Positions 1 through 64,000 of a DNA stretch of 64,000 nucleotides are shown in pieces. The translations under genes were made by a program, and so were the position numbers. Position 1 is the first letter of the stretch, and each line of letters starts with the position of its first letter. Under the pieces are notes generated by a model. That model was given only the letters and a program-made list of their open reading frames with translations. It was not told the DNA's origin and made no database searches. The stretch is from NCBI RefSeq assembly GCF_011320225.1, contig NZ_JAAOEN010000001.1:248001-312000 (forward strand), given 5' to 3'. The DNA is from Phytoactinopolyspora limicola. GTDB lineage: Bacteria; Actinomycetota; Actinomycetes; Jiangellales; Jiangellaceae.

Positions 1-161
1 CCGTGACGAGGGCGGCCGAGCCCGTCCGGATGGCGCGGGCCATGCGGCATGCGGTCGAGGCCGGCCGTGATGCCTACCTCGCCGGTCGGATCCCCCGCCG
101 CGAGCAGGCTCTGGCGTCGTCACCCACCACCGGTCGAGCCAACCTCGATCTCGCCCTGTGA
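1..161 (+). CDS. thiG: Thiazole synthase ThiG, C-terminal end only (5' part lies outside the window)
   Basis: The frame read from base 3 is open from the left edge to a TGA at 159-161 and gives about 52 residues. They include [25 protein letters not shown] and [10 protein letters not shown], which is the usual C-terminal helix and tail of ThiG. ThiG condenses 1-deoxy-xylulose 5-phosphate, dehydroglycine and ThiS thiocarboxylate into the thiazole phosphate of thiamine, in the cytoplasm. The catalytic lysine region lies upstream of the window and cannot be checked. No other thi gene follows within the window, so this is the last gene of its unit here. Confidence 0.85.
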
Positions 162-224
162 TCACCTCGACACCTGCCCCGTCGTCTGTCCGAATCATTC
201 AAGACACCCCTCCACCGGCTGCCC

Positions 225-230
225 TACGGT
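225..230 (+). promoter_or_regulatory. -10 box of a leaderless promoter for the VOC gene
   Basis: TACGGT lies exactly 7 nt before the ATG at 238. A -10 box this close to the start codon is the actinobacterial pattern for mRNA that begins at the start codon. No Shine-Dalgarno sequence is present, and no clear -35 is visible. Confidence 0.5.
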
Positions 231-237
231 CGACAGC

Positions 238-636
238 ATGACACCACGCATCGCAGTGATCGAGTTGGTCGTGGAAGACATGGGCCGCTCCTTCGCGTTC
301 TACCGCAGACTTGGTCTCGACATCCCAGCCGGCGCCGAGAACGCCCCCCACGTCGAGGTGGAGCTGCCGGGCGGCTTGAAACTCGCGTGGGACTCCGTCG
401 CGACGATCCGCTCCTACGACCCCAACTACCAGCAGCCCGGCGTGAGCCAGATCGCCCTCGCCTTCGACTGCGGCGCTCCCCATGGGGTGGACAGCGTGTT
501 CGAAGACTTGACGACTGCCGGATATCGCAGCGAACACACACCGTGGGATGCGGTGTGGGGCCAGCGGTACGCTGCCGTGCTCGATCCCGACGGCAACCAG
601 GTGGACCTGTTCGCGGCGCTGCCATCCGGTGGGTAG
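238..636 (+). CDS. VOC (glyoxalase/bleomycin-resistance fold) family protein
   Basis: 132 residues. The protein opens with ITPR-like strand residues, then MGRSFAFYRRLGLDIP, the typical first beta-alpha unit of a VOC module, and ends DPDGNQVDLFAAL, the usual last strand with its metal-side acid. One VOC domain spans nearly the whole chain, so it probably dimerises. VOC proteins include metal-dependent lyases, dioxygenases and drug-binding proteins, and the specific reaction cannot be read. The start at 238 is preferred to upstream in-frame ATGs because residues before it look non-coding and a leaderless -10 box sits at 225-230. It converges on an AraC-type regulator of a class often found beside VOC genes. 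Confidence 0.85.
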   Translation: MTPRIAVIELVVEDMGRSFAFYRRLGLDIPAGAENAPHVEVELPGGLKLAWDSVATIRSYDPNYQQPGVSQIALAFDCGAPHGVDSVFEDLTTAGYRSEHTPWDAVWGQRYAAVLDPDGNQVDLFAALPSGG

Positions 637-694
637 GCGGCTACTGCTGTCCGGTGGGTCGGCGGCCCCCGGAGCGGATTGGGTACGACGCTGG

Positions 695-1378
695 TCAGGC
701 TACGAGAGAGCGGAAGGTGGTGCCGCCCAATGCGCGCGTCTCGCGCGCGAGGTGGGCCTGGTCGGCATACCCACTGACCACTGCCGCCTCGGCCGCTGCC
801 ACACCGCGGCGGCCGAGGCGTAGGGCGTGGTTGAACCGCAGGATGCGGGCCAGCGTCTTTGGTCCGTATCCGAAAGCATCAAGGCTGCGCCGGTGCAACT
901 GACGGCTGCTCAGGCCGGCCGCCGCGGCGACGTCGTCGACCCGCCACCCTGCTCGCAGCCGTTCTTCGGTGAATCGGGCCAGCGGATCCGGTGGCTCAGC
1001 CTGATCCAGCCGCCGCGCCACCACCCGCTCCAGGAGGTCACCCGGGGCCGGTGCTGCCCGTAGCTGTTCGGTGAGCCGCCGGGTATCGGCCGCGGGCCAC
1101 ACGTCGGCCAGCAGAACCAGACGGTTGCGCAGGTGATGGGCAGGTATACCGATCACTCGCGGCCCCACGCCGTGGCCGAACCGCAGGCCAGTGAACGAAC
1201 GGCGCGTCCACGTCGTCTGGTGCGCCGTGGTGTCCGGGCCGGCCACGTACAGGGCATCACCAGCCAGAATGATGTCCATACAGCCATCCGGCAGGACACG
1301 GTGAACCTGAGTATCGTGCTCGGCCCGGCCCGTCCACAGAATGGTGGACGGTAACGACGACGGCCGTTCCGTGTACAT
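695..1378 (-). CDS. AraC-family transcriptional regulator with a PDGC-type N-terminal domain
   Basis: 227 residues from the ATG at 1378; a longer form from 1438 is possible. The N-terminal half has VLPDGCMDIIL and YVAGPDTTAH, the signature of an N-terminal domain found in one large class of actinobacterial AraC regulators. The C-terminal half is a double helix-turn-helix: VDDVAAAAGLSSRQLHRR, then a longer linker helix with FGYGPKTLARILRFNHAL, then SGYADQAHLARE. It should bind DNA as a ligand-responsive activator or repressor in the cytoplasm. The shorter start is preferred because CATGCT lies 7 nt before it, fitting a leaderless transcript. It converges with the VOC gene, 58 bp apart, and may control it. 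The effector is unknown. Confidence 0.85.
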   Translation of the reverse strand: MYTERPSSLPSTILWTGRAEHDTQVHRVLPDGCMDIILAGDALYVAGPDTTAHQTTWTRRSFTGLRFGHGVGPRVIGIPAHHLRNRLVLLADVWPAADTRRLTEQLRAAPAPGDLLERVVARRLDQAEPPDPLARFTEERLRAGWRVDDVAAAAGLSSRQLHRRSLDAFGYGPKTLARILRFNHALRLGRRGVAAAEAAVVSGYADQAHLARETRALGGTTFRSLVA

Positions 1379-1581
1379 AACACCGAGCATGACACACCGG
1401 TCCGACAGGGACGGCACCGTCGGCCACGAGCCTTCCACATCCGTCGGATGGGTCCAGTCGCCCCGGATTCCCGACGTGGATCGATGGCCGCGAAGGGATT
1501 GCCAAGATGATCGCTGTCGATAAGACTAATTTTCACAGGCGAGTCAAACGTTGACGAATGAGAAAATGAGGAGGCATATCG

Positions 1582-3618
1582 ATGGCCTCGTTCCGCACCC
1601 TTCTCACCCTGACCGCAACCGCCGTACTGACCGCGGGCCTAGCGACCGCGCCCGCGTCGGCGAGCCCCACGACGCCCCGAGCGGCGGTCTCCGGCAGCGC
1701 ACCAGCCGCCGCCGCGCTGGCCACCACCAACGCCGCGCCGGCCCAGTGCTCAACCAACCCAGCCACTCCGAAACACCAGTTCCGGGCCATGTGGATCGCG
1801 TCGGTGTACAACATCGACTGGCCCAGCGCCACCGGGCTCAGCGTCTCTCAACAGCAGGCGGAATTCCGTGCCTGGCTGGACCTCGCTGAGCAGCACAACA
1901 TGAACGCCGTGGTGGTCCAGATCCGGCCCACCGCGGATGCGTTCTGGCCATCCTCCTACGAGCCCTGGTCACAGTGGCTCACCGGAACACCCGGCGCAGA
2001 CCCCGGGTATGACCCCCTGGCCTTCATGGTCCAAGAAGCACACCGCCGTGACATCGAGTTCCACGCCTGGTTCAACCCGTACCGGGTGGCTACCCACACC
2101 ACCGTCGGAAACCTGGCACCTGGCCACCCGGTCCGGCAGAACCCCCATTGGGCGTTCAGCTACAACAACCAGCTGTACTACAACCCCGGTATCCCGGCGG
2201 TGCGGAACTTCGTCATCGACGCGATGATGGACGCCGTCACACGCTACGACATCGACGGCGTCCACTTCGACGACTACTTCTACCCGTACCCGGCCAGCGG
2301 GCAGCAGATTCCCGACCAGGCCACCTATGAGCAGTACGGTGGTGGCTTCTCCACCATCCAGGACTGGCGGCGCAACAACATCGACCTTCTCGTCGAGGAG
2401 ATGAGCGACCGCATCAAGGCGGCCAAGTCCCACGTGAAGTTCGGCATCAGCCCGTTCGGTATCTGGCGCAACAGCTCAACCGATCCGCTGGGTTCGGACA
2501 CCAACGGTCTTCAGTCCTACGACGCCATCTACGCCGACACCCGCAAGTGGATCCTGGAAGGTTGGCTGGACTACGTCGTACCTCAGGTCTATTGGGAGAT
2601 CGGGCACAACGCGGCTGACTATGCGGTTCTGGTGCCTTGGTGGTCCGACGTGGTGAGCGGTACCGACGTACAGCTGTTCATCGGCCAGGGTGCATACAAG
2701 CTCGGCACCGGCGGCCCCTGGAACACCGCCTCGGTGCTGAGCGACCACCTCATGCTCAACCGCAACCACCCGCAGGTACGCGGAGACGTGCACTTCAGCG
2801 CCAAGGACGTGCGCAGCGATCGGCACGGGGCCATCAGCAGGCTGGCCAGCGACCACTACCGCCGAGCGTCGATCGTGCCGCCCATGCCACACCTGGGTGG
2901 CAGCGCACCCAACCAGCCGACCATCACCAGTGCCACCCGCTCCGGCAGTGGAGTGGACGTCACCATCCAAGGGTCGGCAGCGTCCTACGCGGTATACCGC
3001 GTCGATGGGGACGGGCCGCTCGATCCGTGTGACCTCGCCGATGCGACCCACCTTCTCGGCACGGTCCGGGCTTCCGGCTCCGCGACGACGTTCACCGACA
3101 CCACGGCCGGCAGCCAGACGTACTCCTACTACGTCACCGCCCTGAGCCGAAATCATCTGGAAAGCGGGCCGAGTACCGCGGCCGTGGTGCCACCAGGATC
3201 TGGCGGCGGCTGGTCGGCCGTCGTCGATACCACCACCCCAGGCGGGTTCACGGCCAGCGCCGCCTGGGGCACGTCGTCGTGGTCGCCGGAACGACATGGC
3301 GACAGTTACCGGTTCGCCGAGCCGGTCTCGGCGAGTGACGCAGCGTGGTTCCGTGCCGATCTCCCAGCGTCAGCCACCTACCGGGTTGAGGTCTGGTATC
3401 CGTCCCATCCCGATTACAACAGCTCTACGCCGTACGTCGTCGCCACGACCGGCGGCAACGAGGTGATCCGGGTCGATCAGCGGTCCAACGGCGGGCGGTG
3501 GGTAGATCTCGGCACGTTTCAGCTGGCCGCTGGCGACCGTAACGTCGTCGGCGTGAGCCGCTGGACGGCCACCAGCGGATACGTGATCGCCGACGCGGTC
3601 CGCATCACCCGCACCTGA
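1582..3618 (+). CDS. Secreted family-10-like glycosyl hydrolase (YddW/GHL10 type) with FN3 and golvesin-type C-terminal domains
   Basis: 678 residues. A Sec signal peptide covers about residues 1-28 and ends near ASA. A GHL10 TIM barrel follows from about 64 to 390: FRAMWIASVYNIDWP, VVVQIRPTADAFWPS, FHAWFNPYRV and YDIDGVHFDDYFYPYP, which are the conserved strands of the YddW family. An FN3-like segment lies at about 440-530 and a golvesin C-terminal-like beta domain at about 545-678 (YRVEVWYPSHP, GYVIADAVRI). Family members are thought to cut cell-wall or exopolysaccharide glycans, but few have been assayed. GAGGAGG before the ATG is the ribosome-binding site. Its TGA stop lies inside a long palindrome that probably ends transcription. 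Confidence 0.88.
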   Translation: MASFRTLLTLTATAVLTAGLATAPASASPTTPRAAVSGSAPAAAALATTNAAPAQCSTNPATPKHQFRAMWIASVYNIDWPSATGLSVSQQQAEFRAWLDLAEQHNMNAVVVQIRPTADAFWPSSYEPWSQWLTGTPGADPGYDPLAFMVQEAHRRDIEFHAWFNPYRVATHTTVGNLAPGHPVRQNPHWAFSYNNQLYYNPGIPAVRNFVIDAMMDAVTRYDIDGVHFDDYFYPYPASGQQIPDQATYEQYGGGFSTIQDWRRNNIDLLVEEMSDRIKAAKSHVKFGISPFGIWRNSSTDPLGSDTNGLQSYDAIYADTRKWILEGWLDYVVPQVYWEIGHNAADYAVLVPWWSDVVSGTDVQLFIGQGAYKLGTGGPWNTASVLSDHLMLNRNHPQVRGDVHFSAKDVRSDRHGAISRLASDHYRRASIVPPMPHLGGSAPNQPTITSATRSGSGVDVTIQGSAASYAVYRVDGDGPLDPCDLADATHLLGTVRASGSATTFTDTTAGSQTYSYYVTALSRNHLESGPSTAAVVPPGSGGGWSAVVDTTTPGGFTASAAWGTSSWSPERHGDSYRFAEPVSASDAAWFRADLPASATYRVEVWYPSHPDYNSSTPYVVATTGGNEVIRVDQRSNGGRWVDLGTFQLAAGDRNVVGVSRWTATSGYVIADAVRITRT

Positions 3619-3711
3619 CCCCTTTCCCTCCTCCCGGTGATCATTGGCTTTTGACTACCGGATCCGGTAGTCAAAAGCCAATGATCACCGGGAGGAGGGG
3701 AAGGGGTCAGG
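3614..3711. repeat. 98-bp near-perfect palindrome between convergent genes (likely bidirectional terminator, repeat family A)
   Basis: The two 49-nt arms (3614-3662 and 3663-3711) are complementary at all but one position with no loop; the axis falls in GGATCC. The inner part of the left arm reads GGTGATCATTGGCTTTTGAC, and the flanks are C-rich then G-rich. It contains the stop codon of the upstream gene (3616-3618) and ends 9 bp before the stop of gabD on the other strand, so it can end transcription from both sides. A second element with TGATCAT near the outer end of its arms and the same C/G-rich flanks lies at 37032-37105. Confidence 0.85.
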
Positions 3712-3720
3712 GGGGGTGGG

Positions 3721-5184
3721 TCAGGGCAGGGCGATGGAGACATACTTCGTCTCCAGGAACTCCTCGATACCCTCGAAGCCGCCTTCCCGGCCGAACCCGC
3801 TGGCCTTCACCCCGCCGAACGGCGCCGCGACGTTGGATACGAGGCCCGCGTTCAGCCCGACCATTCCGGTCTCCAGCCGCTCACACACCCGCAGCGCCCG
3901 CTGCACGTCCCGGGTGAAGACGTAGGCGACGAGGCCGTACTCGGTGTTGTTGGCCAATGCCACGGCGTCGTCGTCGGAGGTGAATGTCGTCACCGGGGCC
4001 ACCGGCCCGAAGACCTCCTCCGCGAGGATGCGTGCGTCCCGCGGCACGTCGGCGAGGACCGTCGGCTCGAAGAAGTATCCGGCATCGCCGGTCCGGGAGC
4101 CACCGGTCAAGGCGCTCGCTCCGCGGCCGACCGCGTCGTCGACGAGGCTCTCCACGGTGTCACGCTGCTTGGCGTTGATGAGCGGTCCGACGTCGACCCC
4201 GTCGTCCGTGCCACGGCCGACGCGCAACGCCGCAAGCCGGGCCGCCAGCCGGTCGGCGAACTCGCCGGCGACCGACTCGTGGACGTGGAAGCGGTTGGCC
4301 GCCGTACAGGCCTCACCGACGTTGCGCATCTTCGCCTGCACCGCACCGTCGACGGCGGCGTCGAGGTCGGCGTCGTCGAAGACGAGGAACGGCGCGTTGC
4401 CGCCCAGCTCCATCGACACCCGCAACACCTGCTCCGCCGATTGCTCGATGAGCTTGCGGCCCACCTGCGTGGAACCGGTGAACGAGAGCTTTCGTAGCCG
4501 CGGGTCGCGAATGAGCGGCTCGGAGAGGGCCCCGGCGGAGCTGGTGGGTACGACGTTGAGCACCCCGGCTGGCAGACCTGCCTCGGCGAAGATCGACGCC
4601 AGCGCGAGCATCGACAACGGAGTCTCCGTCGCCGGTTTCACCACCATGGTGCACCCGGCCGCCACCGCGGGGCCGATCTTGCGGGTGCCCATGGCCATCG
4701 GGAAGTTCCACGGGGTAATAAACAGGCACGGCCCGACCGGCTGCTTCATGGTGAGTAGTCGACTGCCGCCCGCCGGAGCCATCGAATACCGGCCCGCGAC
4801 TCGGACCGCCTCCTCCGAGAACCACCGGAGAAACTCCGCCGCGTAGGTGATTTCAGCCTTCGACTCCGGGACCGCCTTACCCATCTCGAGTGTCATCAGC
4901 AGGGCGAGATCGTCGATACGGTCCATGATCGCCTCATAGGCACCGCGCAGAATGTCACCACGGGATCGCGGCGCGGTCTCGGCCCAGGCCTGCTGCGCGT
5001 CGACCGCGGCGGCCAGCGCATCCATGCCGTCCTCTGGTGTGGCGTTCGCGACACTGGTCAGGACCTCACCCGTGGCTGGATCCTCGACGTCGAGGCGGGC
5101 TCCGGAGCGGGACTCACGCCACTCGCCAGCGATGAATAGCCCAGTGGGGACGGCGCTGAGCACTGCCTGTTCTCGGTCCGACAC
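3721..5184 (-). CDS. gabD: NAD(P)-dependent succinate-semialdehyde dehydrogenase-type aldehyde dehydrogenase
   Basis: 487 residues, the usual GabD length. The fold is intact: FITPWNFPMAMGTRK and VVKPATETP of the cofactor domain, FTGSTQVGRKL, catalytic Glu259 in MELGGNAPF and catalytic Cys293 in GEACTAANRF, then EEVFGPVAP and the oligomerisation tail. Members oxidise succinate semialdehyde (from GABA or other 4-carbon semialdehydes) to succinate in the cytoplasm. Start: the GTG at 5182-5184 has AAGGGA a few bases upstream and begins SDREQAVL. The reading frame stays open for about 100 more codons upstream, but these look non-coding. It diverges from an amino-acid ABC transporter, which fits use of an amino acid such as GABA or glutamate; this link is inferred. 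Substrate choice among semialdehydes cannot be told by reading. Confidence 0.85.
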   Translation of the reverse strand: MSDREQAVLSAVPTGLFIAGEWRESRSGARLDVEDPATGEVLTSVANATPEDGMDALAAAVDAQQAWAETAPRSRGDILRGAYEAIMDRIDDLALLMTLEMGKAVPESKAEITYAAEFLRWFSEEAVRVAGRYSMAPAGGSRLLTMKQPVGPCLFITPWNFPMAMGTRKIGPAVAAGCTMVVKPATETPLSMLALASIFAEAGLPAGVLNVVPTSSAGALSEPLIRDPRLRKLSFTGSTQVGRKLIEQSAEQVLRVSMELGGNAPFLVFDDADLDAAVDGAVQAKMRNVGEACTAANRFHVHESVAGEFADRLAARLAALRVGRGTDDGVDVGPLINAKQRDTVESLVDDAVGRGASALTGGSRTGDAGYFFEPTVLADVPRDARILAEEVFGPVAPVTTFTSDDDAVALANNTEYGLVAYVFTRDVQRALRVCERLETGMVGLNAGLVSNVAAPFGGVKASGFGREGGFEGIEEFLETKYVSIALP

Positions 5185-5656
5185 GGTCTCAATCCCTTCG
5201 GTCGCGTCGACTCTTCCTTCATGTTCTGCGTGCGGGTTGTGGTCACCGCCCTGCAGAACCCACGTGTTGCCGCACTGACACGCTACCCACCGATGGTCGA
5301 TCCGAACGTGTCGCACCCGGCACATCCATCGTCTACCCGCGCTCAGGCCGGGTACCCGCGTCGTAGCCCGGCGTATCCGCGGAGCGCCTCTGGCCGGGCC
5401 ACCGTGGAGGGATTTTCCGAAGCGTCCGGCACGTGACAACCATATTTCAGCCGAAGCCCCCAACTCGCCGGACAAATCACAACCTCATCACGAGGACAAT
5501 TAGCCGGCCGTTAGGTGGTGACGTGATCGTTCTGGACGCCTAACCTGTGGACATTCCGCGCTGAGCGTCCACCTCCGGTGCCACCATCAGCCATCCGGTC
5601 AGGTGGACGGGCGCGCCCTCGAGGCCAACAGGTCTCCAGACCACTGGGAGGGCCAC
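5185..5656. other. 472-bp divergent intergenic region between gabD and aapJ
   Basis: No gene is convincing here, although the gabD frame happens to stay open to 5475. The right part holds a good promoter for aapJ (5518-5546). I found no clear operator palindrome, RNA gene or repeat in the rest. Confidence 0.6.
5518..5546 (+). promoter_or_regulatory. Sigma70-type promoter candidate for the aap operon
   Basis: GTGACG (5518-5523) and TAACCT (5541-5546) are separated by 17 bp, close to the TTGACN-N17-TANNNT actinobacterial housekeeping pattern. A start near 5553 would leave about 100 nt of leader before aapJ. Confidence 0.45.
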
Positions 5657-6805
5657 GTGCGACGCCGGACATTACTGCTGCCAGTACTCATACCTCCGAT
5701 CCTGATGCTTGCCGCGTGCACGGGTGGGGACGACGGAGGCGCCGACGATCCAGGACTACCCGACGACGACCTCGTCGAGGACATCGACGCGGGACCAGCC
5801 GACGACGATGAGAACGCAACCGACGAAACCCCCACCGACGGCACCCTGGCCCAGGTCCGCAGCCGCGGCGTCCTCAACTGCGGCATCAACGGACAGGTCC
5901 CGGGGTTCGGCTTCGTCACGCCCGAAGGTACGTACGAAGGGTTCGACGTCGAGTTCTGTCAGGTGGTCGCCGCCGCCGTCCTTGGCGACGCGGACGCCGT
6001 CGAATACATCGAGCTGACCGCTGAGGCGCGCCTGACCGCGCTGCAAGCCCGCGAGATCGACGTGCTGATCCGGAACACGACGTGGACCGCGCTGCGCGAC
6101 GGAGCCGAGAACGTCAGCTTCGCGACCACGACGTTCTACGACGGCCAGGGCATGATGGTGCGCACCGACGACGGCTTCAGCTCCATCGCCGACATGCAAG
6201 ACACCGTGGTCTGCACTCTATCCGGCACCACAACCGAACTCAATCTCGAATCAGCCTTCTCCGCACACGGCGTCGACTACGAGCCACTTACCTTCGAGGA
6301 CAACGACACCCTCCGTGAGGCGTTCCTCACCGACCGATGCGACGGATGGACGTCGGACAAGTCTCAGCTCGCCGCTTTCAAGGCCGAGTGGCCCACGGAC
6401 GAGGGCGGACCGGACGCGCTCGTCGTCCTCGACGAGACTATGTCGAAGGAACCCCTGAGCCCGGCCACGCTCGACGGCGACGTCGAATGGTTCGACACGG
6501 TGAACTGGGCGGTCATCGCCACCATCCAGGCGTGGGAGTTCGGTATCGACTCCACCAACGTGGATGAGTTCCTCGCCGTCGATCCGGAAGAGAACCCGGA
6601 CGTCGCTCGATTCCTAGGGATCGACGACTTCAACCCGGGCCTCGGTCTCGATGCCGACTTCGCGGTGGACATTCTCCAACAGGTTGGCAACTACCAGGAG
6701 ATCTACGAGCGGACCGTCGGCCCGGACACCGCCCTGGGTCTGGAACCCGAGCTCAACAACCTATGGACCGAGGGCGGGCTCCTCTATGCGCCTCCGTACC
6801 GCTAG
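5657..6805 (+). CDS. aapJ: Amino-acid ABC transporter substrate-binding lipoprotein (AapJ type)
   Basis: 382 residues. A GTG at 5657 preceded by GGGAG gives RRRTLLLPVLIPP and then the lipobox LAAC, so it is lipid-anchored outside the membrane rather than periplasmic as in Gram-negatives. An acid-rich linker follows. The SBP_bac_3 domain starts at LAQVRSRGVLNCGINGQVPG and runs to the end; GFDVEFCQVVAAAVLG and IRNTTWTALRD are typical of the AapJ/BztA general L-amino-acid group rather than the HisJ/GlnH group. It should capture a broad set of polar amino acids and pass them to the two permeases downstream. It is the first gene of aapJQMP and is 39 bp from the next gene. Confidence 0.9.
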   Translation: MRRRTLLLPVLIPPILMLAACTGGDDGGADDPGLPDDDLVEDIDAGPADDDENATDETPTDGTLAQVRSRGVLNCGINGQVPGFGFVTPEGTYEGFDVEFCQVVAAAVLGDADAVEYIELTAEARLTALQAREIDVLIRNTTWTALRDGAENVSFATTTFYDGQGMMVRTDDGFSSIADMQDTVVCTLSGTTTELNLESAFSAHGVDYEPLTFEDNDTLREAFLTDRCDGWTSDKSQLAAFKAEWPTDEGGPDALVVLDETMSKEPLSPATLDGDVEWFDTVNWAVIATIQAWEFGIDSTNVDEFLAVDPEENPDVARFLGIDDFNPGLGLDADFAVDILQQVGNYQEIYERTVGPDTALGLEPELNNLWTEGGLLYAPPYR

Positions 6806-6844
6806 CGCAGCTAGGGGTTCCACGAACCCTGGCGGATACCGGCG

Positions 6845-8023
6845 GTGAACACGGGACAACGCACCAACGGCACTGACACCAGGCCGCCACCATGGCGGGA
6901 CGTCCGGGTCTTGCGCATCACGGTGCAGGTGGCCTTTCTCGCCGGTGTCGCCGCGTTGCTCTGGCTGCTGGCGAACAACCTGGTCCAGAACATGCAAGCC
7001 CAGGGAATGCGCACCGACTTCGGTTTTCTCGGGCAGGCGGCGGGATTCCCCCTGGCCGGGGCCGACTTCTCGTCCCGCGATTCGATCTGGGCCGCGTTGG
7101 TCGTGGGGTTGCGGAACACGCTGGTGGTGTCGGCCTGGGGTATCGTCCTGGCGACGGTGCTCGGTGTGTTCGTCGGAATCGCCAGACTGAGCAGCAATTG
7201 GCTGGTGCGCAAGTGCGCGGCGGCCTATGTCGAAGCGCTGCGCAACATCCCGCTCATCGTGTTCCTCCTGTTCCTCTACCTGGCGATCCTGCAACAGTTG
7301 CCCAGGATCAACGACGCCATCGACGGCGGCGGGTTCGTCTTCTCCAACCGGGGTCTCTACGCACCGTGGTTCGACGTCGACGACGACAGTGGCCTGTTCT
7401 TGGGTTTCTGCGCCGTCGCCATCGTGCTGTCCATCGTCGTCGTCCGGTGGCGAACCCGCAGATTCAACGCCACCGGACAACCGCATCACCGGATCGTGTG
7501 GGGTGCCGTCACGTTCGGCGTCGTCGTCGGTGTGGCGTGGCTGGCACTCGGCCAGCCGGTGTCCGTGACGCTACCCGTTCTCGACGGGCGCACGGTCAGC
7601 GGTGGTTACGAGCTCACCGTTGAACACGGGGCGCTGCTCCTGGGGCTGGTGCTCTACATGGCGGCGTTCGTCGCGGAGATCGTCCGCGGTAGCATCCTGG
7701 CCGTTCCCAAAGGACAGGCTGAGGCCGCGAACGCGCTCGGCCTCAGCGGGGCGCAGCGCTATCGGCACGTAGTGCTGCCGCAGGCATTGCGGATCGCCAT
7801 TCCTCCCGCCGGGAACGAGTTCATCAACCTGGCGAAGAACTCAGCGCTCGGCATCGCCATCGCTTTTCCGGAGTTGCTCCGCGTGACCCGGATCGCCATC
7901 GGGCAGGGCCAACCAGCACCGCAGCTGATCGGGATCATGATGCTTATGTACCTGGCGATCAGTTTGACCCTGTCGTTGATCGTCAACGTGCTGAACCGCC
8001 GGCTCGGGTTGCGGGGGGTGTAG
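6845..8023 (+). CDS. aapQ: Amino-acid ABC transporter permease (AapQ type)
   Basis: 392 residues, starting at GTG. The N-terminal membrane segment (about 25-45) is followed by a long outside loop and the HisM-type permease core. VEALRNIPLIVFLLF is the His/Glu/Gln/Arg permease N-terminal motif, and EAANALGLSGAQRYRHVVLP is the EAA loop that docks on the ATPase. The protein is long for this family because of an insertion of about 100 residues in the middle (around 160-250), a hallmark of AapQ/BztB. It should pair with AapM in the membrane. Its TAG stop directly abuts the ATG of aapM, so translation is probably coupled. Confidence 0.9.
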   Translation: MNTGQRTNGTDTRPPPWRDVRVLRITVQVAFLAGVAALLWLLANNLVQNMQAQGMRTDFGFLGQAAGFPLAGADFSSRDSIWAALVVGLRNTLVVSAWGIVLATVLGVFVGIARLSSNWLVRKCAAAYVEALRNIPLIVFLLFLYLAILQQLPRINDAIDGGGFVFSNRGLYAPWFDVDDDSGLFLGFCAVAIVLSIVVVRWRTRRFNATGQPHHRIVWGAVTFGVVVGVAWLALGQPVSVTLPVLDGRTVSGGYELTVEHGALLLGLVLYMAAFVAEIVRGSILAVPKGQAEAANALGLSGAQRYRHVVLPQALRIAIPPAGNEFINLAKNSALGIAIAFPELLRVTRIAIGQGQPAPQLIGIMMLMYLAISLTLSLIVNVLNRRLGLRGV

Positions 8024-9289
8024 ATGTCCGAGATCAAGGTGCACTCCTCCGAGTACCGGCCACCTCCGCCGGACCGCCCGCCGTCGGGCACTCGTTCGCC
8101 GGGTGTTTGGGTCCGCCAGAACCTCTTCAACACCTGGTACAACTCGTTGTTCACCCTGATTCTGGTGCCGGCCATCGGCTACGTCGTCTATCGGGCGATC
8201 CGGTTCGTTCTCGTCACCGCGCGCTGGGAGATCGTCGAGGTCAACCTCACCAATCTGATGGTCGGCACGTTCCCCCGGAGTGAACTGTGGCGACCGTGGG
8301 CCGCCGTCGCGATCCTTGCTCTCGTGATCGGCCTGGGTTTGGGTGTGACGGCACGTGCCAACGTCGAAGCCGCACGGATCCGAGGTATCGAGCTCACCAC
8401 GTCCTGGCAACAGAACGCCCGGCGCGCGGCACCGGCCCTGCTGCTCGTGGCTGCCCTGGTCACGTTCGTGCGGACGGCCACACCGCTGATCCTGCTGGCG
8501 GCAACGGTGGTGCTCGCCGTCGCTGGTTACCTGGTCGGCCGCCGGATCCCACCTCACCGGCGACGCTGGATGCACCTCGCCGTCATCACCGGCTTGCTCG
8601 GCTCATACGTGGTCGTGACCCAGTTCGACGGTGTCAGCCTGGACCGTTGGGGCGGGCTGATGCTCACCGTCTTTCTCGCCATCGGCGGTATCGCTATGGC
8701 GTTTCCGGTGGGGGTGCTCATCGCGCTAGGCCGGCGATCGACACTTCCCGCCATCCGCCTGGTATCGGTCGTCTACATCGAGTTGATCCGCGGCATGCCG
8801 CTGATCGCCTTGCTCTTCATGGGCTGGCTCATCCTGCCGTTCATGCTGCCCGTCGGGTTTCCGACCCCCGGCCGGACGTGGCGCGTCGTCATCATTCTGC
8901 TTCTGTTCACGGCTGCGTACGTCGCCGAGATCGTCCGCGGCGGGTTGCAGAGCATCCCGCGGGGACAGTACGAGGCCGCGCAGGCGCTGGGGCTGCCCCC
9001 GTGGAAAACTATGCGGTTGATCATCTTGCCCCAGGCGCTGCGGAACGTGATCCCCGCGATGGTCGGCCAGTTCATCAGTCTGTTCAAGGACACGTCGCTC
9101 GTCCTGATTGTTGGGCTGACCGACCTGCTCGCGGTCGCGCGCCGGGTCACCCAGCAGCCGGAGTTCCTCGGCCAGGGGTTACACGCGGAGACACTGCTGT
9201 TCGTGTCCTTCATCTATTGGGTCGGGTCGTATTGGATGTCCCGCGAGAGTCAACGGTTGGAAACGCGGCTTGGGCTCGGGGAGCGTTGA
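8024..9289 (+). CDS. aapM: Amino-acid ABC transporter permease (AapM type)
   Basis: 421 residues with several membrane segments. The N-terminal third carries extra helices ([18 protein letters not shown] and others) before the core permease domain, as in AapM/Bzt[20 protein letters not shown] matches the conserved segment of the family, and [20 protein letters not shown] is the EAA coupling loop. [17 protein letters not shown] near the end is also typical. It forms the channel with AapQ. Its TGA is one base before the ATG chosen for aapP. Confidence 0.9.
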
Positions 9290-9290
9290 G

Positions 9291-10100
9291 ATGAATGAGG
9301 ACGACGCCATGACGGAACCGGACACCAGCACCTCCCTCACCCAGGACGCACGGAGAGCGGGCGGCACCGGAGAGGAGATGATCCGCTGCGAGCGAGTCCA
9401 GAAATGGTTCGGCGACTTCCAAGCACTCCGAGACATCGATCTCGTCGTTGGCCGTCAAGAGGTCGTGGTGGTGTGCGGGCCGTCCGGATCCGGCAAGTCG
9501 ACGCTGATCCGGTGCGTCAACCGGCTGGAGAAACACGACGGCGGGCGGATCGTCGTCGACGGCATCGAACTCAGCGACGACATCCGCAACATCCAGGAGG
9601 TCCGTCGGGAGGTGGGTATGGTCTTCCAGCAGTTCAACCTCTTCCCACACCTGACGATCCTGGAGAACGTGACGCTGGCGCCCCGCCAAGTGCGCCGTGT
9701 CCCCAAAGCCGAGGCGGAGCAGCACGGGATGGAACTGCTCGAACGGGTGAAGATCCCGGAGCAGGCCCACAAATACCCGGCTCAGCTCTCCGGCGGCCAG
9801 CAGCAGCGGGTCGCCATCGCCCGCGCGTTGGCCATGAAACCCAAGGTGATGCTGTTCGACGAGCCAACCTCGGCACTGGATCCAGAGATGATCAAGGAGG
9901 TGCTCGACGCGATGGTCCAGCTGGCCGAATCTGGGATGACGATGATCGTCGTCACCCACGAAATGGGTTTCGCACGGGCCGTCGCGGACCGGATCGTCTT
10001 CATGGCGGACGGCCAGATCGTCGAGGTGGGGACACCCACCCACTTCTTCACGAATCCCCAGGAGGAACGGACGAAACTGTTCCTCTCCCAGATCCTCTGA
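9291..10100 (+). CDS. aapP: Amino-acid ABC transporter ATP-binding protein (AapP/GlnQ type)
   Basis: 269 residues from the ATG at 9291; an ATG at 9309 with GAGG before it is an equally possible start. Walker [10 protein letters not shown] is at about 63-71, the Q-loop in [17 protein letters not shown], the signature [14 protein letters not shown], Walker [15 protein letters not shown] and the switch histidine in [21 protein letters not shown] is typical of polar amino-acid ATPases. It drives AapQM in the cytoplasm and closes the operon. The order J-Q-M-P matches the rhizobial general amino-acid permease. Confidence 0.92.
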
Positions 10101-10175
10101 CGCTGACGTCACCTGTCTGGCTGGCGGGCCACCCGCGGGTATACCGACGGGCTACCCATCTGGCAGGGTTGGCCC

Positions 10176-10604
10176 ATGACCGACAACCCCCGTAGAACCG
10201 TCTCCATCACCCGCGTCGCCGACAAGCAGTACATCGCCACGAACAAACGTGGTGGTGTCATCACCTTCGGCGAGGGCCGCGACAGCGAGTTCACCCCCGT
10301 GGAGCTGCTGCTCACCGCCATTGGTGGCTGCTCGGCGATCGACGTCGACACACTCACCACCCGACGCTCGGAGCCTGAGTCGTTCTCCGTCGAGGTCAGC
10401 GGCGACAAAATCCGCGACGCGGAATCCGGCAACCGGATGGAGCGGCTGGAGGTCGTGTTCAAGGTGACCTTCCCCGAGGGCGAACGGGGCGACGAAGCCC
10501 GCAAGATCCTGCCGGATGCCCTCGCGAAGTCACATGACCGCCTGTGCACGGTGAGCCGGACCGTCGAACTCGAGTCGCCAGTCGCCATCCGCAACGAGGA
10601 GTAA
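10176..10604 (+). CDS. OsmC-family peroxiredoxin-like protein
   Basis: 142 residues. The OsmC/Ohr fold is shown by FTPVELLLTAIGGCSAIDV, where the first redox cysteine sits at the start of the long central helix, and by SHDRLCTVSRTV, which carries the second cysteine. Members reduce organic hydroperoxides through this cysteine pair in the cytoplasm. The first-cysteine motif GGCSAIDV places it with the YhfA-like OsmC group rather than true Ohr. It stands alone, and no redox regulator gene is adjacent. It converges on an alpha/beta hydrolase gene 11 bp away. Confidence 0.85.
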   Translation: MTDNPRRTVSITRVADKQYIATNKRGGVITFGEGRDSEFTPVELLLTAIGGCSAIDVDTLTTRRSEPESFSVEVSGDKIRDAESGNRMERLEVVFKVTFPEGERGDEARKILPDALAKSHDRLCTVSRTVELESPVAIRNEE

Positions 10605-10615
10605 CGTCGGCCGGC

Positions 10616-11458
10616 TCAGCCTTCGGTCGCCACCAGCCACCGCAGCATGTCCGGTGTGGCGAGGAAATGACCCGCGTGTGCCGCCGTGGGCTCACGAACC
10701 AGCAACGCGTCCGGTATCCGCTCGGCCAGCCACACGCTGTGGCTGACCGGGACGAGTGTGTCGAGTTCGCCGTGCCAGAGCCGCACCGGAACTCGGATGG
10801 TCGACGGGTCGAACCCCCACGGCAGCGCATACAGCGCCCGCTCGTCGTCGATCCAGCCATCCAGACCGGGACGTAATGCCTCGGCGAACGCCGTCGACAA
10901 CATCCGCTGGATATCCGGCCGTTGGAGTACGGCCTGCTCGGCCGGCGGGACCAACGACATCAGGTCGGACGACTCGGCCTTGGCTAAGTGGTCCGCGAGT
11001 GCCTCCCGGCCGTTGGCGGCGGCCACCGACGAGGCCTGGTTGTCCTCCATCATGCCGGCGGTCCAGTCCAGTCCGGCAGCGTCCCGCGGCGCCGTGCACG
11101 CCATGACACCCACCGCGGTGACCCGATCAGGGAGCCCTGCCGCCGCGGCGAGGGCATGACCCCCACCCCCGGAGACGCCGAAGACCGGAAAGCGGTTCAG
11201 CGAGAGGGCCGAGGCGATGGCCTCGATATCCGCTGCGGCATCGGCCACCCGCCGCCCGCGTTGCGGGGTGGACTTGCCGTACCCCGGACGGTCGTAGGTG
11301 ATAAGCCGGATACCGAGGGTGCCGAACAGCTCGTCGTCCGGATATCGAGCCAGCCGGCTCATCGGCGTGCCGTGGCAGTACACAACCGCCGTGCCGTCCG
11401 GCACTCCCCATTCTTCTACGGCGAGGGTCCGGCCGTCGTTGGTGATCACTTCGTACAT
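10616..11458 (-). CDS. Alpha/beta hydrolase
   Basis: 280 residues, without a signal peptide, so cytoplasmic. The pattern of the fold is clear: VVYCHGTPMSRLARY (oxyanion loop), ITYDRPGYGKSTPQRGR, nucleophile Ser in FGVSGGGGHALA, acid in WHGELDTLVPVSHS and the base histidine in HAGHFLATPDMLRWL. HGTPMSR and the GVSGGGGHALA elbow are common in actinobacterial esterase or epoxide-hydrolase-like proteins of unknown substrate. The gene is convergent with the OsmC gene, so it has its own promoter to the right. Confidence 0.85.
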   Translation of the reverse strand: MYEVITNDGRTLAVEEWGVPDGTAVVYCHGTPMSRLARYPDDELFGTLGIRLITYDRPGYGKSTPQRGRRVADAAADIEAIASALSLNRFPVFGVSGGGGHALAAAAGLPDRVTAVGVMACTAPRDAAGLDWTAGMMEDNQASSVAAANGREALADHLAKAESSDLMSLVPPAEQAVLQRPDIQRMLSTAFAEALRPGLDGWIDDERALYALPWGFDPSTIRVPVRLWHGELDTLVPVSHSVWLAERIPDALLVREPTAAHAGHFLATPDMLRWLVATEG

Positions 11459-11581
11459 GCGACGAGCCTAGGTCCCCGGCACCCCGCCGTGCTCCATCCA
11501 GCCTTCAGCGCTGAGCGAACCGCCCGGCCGCTCCTGGGCGAGCGACAGTCAGGAGCATGCCCAGCGGAGGCGCTCGAAGGC

Positions 11582-12574
11582 TCAGCGAGCTTCAGCCGCA
11601 GCGAAGACTCCCTCGATGACCGCCATGTTGGCGACCGCGTCGGCCGGGGGTGTCGGTGCTGGCGCACCGTCGCGAACGGCCTGGGCGAATCGCGAGCCCT
11701 GGATGCTGTACTGGTCAGCGGCTGGGACCTCGATCACTGTGATGCCAGGCTCGACTGGCGGCTTGCCGCCGGCGATGTGCGTGATGAAGGTGGGTCGGTC
11801 AGCCGGGATGTTGAACGGGATCTCGACCACGAGCCTCCCCTCAGACCCGAACAGCTCCACCCGCTGGGCGGGCTCCAGCTGTGTCGAGCAGACGAACGAC
11901 GCCTGGCGGCCGTCGAAATCCAGCACCGCTGATGTGAGGACGTCGGTGCCGAACGTGGGATCACGGCGGATGCTGGCTTGGATGGCGGTTGGCTCGGCGC
12001 CGAACATCATCCGGGCGGCATTGATCGGGTAGCAGCCGATGTCCATCAACCCACCACCGCCCAGCTCGACGATGTTGCGGATGTTCGCCGGGTCGGTGTT
12101 GTTATAGGCGAAGATCGCTTGGATGGCGCGCAGTTCGCCGATACGACCCTCCGCCACCAGGTCCCGGGTCCGGGCCCACAACGGGTGCAGGCGGTACATA
12201 AACGCCTCCATCAGCACGACCCCGGCCTCGTCACACGCGGCGACCATGGTCCGCGCCTCGGCAGCACTCATCGCCAGCGGCTTCTCGCACAGGATGTGTT
12301 TCCCGGCGGCCGCGGCCCGCAGCGTCCATTCGGCATGCAGGTTGTTCGGCAGCGGAATGTAGACAGCATCGATATCGGGGTCGTCTAGGAGTGCTTGATA
12401 GGAGCCGTAGTGACGCGGAATTCCCAGCTCAGCAGCCGCTTTAGCGGCGCGATCGGCATCCCTCGACGCGATCCCGAGGATCTCGCAGTCCGCTGCGCGT
12501 TGCATCGAAGGGATCACCTTCTTCGTGGCGATCGCCGCGACACCCAGCACACCCCAACGGACCGGACCCGCCAT
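11582..12574 (-). CDS. Gfo/Idh/MocA-family NAD(P)-dependent oxidoreductase
   Basis: 330 residues from the ATG at 12572-12574, which has GGGAGG 5 nt upstream; an upstream in-frame start at 12607 is less likely. The N-terminal Rossmann fold begins VRWGVLGVAAIATKKVIPSM, and the family's EKPLAMS motif follows in ILCEKPLAMSAAEARTMV. YRLHPLWARTRDLV and the substrate barrel GGGLMDIGCYPINAARMMFG match the dimeric dihydrodiol/glucose-fructose-type subgroup. It probably oxidises or reduces a sugar or cyclitol. Nothing beside it names the substrate. Confidence 0.85.
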   Translation of the reverse strand: MAGPVRWGVLGVAAIATKKVIPSMQRAADCEILGIASRDADRAAKAAAELGIPRHYGSYQALLDDPDIDAVYIPLPNNLHAEWTLRAAAAGKHILCEKPLAMSAAEARTMVAACDEAGVVLMEAFMYRLHPLWARTRDLVAEGRIGELRAIQAIFAYNNTDPANIRNIVELGGGGLMDIGCYPINAARMMFGAEPTAIQASIRRDPTFGTDVLTSAVLDFDGRQASFVCSTQLEPAQRVELFGSEGRLVVEIPFNIPADRPTFITHIAGGKPPVEPGITVIEVPAADQYSIQGSRFAQAVRDGAPAPTPPADAVANMAVIEGVFAAAEAR

Positions 12575-12835
12575 TCCCGCCTCCCACGTGATGTCGACAC
12601 CTATCACCGTATCGGTGCCGTCCCGCTACGAGTCTGACCCACTCTTAAACACCGAAGCTAGGTGCCCTGCGGAAATGTCCGCCCGCGCCCCGCCCGGTTT
12701 CGTGTCTGGAGTTGTCCGGAGAAGTTGTCCCTGCGTCGCGTTGAACTTCACGCTGGCTGCGGCGTATCTCCGCGACGACGTGCGTCGTCAGTGGTCTACA
12801 CGCGCCTATCCGACGAATAAGAGGGAGAGCTTCAC

Positions 12836-14326
12836 TTGCTGAAGACAGAGAAGAAACGCGCCCCTTCGCGGCTGAGACGGGCTCGCCTGCTCGGCGCGCT
12901 GGGTGGCACCGCCGCGCTGATCGTGAGCGCTACCATTCCAGCCGCGGCCAACGTAGCCAGCTCGGATGCGCCGGAGTTCTCCGCCGAGTTCATAGTCGTC
13001 GACGGCGACGAGGCGCAGGTGGACGCGCAGGCTGACAACCCGCAGATTAGCCTCGACAAATCGACGATCTCCGCCTGGTCGATGCAGCGCGAGGGAATCA
13101 TCACCAACTCCTGGGGTTGGGCGCCCGACTCCAGTGTGACGATCTCGGTTAATGGCGACGAAATGCACCAAGCCACAACGGACGAGCAGGGGACGCTGAA
13201 CTTCAGATTCACCGTGGAACTGCCCGCCGGTGTGCACACGCTGGCGCTCGAGTCCGCTGAAGGCAGCGTCTCGCAAGACTTCACCGTGGTGGCCGACGAC
13301 GAATACTACGACGATGAGTACGTCTCGAACTTCGACCCGCAGATCTCCGCTGACCGGTGGGTTGTCACCGAATCCGAACTCGCGGAGAAGCCAGTCGGGA
13401 TTCGCGGGACCGGTTTCCCCGCCTCATCGAACCCCACCGGGCCGATCACCGTCGACCTGATCCTCAACGGAGAGTTTGTCGAGACGCTGAACACCGACAT
13501 TCTCGGCGCCGCAGAAGGAGAGATCTCGGCTCCGTTGGCCTTGGGCGAGCAAGATGTCACGCTGCTGAGCCCGGTTGGTGAAGCCTCGATCACCTTCACC
13601 GTCGTCTCGGACGACCAGGGCGAGGCCCCGGCCGCCGGCAGCTACGACGGCGCCACCGTGCAGACCCATGCGGGTGACGTCGAGATGGATGACCAAGACG
13701 AGCGTCCATTCAGCTTCGAGATCGACTCCGAAGGCAGGCTCTCGAACCTCAGCGGTCAATATTGGTGGTTCTGCAGAGGCGGAAACGGATCCGGTTTCGG
13801 CGACTTCGATTCAAGCCAGTTCCCGGCTACGCCGATCACCGCTGACCGCCCGTTCGAGATCCACTGGACTGATAGCGTGACCGACTACGTCATCCGAGGG
13901 ACAGTGAACGCCGACGGCTCCGCCTCGGGCATGCTCTTCGCTAGCCTTGGCATATGCGGGAGTTCGATCCTGACCTGGAGCACAGAGTTCGACGGTGACG
14001 CTGGCGGCGATGGCGACGCTGACGGCGACGCCAACGGTGACGGCGACGCCAACGGTGACGGCGACGCTGACGGCGACGCCAACGGCGATGGCGACGCTGG
14101 CGACGCCAACGGCGATGGTGACGCCAACGGCGATGGTGACGCCAACGGTGACGGCGACGCTGGCGGTGACGGCGACGCCAACGGGTCCGGTGGTGACGAT
14201 GATTCAGGCCGCGAGCTGCCCGACACCGGCGTCCCAGGCTTGGTGCCGTCCATCATGCTGACGTTCGTGTTGTTGGCACTTGGCGCCGGTCTGATGCTGC
14301 GCGCAGGCCGTCGCGCGATGGTGTAG
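12836..14326 (+). CDS. Sortase-anchored surface protein with a Gly-Asp-Ala/Asn repeat stalk (LPDTG)
   Basis: 496 residues from a TTG with GGGAG 8 nt upstream. The positively charged N-terminus and LGALGGTAALIVSATIPAAAN form a signal peptide. Two or three beta-sandwich-like segments lie between about 60 and 380. Residues about 386-455 are a low-complexity stalk of GDGDANGD and GDADGD units that resemble calcium-binding aspartate loops. The tail has LPDTG at 461-465, a hydrophobic segment and RAGRRAMV, the full sorting signal for covalent attachment to peptidoglycan by a class E-type sortase. No sortase gene is within the window. The repeat codons are almost uniform, so slippage in length between strains is likely. 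Its role in adhesion or wall structure is inferred. Confidence 0.85.
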   Translation: MLKTEKKRAPSRLRRARLLGALGGTAALIVSATIPAAANVASSDAPEFSAEFIVVDGDEAQVDAQADNPQISLDKSTISAWSMQREGIITNSWGWAPDSSVTISVNGDEMHQATTDEQGTLNFRFTVELPAGVHTLALESAEGSVSQDFTVVADDEYYDDEYVSNFDPQISADRWVVTESELAEKPVGIRGTGFPASSNPTGPITVDLILNGEFVETLNTDILGAAEGEISAPLALGEQDVTLLSPVGEASITFTVVSDDQGEAPAAGSYDGATVQTHAGDVEMDDQDERPFSFEIDSEGRLSNLSGQYWWFCRGGNGSGFGDFDSSQFPATPITADRPFEIHWTDSVTDYVIRGTVNADGSASGMLFASLGICGSSILTWSTEFDGDAGGDGDADGDANGDGDANGDGDADGDANGDGDAGDANGDGDANGDGDANGDGDAGGDGDANGSGGDDDSGRELPDTGVPGLVPSIMLTFVLLALGAGLMLRAGRRAMV

Positions 14327-14335
14327 GCCCAAGAC

Positions 14336-14372
14336 CATGGAGGTCACTCTCCTAACGGGAGTGGCCTCCATG
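14336..14372 (+). terminator. Hairpin terminator after the LPDTG protein gene
   Basis: CATGGAGGTCACTCTCC pairs with GGGAGTGGCCTCCATG across a short loop, with one mismatch. It lies 9 bp after the stop. A second hairpin, GGCCCC with GGGGCC at 14382-14400, lies between it and the convergent ABC genes and may serve the other strand. Confidence 0.65.
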
Positions 14373-14416
14373 TGGTTTGGCGGCCCCGCAAATAGGGGCC
14401 TCTTAGCCGGCAAGTT

Positions 14417-15244
14417 TCACGCGGATCCGGGTGACTCCACTCCGGCCATGACGTCGCGCACCGACTTGCGCATCCGGGATAACTCGGACTCGGACAACGC
14501 GGCCTCCGGTGTGAATTCCGCGGCGACATGTCCCGGCGCTCGGAACACCGCCACCCGGTCGCCGACGGTCAGCGCCTCCTCGATGGAGTGTGTGATGAAC
14601 ACGCCGGTCTTGCCTTCGTTCTTCACCAGGCGCAGGAACTCGCCGCGCAGCCGCTCCGCGGTCAACTCGTCGAGTGCACTGAACGACTCGTCGCACAGGA
14701 TGATGTCCGGGTTCAGCGCGAAGCACCGCGCGATTCCCACCCGCTGGCGCATGCCGCCGGAGAGCTCGAATGGGTAGGCCTTCTCTCGGCCCTCCAGGCC
14801 CAGGCGGGCCAGCCATTCACGGGCGATCCGGGTCCGCTCTGCCTTGCGCACGCCCTGGTATTCGAGGCCGAGTGCGGCGTTGTCTTCGGCGGTGCGCCAC
14901 GGCAGCAGGCGTCCGTCTTGGAACACCACCGCGATCCGGCCCTTCAGTGCCTCGAAGTCGCGATGTGGGTCCATGCCGTGGACGGTGACCGTGCCCGACG
15001 TCGCCCCGAACAGTCCTAGTAGCAAGTTGAACGCGGTTGATTTGCCGCATCCGGTCTGGCCGACGATCGCCAGCATCTCGCCTCGGGCCACCGACAGATT
15101 CAGGCCTTCGAGGGCGCGCACCCGAGTTCCGTCGCCGGTGACGAAGACCTTGTGGACGTCCTCGAACCGGACCGCCGCGTCGTCCGACCTCCCCGCGTCG
15201 TGGCTCACTGGCGCCACCTCCCGTCCCTGCATGAGATCGGTCAT
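14417..15244 (-). CDS. ABC transporter ATP-binding protein (nitrate/sulfonate/taurine type)
   Basis: 275 residues. Walker A is GQTGCGKST, the signature is LSGGMRQRVGIARC, Walker B is IILCDESFSALDE and the switch histidine is in FITHSIEEALTVGDRV. LLGLFGATSGTVTVHG and VFQDGRLLPWRT are typical of the SsuB/TauB/NrtD group. The family usually has DEPF at Walker B; here it is DESF, a minor change. It powers the permease encoded 4 bp upstream. Because it is the last of three genes in SBP-permease-ATPase order, it should be co-transcribed from the 17162-17403 region. Confidence 0.88.
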   Translation of the reverse strand: MTDLMQGREVAPVSHDAGRSDDAAVRFEDVHKVFVTGDGTRVRALEGLNLSVARGEMLAIVGQTGCGKSTAFNLLLGLFGATSGTVTVHGMDPHRDFEALKGRIAVVFQDGRLLPWRTAEDNAALGLEYQGVRKAERTRIAREWLARLGLEGREKAYPFELSGGMRQRVGIARCFALNPDIILCDESFSALDELTAERLRGEFLRLVKNEGKTGVFITHSIEEALTVGDRVAVFRAPGHVAAEFTPEAALSESELSRMRKSVRDVMAGVESPGSA

Positions 15245-15248
15245 CGTC

Positions 15249-16142
15249 CTACCCCACCTGCCTGGCGTCGGGTTGCGCCGTCAACGGTTCTTGAGTCGCT
15301 TCGCTCACCTGGGGCATGTGTGCTCCGGGGCGGTAGCGGAGCATGCGCCGCTCGATCATCGCGATGACCTGTTGAATGATCAGAACGAAGATCACCAGCG
15401 ACGCGGTCCACGCGATAACCCCGTCCATGCGGAAGAACTGCTGCTCAAGACGGAGTTGGTAACCAACACCGATGGTGGCACCGGCGAACTCGGCGATCAG
15501 CACCACCCGCGTGCCGAGGCCGAGGTTGACCTTCCAGGCGGTCAGCATGCCGGGCAGGATGGCCGGCAGGGTGATGGTACGGAACATGTCTAGCCGGTCT
15601 CGTCGCGGCCGCAGTGACTTCGCCATGTCCTTGAGCTCGGCCGGGATCGCCCGGTACGAGTCCTGCGCCTGGAAGGCGAACCCGGCCAGGGTGACCATCA
15701 CCATGAGGAACCAGATACGAACCTCGACGGTCTGGAACCAGATGATCGCGATCATCACCCATGACAACGACGGAATCCCCTGGGTGATCTGCAGATAGGG
15801 CATGAAGATGTTCGTGAGACGACGTGATCTGCCCATGGCTAGACCCAACGCGGTGCCCACGACGAACGACGTGATCAGGCCGAGCATGATGCGGAACATG
15901 GTCATCAACCAGTCCCACCGCTGGTCAGCGTCGGTGAACAGCTCCACGATGCGCGAGCCGACATCGGTGATCGGCGGGAGGATGTAATCCTCGGTGCGGG
16001 CCGCGACGATCGTCCAGACGATCAGCCCGACGCAGATCGCCACCACCATCTCGACGGGTGGCAGCCGCCGCGCCGAGCGTTGCACGCGTTGCCGCCAGAC
16101 CTCGTCGCCCCGTCGAGCCAGGCCGGTTGCCAGTTTGCTCAC
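15249..16142 (-). CDS. ABC transporter permease (nitrate/sulfonate/taurine type)
   Basis: 297 residues from a GTG at 16140-16142 with AGGAAGGA 7 nt upstream. Six membrane segments are visible, beginning VEMVVAICVGLIVWTIVAA. ITQGIPSLSWVMIAIIWF and FRTITLPAILPGMLTAWKVNLG match the SsuC/TauC permease core, although the EAA loop is degenerate. An upstream extension to 16271 is in frame but arginine-rich and unlikely. It should form a homodimeric channel. The operon is divergent from a secreted sugar dehydrogenase. Confidence 0.85.
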   Translation of the reverse strand: MSKLATGLARRGDEVWRQRVQRSARRLPPVEMVVAICVGLIVWTIVAARTEDYILPPITDVGSRIVELFTDADQRWDWLMTMFRIMLGLITSFVVGTALGLAMGRSRRLTNIFMPYLQITQGIPSLSWVMIAIIWFQTVEVRIWFLMVMVTLAGFAFQAQDSYRAIPAELKDMAKSLRPRRDRLDMFRTITLPAILPGMLTAWKVNLGLGTRVVLIAEFAGATIGVGYQLRLEQQFFRMDGVIAWTASLVIFVLIIQQVIAMIERRMLRYRPGAHMPQVSEATQEPLTAQPDARQVG

Positions 16143-16162
16143 GTCGAGGTCCTTCCTGGGGG

Positions 16163-17161
16163 TCAGTTGCCCTCGTAGACGATGTCGAGTGAGGGCGACT
16201 CGTCGAAGTAGCCGATGGTGACGCCGGCGTCGAACACCGCTGCGATCCCGTCCGCGACGTCCGACGACCACCGGACGTTGAGACCCAGCCGGTCGTTGTC
16301 GGCCAGGAGGCCGGCGAGGGCCTCGGCGTCACCGCCCCCTTCGATCGAGTCGGCGATGATCTGCGCCGCTTCGTCTGGGTTGGCCAGGCTCCACTCGGCT
16401 GCCTGCTCGTAGGTGGCGTGCAGAGGTGCCACCAGTTCTTCGTTCTCATCGAGCCACGAGCGGTGGACGGCGATGCCCAGGAACGGGATGTCCGTCGTAC
16501 CGAATTCCTGCTCCCACAGCTCAAGCGGTAGGGGGACGTCGTGGACGTGGTCGAGTTCTTGGGCCATGAGCAGGCTGTAGCCGGGCTCCCAGATCTGGAT
16601 GGCGTCGCTGCGCGAGGTCTGGGCCTGCGTACCGAGAGCACCCGTGTCATGGCTCTCGACGGTGACCGCGCCGAAGTCGACACCGGCAGTCTCGGCGAAC
16701 CACCGGAACATCGCGTAGTTCGTGGAACCCGTCACGCCGGCCAGGCTGTGCCCTTCCAGGTCGGTGACACTGGCGACGTCAGGGGTGGTGGAGACGAGGC
16801 CGCCCCAGAAGTCGTGCACGTTGAAGAGATAGACGACGTCTATTCCCTCGGTCAGCCGTACCGCCTCACTCATGAGTGAGCCGCTGCCACCAACCTGGAA
16901 TTGGCCGGTGCCGAACTCCGTGTTGTAGGCGTCCGGGGGGCGTTCCACGAAGGAGATGTCGAGTCCGTTGTCGAGATCGAAGCGTTGGTCCGCGATCACG
17001 GCGGGCAGGAACGCGCCGAGTGATGGCGGGCTGAAGGCGACGATCTCCAGGGGCGTGGCATCGGAGGAATCCGCGGCGTCGCCGTCGTCTCCACCACATG
17101 CCGCGACGGCCAGCGACGCGGCCGCCAGAACACTGAGAGTGAGCCGTCCACGTTGCATCAT
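16163..17161 (-). CDS. ABC transporter substrate-binding lipoprotein (NMT1/TauA-like)
   Basis: 332 residues. LSVLAAASLAVAAC is a lipoprotein signal with lipobox AVAAC, so it is anchored outside the membrane. The mature part is a two-lobe NMT1/THI5-like fold: FSPPSLGAFLPAVIADQRFD, then GTGQFQVGGSGSLMSEAVRL and LEGHSLAGVTGSTNYAMFRWF. These proteins bind small anions or pyrimidine-like ligands (nitrate, sulfonates, taurine, thiamine precursors). The ligand cannot be read from sequence. The gene leads the ABC operon, with a LacI-type operator about 30 bp upstream. Confidence 0.85.
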   Translation of the reverse strand: MMQRGRLTLSVLAAASLAVAACGGDDGDAADSSDATPLEIVAFSPPSLGAFLPAVIADQRFDLDNGLDISFVERPPDAYNTEFGTGQFQVGGSGSLMSEAVRLTEGIDVVYLFNVHDFWGGLVSTTPDVASVTDLEGHSLAGVTGSTNYAMFRWFAETAGVDFGAVTVESHDTGALGTQAQTSRSDAIQIWEPGYSLLMAQELDHVHDVPLPLELWEQEFGTTDIPFLGIAVHRSWLDENEELVAPLHATYEQAAEWSLANPDEAAQIIADSIEGGGDAEALAGLLADNDRLGLNVRWSSDVADGIAAVFDAGVTIGYFDESPSLDIVYEGN

Positions 17162-17192
17162 TGCACTTCCTGGGACCTGGGATGATGCGCTT

Positions 17193-17206
17193 GGTAAGCG
17201 CTTGCC
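17193..17206. promoter_or_regulatory. LacI-family operator candidate (ABC operon side)
   Basis: GGTAAGCGCTTGCC is a near-perfect palindrome around AAGCGCTT, the core bound by many LacI/GalR regulators. It sits about 30 bp before the substrate-binding protein start. Confidence 0.65.
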
Positions 17207-17352
17207 TGAACGTGAAAGCTACCCGCCGCCCAGGGCACCGTCAAGGGTGCCGTGACGGCACATCAGGCCGTCCCGTCGCATCGACCGTGGCTAGCGGACA
17301 TCCCACCTATTGACAGGCGGTCGCGATCGAAATACTTTCGTGACCTAAAGGA

Positions 17353-17386
17353 GAAAGCGCTTTCCGTTCCTTGGAAAGCGCTTACT
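17353..17386. promoter_or_regulatory. Pair of LacI-family operators before the sugar dehydrogenase gene
   Basis: GAAAGCGCTTTC (17353-17364) is a perfect palindrome, and GGAAAGCGCTTACT (17373-17386) is a second copy 20 bp away, about two helical turns. Both share AAGCGCTT with the operator at 17193. They lie 18-50 bp before the ATG at 17404, where a bound repressor would block transcription. Confidence 0.7.
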
Positions 17387-17403
17387 CACGGTGAGGAGGA
17401 ACA

Positions 17404-19461
17404 ATGAAGCCACTCCCACGTCATCCCGCCGCCGTCGCCTCAGGGGCCACCGCGGCCGCACTGGCGCTCGCCCTTCTGGCGGCACCGGCCAAGGCCGACG
17501 ACGACGGGCCCATCCTCGATCCCCTGCCCGATCCGACCATGTCCAATCTGGCACTAACCCTCGAAGAGTTCGTCCAGATCCCGGCCTCGCAGCCCGACCC
17601 GCCACCCACCGACCAACGGCTCAACCGCACCAACCGGATCAACTACCTCGGTGAGGTACCCGACGGCTCCGGCCGGCTCTACGTACCAGATCTCAACGGC
17701 AAGCTATACCTCATCGACGACGGCGAGCCGATCGAGTTCCTCGACGTTGGAGCCGAGTTCTCGCCCGAGTTCTGGAACCACCAGGGCCTCGGTAGCGGGT
17801 CCGGGTTCATGGCGTTCCACCCCGAGTTCGCCGACAACGGGATTTTCTACACAGTGCACACCGAGGGCCGCGACGCACTCCGGAACGAAACTCCAGACCT
17901 GCCCGGCCCGGACAACCCCAACCACCACGGCGTGCTCACCGAGTGGACCGCCGACGATCCCACGGCCAACAGCTTCAGTGGTACCCGCCGCGAGGTACTC
18001 CGCCTCGGCTTCCAGACGTTCATCCACGGTTTCCAGCAGATCGGCTTCAACCCCACGGCCACCCCGGGCGACGACGACTACGGCCTGCTCTACACGGCCA
18101 TCGGCGACGGCGGCGGCGCCACGTTCACCGACGTCACGCAGGACCTCGGCCGACCCGAGGGCGCGATCTTCCGCATCGATCCGTCCGGCACCAACAGCTC
18201 CAACGGTCAGTACGGCATCCCGTCGAACAACCCCTTCGTCGACGATCCGGATGCACTTGGCGAGACCTACGCCTACGGTCTGCGCAATCCGCATCGCTTC
18301 AGTTGGGATCCGGTCGGCGACCACCGCATGTACGTGGCCAACATCGGCGAATGGCACATCGAGTCGATCTATGAGGTCCGGGCCGGCGACAACTTCGGTT
18401 GGAGCGACCGGGAAGGCCCGTTCATGGTCGGAGACGACCGCTGGCCACGGCCCCTGCCAGAGGACGACCACACGTATGGTTACACGTATCCAGTGGCCGC
18501 CTATGACCACAACCGCCAGCCGGGCCAGACCGGCGATCTCGGGGTCGCTATCGTCGGTGGGTTCGTGTACCGCGGCGACATCCCCCAGCTGAAAGGACTC
18601 TATGTCTTCGGCGACATCGTCAGCGGTCAGATGTACTTCGCCCGGGCCAGCCAGATGTACCAGGAACGCGACGAGATGGCCCGCATCCAGGAGCTACGGC
18701 TGCGCAACGCTGACGGCGAGCTCGTCACCATGCAAGACCTTACCGGCCTGGACCGCATCGATCTGCGTTTCGGCCACGACGCCGACGGCGAGTTGTACGT
18801 GCTCTCGAAGGGCAGCGGTTCCATCTGGAAGGTCACCGATGCACAACGCATCCCTCACCGAGACGTGGAGCAGACCGTGACGAACACCACCGCCGCACAC
18901 CACTGGGCACCGGTGACGCCGGAGAAGTGGGAATTCCCCGGCACGGAGGTGATCCTGGCCGAGGCCGGAGACCCGCGTCCAGGCCCACGCCGGCCCTTCG
19001 AGTACGCGATCCTCACCGCCGGCCCGACCTGGCGGTCGGTGGACCTCACCGCTCAGGTGCGGATCGACGTCCCCCAACCTGTCGGCCGTGACGTGATCAT
19101 CGTCTTTGGCTACCAGTCGGACACCGAGTTCTACTACGCCCACCTGTCGGAAGACGACTCGATCTATCCCCACAACGGCCTCTTCAAGGTGAACAATGCC
19201 GACCGGGAGCGCATCGACGACCAATGGGACGGGTCCTCCGCCGCACCTCCGGCTATCACACCGGGCATGAACTGGCACGACGTCCGCCTCACCCACAACG
19301 GGCACACCGGCCGGATCGCCCTCTACATCGACGGCTCGGAGTCCCCGCTGATGACGGCTACCGACACCACCTTCGGCACCGGCCGGGTGGGTTTCGGTTC
19401 GTTCGACGACATCGGGCGCATCCGCAACCTCGCGGTGACCGGCCACCCGGCACCGGAGTGA
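17404..19461 (+). CDS. Secreted PQQ-type sugar dehydrogenase (glucose/sorbosone dehydrogenase fold) with a C-terminal ConA-like domain
   Basis: 685 residues. A Sec signal peptide (about 1-31) ends near AKA. The six-bladed GSDH propeller spans about 75-490: GSGSGFMAFHPEFADNGIFY, LYTAIGDGGG, ETYAYGLRNPHRFSWDP and FGWSDREGPF match the soluble aldose sugar dehydrogenase family, in which a blade arginine and histidines hold PQQ. A laminin-G/ConA-like domain of about 160 residues follows (RIDVPQPVGRDVIIVFGYQ, RIALYIDGSE), probably for glycan binding. It should oxidise a sugar outside the cell. No pqq genes are in the window. GAGGAGG before the ATG fixes the start, and two LacI-type operators lie just upstream. 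Confidence 0.85.
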   Translation: MKPLPRHPAAVASGATAAALALALLAAPAKADDDGPILDPLPDPTMSNLALTLEEFVQIPASQPDPPPTDQRLNRTNRINYLGEVPDGSGRLYVPDLNGKLYLIDDGEPIEFLDVGAEFSPEFWNHQGLGSGSGFMAFHPEFADNGIFYTVHTEGRDALRNETPDLPGPDNPNHHGVLTEWTADDPTANSFSGTRREVLRLGFQTFIHGFQQIGFNPTATPGDDDYGLLYTAIGDGGGATFTDVTQDLGRPEGAIFRIDPSGTNSSNGQYGIPSNNPFVDDPDALGETYAYGLRNPHRFSWDPVGDHRMYVANIGEWHIESIYEVRAGDNFGWSDREGPFMVGDDRWPRPLPEDDHTYGYTYPVAAYDHNRQPGQTGDLGVAIVGGFVYRGDIPQLKGLYVFGDIVSGQMYFARASQMYQERDEMARIQELRLRNADGELVTMQDLTGLDRIDLRFGHDADGELYVLSKGSGSIWKVTDAQRIPHRDVEQTVTNTTAAHHWAPVTPEKWEFPGTEVILAEAGDPRPGPRRPFEYAILTAGPTWRSVDLTAQVRIDVPQPVGRDVIIVFGYQSDTEFYYAHLSEDDSIYPHNGLFKVNNADRERIDDQWDGSSAAPPAITPGMNWHDVRLTHNGHTGRIALYIDGSESPLMTATDTTFGTGRVGFGSFDDIGRIRNLAVTGHPAPE

Positions 19462-19626
19462 CGATCGCCGCCGTATCCGGCGCCGAAACCTAGGGCACTG
19501 AGGTCCACGAGCTGAGGCACCTGTCAGCTCACCGCGTCCACGGTGGTGGCGGACGGCTACCGCCACCACCGGACCATCCAGAGCTCTCGCCATCTCGGAG
19601 TCTGAAACAGACTCTCAGGAGGAGCT

Positions 19627-20925
19627 ATGCACAAGCTTTTCTGGCGGGCCGCGGTTATCCCGGTCGGCCTTCTGCTCTGCCTACCGTCCGCGATCGCGCT
19701 CGGTGTCACCGGAGTCGACCATGCACAGGCGGCACCGGACCGCCACATCACCCTGCCGACGGCTCCGGAGCCCGTCGTGATCGACAGCCTCAGGCCCGAC
19801 GTCGTCGCCCATTTCGACTTCGAGCATCCCGTGCTCGGTGATCCTGGGCGCGAACATGACCTCGGGTGGTCCGCGACCGATCTCGACCTCGTCAACGGCG
19901 CGGGCCACATGCGGGTGCCTGACGGTGCGTACCCCGGCAGCCGGCAATCCTTACAGACCCGGCAAGTGAATCCGACAGTGATGGGCAACGACGATTGGAA
20001 GGCGGGCGTCTACAACCCGGATGGCGTCGCCAGTCTCAACGCGTTCAGCGGGACGGCCGGCATCACCATCATGGGCTGGTTCAAGATGACCGGCGAGAAC
20101 CCCGGCCCGAACTCGAACACACCCGATCCGGACGACCACTACAACGCTGTCGGCATGGCCGGCATCCTCAGTGGCGACTCGGACGGCCATCCGGTGAGGG
20201 CGTTGCTGGAGGTCATCAACGTCGACGGCGAGCTACGGCTAGTGGCCCTCGGTCGCCGCATCGATGGCGGTGCATCGCAGACGTTCGCCGCCAGCGATGA
20301 CTGGCAAACGTTACTTCCCCGGGACGAGTGGGTGTTCCTCGCGGCGACATTCAACTACGACGACGGCACCATGCGGCTGTTCCACAACGGTGTGCAGCTC
20401 GACGGTTTCTACACGAACCCGGGTGACCCGTGGGAGGTCGACGGGCCGGGCTCCCACGTCACATCGCCCACCGACCCAACCGGGATCAAGATCGGCGGCA
20501 GCTACCCACAGAACAATCGCGAGGCCAACCCCTGCAACTGCCGGATGGACAGCCTGATGTTCCTGGACCGGGTGGTATCGGACGAGGAGGTGGCTGAACA
20601 GTACACCGCATTTCTGGCATCCCCGCCTGCGCTGACCAGCGTCGACCCCGGTAGCGCCGTCGTGCTCGACGTCGCCGTCGGCGGATACCGGGGACGTGCC
20701 CCGTTCGAGGTGACCACCGCCGAGATGTCGTGTGCGACGGGCCAGCCGACCGGCCCCGACGAGGCCGCCCAGACGCCGCACCGGGACCAGATCCCGTACC
20801 GTCCGCGAACGAAAAGTTATCGCTACATCTGGCACTCCGATGCGACATGGTCTGGCTCGTGCCGGCTACTGACCGTTCTGACACCAGACGGGCCCCTGCA
20901 CACCGTGGGAGTCCAGTTCCGCTGA
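19627..20925 (+). CDS. Secreted LamG/ConA-like glycan-binding protein with a PxKF-like C-terminus
   Basis: 432 residues with a signal peptide (about 1-35, ending AQA). A LamG-like sandwich spans about 55-335: VAHFDFEHPV, ITIMGWFKMTG, WVFLAATFNYDDGTMRLFHNG and CRMDSLMFLDRVVSDEEVAE match the jelly-roll of LamG_3/ConA domains. The last 90 residues have SYRYIWHSDATWSGSCRLL and VGVQFR, which resemble the PxKF domain seen at the end of actinobacterial secreted proteins, though the PxKF box itself is altered to a VVLDVAVGG form. AGGAGG stands before the ATG. It follows the sugar dehydrogenase by 165 bp on the same strand and probably works with it on the same glycan. Confidence 0.75.
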   Translation: MHKLFWRAAVIPVGLLLCLPSAIALGVTGVDHAQAAPDRHITLPTAPEPVVIDSLRPDVVAHFDFEHPVLGDPGREHDLGWSATDLDLVNGAGHMRVPDGAYPGSRQSLQTRQVNPTVMGNDDWKAGVYNPDGVASLNAFSGTAGITIMGWFKMTGENPGPNSNTPDPDDHYNAVGMAGILSGDSDGHPVRALLEVINVDGELRLVALGRRIDGGASQTFAASDDWQTLLPRDEWVFLAATFNYDDGTMRLFHNGVQLDGFYTNPGDPWEVDGPGSHVTSPTDPTGIKIGGSYPQNNREANPCNCRMDSLMFLDRVVSDEEVAEQYTAFLASPPALTSVDPGSAVVLDVAVGGYRGRAPFEVTTAEMSCATGQPTGPDEAAQTPHRDQIPYRPRTKSYRYIWHSDATWSGSCRLLTVLTPDGPLHTVGVQFR

Positions 20926-21112
20926 CTCATGGTCGCGGCGCCGGACGACGCACAAACACGCTAGAACGTCATCAAGCGACAAGTGATCGACTCAAACAAC
21001 ACCATACAGAGGCATCCCTGCCTGACCCGCCGTTCGGTCAGCCATCCCGACCCTGTCGGACCCAACTGACATTATTCGAACATACGATCCAAGAGCGGCG
21101 CCGCACTTGGGT

Positions 21113-21145
21113 GGGGCTGCGCGAACTCGCACTTCGCGCAGCCCC
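21113..21145. terminator. Strong hairpin before the HicB-fold/HTH gene
   Basis: GGGGCTGCGCGAA and TTCGCGCAGCCCC form a perfect 13-bp stem with a 7-nt loop. There is no T-run. It may end the transcript from the LamG gene or sit in the leader of the next gene. Confidence 0.5.
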
Positions 21146-21180
21146 GCGACCCCTACCTGAAAAGGGAAGGCAGGGACCAG

Positions 21181-21573
21181 ATGCACAACCTACCCCACCA
21201 TCGCTATACCAGCACCGCCATTCGGGACGGCCTGTACTGGGTGGTCCACTGCAACCAACATCCGGCCGCGCGGTCGAGAGTCCGGCTGCTCGTCCAGGCC
21301 GTCCGGCATCAACGGCACGCCATCGCCTCCATCCTCGGCGTGCCCGAGGCACACGTCAGCGTCGACGTTCAGCCGGTCCTACCGCCCATCGTCGAACAGC
21401 ATTTGGGCCGCGCCCGGCAGCTGCGCAGAGACGCCGCGGACGCTAATCGGGCCGCGGCGGCGGAGTCCCGTGCCGCCGCTCGGGCGCTGGCCGCTCAGCA
21501 ACTTTCGCTGCGCGACATCGGCACCATCCTCGGTGTCTCCCACCAACGCGTCCACCAGCTCATCAAGTCCTGA
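21181..21573 (+). CDS. Small HicB-fold / helix-turn-helix protein
   Basis: 130 residues. The first half (DGLYWVVHCNQHPAARS, then VRHQRHAIASILGVPEAHVS) resembles the HicB/partial RNase H-like antitoxin fold. A basic, alanine-rich helix (RQLRRDAADANRAAAAESRA) links it to a C-terminal helix-turn-helix, LSLRDIGTILGVSHQRVHQL. Proteins with this layout are common and uncharacterised in actinomycetes, and may act as DNA-binding regulators or stand-alone antitoxins. No HicA-like toxin gene is adjacent. AAGGGAAGG lies shortly before the ATG, and a hairpin follows the stop. Confidence 0.65.
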   Translation: MHNLPHHRYTSTAIRDGLYWVVHCNQHPAARSRVRLLVQAVRHQRHAIASILGVPEAHVSVDVQPVLPPIVEQHLGRARQLRRDAADANRAAAAESRAAARALAAQQLSLRDIGTILGVSHQRVHQLIKS

Positions 21574-21582
21574 GCACCACAC

Positions 21583-21614
21583 CATCCCCGGCCAGCCCCG
21601 GCAGGCCGGGGATG
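21583..21614 (+). terminator. Hairpin terminator after the HicB-fold/HTH gene
   Basis: CATCCCCGGCC and GGCCGGGGATG form an 11-bp perfect stem with a 10-nt loop, starting 9 bp after the stop. It lacks a T-run, as is usual in high-GC genomes. Confidence 0.6.
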
Positions 21615-21660
21615 GCGCGGGGCAGCCGCTCAGATGATCTCGCGTGTCTATACTCGGCGC

Positions 21661-21825
21661 ATGGAGTTCGCGCGATCGCTGAGCGGCGGTCTCGGTGTTC
21701 TCCTCAGCGGCGGACCAACACCTGACCATCACCGGCCAGCCGGACGCCTGGTCACACGCGTCCGGCCGGTAGGCGGAAGGACCGCCGCCACGTCGTTCGT
21801 CACCACTCTCTTGCGCGCTTGGTAG
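21661..21825 (+). CDS. Possible 54-residue leaderless small ORF
   Basis: An ATG lies exactly 6 nt after TATACT (21649-21654), the strongest -10 box in this area, which suggests a leaderless transcript beginning here. The predicted product is 54 residues, rich in Arg, Gly and Thr, with no recognisable motif. It ends 9 bp before the zinc-ribbon gene, which has its own AGGA. It could be a real leader peptide or simply the 5' leader of the next gene. Confidence 0.25.
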   Translation: MEFARSLSGGLGVLLSGGPTPDHHRPAGRLVTRVRPVGGRTAATSFVTTLLRAW

Positions 21826-21834
21826 GAACACGGA

Positions 21835-22185
21835 ATGCGAAGCTTCTGCTACGGCTGCCCATCCGAAAACGTGCAGTGGCGCGGGCCCAGGTACGGCTGG
21901 TTGTGTCTACGCTGCTTCTCCGAAACCATCCACCCGACCGTTCGCCTCGCCGAGCACATCGACCTCTCCGGCAGCTCCACCACTCAACCGGACGACACAC
22001 CGCTGATCACCCAGACCGAAGACCCGAACGGGGTCCGCACCTGGCTGCTACTCGTTCCTCAACCCCAGGCCAACGGCGGCACGGAGCAGCACCAACTCGG
22101 CACCGACCTCGACCCCGAACAAGCCGTGGACGAAGCCAAGTGGCTGCTCAACAAACGAGCCTGGACGGCTGGACGACCCGCCTAA
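21835..22185 (+). CDS. Small zinc-ribbon-like protein of unknown function
   Basis: 116 residues. The N-terminus has two CxxC-like knuckles, FCYGCPSENV and WLCLRCFSET, separated by about 20 residues, which should bind one zinc ion. The rest is acidic and polar with no known domain (WLLLVPQPQANGG, PEQAVDEAKWLLNKRAWT). The start has AGGA 8 nt upstream. I do not recognise a family. It may be a small DNA- or protein-binding accessory factor. The gene to its right is convergent. Confidence 0.6.
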   Translation: MRSFCYGCPSENVQWRGPRYGWLCLRCFSETIHPTVRLAEHIDLSGSSTTQPDDTPLITQTEDPNGVRTWLLLVPQPQANGGTEQHQLGTDLDPEQAVDEAKWLLNKRAWTAGRPA

Positions 22186-22217
22186 CACATCGTGCCGTGC
22201 ACTGAAGGCCGTCCAGC

Positions 22218-23105
22218 TCAGTCCACCAGGACGGTCCGCGCGCTGCGCACCGTGAACGACTCACTAGCCTCGTACACAAGGGGATCAACGTCGGTGATCG
22301 GTGGAATACCCTCCACCGTCAGCGTGATCTCCCACGTCGCCTCCAGACCCACCCGCTGCTCGCCGGGGCTGCCGAACACCGCCTGCACCGGATAATGCGC
22401 GGGTCGCGCCAACGGATCAGTTCCGTCGTAACGTCGCCCAGGACCACTCGCGCGGTCGCCGTTACTCCACTGCCAGCTATACCGCGGATCCGCTCGCACG
22501 TGCCCCGGCAACGGGTTCTCGATCTCGAAACCCACCGATCCCGCATCCTCGGTCGACGCGAGCACGGGAAGATTCACCACCGCATTCCCAGTCGGAACAA
22601 CGTCGATCTCCGGACGGGAAATCGCCTCATAGTGCCGCTCGACCACCGCCAAGATCTCCGCCTCCACATCCGCCAACGGGATCGGCTCGCCCGTGGTGCG
22701 GATCCGGCAGATACGCTCCCGACCCGGCCACGGCTCCCAAGGGTCGGAGACATGCTCCCGGCGAAACACCAACGTGGTGTACCCAATTGCACCGCCGGCA
22801 TCGCAGAGCGCCTCGGAACACGCCACGTCATGGCCTGGACGATCGGGATGGTTGCGCTCGCACGTGATCACGTACCGGACCATCCACACCACACCACCGT
22901 GTTCCTCGCGGGCCTCACCACCCTCTGGCTTCGGGTAGAACGTCCGCGTCGCACTGTCGTATGAATACCCCACACCCCCACCATCTGTGTCCGGCGGTGG
23001 CGGACAATTCTCTCCATCTATATTGCACGCGTGAGCAAAAACAGGCCAGAGCAATAAGCTACAAGCGATGATTAGAGCGGGCCATACACGTCGCATAAGA
23101 ATCAC
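22218..23105 (-). CDS. Secreted protein of unknown function with a PKD-like C-terminal part
   Basis: 295 residues. ALIIACSLLLWPVFAHAC is a signal peptide, and the Cys after AHA might make it a lipoprotein. The mature part starts with a Pro-rich stretch and YSYDSATRTFYPKPEG, and has several cysteines (ITCERNHPD, ACSEALCDAGG, RICRIRT) that may form disulfides. The C-terminal half, with YSWQWSNGDRASGPG and VGLEATWEITLTVEG, looks like a PKD/Ig-type beta domain. Its ATG overlaps the stop of the upstream lipoprotein gene by 4 bp, so the two are translated together. I do not recognise a defined family. This pairing suggests a cell-surface pair made together. Confidence 0.65.
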   Translation of the reverse strand: MILMRRVWPALIIACSLLLWPVFAHACNIDGENCPPPPDTDGGGVGYSYDSATRTFYPKPEGGEAREEHGGVVWMVRYVITCERNHPDRPGHDVACSEALCDAGGAIGYTTLVFRREHVSDPWEPWPGRERICRIRTTGEPIPLADVEAEILAVVERHYEAISRPEIDVVPTGNAVVNLPVLASTEDAGSVGFEIENPLPGHVRADPRYSWQWSNGDRASGPGRRYDGTDPLARPAHYPVQAVFGSPGEQRVGLEATWEITLTVEGIPPITDVDPLVYEASESFTVRSARTVLVD

Positions 23106-23704
23106 AAGGCCTCACTGAAAACAATCACGAAGCCACCTTCAGCCTTACGATTCACCTGGTAGAGCGTCTGCCTGCCCCTGGCTGGATCGAAACTAACAGC
23201 CACATCACCGTCAGCCGATACCAGGCTGCCTTCCGGGTAATCAGCACTTGTTAAAAAGATCGCCGATCCTGCATCGAATTCAACCAACAACACATCGATG
23301 AGGTCCGCTTCCTCGCCGTCATAACTCAGACTCTCGTCATGCACACGTTGCGCAAACTCATATCCCACAAGACATGCCTGACAGCTGTCTGAGAACATTT
23401 CGCGGCGGCGATCCAAGGCTTCGCGTGATGTCCAGCTGCGGTTTACGACGTCGATGTACTCCTCGAAGAATTCGGTGATCTCTGCCTCAAGGGCGGCTGT
23501 GGGGTCTGGAGTTGGCGTCGGTTCTGTGGTTGGGGTTGGGTCCGGCGTGTGGTCGTCACGAGGAGTGGTGTCGGGGGTGGGTGCGTCGGTGATCGTGGAG
23601 GGTGCATCCGCAGCTGGCGCCGACCCGTCGTCGCCAGCACATCCGGCCAGAACCAGGCCGACACACACCGGAATCGCAAGGACCCGACACGAGGCCATGG
23701 TCAT
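23102..23704 (-). CDS. Lipoprotein, DUF6318-like
   Basis: 200 residues from the ATG at 23704. VLAIPVCVGLVLAGC is a lipoprotein signal with lipobox LAGC, followed by a long Pro-Thr-Asp linker. The folded part, AEITEFFEEYIDVVNRSWTS then FSDSCQACLVGY, with a CxxC and a following mixed beta sheet, resembles the DUF6318 family of actinobacterial lipoproteins. Function is unknown. It leads a two-gene unit with the secreted protein downstream. The reading frame continues upstream to 23836 but without a better start. Confidence 0.6.
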   Translation of the reverse strand: MTMASCRVLAIPVCVGLVLAGCAGDDGSAPAADAPSTITDAPTPDTTPRDDHTPDPTPTTEPTPTPDPTAALEAEITEFFEEYIDVVNRSWTSREALDRRREMFSDSCQACLVGYEFAQRVHDESLSYDGEEADLIDVLLVEFDAGSAIFLTSADYPEGSLVSADGDVAVSFDPARGRQTLYQVNRKAEGGFVIVFSEAL

Positions 23705-23958
23705 GACACGAGGTTTAACTATCCATTGACCAAAGTCTGCGATTCGTTCTCCAAGATCACGCATGCACCGGAGAGTAGACGCTCGGGCCCGCGTTCGCCA
23801 TTCGGTTGTCCACAGGCTGCATGAATCGGCTACCACACCGTCCTTTTAGGGGCTTTTGTGGCTATTCCTAGTTGCGGGTGTAGGGACGCTGATGAGCGAA
23901 GTCTCAGAGGTCCCGAGTATCCGCGCGAGAAGGGGGTCGCCGCGCCCGCGATGTCGAT

Positions 23959-24046
23959 CGGTGGAGGGTTTTCGGCCTGACGGTGGAGGGTTCTCCCTGC
24001 TATAGCGCGAAGAACCCTCCACCGTTACGCCGAAAACCCTCCACCG
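23959..24046. repeat. Nested inverted repeat (GGTGGAGGGTT family)
   Basis: Outer arms CGGTGGAGGGTTTTCGGC (23959-23976) and GCCGAAAACCCTCCACCG (24029-24046) are perfect complements. Inside them, CGGTGGAGGGTTCT (23981-23994) and AGAACCCTCCACCG (24011-24024) form a second perfect pair. Each arm therefore holds two direct copies of CGGTGGAGGGTT. This looks like a mobile or structural intergenic repeat; the 3' halves also carry a CGTTAC tag after each copy. Confidence 0.8.
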
Positions 24047-24295
24047 TTACCCCGCACCCCGCCCACCAGACCTATGCCCACTCGGATACGGCAGCCCACG
24101 AAGTCGCGAGCTCCCAGTGACCACAATGTCCCAAGACATCACAGTCCCAAACATCACATTGCCAGACCCCAACGAAACCGCCCAATTGTGAAAGGCCGCT
24201 CTTGCCCTCAGGTAACCATTGGAGGACGAGACGACCGTCCACTATCTGGCGTGGAAGCAGCGCATCGATCGGTCCGGGATGTCTGCGCTGAGCAC

Positions 24296-24301
24296 TAGGG
24301 T
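24296..24301 (+). promoter_or_regulatory. -10 box of a leaderless promoter for the HTH_42 gene
   Basis: TAGGGT ends 6 nt before the ATG at 24308. This favours that ATG over the GTG at 24302, which would start only 1 nt after the box. Confidence 0.45.
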
Positions 24302-24307
24302 GTGGCC

Positions 24308-25501
24308 ATGGTCAAGTTCAGCACGGCGCAGCGCCGTACTCGCCTGATGCGCCGGCATCGGCTCGCGGCGGAGCATGCGGCGTCGTCGCCGGTCGAGGCC
24401 ACCTCCAGCGTCGTCGTGCTCCACGCTACCGACCCGGCCACCGTGTACCTGTCTGTCCTCGCCCGCTGTCCGGACGCAACCCTGAACGACCTATCCGTTG
24501 CGCTGTACGAGCAGCATTCGCTGGTGAAGATGATCGGTATGCGGCGCACCATGTTCGTCGCCCCAACCGAACTGGTGCCGGTGATCCACAGCGCGGCCGG
24601 CATGGAGATCGCCGCGAGGTTACGCCGGCGCCTGGTGAAAGAACTCTCTTCCGCTCCCACCGAACCCCCGGTCGGGCCCGACATCGACAGCTGGCTGACC
24701 GAGGTCGAGACGGAAGTCGAACGCGCGCTCCTCGAGCGGGGCGAGGCATTGGCGACCGAACTGTCCAGGGCGGAACCGCGGCTACGTACCGCCGTATTAC
24801 CCACGTCCGATAAAGCGTGGGATGTCAAGCAGAACATCACCAGCCGAGTGCTCACCTTGATGGGTGCCGACGGGCGGATCGTGCGCGGCCGCCCGGCGGG
24901 CACCTGGTTGTCCCGGATGCACCGGTGGGCGGCGGTGCGGGAGTTGTGGCCCGAAGGGCTGCCTACCGTCGGCGAACTCGACGCCCGCGTGACGCTGGCC
25001 CGAGCATGGCTGCGGTCTTTCGGGCCGGCCACTGTTGCGGATTTGCAGTGGTGGACGGGGTGGACGTTGGGCACTACCCGCAAGGTCCTGGCCGCGCTCG
25101 CGGTGGCAGACGTCGAGCTCGACGATGGCCCGGGCATCGCGCTGAGCGACGACCTCGAACCCGAACCACCCGTCCCACCGTCGGCAGCGCTCCTGCCCGC
25201 CCTCGACCCGACTCCCATGGGCTGGCAGCAACGCGAGTTCTTCCTCGGGCCACATCGAGCGCCGCTGTTCGACCGGAACGGCAACATCGGGCCTACGGTG
25301 TGGTGGGACGGTCGGATCGTCGGCGGCTGGGGTATGAATGGTCCAGACATCGTCTGGCGGCTCCTGGAGGATGTCGGCGCCGAGGCCACCACCGCCATCG
25401 CCGAGGCCGCGGCTCACCTGCAGCCCCGGCTCGAGTCGGCGTCCGTCGTTCCGACCTTCCGGACCCCGTTGGAGCGCGAGCTGAGCGCTGCGTCCGCTTA
25501 A
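24308..25501 (+). CDS. Winged helix DNA-binding domain protein (HTH_42/AlkZ-like superfamily)
   Basis: 397 residues. The chain follows the HTH_42 (YcaQ/AlkZ) architecture: VVVLHATDPATVYLSV, LYEQHSLVKMIGMRRTMFV, then winged-helix segments LRSFGPATVADLQWWTGW and LPALDPTPMGWQQREFFLG, ending GPTVWWDGRIVGGWG. AlkZ proteins unhook DNA interstrand crosslinks and use a QxQ or QxD pair near the first of these motifs; this protein has HATD there, so classical glycosylase activity is not assured. Many actinobacteria carry this HATD variant, whose role is untested. It is a single gene, probably leaderless. Confidence 0.8.
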   Translation: MVKFSTAQRRTRLMRRHRLAAEHAASSPVEATSSVVVLHATDPATVYLSVLARCPDATLNDLSVALYEQHSLVKMIGMRRTMFVAPTELVPVIHSAAGMEIAARLRRRLVKELSSAPTEPPVGPDIDSWLTEVETEVERALLERGEALATELSRAEPRLRTAVLPTSDKAWDVKQNITSRVLTLMGADGRIVRGRPAGTWLSRMHRWAAVRELWPEGLPTVGELDARVTLARAWLRSFGPATVADLQWWTGWTLGTTRKVLAALAVADVELDDGPGIALSDDLEPEPPVPPSAALLPALDPTPMGWQQREFFLGPHRAPLFDRNGNIGPTVWWDGRIVGGWGMNGPDIVWRLLEDVGAEATTAIAEAAAHLQPRLESASVVPTFRTPLERELSAASA

Positions 25502-25569
25502 GCTGCCGACCCGAGCCAACGCAGTGCTTACGGGTAGGCGGCGCTTGGTTGTTCGCATACGCTCGTGTT

Positions 25570-25845
25570 ATGTGCCGCAACATCAAGCCGCTGAACAACC
25601 TCGCACCACCGGCCACCAGCGACGAGGTCGCCGACGCTGCCTTGCAGTACGTCCGCAAGATCGCCGGGACACGTAAACCGTCGCAGGCCAATCAAGAGGC
25701 CTTCGACCGCGCGGTCGCCGAGATCACCGCGTCCACCGAGAAGCTGCTGGACACCCTGATCACCAAGGCTCCGCCGCGTGATCGTGAGACCGAAGCCGCC
25801 AAGGCTCGGGCGCGCTACCAGGCCCGCATGGCCGCCGCTAGTTGA
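25570..25845 (+). CDS. DUF2277 family protein
   Basis: 91 residues. MCRNIKPLNNLAPPAT at the start and APPRDRETEAAKARARYQAR at the end are the two conserved blocks of DUF2277, with a helical middle (ALQYVRKIAGTRKPSQANQ). The length fits the family. Function is unknown. TACGCT (25558-25563) lies 6 nt before the ATG, so the message is probably leaderless. The gene sits alone, downstream of the HTH_42 gene. Confidence 0.88.
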   Translation: MCRNIKPLNNLAPPATSDEVADAALQYVRKIAGTRKPSQANQEAFDRAVAEITASTEKLLDTLITKAPPRDRETEAAKARARYQARMAAAS

Positions 25846-25854
25846 CCCTGGCGG

Positions 25855-25980
25855 TGTCAGGCCGGACAACGCTGTAGCCGGCGGTGCCATGCCTACCTAG
25901 ACTGACAAGTCGCGGCGTCCACCGCACTGTCAGGCTGGCCAGAACCATCGCCGAAGCTGGGCGAGTTGTCCGGCCTGACA
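25855..25980. repeat. 126-bp segment bounded by 16-bp inverted repeats (MITE-like)
   Basis: TGTCAGGCCGGACAAC at 25855-25870 is exactly complementary to GTTGTCCGGCCTGACA at 25965-25980. A degenerate internal copy, TGTCAGGCTGGCC, starts at about 25928. The segment holds no ORF. Clear target-site duplications are not visible. It may be a miniature transposable element or, less likely, a regulatory hairpin before the next gene. Confidence 0.6.
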
Positions 25981-26029
25981 GCGTGGGCGGCAGGGAGTGC
26001 CGTGGCCGTCGAATCGAAAGGTCGCCCGG

Positions 26030-27382
26030 ATGACCCGTCAGGTATGGATCGGGGTCGTCTCGGCCGTCGTCATCGTGGCTGTCGGCATCGGTGGGTTCGC
26101 GGGTTGGCAAGCATGGCAGGGACGCTGCGTCGCCGACTTCCGGGACATACCCGCCGACGACCTCCCCGACGTCAGCCTTCCGGCTGATTACGTCGCCAAC
26201 GCTGACCAACCGGCCGAGCCGGCGCTGTCCGCCCAGGCGCCGTTCGGCGAGCCGCGTGCGGCGATCCCCAACCCTCGCCGGCCGCAGCTCACCGGCGCCG
26301 GGATGGTCGTCCAGTATCGTCCGGTCTCCGTCATCGACGGCTGGTCAGCCGAGGCAGTGTGGGGACGCACTCAGGATGGCTACTCCTATGCCGCGGAACC
26401 TATCGGCGACCACCTCGTTCTCGCGCATGTCTCCGACGACGAGCTGACCGTCGCGGTGACCAAGCGCGTCAGCGGAGACCTCCTCGAGTGCCACCGCATC
26501 GCGAATGGGGCCGACGCGCCTGACCTCGACGTGCGCACCGCCGGTGGCGCCCAGGTCGATGAACGCTCGATAGCGCTGATCCACCGGGTGCCGGACCGCG
26601 GGCTGAGTCTCCTGCGCACCGATGTGTACTCCGGTGAAGTCGTCTGGCAGCGTTCCGAGGACCGCGAGCACCTGTCCGATTTCGTCCACCGTGCCGGCGA
26701 CGTTCTCGTCACCACCTTCATGGATGACGGGCTGCAGGCCGGATGGGACACGATATTCAATCTAGGCCGAACCGTCCGCCCCGAGTGGTTGCGGCTCTCC
26801 GCATTCTCGGTGGTTGATGGAGCGCCGGTGTGGGACTACGGGTTCGAGGACGACCACGGCGGTGCACCCTTCGCGCATCAGGTGGTCGGCACCACCGATG
26901 AGCTCGTTGTCGTCCGCGCATCCCGGCTCGACGACGGCTCGGACACGATCGAGAACTTCCTGCTCGCCCTGGACGCCAGCACGGGTATCCCGGCGTGGAC
27001 CGAGGTTCTTCCATCCGTCAGCTCCAGCTACTACAGCGTCGCCGGCCTCTTCGACGACGTCGTCGTGACGGTTGAGTCAGATAAGGAATCGCAGCACCGC
27101 GCCGCGTGGCTCGCCGGATACGACGTCAACAGCGGCGACGAGCTGTGGCGAGTCGAGAACCAGACCACGGACCTGCTCGAAGGCTCCGCCGTCATCGATG
27201 GAGCGCTGGCCGTTCCGGGTCTCAGCCGGCACGGGCTGGAGTTGATCGACCTGCACACCGGGAACAGCGAGACCCATTTTGACGGTCTGTCCGTTCTTGA
27301 AGTCACCACCGACGACCTCACGGCCGGCGTCACCTTCTTGATCGACAGCGACCCGGTCTTCATGGTCTACGCCCTGCGCTGA
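26030..27382 (+). CDS. Membrane-anchored PQQ-like beta-propeller protein
   Basis: 450 residues. One N-terminal membrane helix, VWIGVVSAVVIVAVGIGGFAG, anchors the protein with its bulk outside. About residues 110-450 show repeating blades of the quinoprotein/BamB type, such as LLRTDVYSGEVVWQR, LLALDASTGIPAWTE and LAGYDVNSGDELWRV. The blades have the xxSGxxxW pattern of an outer-membrane-assembly-type propeller, but in this organism it is more likely a scaffold or sensor outside the membrane. GAAAGG stands before the ATG. No partner gene is adjacent, so its role cannot be assigned. Confidence 0.75.
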   Translation: MTRQVWIGVVSAVVIVAVGIGGFAGWQAWQGRCVADFRDIPADDLPDVSLPADYVANADQPAEPALSAQAPFGEPRAAIPNPRRPQLTGAGMVVQYRPVSVIDGWSAEAVWGRTQDGYSYAAEPIGDHLVLAHVSDDELTVAVTKRVSGDLLECHRIANGADAPDLDVRTAGGAQVDERSIALIHRVPDRGLSLLRTDVYSGEVVWQRSEDREHLSDFVHRAGDVLVTTFMDDGLQAGWDTIFNLGRTVRPEWLRLSAFSVVDGAPVWDYGFEDDHGGAPFAHQVVGTTDELVVVRASRLDDGSDTIENFLLALDASTGIPAWTEVLPSVSSSYYSVAGLFDDVVVTVESDKESQHRAAWLAGYDVNSGDELWRVENQTTDLLEGSAVIDGALAVPGLSRHGLELIDLHTGNSETHFDGLSVLEVTTDDLTAGVTFLIDSDPVFMVYALR

Positions 27383-27549
27383 CGCCCCCATCGCGCGCGT
27401 TCTCCACCGGGCCCACCGGCCAGCGCCCACGCTTCGACGAGGCCGAAGTCACACCCAACTATCAGCACTTTCTCCGGCTCCTCTCAGGTTCGACTGCGGA
27501 GAATTGGTCGATAGCAAAAGGGAGCAATCCTCCCTGTGAAGGAGTGACT

Positions 27550-27858
27550 ATGTACGCGATTCCCACCGCGGCCGAGATTCTCGGCGTGACGCCGGCCGCC
27601 CTAGAAGCAGCGCTGGACCGAGGCGAAACCATTGCCACCGTGACCCGGGCATGCGGCCTGGACGTCGACCATATGACGGAATCGCTGGTCAACGCCGAGG
27701 TTCCGGATATCGAGGCACTGGCGATGATCGCCGGGTTCACCACCGCGGAGATCTCCCAGTTCGCCGCCGAGGTCCGCACCTACCTCACGTCGTTCGTGGA
27801 ACACGGCCAGCAGGCCGCCGACGCGTGGTTCGACTCTCCAGCCCTGGTCGCCGCGTAG
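27550..27858 (+). CDS. Small hypothetical protein
   Basis: 102 residues with AAGGAG 5 nt before the ATG, a good ribosome-binding site. The chain is acidic and helical: IPTAAEILGVTPAALEAALDRG looks like a short HTH or helical-hairpin start, and TVTRACGLDVDHMTESLVNAE continues in the same style. No membrane segment or metal motif is seen. I do not recognise a family. Confidence 0.5.
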   Translation: MYAIPTAAEILGVTPAALEAALDRGETIATVTRACGLDVDHMTESLVNAEVPDIEALAMIAGFTTAEISQFAAEVRTYLTSFVEHGQQAADAWFDSPALVAA

Positions 27859-27943
27859 CGGGGCTGGCCCGGGAGGTGGTAACCGGGCCTTGCCTGGCTC
27901 CGGCGGCCACCTCTCGGCATCACAACAGCTCAGCCTCGGTCGA

Positions 27944-28366
27944 TCATTCGACGAAGCTGTCGGCGTACTCCTCCCCCGGCGGAATCTCGGTGATGACGTC
28001 GATCAACACTCCAGCCGGATCGGCGACGATGAAGTGGCGCTGCCCGAACGTCTCAGTTCGCAGCTCGAGTTTCGGGGCCAGGCCGGCTCCCTCTACCAGG
28101 CGCTTGTACTCGGCGTCGACGTCGGCGACCTCGAAGTTCAGCAGCAGTCCGGTCACGGGCCTCCGGTATCCCTCCGGAATGGTCGGGTGGCTGTGGTCCA
28201 GGATGGCCAGCTCGTACGACGGCTCGCCGTCGACACCTGGCCGCTTGAGGCTGACGTACCAGTCGGCCTCGAATGTCACGGTGAAACCAAAGTGCTCGAC
28301 GTAGAAGGCCAGGGTTTCCTGCACCTTGTCCGTCATGATCACCGGGTAGTAGCTGGACAGTTGCAT
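27944..28366 (-). CDS. VOC (glyoxalase fold) family protein
   Basis: 140 residues. [22 protein letters not shown] is the first VOC unit and [26 protein letters not shown] the last one. The family has metal-binding lyases, dioxygenases and drug-binding proteins; which one this is cannot be told. It is divergent from a TetR regulator across 104 bp that contains two matching operators, so the TetR protein almost certainly controls it. This layout is typical of a small detoxification unit responding to an electrophile or antibiotic. Confidence 0.85.
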
Positions 28367-28389
28367 GTGAGCCTCCCAAGAGATGAAAG

Positions 28390-28406
28390 ATACCGACCGT
28401 TGGTAT
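28390..28406. promoter_or_regulatory. TetR-family operator 1
   Basis: ATACCGACCGTTGGTAT is a near-palindrome with ATACC/GGTAT arms. It lies 24 bp from the VOC start and should cover that promoter. Confidence 0.75.
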
Positions 28407-28433
28407 GTATCTTTGATTGATTGCCACCTTAAG

Positions 28434-28450
28434 ATACCGACCGCCGGTAT
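28434..28450. promoter_or_regulatory. TetR-family operator 2
   Basis: ATACCGACCGCCGGTAT differs from operator 1 at two bases and lies 44 bp away. It covers the -35 area of the tetR promoter (-10 TAGGAT at 28459-28464, 6 nt before the ATG), which suggests autorepression. Confidence 0.75.
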
Positions 28451-28470
28451 GTCAAGTGTAGGATGGCGCC

Positions 28471-29079
28471 ATGCCCTCGACTGGTCGTGCCTCCCGGACC
28501 AAGGCGCAACAACGCCTCGAGACCACCCACGCCCTCGTCACCACAGCCCGCCACCTCTTCGCCACCCACGGCTACTCACACGTGAGCCTGGCTCAGATCG
28601 TCGAAGCCACCGGCGTGAGCAAAGGCGCGCTCTACCACCACTTCAACGGGAAGGACGAACTCTTCCGAGCGGTGCTCGCACAGATCCACGAGGAAGTGGC
28701 GAACCGGGTAGCCGACGCCGCCCCCGACGCCGACCCCTGGACCCAGCTGATCGCCGGCTGCCAAGCGTTCCTCGCGGCCAGCACCGAACCGGGCATCCAC
28801 CAGATCATGCTGGTCGACGCGCCCGCTGTACTCGGCTGGGGAATGTGGAGGGAGATGGACGCACAGACCTCCATGCAGCAACTCGAGGCCGGACTCACCC
28901 AGCTGATGTCCGACGGCGTCATTTCACGCCAACCGATCCGTCCCCTAGTCCATCTGTTGTCCGGCGCCATGAACGAAGCGGCCCTATGGCTGGCCCAGTC
29001 CGAGGATCGCGACACAGACCTGCTGGACACGATGGCTGCCCTGACGTGCCTACTCGAGTCATTACGCACCGGCCCCTGA
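28471..29079 (+). CDS. TetR/AcrR-family transcriptional regulator
   Basis: 202 residues. The N-terminal HTH reads [34 protein letters not shown] across the usual positions, with the preceding helix LVTTARHLF. The C-terminal ligand-binding part is all-helical. It should bind the two ATACC-arm operators at 28390-28450 and repress itself and the divergent VOC gene until a ligand is bound. The message is probably leaderless. The neighbouring FabH-like gene lies 100 bp downstream on the same strand and may be outside this control. Confidence 0.9.
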
Positions 29080-29179
29080 CACCACAGGTGGATTCGGCGA
29101 CCGATGCACGACAGTATTAGCCGGACTGTCCGTAGCGGCCCCCGCGCGGATCCACGACACCGCTCACGAAGGACACGCC

Positions 29180-30121
29180 GTGCCGCGATCGCGCATCACC
29201 GCGCTGGGTCACTATCAGCCCGACCACGTGCTCACCAACGACGACCTCGCCACCACCGTCGATACCAACGACGAGTGGATCCGGCAACGTACCGGCATCG
29301 CCACCCGGCACATTGCCAGCGACGAGACGATGACCGACCTCGCCACCACCGCCGCGGGCAAAGCCCTCGCCAAAGCTGGGCTGCAACCATCCGATATCGA
29401 CCTCGTGGTGGTAGCCACCTGCACGGCAATCGACCGGGTTCCCAACGTCGCACTCCTCGTCGCTCGGCGGCTCGGAATCCCCCACGCTGCCGGCTACGAC
29501 GTCAGCAACGGCTGCGCTGGTTTCTGCACGGCGCTGGCCACGGCCGATCACGCCATCCAGGCCGGCGCGGCACGGCACGCGCTCGTCATCGGCGCCGAAA
29601 AGATGAGCGACATCACCGACTGGACTGACCGCACCACGTGCATCCTTCTCGGTGACGCCGCCGCGGCCGCAGTGTTGTCGGCCACCGACGGTGCTGCTGG
29701 CGTCGGCCCCGTGGTGTGGGGATCGGATCCATCACGTGGCGACATGGTCCGCATCAACGACGACTGGCGCCCCACGTTCAGCCAGGAAGGACCATCCGTG
29801 TTCCGGTGGGCCACCACCGAGCTGGCCCCCATCGCGCGGGAAGCATGCACCCGAGCTGGTGTCGACCTCAGCGAGCTCGGCGCCGTAGTGACCCACCAGG
29901 CCAACCTGCGGATCATCGATGCGATCGCCCGCAAGCTGGGCGCCGAGCAGGCCGCCATCGCCCGCGACGTGGTCGAGTCGGGCAACACGTCGGCAGCGTC
30001 CGTGCCGCTGGCGCTGTCGAAGATGGTGGAGCGCGGTGACATCGAACCGGGCCGCCCGGTTCTGCTGTTCGGTTTCGGCGGGGGTTTAGCCTGGGCCGGC
30101 CAGGTGGTCACCGCCCCGTGA
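29180..30121 (+). CDS. 3-oxoacyl-ACP synthase III-type ketosynthase (FabH-like)
   Basis: 313 residues from a GTG. The thiolase fold and FabH triad are complete: Cys112 in VSNGCAGF, His239 in THQANLRI and Asn269 in ESGNTSAAS. IRQRTGIATRHIA and the tail LLFGFGGGLAWAGQVV are typical of KAS III. KAS III starts fatty-acid chains by condensing an acyl-CoA with malonyl-ACP; stand-alone homologues also make branched primers or secondary-metabolite units. No fab or ACP gene is next to it, so this is likely a second, specialised copy rather than the housekeeping enzyme. Confidence 0.85.
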   Translation: MPRSRITALGHYQPDHVLTNDDLATTVDTNDEWIRQRTGIATRHIASDETMTDLATTAAGKALAKAGLQPSDIDLVVVATCTAIDRVPNVALLVARRLGIPHAAGYDVSNGCAGFCTALATADHAIQAGAARHALVIGAEKMSDITDWTDRTTCILLGDAAAAAVLSATDGAAGVGPVVWGSDPSRGDMVRINDDWRPTFSQEGPSVFRWATTELAPIAREACTRAGVDLSELGAVVTHQANLRIIDAIARKLGAEQAAIARDVVESGNTSAASVPLALSKMVERGDIEPGRPVLLFGFGGGLAWAGQVVTAP

Positions 30122-30166
30122 AGGTCGCCGAGACGTACCCACGAAACCGGCGGCGCCGGAACGACG

Positions 30167-30499
30167 TCACCGGTGCGGTGGAATGGTGAAGCTCTGAACC
30201 AGGCCGTCCTCGACGACGACGATCGCGTCCGACTCCCCGTTGAATTTCTGGCTCTGCCAGCCGAAACGCAGGGTCGTTGTGTCTCCCTGTGTGTCAGCTG
30301 ACAACACCGTCATCCGTGCGCCCATACCAATCGCGTCGGACTCGGCCCAGCTACGAACACCTTCAGGGCCGTTGAGCACCCGGCCCCAATCATCGACGAA
30401 CCCATCAGGCGTGAACGCGGCGACGAACGCGTCCGTGTCCGCATCGTTGATGGCGTCCACGACGGCGGCGACCGGGGCCGGAAGAGAAATTCCAGACAT
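30167..30499 (-). CDS. NTF2-fold / SnoaL-like protein
   Basis: 110 residues. VAAVVDAINDADTDAFVAAFTPDGFVDDWG and DAIVVVEDGLVQSF are the first helices and last strands of the cone-shaped NTF2 fold. VDDWGR resembles the metal- or substrate-facing part of small isomerases and dehydratases of this fold, but most family members have no known reaction. It converges with the FabH-like gene, 45 bp apart. No signal peptide, so cytoplasmic. Confidence 0.8.
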   Translation of the reverse strand: MSGISLPAPVAAVVDAINDADTDAFVAAFTPDGFVDDWGRVLNGPEGVRSWAESDAIGMGARMTVLSADTQGDTTTLRFGWQSQKFNGESDAIVVVEDGLVQSFTIPPHR

Positions 30500-30701
30500 A
30501 GGCTCTCCAACCTTCTCGGGTCATCGGGGACGACGTCGTCCCTCAGCGACCTTCGCGCACCACCCTAACCTCCGACACCACCTCCGCGGGCTGACTCCCA
30601 AGTATCGGCAGGAGCTTCGAGCACGATCTCGCGATCACCCGGGCACACTGGCCCCCCCGCGGCGGAGCAGCCGGGCACGATCATCCGGCTCACCTCGGAC
30701 G

Positions 30702-33700
30702 TTACCCGCCGCCGGGGCCGCAGACGTATTCGACGGCGGCAGCCGGCCGGAGGAACAGCAGCACACACCGGTCGACCCGTTCGCCCGTGGCGTCCGCGAC
30801 CGCCCGGGCATAGACGTCCAGTTGCGTCTCGTAGGCCGCGACGGCCTCGGCGGACGTCACGGCGTCGGTCTTGAAGTCCACCACTACCAGGCCACCGCTA
30901 TCACGGAAGAGCAGGTCGACGTATCCCTCCACCAGCACATCGTCGACCACCGTGCCCACGTATGTCTCGCGCCAATGCGGCGCGGTCGCCGCGGCCCGGA
31001 TGACGGGCGCGTCCAGGCCTGCTCGCACCGCCGCGGCGACGTCAGCCGCCGCGTCGGGCACCCCTTCGGCCAGTGCCTGAGCCGCCGCCAACTCGTCGGT
31101 GCCGATGCCGCTGGCGAGGTCGACGGTCTGGAGAACGGCATGGACCGCCCGGCCGATCGCGGTTCCGTAGCGTCCCTTGGCCCAGGCCGGCAGCTCGAGA
31201 TCTCGTGGCTGCTTGGCCAGCCCTGCACGGGCGAAGGTAGGGAGTTCGGCGCTGGCCCGGCCGTGGGCGATATCCGTGGCGGATTCCGCCTCGCGGAGCC
31301 GGGAGCGGGCGGAGGCGGCGGCGTGCTGACTCACCCAGTCCTGCCATGCCGGCAACGGCGGCGCCGCGGTCTCTGTCGCCGCCGGCAGCGGCCCGGGGAG
31401 CCGGTCTGGATGCCAGTCTTCGTGGACAGCATCGAGACAGGCGGTGCTGAGCACGGCGGCTGGACAGTCGGCGCCTTCTCTGCGGTGCAACGACACAGCG
31501 AGGTGATGCTGGGCTCTCGTGCACGCCACGTACAACAGCCGCAGACGTTCGCAGTACTCGATGGCCTGCTCCCGCTGATCCGCTTGGGCATAACCGGCCG
31601 TCTCAACCATTTTCTCTTTGTTCAGGCGTACCTCGAATCCGCCCGTCTCCGGCCACAACACGGTGGGCCGCTGGTTGGATCCCTTCGACGACAGCCCGGC
31701 GACGATGACGAATGGGAACTGCAACCCCTTGGCGGCATGGATGGTGGTGATGCGCACCGCCTCGGTGTCCGTCTCCGGCAGGACCGTCTCACTGACCCGG
31801 GCGGAATCCTCCGCCTGCCGCTCGGCCCACAGCAGGTATTCGCGCAGCGAGCCCCGCTCGGCTTCGGACCACGCCCGGGCTTGGTCGACGACGAAACGCA
31901 GCCGCCGCCACGTCTCCCGATATCGGGGTGAGTCGACCGCGGTCTCCAGTACCCGCCGCTGGTCGATGATCTCGTCCAGCAACTCGGATGGGCTCAAATG
32001 GGATCGGCGGCGGGCCCACGAACGCAACTGGGCGAGGCCATCGGCGACGCGGCCCTGGGCGACAGCCGGTGCGAATGGATTCCATGATCCGCCAGCGGCG
32101 CGCCACCGCCACAGCTCCGCGTCGGAACAACCGAACATGGGTGCGCGCAGGGTTGTGACGGCCGCCAGCTCGTCGGTGGGGTCGTCGATGGCCCGGGCGC
32201 AGCGCATGAGTTCACGCACCTCGGGTGCGGAGTACACGAAGGTGGCGGCCTCGGTCCGGTAAGGGATGCCGGCCGTGTCCAGCGCCGCCTCCAAACCGGA
32301 GATGGACGTGCGGGTGGGTGCCAGGATGGTGATGTCGGCCAGGCCCATACGCCGATCACCGGCCCGCCAGCCGTCCTCCACGGCGCGGTGGATGAGGGCG
32401 ACGATGTCCGTCGCCTCCCGCTCCCGCAGTTGAGCCGCCGATGGTTTGTCGGCATGTGCCTGTCCACCCAGCACAACCACCGGCGCACCGTCGGCCGGCA
32501 CGGCTTGTGGACGGCCCGGCGGCGGCTCCAGCGCCTGATACGCCGGCTGAGCTCCCGGGGACTCGGTGATCAGCACGCTGAAGACGGAGTTCACCCACCC
32601 CAGGATCTCCGGTGTAGATCGGAAGTTGGTGGTCAACGAGACCGTTTCGCCCAGCCGGTCTCGAGCGTCGAGATAGGTGCGGATGTCGGCCCGCCGGAAC
32701 CGGTAGATGGACTGTTTCGCGTCTCCGACGAAGAACAACGCGCCGTCGGGAACCTCGATGTCCTGCCAGTCCTCGTGGCGCGCATCCGCACCCCCGGCGA
32801 TGCGGACGGCCAGCTCGATCTGGATCGGGTCGGTATCTTGCGACTCGTCCAACAGCAGCCGGCGGTACCGCAGGGCGAGCTGTTCCCGAGCCGCGGAGAC
32901 CTGACGGACGAGCCTCCGGGCGAGGACCAGCAGGTCGTGAAAATGCAACGCGCCGTCAGCGACTCGCTGCTCGGCCGCCGCCACGGTGGACAGCGCTAGC
33001 CGGCGCAGCAACCACTGCATGACATCGTCGACGGCCTGGGCGCGGGTGTGTTCGGCGGCATCCTTCAGCCTCCCGAAGGCGGCCCGGATCTCGTCGATCG
33101 GACCCGACCACGAACCCTTCCGCCCGATCTTGCCACCCTTGGGTATCCCTCTGAGCAGCTCGATGAGCTGGGCGTCATCCGCCTCATGGGTTTTGTCCAA
33201 CCAGTCGGCCAACTGATTCAGCCGGGCGAGGAGGCGGTCGTCGACATCGGTGCACTCGTGCCGGCGCGCGAGCAACGCCACCGCCTGTTCTCGCACGTCG
33301 GCGATGACAACCGGCCGCAGCCGCGGGTCAGCCGGCGCCGAGCCGGTGGCACGCTCCACCTCGGGGTAGTGCTGCTCGACGAGATCCCAGTTGCGGTCCA
33401 GCTCGATCACCAGGGTTCGCAGGTGGTCCAGCGTCACGCCCGCGGCGAACGCCCGCCGCAGGACCGGCGCGGTGGCGGCGTCCTGCAACAGCTCGGTCTG
33501 CAACTCGTCCCAGCGTCGATCCAGGGCAACCTGTGATCCCAGCTCGTCCAGCACATCGAACAGCGGCGGCACACCTGCCTCGATGGGGTGTTCGGTGAGC
33601 ACCCGGCGGGCGAATGAGTGCAATGTCCCGATGGCGGCACCGTCCAGCTCGTCGACGGCCTCCTCGGCGCCGGCCCGTTCCAGCTCCACCCGGATCCGGT

Positions 33701-33896
33701 CGCGCAGTTCGGTAGCGGCCTTCTCGGTAAATGTCACGGCGGCGATGTGACGCAGGGGTAATCCGCTGCCCACCAGTGCGACGATCCGGTCGACGAGAAC
33801 GGTGGTCTTGCCCGACCCTGCTCCGGCCTCGACGAACAGGCTGGTTGACAGGTCGGTACGGATCCGCTCACGTACGTGCTGATCGGTGAGTGTCAT
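30702..33896 (-). CDS. addA: ATP-dependent helicase/nuclease subunit AddA-like (UvrD helicase + RecB-type nuclease)
   Basis: 1064 residues from the ATG at 33894-33896. Walker A EAGAGSGKTTVLV begins near residue 25; the other SF1A motifs follow: LLLDESQDTDPIQIE, VGDAKQSIYRFR, LTTNFRSTPEIL, VRITTIHAAKGLQFPFV and LLYVACTRAQHHLAV. The C-terminal PD-(D/E)xK nuclease shows VEGYVDLLF and VVVDFKTDAV then QLDVYARAV. It should unwind and resect double-strand breaks with the AddB partner. Its ATG overlaps the addB stop by 4 bp, so the two are made together. Mycobacterial AdnAB is a close alternative name. Confidence 0.88.
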   Translation of the reverse strand: MTLTDQHVRERIRTDLSTSLFVEAGAGSGKTTVLVDRIVALVGSGLPLRHIAAVTFTEKAATELRDRIRVELERAGAEEAVDELDGAAIGTLHSFARRVLTEHPIEAGVPPLFDVLDELGSQVALDRRWDELQTELLQDAATAPVLRRAFAAGVTLDHLRTLVIELDRNWDLVEQHYPEVERATGSAPADPRLRPVVIADVREQAVALLARRHECTDVDDRLLARLNQLADWLDKTHEADDAQLIELLRGIPKGGKIGRKGSWSGPIDEIRAAFGRLKDAAEHTRAQAVDDVMQWLLRRLALSTVAAAEQRVADGALHFHDLLVLARRLVRQVSAAREQLALRYRRLLLDESQDTDPIQIELAVRIAGGADARHEDWQDIEVPDGALFFVGDAKQSIYRFRRADIRTYLDARDRLGETVSLTTNFRSTPEILGWVNSVFSVLITESPGAQPAYQALEPPPGRPQAVPADGAPVVVLGGQAHADKPSAAQLREREATDIVALIHRAVEDGWRAGDRRMGLADITILAPTRTSISGLEAALDTAGIPYRTEAATFVYSAPEVRELMRCARAIDDPTDELAAVTTLRAPMFGCSDAELWRWRAAGGSWNPFAPAVAQGRVADGLAQLRSWARRRSHLSPSELLDEIIDQRRVLETAVDSPRYRETWRRLRFVVDQARAWSEAERGSLREYLLWAERQAEDSARVSETVLPETDTEAVRITTIHAAKGLQFPFVIVAGLSSKGSNQRPTVLWPETGGFEVRLNKEKMVETAGYAQADQREQAIEYCERLRLLYVACTRAQHHLAVSLHRREGADCPAAVLSTACLDAVHEDWHPDRLPGPLPAATETAAPPLPAWQDWVSQHAAASARSRLREAESATDIAHGRASAELPTFARAGLAKQPRDLELPAWAKGRYGTAIGRAVHAVLQTVDLASGIGTDELAAAQALAEGVPDAAADVAAAVRAGLDAPVIRAAATAPHWRETYVGTVVDDVLVEGYVDLLFRDSGGLVVVDFKTDAVTSAEAVAAYETQLDVYARAVADATGERVDRCVLLFLRPAAAVEYVCGPGGG

Positions 33897-36800
33897 GCCA
33901 GCGCCTCCCCGTCGAGCATGGCCCGCAGTGCTGCCAGTTCCGGAGCCTGGGACTTGGCTGTCCACGCTGCCTCGACGCCCTGCTCACCGAGTTCGTCCGG
34001 GTTGCAGTACCGGCACGTCCACATCGGGTTCGAGGTGTCGTTGGGACGGGCCAGGAAGGTACCCCCGGTGATGCCGTCGACGATGGTGCGTAGCGCCCGC
34101 TGGGCCTGCGCCACGACGGTGTCGTCGACGCGGTACCCGATCCGCTCGAAGCCGCCTCGGCGACTGGTGAACCAATACTCCGAACGGATCGGGCCGATCT
34201 GCCGATCAGAGGTGGTCAACCCGGCCCGTTCGGCCTGAGCCGCCATGGCGTAGAGGGGTAGCTGGAGGCGCTGACCCCGATGGCATGGATCGCTGTTCAG
34301 ATCCCGGTAGGAGTCCGGTTTTCCAGTTTTGTAATCGATGACGACGAGGGTGCCGTCGGCCGCCAGGTCGATCCGGTCGATCTTGCCCCGGACGCGGAGC
34401 GACCGCCCGTCACCCAGCGGGATCTCAACTCCGTCGAATGCCCACTCCGCGGCGATCGGGGCCAACGCGGCCGCGGCTCGCCGTTTGTTGTCTTCACCGA
34501 TCCACGTGTGCAGATCGGCGCGGATGGCCGCGCTGTCTTCGGTCCACAGCAACGAGAAACCCGTCACCCCTTCCGCCTCGGCCTGGGCGAACCGGGCGGA
34601 AGCCGCCTCGTCGAGTACTTCTCGCGTCCGCTCCGGCCACGGCTCACCGGGACCGGGTGTCCAGCCTTCGGCGGCGGCGCGCCGTACCACCTGCTCGAGG
34701 ATGTCGTGCATCACCGTCCCGCGGTCCAGCGCGGAGATCTGGACGACCTCCTCCGGTTGCTCGACGGGGATCACCCTGAGCAGGTGCCGCATGAAATACC
34801 CGTGCGGGCACTGGGCCCAGTTCTCCAGCGAGGTAGCCGACACCGTGCCACTCACCGTCGGGTCCGGTAGTTGTTCACCGGCAAGATTGCCGTCGAACGC
34901 GGTGAACTCGGCGGACTGGCGGGCCGCCCGCCCGCTCCGGGCCCGCGTCATGATCGGATCATCCGGTGCGCTGGGGTGGTGGTCGATGACCGCGCGCTGC
35001 CTCCACTCCTGCGCGGTGGCCGGGTGTGGGGTGCGGGCGACGGAACCCGCGTACGACGGCGACTCGTCCAGTCCGGGCACCGCCGCCCATGCCGTGGCCA
35101 CCACGTCGCCGCCGTCGGCGAGAGCCCGCAAACTGGGCAACAGCCACCGCGACGGCACCCGAGCGCCGCCCCGGCGGAGGTCGCCCCGGGGGAAGCTGAC
35201 GGTCCGCCGGCGCGGCGGTGCGGCCGACAGCGCGGCCAGCACATGCCGGTGCTGCCGTGCCGTCCGATCGGCCTGTGTGGGTAACGCGCCGCCGGTCAAG
35301 GCCCGGACCCGGTCCGGAAGGAGGGGGTCGTCGGTGGAGCGCGCCGGCAGTAGCCCCTCGGCCGCACCCACCACGAAGATCGCGTCGACGGCTTCGCCGA
35401 CACCCTCGGATACCGGACCAACGTGAACCCCTTCACCGATGCGGCCCACCCGGTCGAGATCGTCGGTGAGTTCGAGCTCGACCAACTGACGCAGCAACGC
35501 CAGATCCGGGGGGCCGGCGAGGCCATCCAGACCGGCGATCGATGTCCAGATACCGGCGATCCGGTCGACGGTGCGGCGTTCCTCCGGTGGCAGCGGCTCG
35601 GGGTCTTCCACGGGCAGCACCGCGGACCACAACTCGGCGATCGCCGTCGCTAGTTCCCGCCAGCTCGTGGCCTCCGACATCCGGGCTAGCCCCGCCTGGA
35701 CGGCCGAGACGAAATCGGCCAGCGCCTCAGCCTGCTCGGCCCCGCGTTCGGCCCGGCTGCGCTGGTTGGACTCGGCGTCCGGCTGATCGGCGAGCCACGT
35801 ACGACGACGCTCGGCATACTCGCGGACTCGTTGCCAGTCGGTGCCGCGGACCACGCCGGCGACTCGGGAGATCCGCTCCCATGCCGATGCCGGCACGGGA
35901 GCGCCGCGGTGCCGGACCGGCGCGTCCGCCACGAACGCGAGGACCTCGTCCCGGCGGAACTGATGATCGGCCAACGCCAGCAATCGCAGCGCCGCCCGGC
36001 CGAATCTCGTCTCCGCGGTGGACCGCATACCCCGGCCGAAGACCGCCACTCCGGCCCGGCCCAAGTGCTCATGTACCAGGCGAGCGTAAGGGTTGGCCGT
36101 GCCGTACAACACCCCGATCCGAAACCCGGGTGAGTGCCGAAGCATCACCAGCACCCGCCGGGCTACCTCGCGAACTTCGTCATCCGGGTCCGACGCGTGT
36201 ACGACGGTGTGGGCGAGCGGCGGCGTACCAGCGGACTCGGCGCTGCCACCCACCGCGCGACAAACCTCCACCGGCCCGCGATCAGCCGCGGGATCGCCGG
36301 TCAGCCCGAGGATCAGGCGTAGTTCGCCTACCTCGGCGATCGCGCTCAGCAGCGCCGCCTCCGGGCGGTCCACGTCTTGCGGGAGGAAGACGACGACGCT
36401 GCCCTGCACACCCTGCCGGGCCACCAGCGGATACGCAGCCTCCAGGAGGTCGACCTCATCGAACGTCGACTCGGCGAGCCGGTGCCGAAGCTGCCGGCAC
36501 AACCGCACGGTGGCGGCGGGTACATCGCCAGCAGCGCCAAGCGTGTCCACCATGGCCGACGACAACGGCCGCAGCTCTCGATACGCCCTGGCCAGAGCTC
36601 GGGCGGTACCGATGTGCTGGGCCACCGGCGCGAACACACCCGGCGCGTCGGCCAGCGCCGCGCGTAAGGCCGCGACGAGCAACGGACCGGTCAACGGGCG
36701 CCGGCCCAACCGCGCCAACCGCTCACCGCACACGGACTCGGCCAACCGCCGGATGGTGAGCACCTGCAGCGCCGCGATCCCGGCCGACCCGCCGACCGGC

Positions 36801-36961
36801 CCACGAGCCAGCGCCCGGCGGGCGGCTACACCGATGCGCTCGTTAGGGACGAGGACGGTGACCGGCGCCAGCCGGTCCGCGGCTTTGCACTCGTGTACGG
36901 CTGCCACCAGCGCTTGATACGCGGCTGGCCCGAACTCCGTCTGCTGCATCGTGACGGGCAT
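33893..36961 (-). CDS. addB: AddB-like subunit: inactive helicase fold with PD-(D/E)xK nuclease
   Basis: 1022 residues. The N-terminus lacks a Walker A site, as in AddB, and resembles a degenerate UvrD fold (VLVPNERIGVAARRAL, LQVLTIRRLAESV). The nuclease domain is near the end: ENWAQCPHGYFMRHLLRV, VRGKIDRIDL and LVVIDYKTGKP then QLPLYAMA. AddB proteins hold a [4Fe-4S] cluster with one Cys before the nuclease and a C-x2-C-x5-C set after it. Here the first (QCPHGYF) and the pair CRYC are present, but no last Cys follows CRYCNPDELG, so the cluster may be incomplete or differently ligated. AGGGAGG precedes the ATG. Confidence 0.85.
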   Translation of the reverse strand: MPVTMQQTEFGPAAYQALVAAVHECKAADRLAPVTVLVPNERIGVAARRALARGPVGGSAGIAALQVLTIRRLAESVCGERLARLGRRPLTGPLLVAALRAALADAPGVFAPVAQHIGTARALARAYRELRPLSSAMVDTLGAAGDVPAATVRLCRQLRHRLAESTFDEVDLLEAAYPLVARQGVQGSVVVFLPQDVDRPEAALLSAIAEVGELRLILGLTGDPAADRGPVEVCRAVGGSAESAGTPPLAHTVVHASDPDDEVREVARRVLVMLRHSPGFRIGVLYGTANPYARLVHEHLGRAGVAVFGRGMRSTAETRFGRAALRLLALADHQFRRDEVLAFVADAPVRHRGAPVPASAWERISRVAGVVRGTDWQRVREYAERRRTWLADQPDAESNQRSRAERGAEQAEALADFVSAVQAGLARMSEATSWRELATAIAELWSAVLPVEDPEPLPPEERRTVDRIAGIWTSIAGLDGLAGPPDLALLRQLVELELTDDLDRVGRIGEGVHVGPVSEGVGEAVDAIFVVGAAEGLLPARSTDDPLLPDRVRALTGGALPTQADRTARQHRHVLAALSAAPPRRRTVSFPRGDLRRGGARVPSRWLLPSLRALADGGDVVATAWAAVPGLDESPSYAGSVARTPHPATAQEWRQRAVIDHHPSAPDDPIMTRARSGRAARQSAEFTAFDGNLAGEQLPDPTVSGTVSATSLENWAQCPHGYFMRHLLRVIPVEQPEEVVQISALDRGTVMHDILEQVVRRAAAEGWTPGPGEPWPERTREVLDEAASARFAQAEAEGVTGFSLLWTEDSAAIRADLHTWIGEDNKRRAAAALAPIAAEWAFDGVEIPLGDGRSLRVRGKIDRIDLAADGTLVVIDYKTGKPDSYRDLNSDPCHRGQRLQLPLYAMAAQAERAGLTTSDRQIGPIRSEYWFTSRRGGFERIGYRVDDTVVAQAQRALRTIVDGITGGTFLARPNDTSNPMWTCRYCNPDELGEQGVEAAWTAKSQAPELAALRAMLDGEALA

Positions 36962-37031
36962 GGCCCTCCCTCGACGCTCGGCCGGCCCGGACCGGTCGAA
37001 CTACCCGGCACCCTACAGAACCGCACCGACA

Positions 37032-37105
37032 CTCCCCTTCCCATGATCATGAACACTTTGCCGTGCCGTGGCACGGCAAAGTGTTCATGATCATGGGGAG
37101 GGGGG
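37032..37105. repeat. 74-bp near-perfect palindrome (repeat family A)
   Basis: Arms 37032-37067 and 37070-37105 are complementary over 28 bp without error, then continue with G/T mismatches; only GT lies between them. The core CCATGATCATGAACACTTTG resembles the TGATCAT core of 3614-3711, and the outer parts are C-rich and G-rich in the same way. It includes the stop codon of the grpE-like gene (37091-37093) and lies before addB, so it probably ends the chaperone operon. Confidence 0.8.
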
Positions 37106-37573
37106 CCCAGATCGCGAGACAACCACCCGTGCTGGCCGCAGCAGCCGGTCGCCATGCACGTAGCCGGGACGTTCCACGGCCATCACCACACCGGGCGGCT
37201 GTCCGTCGGCCAGCTCCACCGTGCCGGTCGCCTCGTGCTGCGCAGGATCGAACGGCTCGCCGTGTGGTTCGATGGCCACCACACCACGCCGTTCCAACAC
37301 GTCGACCAACTCATCGCGGATCGACCGGACGAAATCGTCCGCTGGGTCTGAACCGAGCCGGTCCACAACCAGAAGAAGTTCCTGCAGCAGGGGGGTGACA
37401 ACCTGGCGAGCGAGTCCGTCGCGCGCCCACTGCAGTTGGTCGTACAACTCGTCGTAAAGACGGCGGCGATCGCGGTCATCGAACAACCGGCGCTGAAAGA
37501 GGTCTCGCAACGAAGCGACCTCCCGCGCGAGTTCGTCTAGCCGCTCCTCCGCGCCCGGCGTCAGATCCCCCAT
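37091..37573 (-). CDS. grpE: GrpE-like nucleotide exchange factor
   Basis: 160 residues. A coiled-coil N-terminus (ELAREVASLRDLFQRR, then LYDELYDQLQWARD) is followed by the four-strand beta cap FDPAQHEATGTVELADG and PGYVHGDRLLRPARVVVS, ending as usual for GrpE. The N-terminal helix is shorter than in housekeeping GrpE. It should swap ADP for ATP on the DnaK of this operon. It is the last of three genes and overlaps the J-like gene by 13 bp. Its stop lies inside the palindrome 37032-37105. Confidence 0.8.
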   Translation of the reverse strand: MGDLTPGAEERLDELAREVASLRDLFQRRLFDDRDRRRLYDELYDQLQWARDGLARQVVTPLLQELLLVVDRLGSDPADDFVRSIRDELVDVLERRGVVAIEPHGEPFDPAQHEATGTVELADGQPPGVVMAVERPGYVHGDRLLRPARVVVSRSGPPSP

Positions 37574-38703
37574 CGGAGTCCTCCTCGATACCGCATCGCA
37601 TCACGGTTCACTTTCCACCGCGGTCGCCATCGACGGGCCACCCATACCCCGAGCACACAGATTGCTATGAGGAAGAACAGGGTCGCGCCGCCACCCACGC
37701 CGGCCGCTCCGGCGCTGATCGCGACGAACATCAGCACCGCGAACGCCCCGATGCCGGCCACACCTCCGCCGCGCACCCATACTCGCTGCTCAGCCTCACT
37801 GGCAAGAACCAACCAACGGTTGATATCACCGCGTAGCTCGTCGTCGTCGAATCGGAGCGCGAGGGCCCGCTGAAGGTGCTCTCTCGCAAAGTCGATTTGA
37901 CGACGGCTCGTGTACACGAAGTAGTCCGGTTGCGGCACCGACAGTCGCGCCAGAGTCATGTCCCGCAGTGCGTGCGCGGCGACCCCATGGACGACGGCGT
38001 CGTCGGGACGGATCTGCGCCAAGCCGTAGACCACGGCGTACGCGTCGTCGGGACGGTCGACCGCCAGGCAGAAGTGCGCTTTGGCCAGCCGAACGTCCAG
38101 ATCGTCCGGGTCTTCCTGTTCGGCCCTCGCCAACGTATCGCGTGCGGCGTCCATCCAGCCGAGCCGGAGCTGGGCGTACATCAATTGGGTCAGGTACCGG
38201 ACGCTCCGCGGGCTTAGCCGGACCGCCTCACGAAACTCCGATTCGGCTTGCTCGTAGTCTCCGAGCCGCGCCGAGGCCGCCCCCCGATAGGCCCAACCAC
38301 GCTCGTCACGCCGATCAGCCCGAGTAGCCTCGGTGGCAACCTCGTGCGCAAGCCGCGGGAGGTCCGCGTCGAGGTACTCCTCGGCAGTGGCGAGCAGTTG
38401 CTCGACGTCGACGACGGGTTCAGGCGGCGGCGGTGGACCGTCATCGTTCCCCTGGCGTCGTCGGCGCTGCCCGTCCAGTCGCCGGTCATAGTCGCGTCGC
38501 CGTTCGACGTCAAGCAAGGTCTGTTCGGCGTCGTCGAGCTCGGCCACCCGCAGCTCCGCTTCGGCTCGGCGCTGGGCGTCGGGGGCGTTCTGGCGCCGGA
38601 TCCAGATCTTGCGCTCACGCCGGATGGCGACGCTGATGGCTTCCGGGTCCGCCTCCGGATCGAGGTCCAGGAGTTCGTAGAAGTTGGTGTCGGGCGCTGT
38701 CAT
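37561..38703 (-). CDS. J-domain-like, TPR and membrane protein (no HPD motif)
   Basis: 380 residues. The first 75 residues, FYELLDLDPEADPEAISVAI to RRDYDRRLDG, have the outline of a J domain, but the HPD tripeptide that activates DnaK is missing: the loop reads RRQNAPDAQRR. A Pro-rich linker leads to TPR-like helices at about 105-260 (DERGWAYRGAASARLGDY, DLDVRLAKAHFCLAVDRP). Two membrane helices follow near 310-355 (GIGAFAVLMFVAISAGAAGV, FFLIAICVLGVWVA). It probably ties the chaperone to the membrane. Its ATG overlaps the dnaK stop by 4 bp. Confidence 0.8.
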   Translation of the reverse strand: MTAPDTNFYELLDLDPEADPEAISVAIRRERKIWIRRQNAPDAQRRAEAELRVAELDDAEQTLLDVERRRDYDRRLDGQRRRRQGNDDGPPPPPEPVVDVEQLLATAEEYLDADLPRLAHEVATEATRADRRDERGWAYRGAASARLGDYEQAESEFREAVRLSPRSVRYLTQLMYAQLRLGWMDAARDTLARAEQEDPDDLDVRLAKAHFCLAVDRPDDAYAVVYGLAQIRPDDAVVHGVAAHALRDMTLARLSVPQPDYFVYTSRRQIDFAREHLQRALALRFDDDELRGDINRWLVLASEAEQRVWVRGGGVAGIGAFAVLMFVAISAGAAGVGGGATLFFLIAICVLGVWVARRWRPRWKVNRDAMRYRGGLRWGI

Positions 38704-40241
38704 GCGACCTCGATGTCACTCATCCGGGAGACGGCGGCGCCAACCGCCGAGCGGTCGAGGTTGGCGCTGTTGTCCACCTCGAAGTCCGCGACGATCTTCT
38801 TCGTCGTTTCGTCGATCACCTGAACATGGATCATCTGATCGATGTCGTAGGAGTAGGTGACGGTGAAGGGCGCATTCTTCGGATAGCTCGGTATCGGTGC
38901 CGACTGCTCTCCGATCTTGGTGACGTACTCGGGGTCGCTGTCCTCCCCCTCAGTCACCTCGATCAACAACTCCCGCTGGTTGTCATACAACGTGCCGATA
39001 GCACGAGACTCCTTCACCGGGATCTTCGTGTTGCGATGGATAACGGGGAAATTTCGCCGTGGGTCGCGGGGACCATCACCATCGACGAGGATCACACCGA
39101 GCGTCTGTGATGTGACGTCCTGAACGACGATCCGCTCCTTGGTAGCCAGCTCGGGCAGGTTGGCTCCGGCCGTGCCGCTCTCGGCCACACTCAGCTGAGC
39201 CCGGATAGCGGCGCCCAGTGCCACGACCTCGTCCGGGTTGATCGAGCGATCGACGGGTTTGCCGGCCAGGCCCTCGACCATTTCGCGCACCATGGGCATT
39301 CTGGTCGACCCGCCCACGAGAAGGATCTGATCGATGTCGCGCCACGTGACACCGGCTTCGACAAGTGCCTCCTGCAGGATGTGCTTGGTTCGGCTCAGCA
39401 GACCGGCGGTCAGCTTCTCGAAGCCTTCACGGGTTACTGGCAGGGCCTGGCTCACACCACCGTAGGTAACCGCGATCTGGGTCTTCGGAATACTGGTGAG
39501 GCTCCGCTTGGCCAGTTCAGCCTTGTCGCGCAGATCGGCCAGCGCGGTGTCGTCAGCCAGCAGGTCGGCACCGCCGGCCGCCGTGAACTGCTGGTTGACG
39601 TGTTCGATCAGCTTGTTGTCCCAGTCGAAGCCGCCGAGGTTGCGGTCGCCGTCGGTGGCCAGGATGTCGAACGTGCCACCGGTGACCCGCATGACCGTCA
39701 CGTCGAAGGTGCCACCGCCGAGATCGAAGACGAGGACGGTGCCGTCCGCGCCGGACTCGATGCCGTAGGCCAAAGCCGCAGCGGTGGGCTCGTTGATCAC
39801 ATGTAACACGTTCAGTCCGGCGATCCTGCCCGCGTCGATCGTGGCGCGCCGGCGGGCGTCATCGAAATATGCCGGCACGGTGATCACCGCGTCCTGCACA
39901 CTGCCCTCCCCGAGGAGCAGCTCGGCGTCGTCCTTCAGCCGCCTCAGGATCAGGGCCGAGACTTCCTCAGCAGCGTAGGTGGAGCCGTCGCTAGCCTCGA
40001 AGCTCCAACTGCGGTTGCCCATCTGCCGTTTGAGGAACTGGACGACGTCATCCGGCGCCGTCGCCGCTGATCGTCGGGCCATGGAACCCACCAACGGGAT
40101 ACCGCCTTGAAACAGCACGACCGAAGGCGTGATCGACTCGCCTTCGCGATTCGGGATGATCTCCGGCTTACCAAGATCATTTACGTAGGCGATCGCGGAG
40201 AAAGTGGTACCGAGATCCATACCAATTGGACGTCCGGCCAC
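38700..40241 (-). CDS. dnaK: Short DnaK-family (Hsp70) chaperone without C-terminal lid
   Basis: 513 residues. The ATPase domain is complete: IGMDLGTTFSAIAYV, VITVPAYFDDARRRA, NEPTAAALAYGIE, VFDLGGGTFDVTVMRV and LLVGGSTRMPMV. The substrate-binding beta domain follows (VTSQTLGVILVDG to VTYSYDIDQMIHVQVID), but the chain stops after about 20 more residues. The helical lid and tail of a normal DnaK (about 610-640 residues) are absent, so client release may be faster. It is the first gene of a DnaK/J-like/GrpE-like operon. No CIRCE or HAIR box was seen upstream. It is unlikely to be the housekeeping chaperone. Confidence 0.87.
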   Translation of the reverse strand: MAGRPIGMDLGTTFSAIAYVNDLGKPEIIPNREGESITPSVVLFQGGIPLVGSMARRSAATAPDDVVQFLKRQMGNRSWSFEASDGSTYAAEEVSALILRRLKDDAELLLGEGSVQDAVITVPAYFDDARRRATIDAGRIAGLNVLHVINEPTAAALAYGIESGADGTVLVFDLGGGTFDVTVMRVTGGTFDILATDGDRNLGGFDWDNKLIEHVNQQFTAAGGADLLADDTALADLRDKAELAKRSLTSIPKTQIAVTYGGVSQALPVTREGFEKLTAGLLSRTKHILQEALVEAGVTWRDIDQILLVGGSTRMPMVREMVEGLAGKPVDRSINPDEVVALGAAIRAQLSVAESGTAGANLPELATKERIVVQDVTSQTLGVILVDGDGPRDPRRNFPVIHRNTKIPVKESRAIGTLYDNQRELLIEVTEGEDSDPEYVTKIGEQSAPIPSYPKNAPFTVTYSYDIDQMIHVQVIDETTKKIVADFEVDNSANLDRSAVGAAVSRMSDIEVA

Positions 40242-40386
40242 GGTCTCGCCGCCCTTCGACGCGGTCGGTAGTGATCGCCGATCATAAACCAGAGATCGTT
40301 TTCGCCGATAGTGGTCGCCCTATACAGCACCACTAGACTCAGAGTGAATCGCCGTCAACACTCTGGCAGCTGGCCGAGGGGGCCCG

Positions 40387-41700
40387 GTGTTCTGTTCGCG
40401 GTGTGGGAGTCGTTTAGGTGCGGACGTCAACTACTGTCCCGCCTGCGGTCATCCTGCGGCGAACGTCACCGTTCCACCGTCCGCGGGCCGCCGCTTCCGC
40501 CTCGCGATCATCGCCGGGGTCACCGTGCTCGGACTCGGCGGCGCCGCTGCGGTTACATACGCGCTGCTACGCGACGACGCTTCGGATCCGCCGACGGTAG
40601 CGGCTGAGCCGACCGTGCCGGACGGATCGCCGATTCCTAGCCCCATGGAGGCAACCGAACCCGCGACGACGGACACCACCGGGCCCACGCCACCACCACC
40701 GGCCGCCGACTTCGCCGACCTCTACCGGACGGTCAGCTCCGGCGTGCTGATGGTCCAGGCCACGACGTGTGAGGGCAGCGGCGTCGGATCGGCCTTCCTG
40801 ATCTCCGGACACCAGATCGTCACCGCGGCGCACGTCGTCGATCAAGCGGCGTCGGTGGCCGTGATAGCCGGCGGCCACACACACCAGGCCACGGTGGTCG
40901 GCCTCGATGGCGCCAACGACATCGCCATCCTCGAAACACCGTCCGAGCTGGACGGGCACCGCTTCACCCTCACCGAGGCCGACGTCGCCGCCGGTGAGTC
41001 GCTCGCGGTCATCGGCCACCCACTCGGTGATCCGCTCACCATGACGACGGGTACCGTCTCGCGCGTCGACGACGCCCTGTGGCCGAACATTCAGCTCGAC
41101 ATCAGCGTCAGCCCCGGCAACTCGGGCGGCCCTGTCCTGCGGCCCACCGGTGAGGTGGTGGGGGTGCTCATCGCGAAAGACGTCGAGGCCGAAGGGTTGA
41201 GCTACGCGGTCCGCAGCGATCTCGTCGTCGACCGGTTGACCCGCCCGGACCTCCTCTCACCACCGGAGATAGCCGACTGTGAACTCCCGCTCGGACCTGA
41301 TGACGCCGAGCTGCCGGAGATCGAGGACGTGAGCGAGCTGCACCTCGCGGTGGCCCAGACGTTGGACCGATACTTCGGTGGCATCAACTCCGGTGACTAC
41401 CAACTGGCCTTCGATCAGCTCTCGCCGCGGCTGCAAGGTTCGATGACGGCGGCGGACTTCGCGGCCGGGGTCGAGACGAGTTACGACTTCGGCTTCGAGG
41501 TCCACTGGATCGAAGAAACCCCCCAGGGCGCCGAGATCTGGCTAGAGTTCACCAGCATCCAAGCACCGGGTTACGGACCCGAAGGCGAGTCGTGTACGCA
41601 CTGGTCACTGGACTATGAACTCGCCTGGTACGGCGAGTGGCTGCTCATCGACCGAGTGACGGGACACGGCGGCACATCGGGTCACCTCCCGTGTGACTGA
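40387..41700 (+). CDS. Membrane-anchored zinc-ribbon trypsin-like serine protease (S1C)
   Basis: 437 residues from GTG. A zinc ribbon lies at the very N-terminus (Cys3, Cys6, Cys17, Cys20), then a membrane helix at about 38-60 and a Pro-Thr linker. The S1C protease domain spans about 108-270 with the full triad: His149 in VTAAHVV, Asp178 in GANDIAIL and Ser246 in SPGNSGGPV. The C-terminal 170 residues look like an NTF2-like globular domain (VAQTLDRYFGGINSGDYQLA), not a PDZ domain. The catalytic domain should face outside with the zinc ribbon in the cytoplasm. The gene is divergent from the lidless dnaK operon; both may serve envelope protein quality control. Confidence 0.87.
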   Translation: MFCSRCGSRLGADVNYCPACGHPAANVTVPPSAGRRFRLAIIAGVTVLGLGGAAAVTYALLRDDASDPPTVAAEPTVPDGSPIPSPMEATEPATTDTTGPTPPPPAADFADLYRTVSSGVLMVQATTCEGSGVGSAFLISGHQIVTAAHVVDQAASVAVIAGGHTHQATVVGLDGANDIAILETPSELDGHRFTLTEADVAAGESLAVIGHPLGDPLTMTTGTVSRVDDALWPNIQLDISVSPGNSGGPVLRPTGEVVGVLIAKDVEAEGLSYAVRSDLVVDRLTRPDLLSPPEIADCELPLGPDDAELPEIEDVSELHLAVAQTLDRYFGGINSGDYQLAFDQLSPRLQGSMTAADFAAGVETSYDFGFEVHWIEETPQGAEIWLEFTSIQAPGYGPEGESCTHWSLDYELAWYGEWLLIDRVTGHGGTSGHLPCD

Positions 41701-41741
41701 CGGATCGCCCGCCGCGCACCCGGCCGGACTCCGGCGTCGTC

Positions 41742-41747
41742 TACTGT
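41742..41747 (+). promoter_or_regulatory. -10 box of a leaderless promoter for the DUF1028 gene
   Basis: TACTGT ends 7 nt before the ATG at 41755, with no ribosome-binding site between them. Confidence 0.5.
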
Positions 41748-41754
41748 CGGCGGC

Positions 41755-42645
41755 ATGACGTACTCCATCATCGCGCGTGACCCCGAAACGGGCTATATGG
41801 GCGTGGCCACCCAGTCCCAGGCCTTCGCCGTGGGGGCCAGCGTGCCTTGGGCGGCACCTGGGTACGGACTAGTGGCTACCCAATCGATGGGTGAACCCAT
41901 GTACGGCGACCTGGGGCTCGACGCGCTCCGCGCCGGACTCACCGCCACGGAGGCACTACGCGCGCTGCGCAGCGTCGATCCGCACCCGGAACGGCGGCAG
42001 GTCGGCATGGTGGATACCTACGGCGGCATCGACATCTACACCGGCGACGCGTGTGTGAGTGCCGCCGGTCATCTCGTCGGCGACTCGTGCGCCGCGCTGG
42101 CGAACATCGTGCGAGGTCCTCGGGTGTGGGAGAGCATGGTGGAGGCCTACGAAAAGTCGACGGGCTGGCTACCCCGCCGGCTGGTCGCCGCACTCGAAGC
42201 GGCGGAAGCGGCCGGTGGCGACGAACGCGGCCAGCGCTCCGCGGCCATCCTGGTGGTCCGGGCCGAGCGCAGCGGGCGGCCGTGGCGGGACACCGTCGCC
42301 GACCTTCGGATCGACGACCACCCGGAGCCGTTGGTCGAGATCAGCCGGATGGTCGAGCACAACTGGCGTTACCACCGCACCGTGATGGCGTTCGAGCTCG
42401 CCTTGGACGGACGCCCCGACGAAGCTGTCGGCCAGTTGCCGGACGACGTGAACGTGGCGGAACAGGATTCCGACCTCATCCTGTGGCGGGCCATCATCCT
42501 CGCCCTGGCCGGCCGTCTCGACGAAGCACGTCAGCTGGCTGCCGCGCTGGCCGAGCAGGCACCGGACTTCGCGGCGGTGGCCCGGCGCTTCGGCGAGGCG
42601 GGGCTGGTCGAGCCGGAGATCCTGCGCACGATCCTGCCGGAGTAG
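41755..42645 (+). CDS. DUF1028 domain protein (Ntn-hydrolase-like)
   Basis: 296 residues. MTYSIIARDPETGYMGVATQSQAFAVG is spread over the first strands, and VATQSMGEPMYGDLGLDAL, VSAAGHLVGDSCAALANI and AILVVRAERSGRPW match the DUF1028 fold, whose N-terminal nucleophile is inferred from similarity to Ntn hydrolases. The C-terminal 90 residues form TPR-like helices. The start needs the Ser/Thr exposed at residue 2-4, and the leaderless ATG at 41755 suits that. Substrate and reaction are unknown. Confidence 0.85.
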   Translation: MTYSIIARDPETGYMGVATQSQAFAVGASVPWAAPGYGLVATQSMGEPMYGDLGLDALRAGLTATEALRALRSVDPHPERRQVGMVDTYGGIDIYTGDACVSAAGHLVGDSCAALANIVRGPRVWESMVEAYEKSTGWLPRRLVAALEAAEAAGGDERGQRSAAILVVRAERSGRPWRDTVADLRIDDHPEPLVEISRMVEHNWRYHRTVMAFELALDGRPDEAVGQLPDDVNVAEQDSDLILWRAIILALAGRLDEARQLAAALAEQAPDFAAVARRFGEAGLVEPEILRTILPE

Positions 42646-42712
42646 CAGTTCGTCGGCGGGTGAGAGCACGGAGGCCGCTCTCAGGTTTGCCCGTTCCGCA
42701 CTCCGACACCAT

Positions 42713-42741
42713 TGACATGCAGCCAAACGGCTGCCTATTGT
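42713..42741 (+). promoter_or_regulatory. Strong promoter overlapped by an operator (arsR-SRPBCC gene)
   Basis: TTGACA (42713-42718), 17 bp, then TATTGT (42736-42741) is close to consensus. The spacer is filled by the first of two operator palindromes (42717-42736). Confidence 0.7.
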
Positions 42742-42765
42742 TGAAATGCAGCCATTCGGTTGCAT
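42717..42765. promoter_or_regulatory. Tandem ArsR-type operators
   Basis: ATGCAGCCAAACGGCTGCCT (42717-42736) and ATGCAGCCATTCGGTTGCAT (42746-42765) share the palindromic pattern TGCAGCC-N4-GGYTGC. They cover the promoter and its start site, so the encoded ArsR-type protein probably represses itself. Confidence 0.75.
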
Positions 42766-42782
42766 GAATGGAGTGGATCGCG

Positions 42783-43577
42783 ATGGGCGACGTCTTCAAG
42801 GCACTGGCAGATCCGCACCGGCGCCGGCTATTGGACAGCTTGAACGAGCACAACGGGCAGAACCTGCGCGATCTGTGCTCAGGGCTCAACATGGCGCGGC
42901 AGTCGGTCAGCAAGCACCTGGCAGTGCTCGAGGCCGCGAACCTGGTGACCACGTTGCGGCAGGGCCGGGAGAAGCTGCACTTTCTCAACGCCGAACCCAT
43001 CAACGCCATCGCCGAGCGCTGGATCCAGCAATACCACCGCCACCGCGTGCGCACCCTCGCCGACCTCAAAACCGCATTGGAGGCCACCATGGGCGACACC
43101 GAGTTCGTCTACACCACCTACATCAAGACCACCCCCGAACGGCTCTGGCAAGCGCTCACCGACCCCACCTTCACCCGCCGCTACTGGGGTCTGGAGTTCG
43201 TCACCGACTGGACCCCCGGGGCGCCGATGAGCTGGAAGGATGGCGACGTCACCCTCTCCGACGCGGAGCAGGTAGTCCTGGCGGCGGAACCGCCGCACCG
43301 GCTCTCGTATACGTGGCACGCCGTCACGCCGGAGTGGGCCGCCGCACACAACATCAGCGACGAACTGCGCGATACCCTCGCCAGCGAACGCCGGTCGAAA
43401 GTGACCTTCGAGATCGAACCTCTTGGTGCGACGGTGAAGTTGACCGTGATACACGACGACTTCGAGCCCGGCAGCACCATGCGCGAGATGGTGAGCACCG
43501 GCTGGCCAGAACTGATCAGCGGCCTCAAGACCCTCCTGGAGACTGGCCAGCCACTTCCCGCCGCTGACGCCACCTGA
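42783..43577 (+). CDS. ArsR-type HTH fused to an SRPBCC (AHSA1) domain
   Basis: 264 residues from the ATG at 42783, with GGAG 9 nt upstream. Residues 1-95 are an ArsR winged helix: VFKALADPHRRRLLDSL and LCSGLNMARQSVSKHLAVLEAANLV. No metal-binding cysteine set is seen in the HTH. Residues about 110-255 form an AHSA1-type SRPBCC ligand cup (VYTTYIKTTPERLWQALTDP, GWPELISGLKTLLE). A hydrophobic ligand in the cup may release DNA. This fused layout is widespread in actinobacteria. Two palindromic operators sit on its own promoter. Confidence 0.87.
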   Translation: MGDVFKALADPHRRRLLDSLNEHNGQNLRDLCSGLNMARQSVSKHLAVLEAANLVTTLRQGREKLHFLNAEPINAIAERWIQQYHRHRVRTLADLKTALEATMGDTEFVYTTYIKTTPERLWQALTDPTFTRRYWGLEFVTDWTPGAPMSWKDGDVTLSDAEQVVLAAEPPHRLSYTWHAVTPEWAAAHNISDELRDTLASERRSKVTFEIEPLGATVKLTVIHDDFEPGSTMREMVSTGWPELISGLKTLLETGQPLPAADAT

Positions 43578-43608
43578 GAATTCCGGCCGGCCGGGTAGAG
43601 CACCCGTC

Positions 43609-43971
43609 TTACCCGGCCGGCTCCACCACCCAGGTGCCACCAGCCTTGGCCATCTCAATCGCGGCGAATCCCCGCTCGGTCATCAACCCTTGTTCGGTCA
43701 TCGTCGCCGCACGTTGCCGATTGAGCTGGCTCCACCGGCTGCGCCGACGCCGGGGGCTGAACCGCAAGCGGGAACTCTCGGCGTCGTTCTTGCGATGCAC
43801 GCTGTCGATCCACCCGAAACACAGCGCCTGCTCGACCGCCTCGTGATAGCGGATGCTCGGAGTGCTGCTGTCCTTGTGGTAGATGACCAGCCATACCTCC
43901 GTCTCGACACACGAGTTCCGCGCCAACCAGGAACGCCATTCGTCAGGGGTACGGGCGATGACGGTGTCCAT
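43609..43971 (-). CDS. YdeI/OmdA-like protein, short form
   Basis: 120 residues. VWLVIYHKDSSTPSIRYHEAVEQALCFGWIDS spans the conserved core of the YdeI family, and RRSRWSQLNRQRAATMTEQG continues it. Family members are usually about 190 residues with a second helical half; here the chain stops after GTWVVEPAG, so the C-terminal half is missing. No frameshifted remainder was found to the left, so it looks like a natural short form or an old deletion. It lies 1 bp after the VOC gene stop in one operon. YdeI proteins have been linked to polymyxin resistance and stress in other bacteria; a role here is unknown. Confidence 0.7.
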   Translation of the reverse strand: MDTVIARTPDEWRSWLARNSCVETEVWLVIYHKDSSTPSIRYHEAVEQALCFGWIDSVHRKNDAESSRLRFSPRRRRSRWSQLNRQRAATMTEQGLMTERGFAAIEMAKAGGTWVVEPAG

Positions 43972-43972
43972 G

Positions 43973-44389
43973 TCAGGCCCCCGTCCGAGCCGTCAGCATG
44001 TCCAGGTAGTGCTGGTTGTACATCACACCGAGCACGTTGCCGAACGGGTCGACCACCGAGGCGGTAGTAAAACCTGGACCGCGTTCGATCGGCCCCTGGT
44101 GGACCGTGGCCCCCATGTCGAGCAGCCGATCGAAGCTCGCCTGAACATCGTCGACCGCCCAGTACGCCACCACACCCCCGGGTTTGTCCGTGCTGCCGTG
44201 CGGGGAGAAGCTGCTGTTGAGCAGACCGAACTCGTGCAGGTAGTCGCCGATGCGGAACTCGATGTACGCCGGGTCGCCCTCAACGGGGCGCACGAAGTAC
44301 GGCTCGACGCCGAACAGTTCGGTGTACCAAGCCTGCGCGGCCCGGAGGTCGTCGGCGAAAAAGGTGGTCGTGGTCAGTCCCCGCAACAT
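43973..44389 (-). CDS. VOC (glyoxalase fold) family protein
   Basis: 138 residues from the ATG at 44387-44389, with AAAGGA 7 nt upstream. TTTTFFADDLRAAQAWYTELFGVEPYF is the first VOC unit, and TASVVDPFGNVLGVMYNQHY the last. It is most like the small VOC proteins linked to WYL or other one-component regulators. It is divergent from the WYL regulator, which probably controls it together with the YdeI-like gene. Confidence 0.85.
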   Translation of the reverse strand: MLRGLTTTTFFADDLRAAQAWYTELFGVEPYFVRPVEGDPAYIEFRIGDYLHEFGLLNSSFSPHGSTDKPGGVVAYWAVDDVQASFDRLLDMGATVHQGPIERGPGFTTASVVDPFGNVLGVMYNQHYLDMLTARTGA

Positions 44390-44456
44390 GGCGTGTCCTT
44401 TCATCGTGGCGGATGATCCGCTGTCTTCTGAACAATCTCCATCCTGCGCCCTAAAA

Positions 44457-44473
44457 TGCTCATCTATTGAGCA
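44457..44473. promoter_or_regulatory. Operator candidate for the WYL regulator
   Basis: TGCTCATCTATTGAGCA is a palindrome with 6-bp arms and a 5-bp spacer, placed between the divergent VOC and WYL genes. It is near the WYL promoter region. Confidence 0.6.
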
Positions 44474-44494
44474 GGTTTATGAGAGAATTTTTCT

Positions 44495-45445
44495 ATGCGA
44501 GCGGATCGCCTCGTCGCCGCACTTCTTTTGATGCAAACTCGCGGCCGGGTCACCGCAGCGGAGCTGGCCGACGAGCTCGAAGTATCGGTGGCCACTGCCC
44601 GCCGCGACCTCGAAGCCCTGTCCACAGCGGGTATTCCGGTGTATCCACAACCCGGCCGGGGCGGCGGCTGGTCACTGGTTGGTGGCGCCCGAACCGACCT
44701 GAGCGGCTTAACGGCCACCGAGGCACAAGCACTGTTCCTCCTGGTCGGGCCGGCCGCGGCGATATCCGATGAGGCGAAAGCGGCGTTGCGCAAGCTGGTC
44801 GGGGCACTACCACAGACGTTTCGAGCCGACGCCCAGGCCGCGGCCGAAGCCACCATGATCGACCCCGCGCGATGGGGCGAGCGTGATCGCGACCGCCCAG
44901 AGCTGGTCAACACGCTCCAGGCCGCCGTCGTCCAACGGCGGAAAGTCCGCCTCACCTACGTCGGCAGCTCACGCGAACAGACTGAACGCCTGGTCGACCC
45001 GTGGGGCCTGGTCGACAAAGACGACACCTGGTATTTGCTCGCCGGCACCGAACGCGGCCAGCGGACATTCCGCGTCGACCGCATCGTTCTGGCGGAGCCG
45101 ACCGACTTGCGCGCCGAGCGTCCCGACGAATTCACGCTCGCCGCCGCGTGGCAGGACGTCGTCGACACGGTCGAGCAGCGCCGATCACGCACCTGGGCCA
45201 CCGTCATCATCGCTACTCGGTTCGTTCCGATCCTGCAAGATCAGTTCGGGCGGCACTGCCATACCGTCGGCGAACTCGACGATGGGCGCACCAAGGTCAG
45301 GCTCGCCGCGCCGACACCGTTGGACATCGCCCGCAATCTCGCCGGCTGGGGTGCCATGATCGACGTCGTCGACCCGCCTGAAGTCCAGGCGATACTCGCC
45401 CGGATCGGCGCCGAACTCGCCGACAAATACGCCCGCCCGCACTAG
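44495..45445 (+). CDS. WYL-domain transcriptional regulator (YafY/DeoR-type HTH)
   Basis: 316 residues. The N-terminal HTH is LLLMQTRGRVTAAELADELE and SVATARRDLEALSTAGIPVY. The WYL domain follows at about 150-230 (VRLTYVGSSREQTERLVDPWG, TWYLLAGTERGQRTFRVDRI), with the WCX tail beyond. WYL domains bind ligands or nucleic acids and act as switches. It diverges from a VOC/YdeI-like pair with a palindrome between them, and converges on the AfsR-like gene with 9 bp between stops; CACACTAGTGTG spans that gap. Confidence 0.88.
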   Translation: MRADRLVAALLLMQTRGRVTAAELADELEVSVATARRDLEALSTAGIPVYPQPGRGGGWSLVGGARTDLSGLTATEAQALFLLVGPAAAISDEAKAALRKLVGALPQTFRADAQAAAEATMIDPARWGERDRDRPELVNTLQAAVVQRRKVRLTYVGSSREQTERLVDPWGLVDKDDTWYLLAGTERGQRTFRVDRIVLAEPTDLRAERPDEFTLAAAWQDVVDTVEQRRSRTWATVIIATRFVPILQDQFGRHCHTVGELDDGRTKVRLAAPTPLDIARNLAGWGAMIDVVDPPEVQAILARIGAELADKYARPH

Positions 45446-45454
45446 TGCGACACA

Positions 45455-48400
45455 CTAGTGTGTGGCGCCGGCCAGCCAAGGATGGTCGCGCAGCAGCGCA
45501 GGCCGGGCCAGCCCGTGATCATCACGGATCAACTGCGCCTGCCGCTGTTGCCGGACCACCTCCGCGTCGTCGGTGCCAACCAATGCCGCAACTTCACACC
45601 CGGTGGCTCGCACTCGTGGATCGGCGCTACCCGCGGCAACCGCAGCGGCGTCGGCAGCAGCGGCGGTCGCCGCGGGATCGTCTCTGCCGGTGAGCAGTAT
45701 GACTCTGGCCAGCGACTCGATAGCCTCGGCCGACAGACCGGCGTCAAGCAAGCGGCGTGCTGCCCCCAGATGCAACTCCACTGCGTCACCGGCCGCGCCG
45801 TCATGTTCGGCGAGTACCGCCCGGCATTGCAACACCCGCCCGTCCACCTCGCTGAACCGACCGATGATCCCGCCCCGCTCCAAGGTCTCAACCATGCCGC
45901 GAGCTGTTTCCACGTCGCCGGCGAACAACGTGGCCCGGGCAAGCGCCACTCGGGCGGATATCGCGGCCTCCGGTAGTTCCAGTTCGTCGAGAAAGGCCAG
46001 CGCTTCCCGCAGAAGCAACGCCGCGCCCGCATGGTCGCCCTGCGCCCCGCCCACGATCGCCCTGCGCAGCGCAGCTCGCTGCTGGCCCCAGCGGTCGGGG
46101 CATGCTCGGTACCAATTCGCGGCTTCGATGAAGTTCTCGTCGGCCTCGGCCAGCCGGCCTCTGACCAGGGCGCCCAGGCCACGCACCATGGCGCAGCCGG
46201 CGATCGTCCATGGGTCGCCGGTCGCCGCCGAGACTTCCCGAGCCTCACCCAAGATCGCGTCGCCTTCCTCCCATCGTCCTAGCCGGTGCAACGCATGGGC
46301 CCTGGCCAGCAAGGCGAAACCGACCTCTGGCAGGCGGCAGTCCGGGTGCACCGACGCCAGCCGCGCCGCCTGCTCGCCATAACGCACCGCCTCGTCGGCA
46401 TGTCCGAAAACCGATCCCAGGTGGGTTGCCCAGGCGAGTGCTCGCACCCGGATCTCCACGTCCCGGGCGGGAAGGTCCAACGAACGGACCACTATGCCCC
46501 AATCGGGCGCTCGACCTTCACGCATCCATGCGACATACCCGAGAACTCCGACGAATTCCTGAGCCAACGCCCCGAGACGCCGCTGAACAGCGTTGTTGTG
46601 CGCCGCGCGGATGTTCGAGTCGTCCCTCATCAGCGCGGCGACGGCCCTGGCCTGCCGTTCGGTCGTCAGCGCCGGCATCTGCTCGCGGGCTAGCTCGACA
46701 TATACCTGTGCGTGGGCGACGACGGCCCGCTGCTCTAGTCCCGATGCCCGGAGACGCTCGGCGGCATAGGCGCGCATGGTCTCAAGCAGCCGGAGCCGAG
46801 CACTGCCGTCCGGGCCGGTCTCGGCCTGCACCATCGAGCGGGACACGAGCCGTTCGATACTGTCCATGGCCTGGGTTTCGCTGCCGCCCAGCCGGACGCA
46901 GACCTGCCGGGCATGTCGCACTGCGAACGAGCCACGGAACACCGACAGCGCCTCGAACACCCGCCGGTCTCCCTCGTCGAGCAGGTCGTAACTCCAGTCG
47001 ATGACGGCCTCAAGAGTGCGATGCCGGGCCGCTGCCATCCGCGCGCCGTGACTGAGCAGGCTAAACCGGTCGTCCAGCAAGCGAGCCACCTCATCGATGC
47101 CGAGCACTCGGATCCGCACCGCGGCCAGCTCCATGGCGAGGGGCAGCCCGTCCAGCTGGCGGCAGATGGAGGTCACGGTCCGCCTCCGGTCGTCGTCGAC
47201 CTGCAGGTCCGGCTGGGTGGCACGCACCCGGTCGAGAAAGAGCCGCACGGCGGGATCGTCGTGCAGCGGGTCGACGACGTACACGCTCTCGCCGGGCACG
47301 TTGAGCGCTTCTCTACTGGTGGCAAGGATGTGGGTGGCCGTGGTCCGGTTGAGCAGCGCCGACGTCAGGACCGCGACATCTTCGGTCAGATGCTCGCAGT
47401 TGTCCAGAATCAGCAGGAGCCGCCGGTCGGCCAGGACGTCACACAGCATGTCCAGAGCCCGGCGGGCGCGGCTGCTCGTCGTCACCGATCTCGACGACGG
47501 CACTACCGGGCCGAGCGCTTCGAGCACGGCTCCGGCGAGGTCGTCGCCGCGGCGGTATTCGATCAGGTCGACAACGGTGACACCGTGCGCCGCCACCGGG
47601 GCACAGGAGTCCACCAGCACCTGGGTGGCCTCCATGGCCAGGCGGGTTTTGCCCACGCCGCCCGGACCCGTCAGCGTGAGCAGCCGGGCGCTCGCCACGA
47701 GCGCGGCTACCTCATCGAGATCATCCTGACGGCCCACGAACGACGTCGCCGGCCGAGCGATCCGGACCGGCCCAGGGAACCGCATGCCGCCGCGACGAGG
47801 ATCTTTCTGGTGCAGGATGATCAATTCCAGTTCTCGCAGCCGCGGGCTAGGATCCAGGCCGAACCGCTCTCTCAGCTGACGCCTAGCCTCCACATAGACC
47901 TCGCTGGCTTCGGCTTGCCGGCCTTGGCCATAGAGACCCAGCATCCGCAACGCCCACAGCTCTTCGATGCCGGGATGCCGGCCTGTGGCGTCGACCAAGA
48001 TCTCGGCGACCTCGTCGTATCGGCCACGCTCGATCTCCAGTGCCAGCCACTCCTGCAGCACCTGGAGCCGCAACTCCGCCAGCCGGTCGGCCTCCTTCAC
48101 CAGCGCTGGCACGTGCTGCAGATCGGAGTAGGCCCGGTCCCCCCGCCACTGACCCAACGCGTGGGCGTACATCTCGCTGGCCGGCTCAACCTCCATCGCC
48201 GCACGTAGTTCACGCGCCCGGCGCACGGCACGTTCGAAGCGGGTCACGTCGACGGCGTCGGGCGGCAGATCCAGCACGTACCCACGTTCAACGGCGCGCA
48301 GCAGGTCCGGTCCAACGGCACGGCGTAGAGCGGACACGCGGGCCTGCACCGTATTCCGCGCCGACTCACCGGGCGGATCCGCGGTCGCCTCACCCCACAC

Positions 48401-48592
48401 CTGATGCAGCACCTCGGACGTGGTGACCGGCTGGCCGGGCCGCGAGGCCAGTAGCGCGAGCAGGCCACGGCTGCGACGCCCGGTCAGCCGGACGACGTTG
48501 CCTCCAAGAGAAACACTGAATCCGCCGAGGACCCGGATGTCCACGGCACCATGGTGTCCCCTGGCAGCGTCCGCTGGCACTGGGTGGGACAC
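45455..48592 (-). CDS. AfsR/SARP-family regulator with BTAD and NB-ARC ATPase domains
   Basis: 1045 residues from a GTG at 48590-48592 preceded by AAGGAGG. The OmpR-type winged helix covers about 17-110 (VDIRVLGGFSVSLGGNVVRL, LLALLASRPGQPVTTSEVLH), the BTAD helical domain about 115-255, and the NB-ARC ATPase about 285-560 with Walker A LTGPGGVGKTRLA and Walker B LLILDNCEH. The C-terminal 450 residues are TPR-like helices. Such proteins usually activate secondary-metabolite or stress genes after a signal. It lies 12 bp downstream of the ferredoxin reductase in the same direction, so it may be part of the catabolic operon and control it. Confidence 0.87.
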   Translation of the reverse strand: MSHPVPADAARGHHGAVDIRVLGGFSVSLGGNVVRLTGRRSRGLLALLASRPGQPVTTSEVLHQVWGEATADPPGESARNTVQARVSALRRAVGPDLLRAVERGYVLDLPPDAVDVTRFERAVRRARELRAAMEVEPASEMYAHALGQWRGDRAYSDLQHVPALVKEADRLAELRLQVLQEWLALEIERGRYDEVAEILVDATGRHPGIEELWALRMLGLYGQGRQAEASEVYVEARRQLRERFGLDPSPRLRELELIILHQKDPRRGGMRFPGPVRIARPATSFVGRQDDLDEVAALVASARLLTLTGPGGVGKTRLAMEATQVLVDSCAPVAAHGVTVVDLIEYRRGDDLAGAVLEALGPVVPSSRSVTTSSRARRALDMLCDVLADRRLLLILDNCEHLTEDVAVLTSALLNRTTATHILATSREALNVPGESVYVVDPLHDDPAVRLFLDRVRATQPDLQVDDDRRRTVTSICRQLDGLPLAMELAAVRIRVLGIDEVARLLDDRFSLLSHGARMAAARHRTLEAVIDWSYDLLDEGDRRVFEALSVFRGSFAVRHARQVCVRLGGSETQAMDSIERLVSRSMVQAETGPDGSARLRLLETMRAYAAERLRASGLEQRAVVAHAQVYVELAREQMPALTTERQARAVAALMRDDSNIRAAHNNAVQRRLGALAQEFVGVLGYVAWMREGRAPDWGIVVRSLDLPARDVEIRVRALAWATHLGSVFGHADEAVRYGEQAARLASVHPDCRLPEVGFALLARAHALHRLGRWEEGDAILGEAREVSAATGDPWTIAGCAMVRGLGALVRGRLAEADENFIEAANWYRACPDRWGQQRAALRRAIVGGAQGDHAGAALLLREALAFLDELELPEAAISARVALARATLFAGDVETARGMVETLERGGIIGRFSEVDGRVLQCRAVLAEHDGAAGDAVELHLGAARRLLDAGLSAEAIESLARVILLTGRDDPAATAAAADAAAVAAGSADPRVRATGCEVAALVGTDDAEVVRQQRQAQLIRDDHGLARPALLRDHPWLAGATH

Positions 48593-48604
48593 CAGCTACC
48601 TCCT

Positions 48605-49780
48605 TCAGGGCTCGACGACGTCACCCCAGGGCACCTGATCGCGAATGGCCCGGCTGTACTGGGCCAGTCGTCGAGCGGCATTCACACACAGAGCCCCGCG
48701 GAGGACGCCGTCCCTGCCGAACAGGGCCACCATCGAGGTATCGTCCATCCGCTCGACGTGGACCTGCTCGGCCGCGTTCGCCCGACCCACAAAACGCATC
48801 TTCGCGTTGAACTGGTCGGACCAGAAGTATGGAACTGGAGTGTATGCCTCGTCCGCCCCCAACAGCGACGCCGCGGCGTGTCGTCCCTGTTCAACCGCGT
48901 TGGTCCACTGTTCTACCCGCATCTCCTCGTCGAACAGAGCGTTGTACCAGCGGGTGACGTCTCCGGCGGCGACGACGCCGGGCACCGATGTGCGCAGGCT
49001 TTTGTCACACACCACGCCGTCGGCCAGCCGCACGCCACTACCTTCCAGCCACCCGGTCGCTGGTGTGACGCCCACCCCGGCCACCACCAGATCGGCGGAG
49101 AGCACGGTGCCGTTGTGGAGCCGGATCTTGCTGCCACCGGCGCCAGGGTCAATGCCGTCCAGAACACTTCCGCAGTGCAGTTGCACGCCGTGTGCCTCCT
49201 GGTGCGTCCGGAACCACTGCCCTACTTCGTCGCCCAGCACCCGCGTCAGTGGCACCGGAGCAAGCTCGACGACGGAAACATCCAGGCCCATTTCGCTGGC
49301 CGTCGCAGCCACTTCGAGCCCAATGAACCCGGCACCCAGCACCACCAGGTGCCGCCCCGGTATCAGCTGCCCATGCAGGGCGACGGCATCGTCGACGGTC
49401 CGCAGGATGTTGACGGGCCCGACATCGCCCAGCGTGCTCAGCGTCTTCGGGGTGGATCCGGTGGCGAGCACCATCCCGTCGTACTCCTCCGGTGTTCCGT
49501 CATCGAGAACGACGATACGCCGAGCCGGATCCAGGGCCGTCGCACGGCGACCAAGGCGTAACTCGACGCCGGCGTCGGCATACCATTCGGGCGCCCGCAG
49601 GTGGACCTTGTCGACTTCAGGGCCCTGGTGCAGCGCCTCCTTGGATAGCGGCGGGCGGTCGTACGGCAGGTGCGGCTCGGCTCCGATCAGCACGATCTCG
49701 CCGGCGTACCCGTGGTCACGGAGTCCTTCGATCGCGTGCACGGCCGCCAGCGACGCCCCCACCACGACGACGCGGCGCAC
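48605..49780 (-). CDS. FAD-dependent ferredoxin reductase (NAD(P)H)
   Basis: 391 residues. Two Rossmann folds are seen: FAD-binding VVVVGASLAAVHAIEGLRD at the N-terminus and the NAD motif LVVLGAGFIGLEVAA near 150. PYDRPPLSKEALHQG and VVAAGDVTRWYN are typical of the putidaredoxin-reductase/BphA4 group. It should pass electrons from NAD(P)H to the small ferredoxin 3 bp upstream, which would feed a P450 or Rieske oxygenase. No such oxygenase is in the window. The gene is within the catabolic operon. Confidence 0.88.
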   Translation of the reverse strand: MRRVVVVGASLAAVHAIEGLRDHGYAGEIVLIGAEPHLPYDRPPLSKEALHQGPEVDKVHLRAPEWYADAGVELRLGRRATALDPARRIVVLDDGTPEEYDGMVLATGSTPKTLSTLGDVGPVNILRTVDDAVALHGQLIPGRHLVVLGAGFIGLEVAATASEMGLDVSVVELAPVPLTRVLGDEVGQWFRTHQEAHGVQLHCGSVLDGIDPGAGGSKIRLHNGTVLSADLVVAGVGVTPATGWLEGSGVRLADGVVCDKSLRTSVPGVVAAGDVTRWYNALFDEEMRVEQWTNAVEQGRHAAASLLGADEAYTPVPYFWSDQFNAKMRFVGRANAAEQVHVERMDDTSMVALFGRDGVLRGALCVNAARRLAQYSRAIRDQVPWGDVVEP

Positions 49781-49783
49781 GGA

Positions 49784-49987
49784 TCAGCCGTTCTCGACCG
49801 TGATGGCGCGCGCCGGGCAGACCCGGGCCGCGGAGTCCACTTGTGCACGCAGATCGTCCGTGGGGGTCTCCTGCAGCAGGATCGCTTTGCCGGCGGATTC
49901 GTCCAGGTCGAACACGGCCGGAGCTTCCATCATGCAGCAGGCGTATCCCTGACATGCCTGCAGGTCGACGATCACCTTCATGGACAT
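49784..49987 (-). CDS. [3Fe-4S] ferredoxin
   Basis: 67 residues from the ATG at 49985-49987, with GGAGG 7 nt upstream. Cluster cysteines are Cys12 and Cys18 in ACQGYACC, spaced by five residues, and Cys57 in VCPARAI. The position where a fourth Cys would make a 4Fe-4S cluster is Tyr15, so a [3Fe-4S] cluster is expected. VDLQACQGYACCMMEAPAVF is the usual P450-partner ferredoxin N-terminus. An extra Cys17 is unusual. It sits 3 bp before the reductase gene and is translated with it. Confidence 0.85.
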   Translation of the reverse strand: MSMKVIVDLQACQGYACCMMEAPAVFDLDESAGKAILLQETPTDDLRAQVDSAARVCPARAITVENG

Positions 49988-50064
49988 GTCGTGTCCTCCT
50001 CCATCCGGTTGGCCAGTACGTTCAGCCTCGGTATCGTCAGCGATCATGTGAGCGGACGGCGGTG

Positions 50065-51267
50065 TCAATGCGCCGGCTCCAGGTGCGGCAAAGCCGGCGC
50101 TACCGTGGCCAGGCGGGCCGCCCGCGGCGTGTTGCGGCTCAGCAGCGCGCGTACCTGCCCAGAGGTCACCACGGCGCTGATGCCCGGCAGGTCGCCGATG
50201 CGCAACGCTCCGAGGGCGTCGTCGGCCGTCGACCCCCATGGGGCGTCCATCACCACCAGGTCCGCGGCCGCCCCGGTCCGGAGGTAGCCGGCCGGCAGAT
50301 CCCAGGTGGCGGCGTTGTTACCGGTGGCCGCGGCCCACACCAGGGCGGGGTCGACGCCGCCCAGCGAGCTCAGCTCGGCCACCGTTTTGAGCACGCCCAA
50401 CGGCATCACACCGGTGCCGGTCGGGGTGTCCGAACCGATGACCACCCGGTGGAACTGGCCGTCGTCGAGGGCTTTGCGCAGGATCCGTACCGCTGAGCGC
50501 ACGTTGCCGGCCTGGACCAGCTGCAGCGCCATCTGGGTCTGCTCGATGACGACGTCCACACCGGCCTCGTCCAGCGAGGTCGGCCCGCCGTTGATATGAC
50601 CGCACACGTCCGGGGCCAACTCCAGCAGGTGCTCCGGCGTGATCGGCTTGCTCCCCGGGATGCTGGCCCCACCGGAGTGGCACATCACCGTGATGCCGTG
50701 CTCCTGTGCCCATCTGACCTGGTCGACGCCGTCGGACGGGTCCTCGTAGCGGCCGAAACCGAACTTGGCCAGGTGCACACCCGCGCGCTGCAGCTCCGCG
50801 AAGTCTTCACGCTGCAACGTCGGTTCGAGCACCACTGCCCCGGCATGCACCCGCATGCCGCCGGGACGCAGATTGTTGAAACACGCCCGGGCGGCGATGG
50901 CCAGCGCCTTGACGCCGGTGGCGTCGTGCGGGCGGCCGGGAGCGTGGATCTCACCCGGCGACACCACGCTGGTGATGCCGCCGTGGACGTAGCTGGCCAG
51001 GAAGTCGACGGTTTTCTGCCGCGGGGTGTAGTCACCCAGCACCACGTGGCAGTGCGAGTCGATAAGACCCGGCGCAACGGTGCTGCCACGCGCGTCGATC
51101 ACGGTATCGGCGGCGTCGATCTCCGCACCGAGCTCGCCCTCCGGGCCGACAGCCGTGATGAGCCCGTCCTCGCACAGCACGGTATCCGCGGCGTCGAGCA
51201 CCGGGTTGTTCAGGTCGCCCGAGAGCACCGTCCCGGCGCCGACGACGGCCAGCCGGGTCGCCGTCAC
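50065..51267 (-). CDS. Enamidase-like cyclic amidohydrolase
   Basis: 400 residues from the GTG at 51265-51267, which overlaps the DUF1185 stop (GTGA). The whole chain follows Eubacterium barkeri enamidase as I recall it: VLSGDLNNPVLDAAD, GDYTPRQKTVDFLASYVHGG, SPGEIHAPGRPHDA, GHINGGPTSLDEAGV and GVMPLGVLKTV. Metal ligands seen: His72 and His74 (DSHCHV), His197 (VMCHSGG), His224 (GHINGG) and Asp280 (GSDTPTG). Where the E. barkeri enzyme has bridging Glu164 (GEVGLG), this one has Lys168 (AKFGFG), which may be carboxylated as in dihydropyrimidinases. It should open a cyclic enamide or lactam ring. Confidence 0.82.
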   Translation of the reverse strand: MTATRLAVVGAGTVLSGDLNNPVLDAADTVLCEDGLITAVGPEGELGAEIDAADTVIDARGSTVAPGLIDSHCHVVLGDYTPRQKTVDFLASYVHGGITSVVSPGEIHAPGRPHDATGVKALAIAARACFNNLRPGGMRVHAGAVVLEPTLQREDFAELQRAGVHLAKFGFGRYEDPSDGVDQVRWAQEHGITVMCHSGGASIPGSKPITPEHLLELAPDVCGHINGGPTSLDEAGVDVVIEQTQMALQLVQAGNVRSAVRILRKALDDGQFHRVVIGSDTPTGTGVMPLGVLKTVAELSSLGGVDPALVWAAATGNNAATWDLPAGYLRTGAAADLVVMDAPWGSTADDALGALRIGDLPGISAVVTSGQVRALLSRNTPRAARLATVAPALPHLEPAH

Positions 51268-51851
51268 GACGCACCGCCGGCTCTGACCTCGTCGACGCTC
51301 ATTCCGCCCACCCGGGCGTTGATCCGGCCCCGGTTGGACACGGCAGCGATGATGACTAGCTCGTCCGGCAGCGGAGCGTCGGGTATCCGCATTTCGAGTG
51401 CGTCGTAGTGGCTTCTTACCCAGATCTCGTCCTTGAACGCGAGCGGCACGTCGATGATGGCGCCGGGTGCGGAGACCTTTGTCGCCGAGGTGATCCACGC
51501 CTTCCCGCCACCGATCGCCTCGCGGAACGCGTTGCCGAACACCGACGTCAACGCGGCGTTGACGTGCTCCTGCTCGCCGGAGGTACCTACCAGACCGGCT
51601 TTGCCGTAGCTCTCGACCGGTGCGCCCAGCAGCTTGGCGGCCTCGGTACCGAGGAAGGTCCCGATCTCGCCTGAAGCGTCGACCAAGAGAGTAAGGTCGG
51701 CTACGTAGCCTTGTCCCGCGAACGGATTGGGGCATACCGCGCAGACCGCGACCTTCCGCAGCGGGCCGGCGTCGTCGGACTGCCCGGCTGCCAGCCGGAT
51801 CTCCTCTACCTGGGCGAACGTCTTGCGCACGGTGAGTGCGGTGCTGCTCAT
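51264..51851 (-). CDS. DUF1185 ("amino acid synthesis") family protein
   Basis: 195 residues. SYGKAGLVGTSGEQEHVNAA, GNAFREAIGGGKAWITSATK and GAIIDVPLAFKDEIWV, then LPDELVIIAAVSNRGRINAR are the conserved blocks of PF06684. No activity is established for the family, despite its name. It overlaps the enamidase-like gene and the enoyl-CoA hydratase gene by 4 bp on each side, so it is translated tightly with them. This placement argues for a catabolic role in the ring-opening pathway, not amino-acid synthesis. Confidence 0.85.
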   Translation of the reverse strand: MSSTALTVRKTFAQVEEIRLAAGQSDDAGPLRKVAVCAVCPNPFAGQGYVADLTLLVDASGEIGTFLGTEAAKLLGAPVESYGKAGLVGTSGEQEHVNAALTSVFGNAFREAIGGGKAWITSATKVSAPGAIIDVPLAFKDEIWVRSHYDALEMRIPDAPLPDELVIIAAVSNRGRINARVGGMSVDEVRAGGAS

Positions 51852-52606
51852 CGCGATCCTCCGCTGGACGGGTGGGGGGTGGCCTGGTCGACCATCTGGT
51901 TGACCAGTTCGGCGACGCCGAGCCGGACGGCGGTCCTCGGGGGCACCGTCGACGCGACGCCGATGAACGACTTGATGGTCCGCACGATCTCCGGTTGCAG
52001 CCGCGCGAGCTCCTCGGCTAGCGCGTCGACCGAGCCGTCGAGACCCTCGTCGTCGACGATCCGGGACACGAGGCCGAGCCGCTGCGCCTCTTCCGCGTCC
52101 ACTTCCCGGCCGGTCAGCAGCAGGTCGAGCAGCGCCGTCCGGTTCAGCCGGTGCACGAAGTACGACGCCACGACGGTGGGTGCGATGCCGTGCGGCACCT
52201 CCGGGAACGCCAGCCGCGCCGAGCGGGCGGCCACCACCACGTCACACCGTCCGGCCAGGCTGGCACCGGCGCCTAGTCCCCGGCCGTGGACCACCGAAAC
52301 GGTGAGCCCGGGAAAGTCTTCGACCAGCTCGTTGACACCTTGGACGCGGGCGAACTCGGCGTTGAGGATGGCGGGGGTGGGCGGGCCGTCGAGCCTCGGG
52401 CCTTGGCGGCCGAGGCAGAAGTCCGCTCCAGCGCCACGGAGGACCAACACGCGGGTATCGGCTTCGCGGGCAGCACGGATGCACCCGGCCAGCGCATCGA
52501 GCAACGTGGCGTCGAGTTTGTTGCCGGTGTCTGGGCGGTTCAGTGTGCACGTCGTAACTGTCCCCGTGCGCGTGACCAGCACGTCGTCGTCGCTCATGGC
52601 TTTCAT
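51848..52606 (-). CDS. Enoyl-CoA hydratase/isomerase family protein
   Basis: 252 residues from the ATG at 52604-52606, chosen because it overlaps the stop of the FAD-subunit gene (ATGA) and has GAGG 8 nt upstream. The crotonase fold is clear: VLVLRGAGADFCLGRQG (oxyanion loop 1), VHGRGLGAGASLAGRCDVV (loop 2) and LAFPEVPHGIAPTVVASY. The FPEVPHG block carries one of the two catalytic acidic positions; the second glutamate of true hydratases is less clear, so isomerase or C-C hydrolase activity is possible. It should act on a CoA ester made after ring opening. Confidence 0.87.
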   Translation of the reverse strand: MKAMSDDDVLVTRTGTVTTCTLNRPDTGNKLDATLLDALAGCIRAAREADTRVLVLRGAGADFCLGRQGPRLDGPPTPAILNAEFARVQGVNELVEDFPGLTVSVVHGRGLGAGASLAGRCDVVVAARSARLAFPEVPHGIAPTVVASYFVHRLNRTALLDLLLTGREVDAEEAQRLGLVSRIVDDEGLDGSVDALAEELARLQPEIVRTIKSFIGVASTVPPRTAVRLGVAELVNQMVDQATPHPSSGGSR

Positions 52607-53481
52607 TCCGTCCACCTCATTCCGGCCCGCGCCGCCGCACGGTGAAGGGCGCGGCGCGTAGCAATTTCGAGCAGGTGCGACCGGTATTCGGCCGGTGCGT
52701 GCAGGTCGTTCAGCGGTTCGACGCCGTGTGGTGCCAGCGCCGCGATCTCATCCAGCGACGACGGGTCCGCCGCCGCTCCGAGCAGCGCGTCCTCGACCGT
52801 GGTGAGCCGGCGCGGGGTAGCCGACACGCCCGTCATGGCCACCCGGGCGTGCTGGATGGTGCCGCCCTCGATGGCCAGCGCCGCTGCCACGCCGCACAGC
52901 GCGAGATGGCTGGCCGGTTGCTCGAACTTCTCGTAGGCCGCGCCCGTGCTGGGTGGCGGCAACGGTACGTCCACGGCGGTCAGCACGTCGTCGTCGGCCA
53001 GATCCGTCGAGAAGATGCCGGTGATGAAGTCACCCAGGGCGACGACACGTTCGCCGCCGCGCGAACGGATGCGCACCTCGGCGTCGAGTGCGAGCATGAG
53101 GGCGGGCAGATCGGCGGTCGGGTCGCCGTGGGCCAGGGCGCCCCCGACGGTGCCACGAGCACGGACCTGCTGGTCGGCGATCACCTCCAGCGTGTCCGCC
53201 AGGCCGGGCAGCAGGCTCAGCGTGCGCGGACTGCGCTGCAGCTCCCGGTAACTGGTGAGAGCCCCGATGCGGACGCCGGAATCGGTGCGCCACTGGCCGC
53301 GTAGTTCGGCGGCACCGGCCAGGTCGACCAGCATGGCCGGGGTGGCGAGGCGCAGCTTCATCATCGGCAGGAGACTCTGGCCGCCCGCGAGGAGTTTGGC
53401 GTCGCCTGGGTTCTGCTGGAGTGCGGTGAATACCCCGTCGAGGCTGGATGGGCGCTCATAGGCGAACTCTGCTGGGTACAT
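52603..53481 (-). CDS. Molybdenum hydroxylase FAD-binding subunit (CoxM/XdhB-type)
   Basis: 292 residues. FAD is bound at AGGQSLLPMMKLRLA and at RARGTVGGALAHGDPTADLP; DFITGIFSTDLADDDVLTAVDVP closes the CO-dehydrogenase flavoprotein-type C-terminal domain. It passes electrons between the 2Fe-2S subunit encoded 2 bp upstream and FAD or an acceptor. Its molybdenum subunit is not adjacent but is about 7.5 kb away at 61004-63370. Cytoplasmic. Confidence 0.88.
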   Translation of the reverse strand: MYPAEFAYERPSSLDGVFTALQQNPGDAKLLAGGQSLLPMMKLRLATPAMLVDLAGAAELRGQWRTDSGVRIGALTSYRELQRSPRTLSLLPGLADTLEVIADQQVRARGTVGGALAHGDPTADLPALMLALDAEVRIRSRGGERVVALGDFITGIFSTDLADDDVLTAVDVPLPPPSTGAAYEKFEQPASHLALCGVAAALAIEGGTIQHARVAMTGVSATPRRLTTVEDALLGAAADPSSLDEIAALAPHGVEPLNDLHAPAEYRSHLLEIATRRALHRAAARAGMRWTE

Positions 53482-53483
53482 CG

Positions 53484-53993
53484 TCAGTCCGCCTTCGCCA
53501 TCGTCGGGCCCGCCTCAGCTGCTTTGCGGGCGGCGGCGACGATGTTCTGGTAACCGGTGCAGCGGCAGAGGTTGCCGTCGATACCGTGGCGGATCTCGTC
53601 GTCCGTCGGCCGCGGATTGTCGCGGAGCAGCTGCCGGACCGCCAGCACCATCCCCGGGGTGCAGAAGCCGCACTGCAACCCGTGTTCGTCCCAGAAGGCC
53701 CGCTGGACCCGGTCGAGGCCGCCGTCGGTGCTGGCCGACGCGTCTTCGATGGTCCGGACGGTGCTGCCAGCGGCCTGAGCGGCCAGGACCGTGCACGATT
53801 TCACCGCCACCCCGTCCAGCTCCACCGTGCAGGCGCCGCACTGTGTGGTATCGCAGCCAACGTGTGTCCCGGTCAGGCCAAGGTTCTCGCGCAGGAAGTG
53901 GACCAGCAGGGTACGCGCCGGCACGGTACGCACCTCGCTCCGTCCGTTGACCTCGAGATCAACGACGACGTCCGTGTTCCTCGCGGGATCCAT
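53484..53993 (-). CDS. Molybdenum hydroxylase 2Fe-2S subunit (CoxS/XdhC-type)
   Basis: 169 residues. Plant-type [2Fe-2S] ligands are Cys47, Cys52, Cys55 and Cys67 (HVGCDTTQCGACTV). The second, all-helical [2Fe-2S] site has Cys108 and Cys111 (QCGFCTPGM) and Cys143 and Cys145 (NLCRCTGYQNIV). It wires the Mo site to FAD. With the FAD subunit downstream it needs the separate large subunit to be active. Confidence 0.9.
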   Translation of the reverse strand: MDPARNTDVVVDLEVNGRSEVRTVPARTLLVHFLRENLGLTGTHVGCDTTQCGACTVELDGVAVKSCTVLAAQAAGSTVRTIEDASASTDGGLDRVQRAFWDEHGLQCGFCTPGMVLAVRQLLRDNPRPTDDEIRHGIDGNLCRCTGYQNIVAAARKAAEAGPTMAKAD

Positions 53994-54104
53994 CGCGGCT
54001 CCGATGCTCGTCGTTCTTGGTGGTTCGGTTGGTCCGGGGAGTTCATTACCCGGTGGTTCGTCACGCTACGGAAGCGGCCAGGTCAGGCACGTCCCCCTGA
54101 CGGG

Positions 54105-54536
54105 TCAATTCCGGGTCTCCGGCAGGGCGTCCGGGCTGGGATCGATTCCCTCGGCCCCGACCACCTCTCGCCACACGTCGAAACCGTGCTGGAACGCCAC
54201 CACCCCGGCCTGGGGTAACGCGATCTCGATCGCCTCGAGGATTTCCTGCGGGGTAGCACCGTGTTTGAGGGCGACCCGGATGTGGCTGGCGATGTGGTGC
54301 CGCTCGGCTCGCACGACGGTCAGGCTGAGGACGAAGAGCAGTTCCTTGGTCCGCCGGTCCAGCGACCGTTCAGCGAGGTAGGCCGCGGAGACCAGGCCGT
54401 CGGCGGCCTTCAGCACCGGCAGGTCCTGCGCCGCCATCACCTTGTGGTAGTCAAGGACGTATCCGCGGCGGCGGATCATGTCGTCGACATACTCCTGCCG
54501 CGCGTCGGCGTCATCCGCCGGCACCCGTTCCGTCAT
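54105..54536 (-). CDS. Carboxymuconolactone decarboxylase (AhpD-fold) family protein
   Basis: 143 residues from the ATG at 54534-54536, with AAGGAGG 8 nt upstream; an upstream frame to 54626 is not convincing. The fold shows in LDRRTKELLFVLSLTVVRAE, HHIASHIRVALKHGATPQEI and EALEIALPQAG-like helices. The CxxC of AhpD peroxidases is absent, so a peroxidase role is unlikely; decarboxylase or lactonase-like chemistry is possible. It stands within the catabolic operon, before the TRAP genes. Confidence 0.8.
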   Translation of the reverse strand: MTERVPADDADARQEYVDDMIRRRGYVLDYHKVMAAQDLPVLKAADGLVSAAYLAERSLDRRTKELLFVLSLTVVRAERHHIASHIRVALKHGATPQEILEAIEIALPQAGVVAFQHGFDVWREVVGAEGIDPSPDALPETRN

Positions 54537-54671
54537 CCCATCAGCCTCCTTCTCGTCGTCCTTCTTGGTGATCGTCAGCATGTTGTAGTTGTTGCTCGGC
54601 AACGAAAACCCGCTGTTGATCACCAAATCGCAACCACAATGCGCTGACGATCACCGAGGGGTCGTGCCACA

Positions 54672-55955
54672 TCAGGTGATGACCAGACCGGGCACAGCGA
54701 TGAACAGGGCGATCGCCAGGGCATAGGGGATGAAGAAGACGACCGTGCCCTTGGACACCGACACCACGTCGAGGTCTTTGTCGAGCGCACTCACGATGTA
54801 GAGGTTCACTCCCACGGGTGGTGTCACGGCGCCGATAGTGGTAACCAGCGTGACGATGATGGTGAACCAGACCGGGTCGAACCCGAGCGATACCGCCAGC
54901 GGGAAGAAGATCGGAATGCTGATCACCAGGAACCCTAGGGCGTCCATGAACGCCCCACCCACCAGGTAGATCAACACCAGGATCAACAACACCACTGTCG
55001 ACGGCACCGCGAGCCCCCCGACCCAGTCGGCCAGCTCGAACGGCAACCGAGTCAGGCTCAGGAAGCGGCCGAACACGACGGCCCCCGTGACCAGCAACAC
55101 CACCATCGCCGAGATCCGCAGGCTGTCGACGACCGCGGACCACAACGCCTGCGGGGTGAGGCTACGACGCAACACCGCGATGACGATCGCCCCGAACGCC
55201 CCGACGGCGCCCGCCTCAGTGGGCGTGAACCAGCCGAGATACAACCCCCCAATGACGAGCGCGAACAGCGCCAACGCCTCAACCACCCCGGTGAGCGCCT
55301 TGAACCGCTCCCGCCAGCTCACCTTGGGACCCGGCGGCCCGAGTTCGGGACGACGCCAGCACACCACCAGCACTGTGGCGACGAGCAGCACACCCACCAG
55401 CAATCCAGGCACCAGGGCGGCGACGAACAGCCTGGCGATCGACTGCTCGGACTGGATCGCGATGATGATCAGCGCGGTGGATGGTGGGATGAGCACACCC
55501 AGCGTGCCGCCGATGGCTACACTGCCACCGCTGAGAGCCGGCTGATACCGGTACTTCTTCATCTCCGGCAGGGACACCGCACCCATCGTGGCCGTGGTCG
55601 CCGAATTGGACCCGGAGAAAGTCGAGAAACCAATGCTGGCCAGGATTGTCGTCGCCGCGACGCCACCCGGCAGGGAGCCGATCCATTTGTAGGCCGTGGC
55701 ATACAAACGTTCGCTGATCCCGGACCTGAAGGCGATCTGGCCCATGAGGACGAACAACGGGATTACCGACAGACCATAGGAGGCGAACTGCCGGTAGGTG
55801 TCGGCAGCCAACAGCTGGATGGCGGCTGGCGCGCCGATCATGTAGGCGGCACCAACGACGCCGGCCAACATCAAGGCGAAGGCCACCGGCATCCGCAGCA
55901 TCATGATGACGAGCATCAAGACGATGCCGATGACCGCGACGAGTGTGAAACTCAC
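54672..55955 (-). CDS. dctM: TRAP transporter large permease (DctM type)
   Basis: 427 residues, the usual DctM length, from a GTG at 55953-55955 with GAGGAG 6 nt upstream. About 12 membrane segments. RMPVAFALMLAGVVGAAYM, FSTFSGSNSATTATMGAVSL and GVLIPPSTALIIIAIQS match the family, and LGFLVISIPIFFPLAVSLGFDPVW is the conserved second half. It imports an organic acid with sodium and the DctP/DctQ partners. The gene follows DctQ by 25 bp. Confidence 0.9.
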   Translation of the reverse strand: MSFTLVAVIGIVLMLVIMMLRMPVAFALMLAGVVGAAYMIGAPAAIQLLAADTYRQFASYGLSVIPLFVLMGQIAFRSGISERLYATAYKWIGSLPGGVAATTILASIGFSTFSGSNSATTATMGAVSLPEMKKYRYQPALSGGSVAIGGTLGVLIPPSTALIIIAIQSEQSIARLFVAALVPGLLVGVLLVATVLVVCWRRPELGPPGPKVSWRERFKALTGVVEALALFALVIGGLYLGWFTPTEAGAVGAFGAIVIAVLRRSLTPQALWSAVVDSLRISAMVVLLVTGAVVFGRFLSLTRLPFELADWVGGLAVPSTVVLLILVLIYLVGGAFMDALGFLVISIPIFFPLAVSLGFDPVWFTIIVTLVTTIGAVTPPVGVNLYIVSALDKDLDVVSVSKGTVVFFIPYALAIALFIAVPGLVIT

Positions 55956-55980
55956 CAGGGACTCCTCGGGGACGGCGCGG

Positions 55981-56520
55981 TCACCAGATCGTCTCCGGCG
56001 AGTCCGACCGCAGGTTGCGGCGGATGACAAGTAGGTCGTTGACGAGGGCCAGCATGAGGCCCGCCACTCCGGCCGCCAGGACCAGCGCCACGGGCCAGAA
56101 CGGCAGCCGCAGCGAGTCAGTCACGGCACCCTGGTCACGGAGGTTCAACCCATACGAGGTGAGCTGTTGCGCCAGCAAGCCGAACAGCACCACAGCCACG
56201 AGGGTGATGACACCGCCCACGTAGAGCTGGATACGCACCGGAGCACGCCGCATCACCAGATCGACGGCGATATGCGATCTCGAACGCTGCGCTTCGGCCA
56301 AGGCAAGGCCGTTCACCAGAACGGCGAGGAGCCCGACTACCTCGAACGTGCCGTGGTAGGGAGTGGCGAACATCCGCAAGCCGATGTTGCCGACCGTGAT
56401 AGTCAGCATCACGAGCAGGACCACCCCGGCGACACTCGCCAGTGCCTTCGTCACCATGTCGATACCGCCCGTCAGGCGACCGCTGGTCACGCCGGGGTTG
56501 ACCACCTCCGCGCCGGTCAC
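55981..56520 (-). CDS. dctQ: TRAP transporter small permease (DctQ type)
   Basis: 179 residues from a GTG at 56518-56520 with AAAGGAGG just upstream; another GTG at 56550 is possible. Four membrane segments: ASVAGVVLLVMLTITVGNIG, GTFEVVGLLAVLVNGLALAE, IQLYVGGVITLVAVVLFGLL and PVALVLAAGVAGLMLALVND. This is the standard DctQ layout, which docks on DctM. Confidence 0.85.
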   Translation of the reverse strand: MTGAEVVNPGVTSGRLTGGIDMVTKALASVAGVVLLVMLTITVGNIGLRMFATPYHGTFEVVGLLAVLVNGLALAEAQRSRSHIAVDLVMRRAPVRIQLYVGGVITLVAVVLFGLLAQQLTSYGLNLRDQGAVTDSLRLPFWPVALVLAAGVAGLMLALVNDLLVIRRNLRSDSPETIW

Positions 56521-56554
56521 GGTCCCTCCTTTGCCGCGGGTGCCGGTCACGTTG

Positions 56555-57652
56555 TCAGCGGTCCTCGCCGAACTCGGCCGTGTACTGCTCCTGTAGCTCG
56601 GTCATCCGGTCGAAGACCTCTTGCGGGTCGAAGCCGTTGCCCTCGACGTCGTCGGCCCAGGTGGTGATGAGCTCGCTGAGGATCTCGTCCCAGGCGTCCT
56701 GCTCACCTTCGTCGAGCTCGACGATCTCCACGCCGTGTTCCTCTTCCGCCCACTCCAGGGCGCCGCCGACGTTCTCGTCGTCGTGATATCCGGAGGCGAA
56801 CTCCATCATCTCCTCGCGCAGACCCATGATCTCCGTCTGTACGTCTTCCGGCAGGGCGGCGAACTCGCCCTCATCCATCACGGCGACGAACGTGTTCGAG
56901 ACGCCGAAGGCGTAGTCGGTGACGTAACCGACCTGCTCGGCCAGGCCGAAGTCCTGCAGCACCTCGCGGGAGGATACGTAGCCGTTGATGACACCGGTCT
57001 GCAGCCCTTCGGCGACCTCCGGCATCGGCATACCCACGGGCGACGCGCCCAGTGCCCGCAAGGCCGGCACCCCAGCTCCAGAACCGCGCACTTCCAAGCC
57101 CGCAAGGTCGTCGCGGCTGGAAACCGGACGATCCGACTGCAGACGGGCCGGTTCGGTAGTGAAGGCGGTGATGATCTCGTACCCGGCGAATTCCTGGGGC
57201 TCGAACTCGTCGAGTAGGTCGAGCAGGGTGCGGCTGGCGACCTTGGCGTTGGCGAAGCCGACTGGCAATGACACAACCGAACTCAGCGGGAAGCGGCCGA
57301 CATCGTAGGCGGGTGAATCAAGCCCGACATCGGCGATACCGCCCCTGACGCCGTCGTAGATGTCGCCGGCACCCAGCAGCGTGCCGCCGGGGAAAAGCTC
57401 GACCGAGACGTGGCCGTTGGTGCGTTCATTGAGCCGCTCGGCCCACTCCTCCATCTGGACGGCGGGGAAGGAGGCAGCAGGTGCGAAGAACGCGTACCGA
57501 AGGGTGATCTCCGCGTCACCGTCGCCGACCTGTTCGGACCCACCGTCGTCGCCGTTAGTGCCGCTGATGGCTCCCTCTCCACATGCGGCCAGCAAAGCCA
57601 CCGCGGCCACGCCCGCTACTAGTCGACTGCCGACCGATGTCGAACATCTCAT
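56555..57652 (-). CDS. dctP: TRAP transporter substrate-binding lipoprotein (DctP type)
   Basis: 365 residues from the ATG at 57650-57652, with GGAGG 8 nt upstream. VAGVAAVALLAAC is a lipoprotein signal; the mature protein starts after an acidic linker at ITLRYAFFAPAASFPAVQME. The DctP fold shows in HVSVELFPGGTLLGAGDIYDG and LEVRGSGAGVPALRALGASP. The conserved arginine that binds the ligand carboxylate should be in the VRGSG block. It captures an organic acid for the TRAP permease. Because it is the first gene after the divergent LuxR region, its promoter lies at 57653-58051. The substrate is probably the compound degraded by this cluster. Confidence 0.88.
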   Translation of the reverse strand: MRCSTSVGSRLVAGVAAVALLAACGEGAISGTNGDDGGSEQVGDGDAEITLRYAFFAPAASFPAVQMEEWAERLNERTNGHVSVELFPGGTLLGAGDIYDGVRGGIADVGLDSPAYDVGRFPLSSVVSLPVGFANAKVASRTLLDLLDEFEPQEFAGYEIITAFTTEPARLQSDRPVSSRDDLAGLEVRGSGAGVPALRALGASPVGMPMPEVAEGLQTGVINGYVSSREVLQDFGLAEQVGYVTDYAFGVSNTFVAVMDEGEFAALPEDVQTEIMGLREEMMEFASGYHDDENVGGALEWAEEEHGVEIVELDEGEQDAWDEILSELITTWADDVEGNGFDPQEVFDRMTELQEQYTAEFGEDR

Positions 57653-58051
57653 GACTCTGACCTCCATGGCTCTTCGGTTCAGATGATGAGGAGGCTTCGA
57701 CGCCTCCTACATTGGCTCACGTTGTTCGGGGAGCTCGTCGTGCAAACCGCTGCCAGATCCGAGAGACGCTACCGGCTGGGTGGGATGAGAGGTTCACCCA
57801 ATCGGGTACATCCAGGAAGCCCATCTCTTGGCCGCCGGGTGGCACGACGCGGCCGCTGACGTCTCGCTGACGTTCAGCCCGATCCCGGCGCAGAGGCATT
57901 GACCAGGCCTGGCAGGGCTGTGCATGCTGCCTGGAACCTCTGCACCCGATGCCAGACCGGGCCAAAGGGGCGAGTCTTTCCTGCTCACCCAGGGGGCTCC
58001 GTCATTCCTTCGCCCGCACAGCACCACTGATCGAAGCCAGGGTGGTCGTGG
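57653..58051. promoter_or_regulatory. Divergent control region of the TRAP operon and the LuxR-type regulator
   Basis: 399 bp without a convincing gene. AGGAGGC and GCCTCCT form a small hairpin at 57689-57708 in the dctP leader. GCTGACGT occurs twice at 57855-57862 and 57866-57873, 11 bp apart, and GCTGACGTTCAGC (57866-57878) is itself a palindrome. These are the best operator candidates for the regulator encoded at 58052. Confidence 0.5.
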
Positions 58052-59155
58052 ATGAAGTCTCGGGCAACACAAGAGCAAGACGCACGGAATCGGTTCGCCG
58101 GCGCACTCCAATCGGCGCTGACTCTCGGCGAAGTCGAGAACGCGTTCTTCGACGTCGTGCAGGATGTGATCCCGGCCGGCGGATTCGGCCTGTACCGGCT
58201 GGACACCGAGTCGGGGAACGTCGTCAGCGTGCGCGCCGAAGTGGGCTCGGACTTTCTCGACGACTACGAGGAGTACGGGCGAGATGACGACCCGGTTCTC
58301 GACTTCGTGCTGGAACAGCGCCGCCCGATCGATTCGTCGCGCGCGGTGCCGGCCGATCGGTGGACATCATGCGGGGCGCGGTCCGCGCTCGGCGTCGGCG
58401 GCTACGCCCATTCACTCGAGGCTCCCGTCGTGGTGTCCGGCACGTTCTTCGGCACCATCAACTTCGCCCGCACCGAGGAACAACCCAGTTTCGACGACGA
58501 CGATCTCATCGCCGCGCGTTTCGCCAGCGAACAGCTCAGCCTCGCCACCGAGCGTGCCCTGCGGTTCGAAAGCACTGGTCATCGCGCCAGCATGCTTGAA
58601 CACGTGCTAGACCGGATGCCGCAGGCCGTCGTCGTCACCGACCTCAGCGCACAGGTGCTGTACCGCAACCGCATCGCCCGCGACGAGCCCTGGCTGACGG
58701 TGTCGCCGGACGCGTTGGGGCGGCTCGGTCCGGTGGACGAGAGCATCGCCGAGGCGATGGAGGAATTCCGTCGGGACGGGAAACGCGTGCACACCCGCAG
58801 CCTGCGCGACCAGCGATCCGGCCGTCAGGTGATCGTCAAGTCCTACCGGTTGGCTGACAACGACGACGCCGCGGTGACCCTGATTTTCAACTGTGGCCAG
58901 GAGAAGGTCGAGCGGCTGCCGCTGTGGGACGTGTTGTCGCGGCGTGAGCAGGAGATCGCCGAACTGGTGAGCCAAGGGTTGACCACCAAGCAGATCGCCG
59001 AACGGGCCTTCGTCACCGAGAATACGGTCAAGCAGCACCTCAAGCGGGTGTTCGCCAAGACCGATGTCCGCAACCGCGCCGAGCTGATCCAGCTCATCTG
59101 GTCGTCCGGCAACCGAGGCGCCGACGGCAGCCGGGCAGGCACCGCCGCAGGTTGA
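58052..59155 (+). CDS. GAF/PAS-sensor LuxR-type transcriptional regulator
   Basis: 367 residues. The N-terminal 165 residues look like a GAF domain (TLGEVENAFFDVVQDVIPAG, VSGTFFGTINFARTEEQPSF), the next 100 like a PAS domain (EHVLDRMPQAVVVTDLSAQV), and the C-terminal HTH is LSRREQEIAELVSQGLTTKQ then AERAFVTENTVKQHLKRVFA. No phosphoacceptor domain is seen, so it probably senses a small molecule. It is the only plus-strand gene inside the catabolic cluster and separates the TRAP sub-operon from the SDR-MoL-ThDP sub-operon, both of which it probably controls. Confidence 0.85.
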   Translation: MKSRATQEQDARNRFAGALQSALTLGEVENAFFDVVQDVIPAGGFGLYRLDTESGNVVSVRAEVGSDFLDDYEEYGRDDDPVLDFVLEQRRPIDSSRAVPADRWTSCGARSALGVGGYAHSLEAPVVVSGTFFGTINFARTEEQPSFDDDDLIAARFASEQLSLATERALRFESTGHRASMLEHVLDRMPQAVVVTDLSAQVLYRNRIARDEPWLTVSPDALGRLGPVDESIAEAMEEFRRDGKRVHTRSLRDQRSGRQVIVKSYRLADNDDAAVTLIFNCGQEKVERLPLWDVLSRREQEIAELVSQGLTTKQIAERAFVTENTVKQHLKRVFAKTDVRNRAELIQLIWSSGNRGADGSRAGTAAG

Positions 59156-59207
59156 ACCCACGGATCGACCGCTTCACCTCCACTCCCCATCCCCGGATGG
59201 AGGGTGG

Positions 59208-60944
59208 TCAGTGGCCTTGGAAGTCTTGCTCAGCCCAGTACCCGACCACGTCGGGATCGATCTTCGCGTCGACGATCATCGGCCCGTCCGGCTTCTCCAA
59301 CCAGGCCGCCACCGGCGCCAGGTCAGCCACATCCCGCACTGTGACACCACCAGCGCCGGCTCCCCGCGCCAGCGCGGCGATGTCCGTCGACGGGAACCGC
59401 ACCAGTTCCAGCCCGGCACCGCTGCCGCTGAAATGGTGCACCTCGGCACCGTAGGCGGCGTCGTTGTACACGACGACGAGCACCGGAAGCCGCAGCCGGA
59501 CCAGGGTCTCAAGCTCGGAGACACTCATGAGGAATCCGCCGTCGCCCGCCGCCAGGACGGTCAGCCGATCCGGCCGAGCGATCCGCGCACCGACCGCCGC
59601 GGCCAGGCCGAGGCCGATCGATTGGAAGCCGGCGCTGGTGAACACGAACCCTTCCGGATCGGGCACCGACCAGCACGTGACCGGCCAGCCGAGAAAATGC
59701 CCACCGTCGACGACGATGGTCCGCTCCGCGGGCAGCATCGTCTCCAACTCCAGGGACAGCACCCGTGGGTGGATCACGTCGGTGTGCACACTCCCCGGGT
59801 CAACCGTCTGTGCTCGGCCGTAACGGTGAATGCGGGCGCCGACGGTTTCGGTCCGCCAGCCGGGGTACGCCGGGCCGTCATCGTCGCGGGCCGCCAGCTC
59901 GTCGAGGATCGCCCGGGCGGTCTCGTCGGAATCGCCGAGCACACCGACGTCGACCCGTTCAGTCAGCCCGAGCGCACCTGGGTCGACGTCGACCTGTACG
60001 ACGACAGCATCCGGGTTCACCAGCCGCCCGTGCCGCAGGGTCCACGTGGTGAACGAGCATCCGAATCCGATGACGACGTCGGCCTCCCGCATCAGTTCCG
60101 CTGCCTCGTCGGAGGCGAACCCGCCCGCGATCCCGAGCGTCCACGGGTCCTCACCGAAGAATCCATTCGCCACGGCCGTGGTGGCCAGCAACGCACCAAC
60201 ACGTTGCCCGAGTTTTAGCAGCGATCCGCGGGCGCCCGACACCACGGCGCCGCGCCCGGCGATGATCAGCGGCCGCTGTGCCGTCGCCAGCAGATTTGCC
60301 ACACCCTCAACCGATACCCGGGTGGGCGCAGGCACACGTGACATGCCGGTCCCGTCCGTCGCCAACCCAGCTGGCGCGGCGACGTCGACCGCCTGGATGT
60401 CCAGCGGCAGGTTAAGAACCACGGGGCGACGCTCCACCCACGCGCGACGGTAAGCCCGGATCGTGTCCTCGACCACCGTCTCCGGCCGGTGCACCTGCTC
60501 CACGGCGGCACCAGTGCGCTCGATCAGCCCAGCCTGGTCGACGTAGAAGTTGGATCTGATGGACCCGGCAGACGTCTGACCAGTGATGACGAGCAATGGC
60601 GTCCGGCTCTTCACCGCGTCCACCAGGCCGGTGATCGTGTTGGTCAGCCCCGGGCCTTGATGCACGCTGCACACGGCCAGCTCACCGGACACCCGGGTAT
60701 AACTATCCGCCATGGTGACCGCCGCGCCCTCGTGCCGCGCTCCGACGTAGCGGGCACCGGCCGCGATCAAGGCCGCTGTCGGCACGAAGTTCCCACTCCC
60801 GACGACGCCGAACACCTGTCGCACGCCGAGGCGCCACAACGTCTCACCAACCAACTGCCCGGCCGGCGTCCTACCGCTCAGGGGTGGCCCGCCAGCTTTC
60901 GGACGGGTCCGCTCGACGACTTCTCCACTGGTACGGGCTTTCAT
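59208..60944 (-). CDS. Thiamine-diphosphate-dependent enzyme (acetolactate-synthase-like superfamily)
   Basis: 578 residues from the ATG at 60942-60944, with GAAGGA 7 nt upstream. Cofactor parts are complete: catalytic Glu72 in VGARHEGAAVTMADSYTR, the Mg/ThDP motif GDGGFLMSVSELETLV with NDAAYG about 30 residues later, and SVHQGPGLTNTITGLVDA. Conserved parts cannot tell acetolactate synthase from decarboxylase, lyase or hydrolase. No small regulatory subunit or ilv genes are near, so biosynthetic acetolactate synthase is unlikely. In this setting it could cleave a 2-oxo acid or cyclic dione formed downstream of the ring opening. It follows the molybdenum-subunit gene by 59 bp. Confidence 0.82.
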   Translation of the reverse strand: MKARTSGEVVERTRPKAGGPPLSGRTPAGQLVGETLWRLGVRQVFGVVGSGNFVPTAALIAAGARYVGARHEGAAVTMADSYTRVSGELAVCSVHQGPGLTNTITGLVDAVKSRTPLLVITGQTSAGSIRSNFYVDQAGLIERTGAAVEQVHRPETVVEDTIRAYRRAWVERRPVVLNLPLDIQAVDVAAPAGLATDGTGMSRVPAPTRVSVEGVANLLATAQRPLIIAGRGAVVSGARGSLLKLGQRVGALLATTAVANGFFGEDPWTLGIAGGFASDEAAELMREADVVIGFGCSFTTWTLRHGRLVNPDAVVVQVDVDPGALGLTERVDVGVLGDSDETARAILDELAARDDDGPAYPGWRTETVGARIHRYGRAQTVDPGSVHTDVIHPRVLSLELETMLPAERTIVVDGGHFLGWPVTCWSVPDPEGFVFTSAGFQSIGLGLAAAVGARIARPDRLTVLAAGDGGFLMSVSELETLVRLRLPVLVVVYNDAAYGAEVHHFSGSGAGLELVRFPSTDIAALARGAGAGGVTVRDVADLAPVAAWLEKPDGPMIVDAKIDPDVVGYWAEQDFQGH

Positions 60945-61003
60945 CGATCCGTCCTTCGCTGATCGTGGATCATGATCGTGCACCTGGAGCCGCCTGGTGC
61001 CTC

Positions 61004-63370
61004 TCAAGCGGTCGCATCCGCTGCGCGCAGGGCCCCCCAGACGCGCTCCGGGGTGAACGGCATGTCGAGGTCACGCACACCCGCCGGGCGGAGCGCGTCC
61101 AGCACAGCGTTGGCGATCGCCGGCGTCGACCCAATCGCGCCGCTCTCCCCGATGCCCTTCACGCCCATCGGGTTGACCGGTGTGGGGGACGTCGCGCGGG
61201 CCGTACGGATCACCGGTGTTTGGCGCGCCGTCGGCACGGCGTAGTCCATCAACGACGACGTCAGCGGCTGCCCGTCGGCGTCGTAAACCACCCGCTCGAA
61301 CAGCGCCTGCGCGATGCCCTGCGCGACGCCGCCATGCACCTGCCCGTCGGCCACGAGTGGGTTGATGACGGTGCCGCAGTCGTCTACGGCAACGAAGTCG
61401 GTGACGTCGACGTGGCCGGTCAACCGGTCCACCTCCACGACGCACGCGTGTGTCCCCGAGGAGAACGTGTAGTTGGGCGGGTCGAAGTAGCCGGTCGCGT
61501 CCAACCCGGGCTCCTCGCCCTCGGCCAGCGGTTTCATCAACATCAGCGCCTTGGTCGCGATGGCGGCGAAGCCGATGCGCGTCGCCGGCACGCCCCTGAC
61601 CTGGTAGCCGCCGGACACCTGCTCGACGTCCTTCTCGTCAGCCTCCAGCAGTTCCGCCGCCCATCGCTTCGCCTTGGCCACCACTTTCCGGCAGGCCAGC
61701 AGAACAGCGGTGCCGCCGACCGCCGCGCTACGCGAACCGAACGTGCCGAACCCGAACGGGGACGTCTCGGTGTTGCCGTAAATGATCGAGATGTCGTCAT
61801 ACGGTATCTGCAGCGCGTCCGCCGCCACCTGTGCGAACGTCGTCTCGTGTCCCTGCCCGTGCCCGCACGTGCCCATCGAGATGGCGACCTTGCCGGACGG
61901 GTGGACCCGCACCGACGCACTCTCCCACAGGCCCGGCGAGCCTTCCATCGCGGCTACTGCTGACGGGGTCACCCCACCGATCTCGACGTACGATGCCACC
62001 CCCACCCCGATCAGCCGTCCGTCGTCATTACCGCTGCGCTGCAGGGCACGCACGTCGTTGTACCCGATCTCGTCCAGCGCCGTCCGCAGGGCGGCCGCGT
62101 AGTCGCCGCTGTCGTAGTCCAGCCCGGTCGGCGTGTGCCACGGGAACGCGTCGGCCGGGACGTAATTACGACGACGCACCTCAGCCGGGTCCAGGCCGAG
62201 CTCCGCGGCCACCTCGTCGATCAGCCGCTCGGTGTAGTACGTCGCCTCCGGCCGCCCGGCGCCCCGATACGGACCGGTGGGTGTGGTGTTGGTGAACACC
62301 CCGACGATCTCCACGTCGATCGAATCGAAGGCGTAACTCTGCGGCAGCAGCGGCCCGGTGCGCCCAATGATGGTTCCCGACGAGTTGGGGTACAGGTACG
62401 CGCCCATGTTCCCGAGCACGCGCCCCCGCATGGCGGTGATCACGCCGTCGTCGTCGAAGGCCACCTCCAGGTCGGCGACGTGATCGCGGCCGTGTGTCGT
62501 CGCGAGGAAACTCTCGGTGCGCTCCTCGACCCACTTGACCGGCCGGCCCAGATGCTTGGCAGCGTAGGCGATCGCGGCCTCGTCGGGATACATCGGCTCC
62601 TTGGCGCCGAACGCACCGCCGACATCACCCGCGTCGACTCTGATCAGGTGTTCCGGCATCCCCAGCACCTGGCCGATGAACCACCTGGTGTGGTGCGGAC
62701 GCTGAGTGGTGATCCAGACGTCCATGACCTGCTCGTGCTGGTCGTACGCTGCGATCATGCCGCGCGGCTCCATCACGAACGGCGCTACCCGGTGGTTCAC
62801 CAGGCGGCGACGTAGGCGGTATGGCGCGGCGTCGAAGGCCGCAGCGGTGTCGCCACCGGTGTAGGCGGTGCGGAAGCAGCAGTTGTCGTCGAACCCTTCA
62901 TGCAGGACGGGCGCGCCGTCAGCAACGGCGTCTTCAACCAGACACACCGCCGGGAGGGTCTCGTAGGACACGTCGACCGCTTCGGCACCGTCGGCGGCGG
63001 CCGCGGGTGATTCGGCGACGACGACGGCCACCGGGTCACCCACCCAGCGGACCGTCCCCGACGAGAGCACCGGCAGCTCCGGCAACGGCACACCAAGGCT
63101 GGGCGGCTGCCGGATCAGCGGGATCGGGTGTACGTCGTGGAGGTCGTCGGCGGTGATGACGGCAACCACCCCGCTCATCGCCAGTGCGGTGCTGGTGTCG
63201 ATGCCGAGCAGCCGCGCGTGCGCCACCGTGCTGCGCACGAAATGCGCGTACAGCTGCCCCTGCAGGGTCCGGTCTTCGAGGAAACGTCCGCGTCCGGTCA
63301 GGAACCGCGGATCCTCGCGTCGCCGGACCGCCTGCCCGACGTACGGCTGCGGGTGCTCGGTGGTCGTCAT
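61004..63370 (-). CDS. Molybdenum hydroxylase large subunit (xanthine dehydrogenase/CoxL family)
   Basis: 788 residues. Mo-cofactor motifs are present: RVDAGDVGGAFGAKEPMY, GPYRGAGRPEATYYTE and the C-terminal catalytic Glu in VKGIGESGAIGS. PYRGAGR in place of AYXCSFR excludes a form-I CO dehydrogenase; it is of the N-heterocycle or aldehyde hydroxylase kind. The large subunit alone lacks FAD and Fe-S sites, so it must join the CoxM/CoxS-like subunits at 52603-53993. It probably hydroxylates a carbon next to a ring nitrogen using water. Its ATG overlaps the SDR stop by 4 bp. Confidence 0.88.
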   Translation of the reverse strand: MTTTEHPQPYVGQAVRRREDPRFLTGRGRFLEDRTLQGQLYAHFVRSTVAHARLLGIDTSTALAMSGVVAVITADDLHDVHPIPLIRQPPSLGVPLPELPVLSSGTVRWVGDPVAVVVAESPAAAADGAEAVDVSYETLPAVCLVEDAVADGAPVLHEGFDDNCCFRTAYTGGDTAAAFDAAPYRLRRRLVNHRVAPFVMEPRGMIAAYDQHEQVMDVWITTQRPHHTRWFIGQVLGMPEHLIRVDAGDVGGAFGAKEPMYPDEAAIAYAAKHLGRPVKWVEERTESFLATTHGRDHVADLEVAFDDDGVITAMRGRVLGNMGAYLYPNSSGTIIGRTGPLLPQSYAFDSIDVEIVGVFTNTTPTGPYRGAGRPEATYYTERLIDEVAAELGLDPAEVRRRNYVPADAFPWHTPTGLDYDSGDYAAALRTALDEIGYNDVRALQRSGNDDGRLIGVGVASYVEIGGVTPSAVAAMEGSPGLWESASVRVHPSGKVAISMGTCGHGQGHETTFAQVAADALQIPYDDISIIYGNTETSPFGFGTFGSRSAAVGGTAVLLACRKVVAKAKRWAAELLEADEKDVEQVSGGYQVRGVPATRIGFAAIATKALMLMKPLAEGEEPGLDATGYFDPPNYTFSSGTHACVVEVDRLTGHVDVTDFVAVDDCGTVINPLVADGQVHGGVAQGIAQALFERVVYDADGQPLTSSLMDYAVPTARQTPVIRTARATSPTPVNPMGVKGIGESGAIGSTPAIANAVLDALRPAGVRDLDMPFTPERVWGALRAADATA

Positions 63371-64000
63371 ATGCGGCCTCCGTCGGTGTTGATGACCACT
63401 CCGGTGACGATGCGAGCGGCGGCCGGGTCAGCCAAGTACACGTACGCTCCAGCGTGATCGACGGGTTCAGCCAGCGTCTGAAGAGCGTTACCAGCTGTGA
63501 TCCGCTGGTCGCGGCCGTCGACCCGATCAGCGGTCAGGTCCTGATCCAACGTGCCGAGGCCGCCGAGCTTCGTTCCCGACGTTCCGCCCGGTGCTACCCC
63601 GTTCACGCGCACCTGCGGGGCCAGATCCTTGGCCAAGTGAGTGACCACACCACGCAGCGCCCATTTCGAGCTGCCATACAGCACTCCGCCGCCCTCGGGA
63701 TAGAACGCGGACGCGGAGAGGGTGAGCGTCACCGACCCGTTGGCCGCACGCAACGATGGGTAGGCGATGTTGATGGCCAGCAGACTGCTGAGCACGTTGG
63801 TCCGCCAGATCTCCTCGGCCGCCGCACAGACGTCGGCCGAGGTGAGCTCCCGGAGGGAAGCGTAGTAGTCGAACACGCCAACCCCGCAGGTCAGGTGGTC
63901 GATTCCGCCGCCGGATGTCGCCGCGGCCCGGACCACCTCGGCGACGTCGTCGGGACACGTAGCGTCGCCATGAATAACGTGGACGGCGTCGGGATGGTCG
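63367..64000 (-). CDS. Short-chain dehydrogenase, cis-dihydrodiol-dehydrogenase-like (5' part beyond the window)
   Basis: About 210 residues are visible; the N-terminal cofactor fold lies past the right edge. The catalytic motif is SSKWALRG after YG (Tyr-x3-Lys), and RVNGVAPGG and DGGRI follow as in classical SDRs. NVLSSLLAINIAYPSLRAAN, SASAFYPEGGGVLYGSSK and AKDLAPQVRVNGVAPGGT resemble BphB/HcaB-type cis-dihydrodiol dehydrogenases. The usual NNAG or GNAG segment is replaced by CGVG in HLTCGVGVFDYY. It should oxidise a cyclic alcohol with NAD. It is co-translated with the molybdenum subunit through a 4-bp overlap. Confidence 0.82.
   Translation of the reverse strand, partial: DHPDAVHVIHGDATCPDDVAEVVRAAATSGGGIDHLTCGVGVFDYYASLRELTSADVCAAAEEIWRTNVLSSLLAINIAYPSLRAANGSVTLTLSASAFYPEGGGVLYGSSKWALRGVVTHLAKDLAPQVRVNGVAPGGTSGTKLGGLGTLDQDLTADRVDGRDQRITAGNALQTLAEPVDHAGAYVYLADPAAARIVTGVVINTDGGRI

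Follow-up and report, generated by a model that had tools for sequence, protein, structure and literature searches.

The locus described here would, in our somewhat confident view, enable the cell to take up and degrade a quinoline-type acid, meaning a fused bicyclic N-heteroaromatic carboxylic acid, and its conserved run of approximately 21 genes looks like a complete import and breakdown route for a two-ring, nitrogen-containing aromatic acid. The window, a stretch of 64,000 nt corresponding to bases 248001–312000 of a 1.16 Mb contig in a host genome of 6.59 Mb, cuts the gene of a short-chain dehydrogenase (SDR), and the minus-strand run extends 5.4 kb past base 64000, with seven further genes after the SDR on the same contig, the last of which is CoxG (Table 1). 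The first-pass annotation proposed a catabolic cluster that hydroxylates and opens a carboxylated N-heterocycle or lactam; the genes it named all lie where it placed them and score above Pfam cut-offs, and the catabolic cluster as such is supported. The cluster was misread because the window ended before the dioxygenase, LigAB and aldolase genes. The Rieske dioxygenase, LigAB and hydratase-aldolase encoded beyond the window end indicate a fused two-ring substrate, so that of the earlier substrate proposal an N-heterocyclic acid probably stands, whereas a nicotinate-like monocycle or lactam is not supported.

Table 1. Genes of the cluster in window coordinates; positions past the window end (64000) are the position in the following stretch (L004) plus 64000. 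G001, G005 and G039 are other genomes carrying related genes.
Feature	Position	Strand	Basis
BTAD/AAA regulator, directly behind reductase	45455–48592		kept in G001 (83%), G005 (70%), partly G039 (49%)
Ferredoxin reductase of dioxygenase	48605–49780	-	Pfam Pyr_redox_2 + Reductase_C
Small ferredoxin, C-x2-Y-x2-C ... CP	49784–49987	-	Pfam Fer4_15 + motif; start chosen
Enamidase-family amidohydrolase	50065–51267	-	match to 2VUN; start chosen
DUF1185 / AA_synth protein	51264–51851	-	Pfam
Crotonase-family protein (ECH)	51848–52606	-	Pfam ECH_1
CoxM-type FAD subunit	52603–53481	-	Pfam
CoxS-type [2Fe-2S] subunit	53484–53993	-	Pfam; cysteine motifs
CMD-like (carboxymuconolactone-decarboxylase-like) protein	54105–54581	-	Pfam CMD
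TRAP DctM	54672–55955	-	Pfam
TRAP DctQ	55981–56550	-	Pfam
TRAP DctP binding protein	56555–57667	-	Pfam; solved-structure relatives
GAF-LuxR regulator, likely of cluster	58052–59155	+	Pfam; kept in G001, G005
ThDP enzyme, acetolactate-synthase-like	59208–60983	-	Pfam, further family comparison
CoxL-type molybdenum subunit, PYRGAGR loop	61004–63370	-	Pfam, NCBIfam, loop motif
cis-Dihydrodiol-dehydrogenase-like SDR	63367–64167 (past 64000 outside window)	-	sequence comparison
Small ORF, 93 aa	64164–64445 (L004:164–445)	-	no Pfam match
Dioxygenase beta	64602–65138	-	sequence comparison
Dioxygenase alpha	65138–66454	-	sequence comparison
Hydratase-aldolase (DHDPS-family)	66458–67492	-	sequence comparison
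LigB	67513–68346	-	sequence comparison
LigA	68346–68618	-	sequence comparison
CoxG	68590–69411 (end approximate)	-	sequence comparison

With the start codons chosen in the analysis, 14 of the 20 minus-strand gaps from CoxG to the reductase gene measure -4 to +25 bp, including five 4-bp overlaps, and the others are -29, 77, 90, 111, 156 and 1540 bp. The 1540-bp gap contains the plus-strand LuxR-type gene, and the run may thus comprise two operons. For the amidohydrolase, a start at 51267 rather than 51735 is most likely, because the longer reading frame extends into the DUF1185 gene and the alignment with the enamidase starts at residue 8 of the 400-aa protein. Judged by its position and conservation, the BTAD/AAA regulator probably controls the cluster. 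On the other side of CoxG, a divergent plus-strand catabolic run (L004:5693–16109; 69693–80109 in continued window coordinates) encodes an NMT1-type binding protein, an ABC ATPase and permease and a GntR regulator, together with Ldh_2, SDR, FAD monooxygenase, cupin, RidA-type, FAH and Amidohydro_2 proteins; no comparable run occurs in the stretches of G001 and G005 that were examined.

The hydratase-aldolase scored 255.7 bits with PhdJ and 216–217 bits with two trans-o-hydroxybenzylidenepyruvate hydratase-aldolases, and below 48 bits with dihydrodipicolinate synthases. The dioxygenase alpha subunit is nearest to naphthalene dioxygenase 2b1x (402.6 bits), followed by phthalate 3,4-dioxygenase (345.1 bits), and the beta subunit passes the NCBIfam model of the 3-phenylpropionate/cinnamate dioxygenase beta subfamily (167.5 against a cut-off of 145). 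The nearest relatives of the SDR are dihydrodiol dehydrogenases and the nearest NCBIfam models of the reductase are dioxygenase ferredoxin reductases, both with scores below the respective cut-offs, and LigB belongs, as a distant member, to the class III extradiol dioxygenases. Together with the ferredoxin and reductase, the genes past the window are, as read from these relationships, a naphthalene-type upper pathway with extradiol cleavage that would feed the enamidase/DUF1185 pair. Plasmid pROB02 of Rhodococcus opacus B4, whose cluster we take to be a naphthalene-type (nar) upper pathway, carries, in this order, alpha, beta, a 90-aa ORF, an HcaB-type SDR and a DHDPS-family aldolase. The order alpha, beta, small ORF, SDR is common to both, though the aldolase precedes alpha in our cluster and follows the SDR in B4, the identity is approximately 47% for alpha and 50% for the aldolase, and only in our cluster is the upper module joined to LigAB, enamidase, DUF1185, CoxLMS and TRAP genes. 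The 93-aa ORF is homologous to the small ORF of B4 (41% over 56 residues, E 1e-13 as a single-comparison value); its product, encoded between beta and the SDR, accompanies dioxygenases of this type and has no name of its own.

Ser234, Thr238, His239, Arg292 and Gln307 are present in 20 of 20 aligned core alpha subunits, an alignment made without L026 and L041 (frame partly broken), L031 (an unrelated dioxygenase), L059 and L079, whereas B4 has Pro, Phe, Ala, Ala and Ala at these positions; the polar residues would suit a polar substrate. Among matches covering at least 70% of the query, pairwise distances of the enamidase correlated with those of the aldolase (0.91), SDR (0.905), DUF1185 (0.87) and alpha subunit (0.41), as raw values uncorrected for kinship. 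In L026 and L041 the dioxygenase parts are spread over more than one frame, L031 carries a different, unrelated dioxygenase (31%), and in L037 no dioxygenase was found within 20 kb. As the correlation of 0.41 against 0.91 and the cases of L031 and L037 show, the dioxygenase is the least coherent part of the cluster, a point against the quinoline-type reading.

Considering gene families, gene order, conservation and co-occurrence, from which we infer the substrate, the order of steps and the roles of CoxLMS, ECH, CMD, ThDP enzyme and DUF1185, we propose the following scenario. The TRAP transporter would import the acid, the Rieske dioxygenase, supplied through ferredoxin and reductase, would form a cis-dihydrodiol on the benzo ring, and the SDR would re-aromatise it. 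LigAB may then cut the diol adjacent to the ring fusion, so that an oxygen sits next to the ring nitrogen and a 2-pyridone lactam results; extradiol cleavage of 7,8-dihydroxyquinoline at the ring fusion would thus oxygenate the carbon beside nitrogen and give the 2-pyridone without a molybdenum hydroxylase. The hydratase-aldolase would release pyruvate and leave an ortho-formyl-pyridone, from which CoxLMS, perhaps with the crotonase-like protein, would remove the formyl group; in place of CoxLMS, most relatives carry an enzyme resembling 2,6-dihydroxypseudo-oxynicotine hydrolase, which may serve this step. The enamidase would hydrolyse the lactam, DUF1185 perhaps handling the enamine, and the expected products are ammonia and a dioxo-acid whose further breakdown may involve the ThDP enzyme. 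With a 4-hydroxyl group, as in kynurenate, the lactam would resemble the enamidase substrate in being a vinylogous enamide, and the formyl group, flanked by two oxygens, would be a good leaving site for a C–C hydrolase.

The assignment of the amidohydrolase as an enamidase relative is borne out by its best solved relative, the Eubacterium barkeri enamidase 2VUN (E 1.3e-114, 386 bits, nearly full length over residues 8–389), the next match scoring 26 bits. His72, His74, His197, His224 and Asp280 are the same residues in the 2VUN alignment, at positions among which we presume the metal ligands to lie. However, the E. barkeri enzyme acts in nicotinate fermentation and has a Glu, whereas the cluster protein stands in an aerobic oxygenase context and has Lys168 opposite that Glu. 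Membership of the family does not fix the reaction, since an amidohydrolase of the 4-hydroxypyridine pathway, 28% identical to enamidase, is reported to act as a dioxygenase (PMC7356986). From its sequence and setting, the cluster protein probably acts as an enamidase on a ring derived from an N-heterocycle. It could alternatively be a lactonase in the breakdown of a carbocyclic or oxygen-containing bicyclic acid, in line with the naphthalene-type relatives of the upper module; we regard this as distinctly unlikely, as the sole solved family member is an amidase for N-heterocycles and the hydrolase that replaces CoxLMS in relatives indicates hydroxypyridines.

A scan of named genomes with the enamidase alignment gave 311 relatives, of which the best 80 were kept, with ORFs of at least 50 codons considered in their loci. 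Among these 80, the 18 loci with an enamidase at least 72% identical carry DUF1185 (18), ferredoxin (17), aldolase (16), LigB (16), reductase (15) and dioxygenase alpha, beta and SDR (14 each), whereas the other 62, many of them on short contigs, carry DUF1185 in 34, a dioxygenase in four, LigB in two and the aldolase in one. L024 has its remaining genes beyond the flank examined, and L040 stops at a contig edge. In 42 of the 80, no more than 3 kb separates DUF1185 from the enamidase. The core recurs in Mycobacterium, Streptomyces, Amycolatopsis, Aeromicrobium, Leucobacter, Rhodococcus and others, and plasmid records add Rhodococcus sp. USK13 and Thermomicrobium roseum as carriers. The T. roseum plasmid (L109:6881–23786) holds a thermophile version with CoxL, two crotonases, a CoA ligase, a ThDP enzyme and a VOC-type dioxygenase-like protein; no LigAB was found within its 29 kb. 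In the enamidase loci L044, L049 and L054, which have no dioxygenase, DUF1989, isochorismatase-type, class II aldolase or aminotransferase genes occur instead, suggesting, from these gene contents, a different enamide pathway. On the conjugative plasmid pAt of Agrobacterium vitis (L110:11399–15206), likewise without the dioxygenase, relatives of DUF1185 and enamidase adjoin genes for an ABC importer and an FAD monooxygenase.

G001 and G005 (L024, Phytoactinopolyspora halophila, of the same family as the host, Jiangellaceae) retain the run from CoxG to the reductase plus the BTAD-type regulator in unchanged order, with an insertion of approximately 2.8 kb between the CoxL and ThDP genes in G005. 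Most of the 18 loci with an enamidase at least 72% identical show no CoxLMS in the DNA examined, and a DctP at least 45% identical accompanies the core in six of them. G039 has a smaller set, with no CoxLMS, ThDP or TRAP genes within the 37 kb examined. DUF1185 was present in 7 of 60 genomes and an enamidase at least 75% identical in 5 of 393 genomes of the class, the host included in both counts, and the cluster is thus an accessory trait.

The molybdenum enzyme is complete, as had been claimed, with CoxL, CoxM and CoxS all passing Pfam and CoxL encoded separately from CoxM and CoxS. Hydroxylation by this enzyme as the activating step is not supported: CoxL, CoxM and CoxS are absent from the DNA examined at 16 of the 18 loci, and the enzyme is therefore not a universal first step. 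Aerobic CO dehydrogenase was rejected as the identity of CoxL (634.6 against a cut-off of 991.15, and 620.3 against 950; loop PYRGAGR, which differs from the CO dehydrogenase loop). Its top-scoring model is glyceraldehyde dehydrogenase, below the cut-off (667.8 against 790), a match in keeping with an aldehyde as substrate. A scheme in which CoxLMS hydroxylates a nicotinate-like monocyclic acid or lactam and the enamidase opens it, with the dioxygenase module serving another purpose, would agree with loci of Desulfobacterota and Rokubacteria in which enamidase relatives adjoin CoxLMS-type genes (e.g. L065, L090, L092 and L094). We consider it very unlikely, however, because the dioxygenase, LigAB and aldolase remain associated with the enamidase clade across many genera, in varied orders and mostly without CoxLMS, and because of the below-cut-off aldehyde-type match of CoxL.

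An alpha/beta hydrolase of 352–392 aa occurs in 17 loci, and its nearest solved relative is 2,6-dihydroxypseudo-oxynicotine hydrolase 2JBW (96.6 bits), a hydroxypyridine C–C hydrolase; in relatives, this alpha/beta hydrolase would stand in for CoxLMS. The host genome holds no close homologue of it (best 28% over part). In 27 genomes or records selected for carrying all or part of the core, the hydrolase was found at 69% identity or more in 18 and a full-length CoxL at 50% or more in six (G000, G001, G005, G073, G077 and the T. roseum plasmid), with no overlap between the two groups. G075 has, besides the hydrolase, a CoxL fragment (55%) that lies on a different contig, and G078–G080 have neither at these thresholds; in L058 and L059, a CoxL at 45–47% lies upstream of LigA. 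The crotonase-like gene accompanies CoxLMS, occurring at 40% or more in only L024, L038 and L048 among the best 80 of the 311 loci. These distributions are suggestive of the hydrolase and CoxLMS being two ways to deal with the aldolase-derived formyl group, though with few lineages involved the exchange is not proof.

DctP, DctQ and DctM are all present, confirming the TRAP importer. The nearest solved relatives of DctP are 4pgn/4pgp, 4n6d and 4nap (226–228 bits; next, 134 bits), of which 4pgn, 4pgp and 4nap were presumably solved with indolepyruvate, indoleacetate and tryptophan, ligands for which a literature look-up gave no confirmation. These relatives count in favour of the quinoline-type reading, and their ligands would also favour an indole-type acid, for which the ring-cleavage logic is identical: dioxygenation and then cleavage beside the ring fusion would lead to a pyrrolinone lactam, and its opening by the enamidase to a 2-oxoglutarate-like product. 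As the hydrolase found in place of CoxLMS is similar to a hydroxypyridine enzyme, and as we know of no indole-acid route with these enzymes, this substrate seems unlikely to us.

Among quinoline-type acids, kynurenate is our guess for the best single candidate. Kynurenic acid is a product of tryptophan, and to our knowledge its bacterial breakdown has long been known biochemically without its genes; in work of the 1960s, glutamate, alanine and acetate were reportedly obtained from it. The ring dioxygenase, dihydrodiol dehydrogenase and extradiol dioxygenase genes are co-located here, a combination common to other bicyclic pathways. The Pseudomonas route has the same kinds of enzymes, including an extradiol dioxygenase acting at the ring fusion, but proceeds by reduction whereas the route proposed here proceeds by an aldolase. 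Tentatively, and with some doubt, the cluster may encode the complete degradation of kynurenate, or of quinaldate via kynurenate: the dioxygenase, SDR and LigAB would be the 7,8-dioxygenase, dihydrodiol dehydrogenase and 7,8-dihydroxykynurenate 8,8a-dioxygenase that have lacked genes, followed by aldolytic loss of pyruvate, formyl removal by the molybdenum enzyme or C–C hydrolase, and opening of a dihydroxypicolinate by the enamidase and DUF1185. The branch after LigAB (aldolase, formyl removal, enamidase and DUF1185) would, if kynurenate is the substrate, be undescribed. The glutamate among the reported products is unexplained by this route and counts against it. Tryptophan dioxygenase is present in 13 of 22 carriers (absent from nine) and in four of four non-carrier relatives, never beside the cluster, and given this distribution kynurenine-pathway genes lend no support to kynurenate. 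Neither a characterised orthologue nor, in the openly licensed literature, any gene for kynurenate, quinaldate or quinoline degradation was found, and one title of the 1960s kynurenate series is cited in the reference list of PMC11354673.

The ring-fusion cleavage logic would also fit a phenazine-type acid, and Actinobacteria degrade phenazines. The first enzyme of phenazine acid breakdown is a UbiD-type decarboxylase, however, and UbiD is lacking in the host genome and present in 8 of 24 records, at least approximately 80 kb from the cluster; a phenazine-type acid thus appears extremely improbable.

The DUF1185 protein passes Pfam PF06684 (202.1 bits against a cut-off of 27). Its structure predicted from the single sequence was unusable (pLDDT 35.6); with 50 sequences, drawn from 59 homologues retained after dropping matches shorter than 150 residues or beginning after residue 35, the pLDDT reached 95. 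The only firm fold matches of this model are DUF1185 structures, and weaker ones, all with Z below 8, include AIR synthetase (7.1), Rid (6.2), chorismatase (6.1), AroH chorismate mutase (5.6) and cyclic amide hydrolase (4.9). A crystal study describes the DUF1185 fold as a variant of Bacillus chorismate mutase and proposes a role in amino-acid metabolism (PMC2954203). TgnF of trigonelline degradation is homologous to the DUF1185-type HcdD according to another study, which found no effect of HcdD (PMC7913881). From the neighbouring gene and the modelled fold, a role in enamine handling is our guess, and DUF1185 is not indispensable, as Rhodococcus sp. USK13 has none in its 33 kb.

If the proposed scenario is true, a naphthalene-type upper pathway is joined in this cluster to enamidase-type ring opening, which would give enamidase an aerobic role and link the uncharacterised DUF1185 family to N-heterocycle catabolism. 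Two interchangeable solutions for formyl disposal would then exist among the carriers, and the cluster would provide candidate genes for benzo-ring degradation in acids of the quinoline type, among them kynurenate, a metabolite of tryptophan that attracts wide interest.
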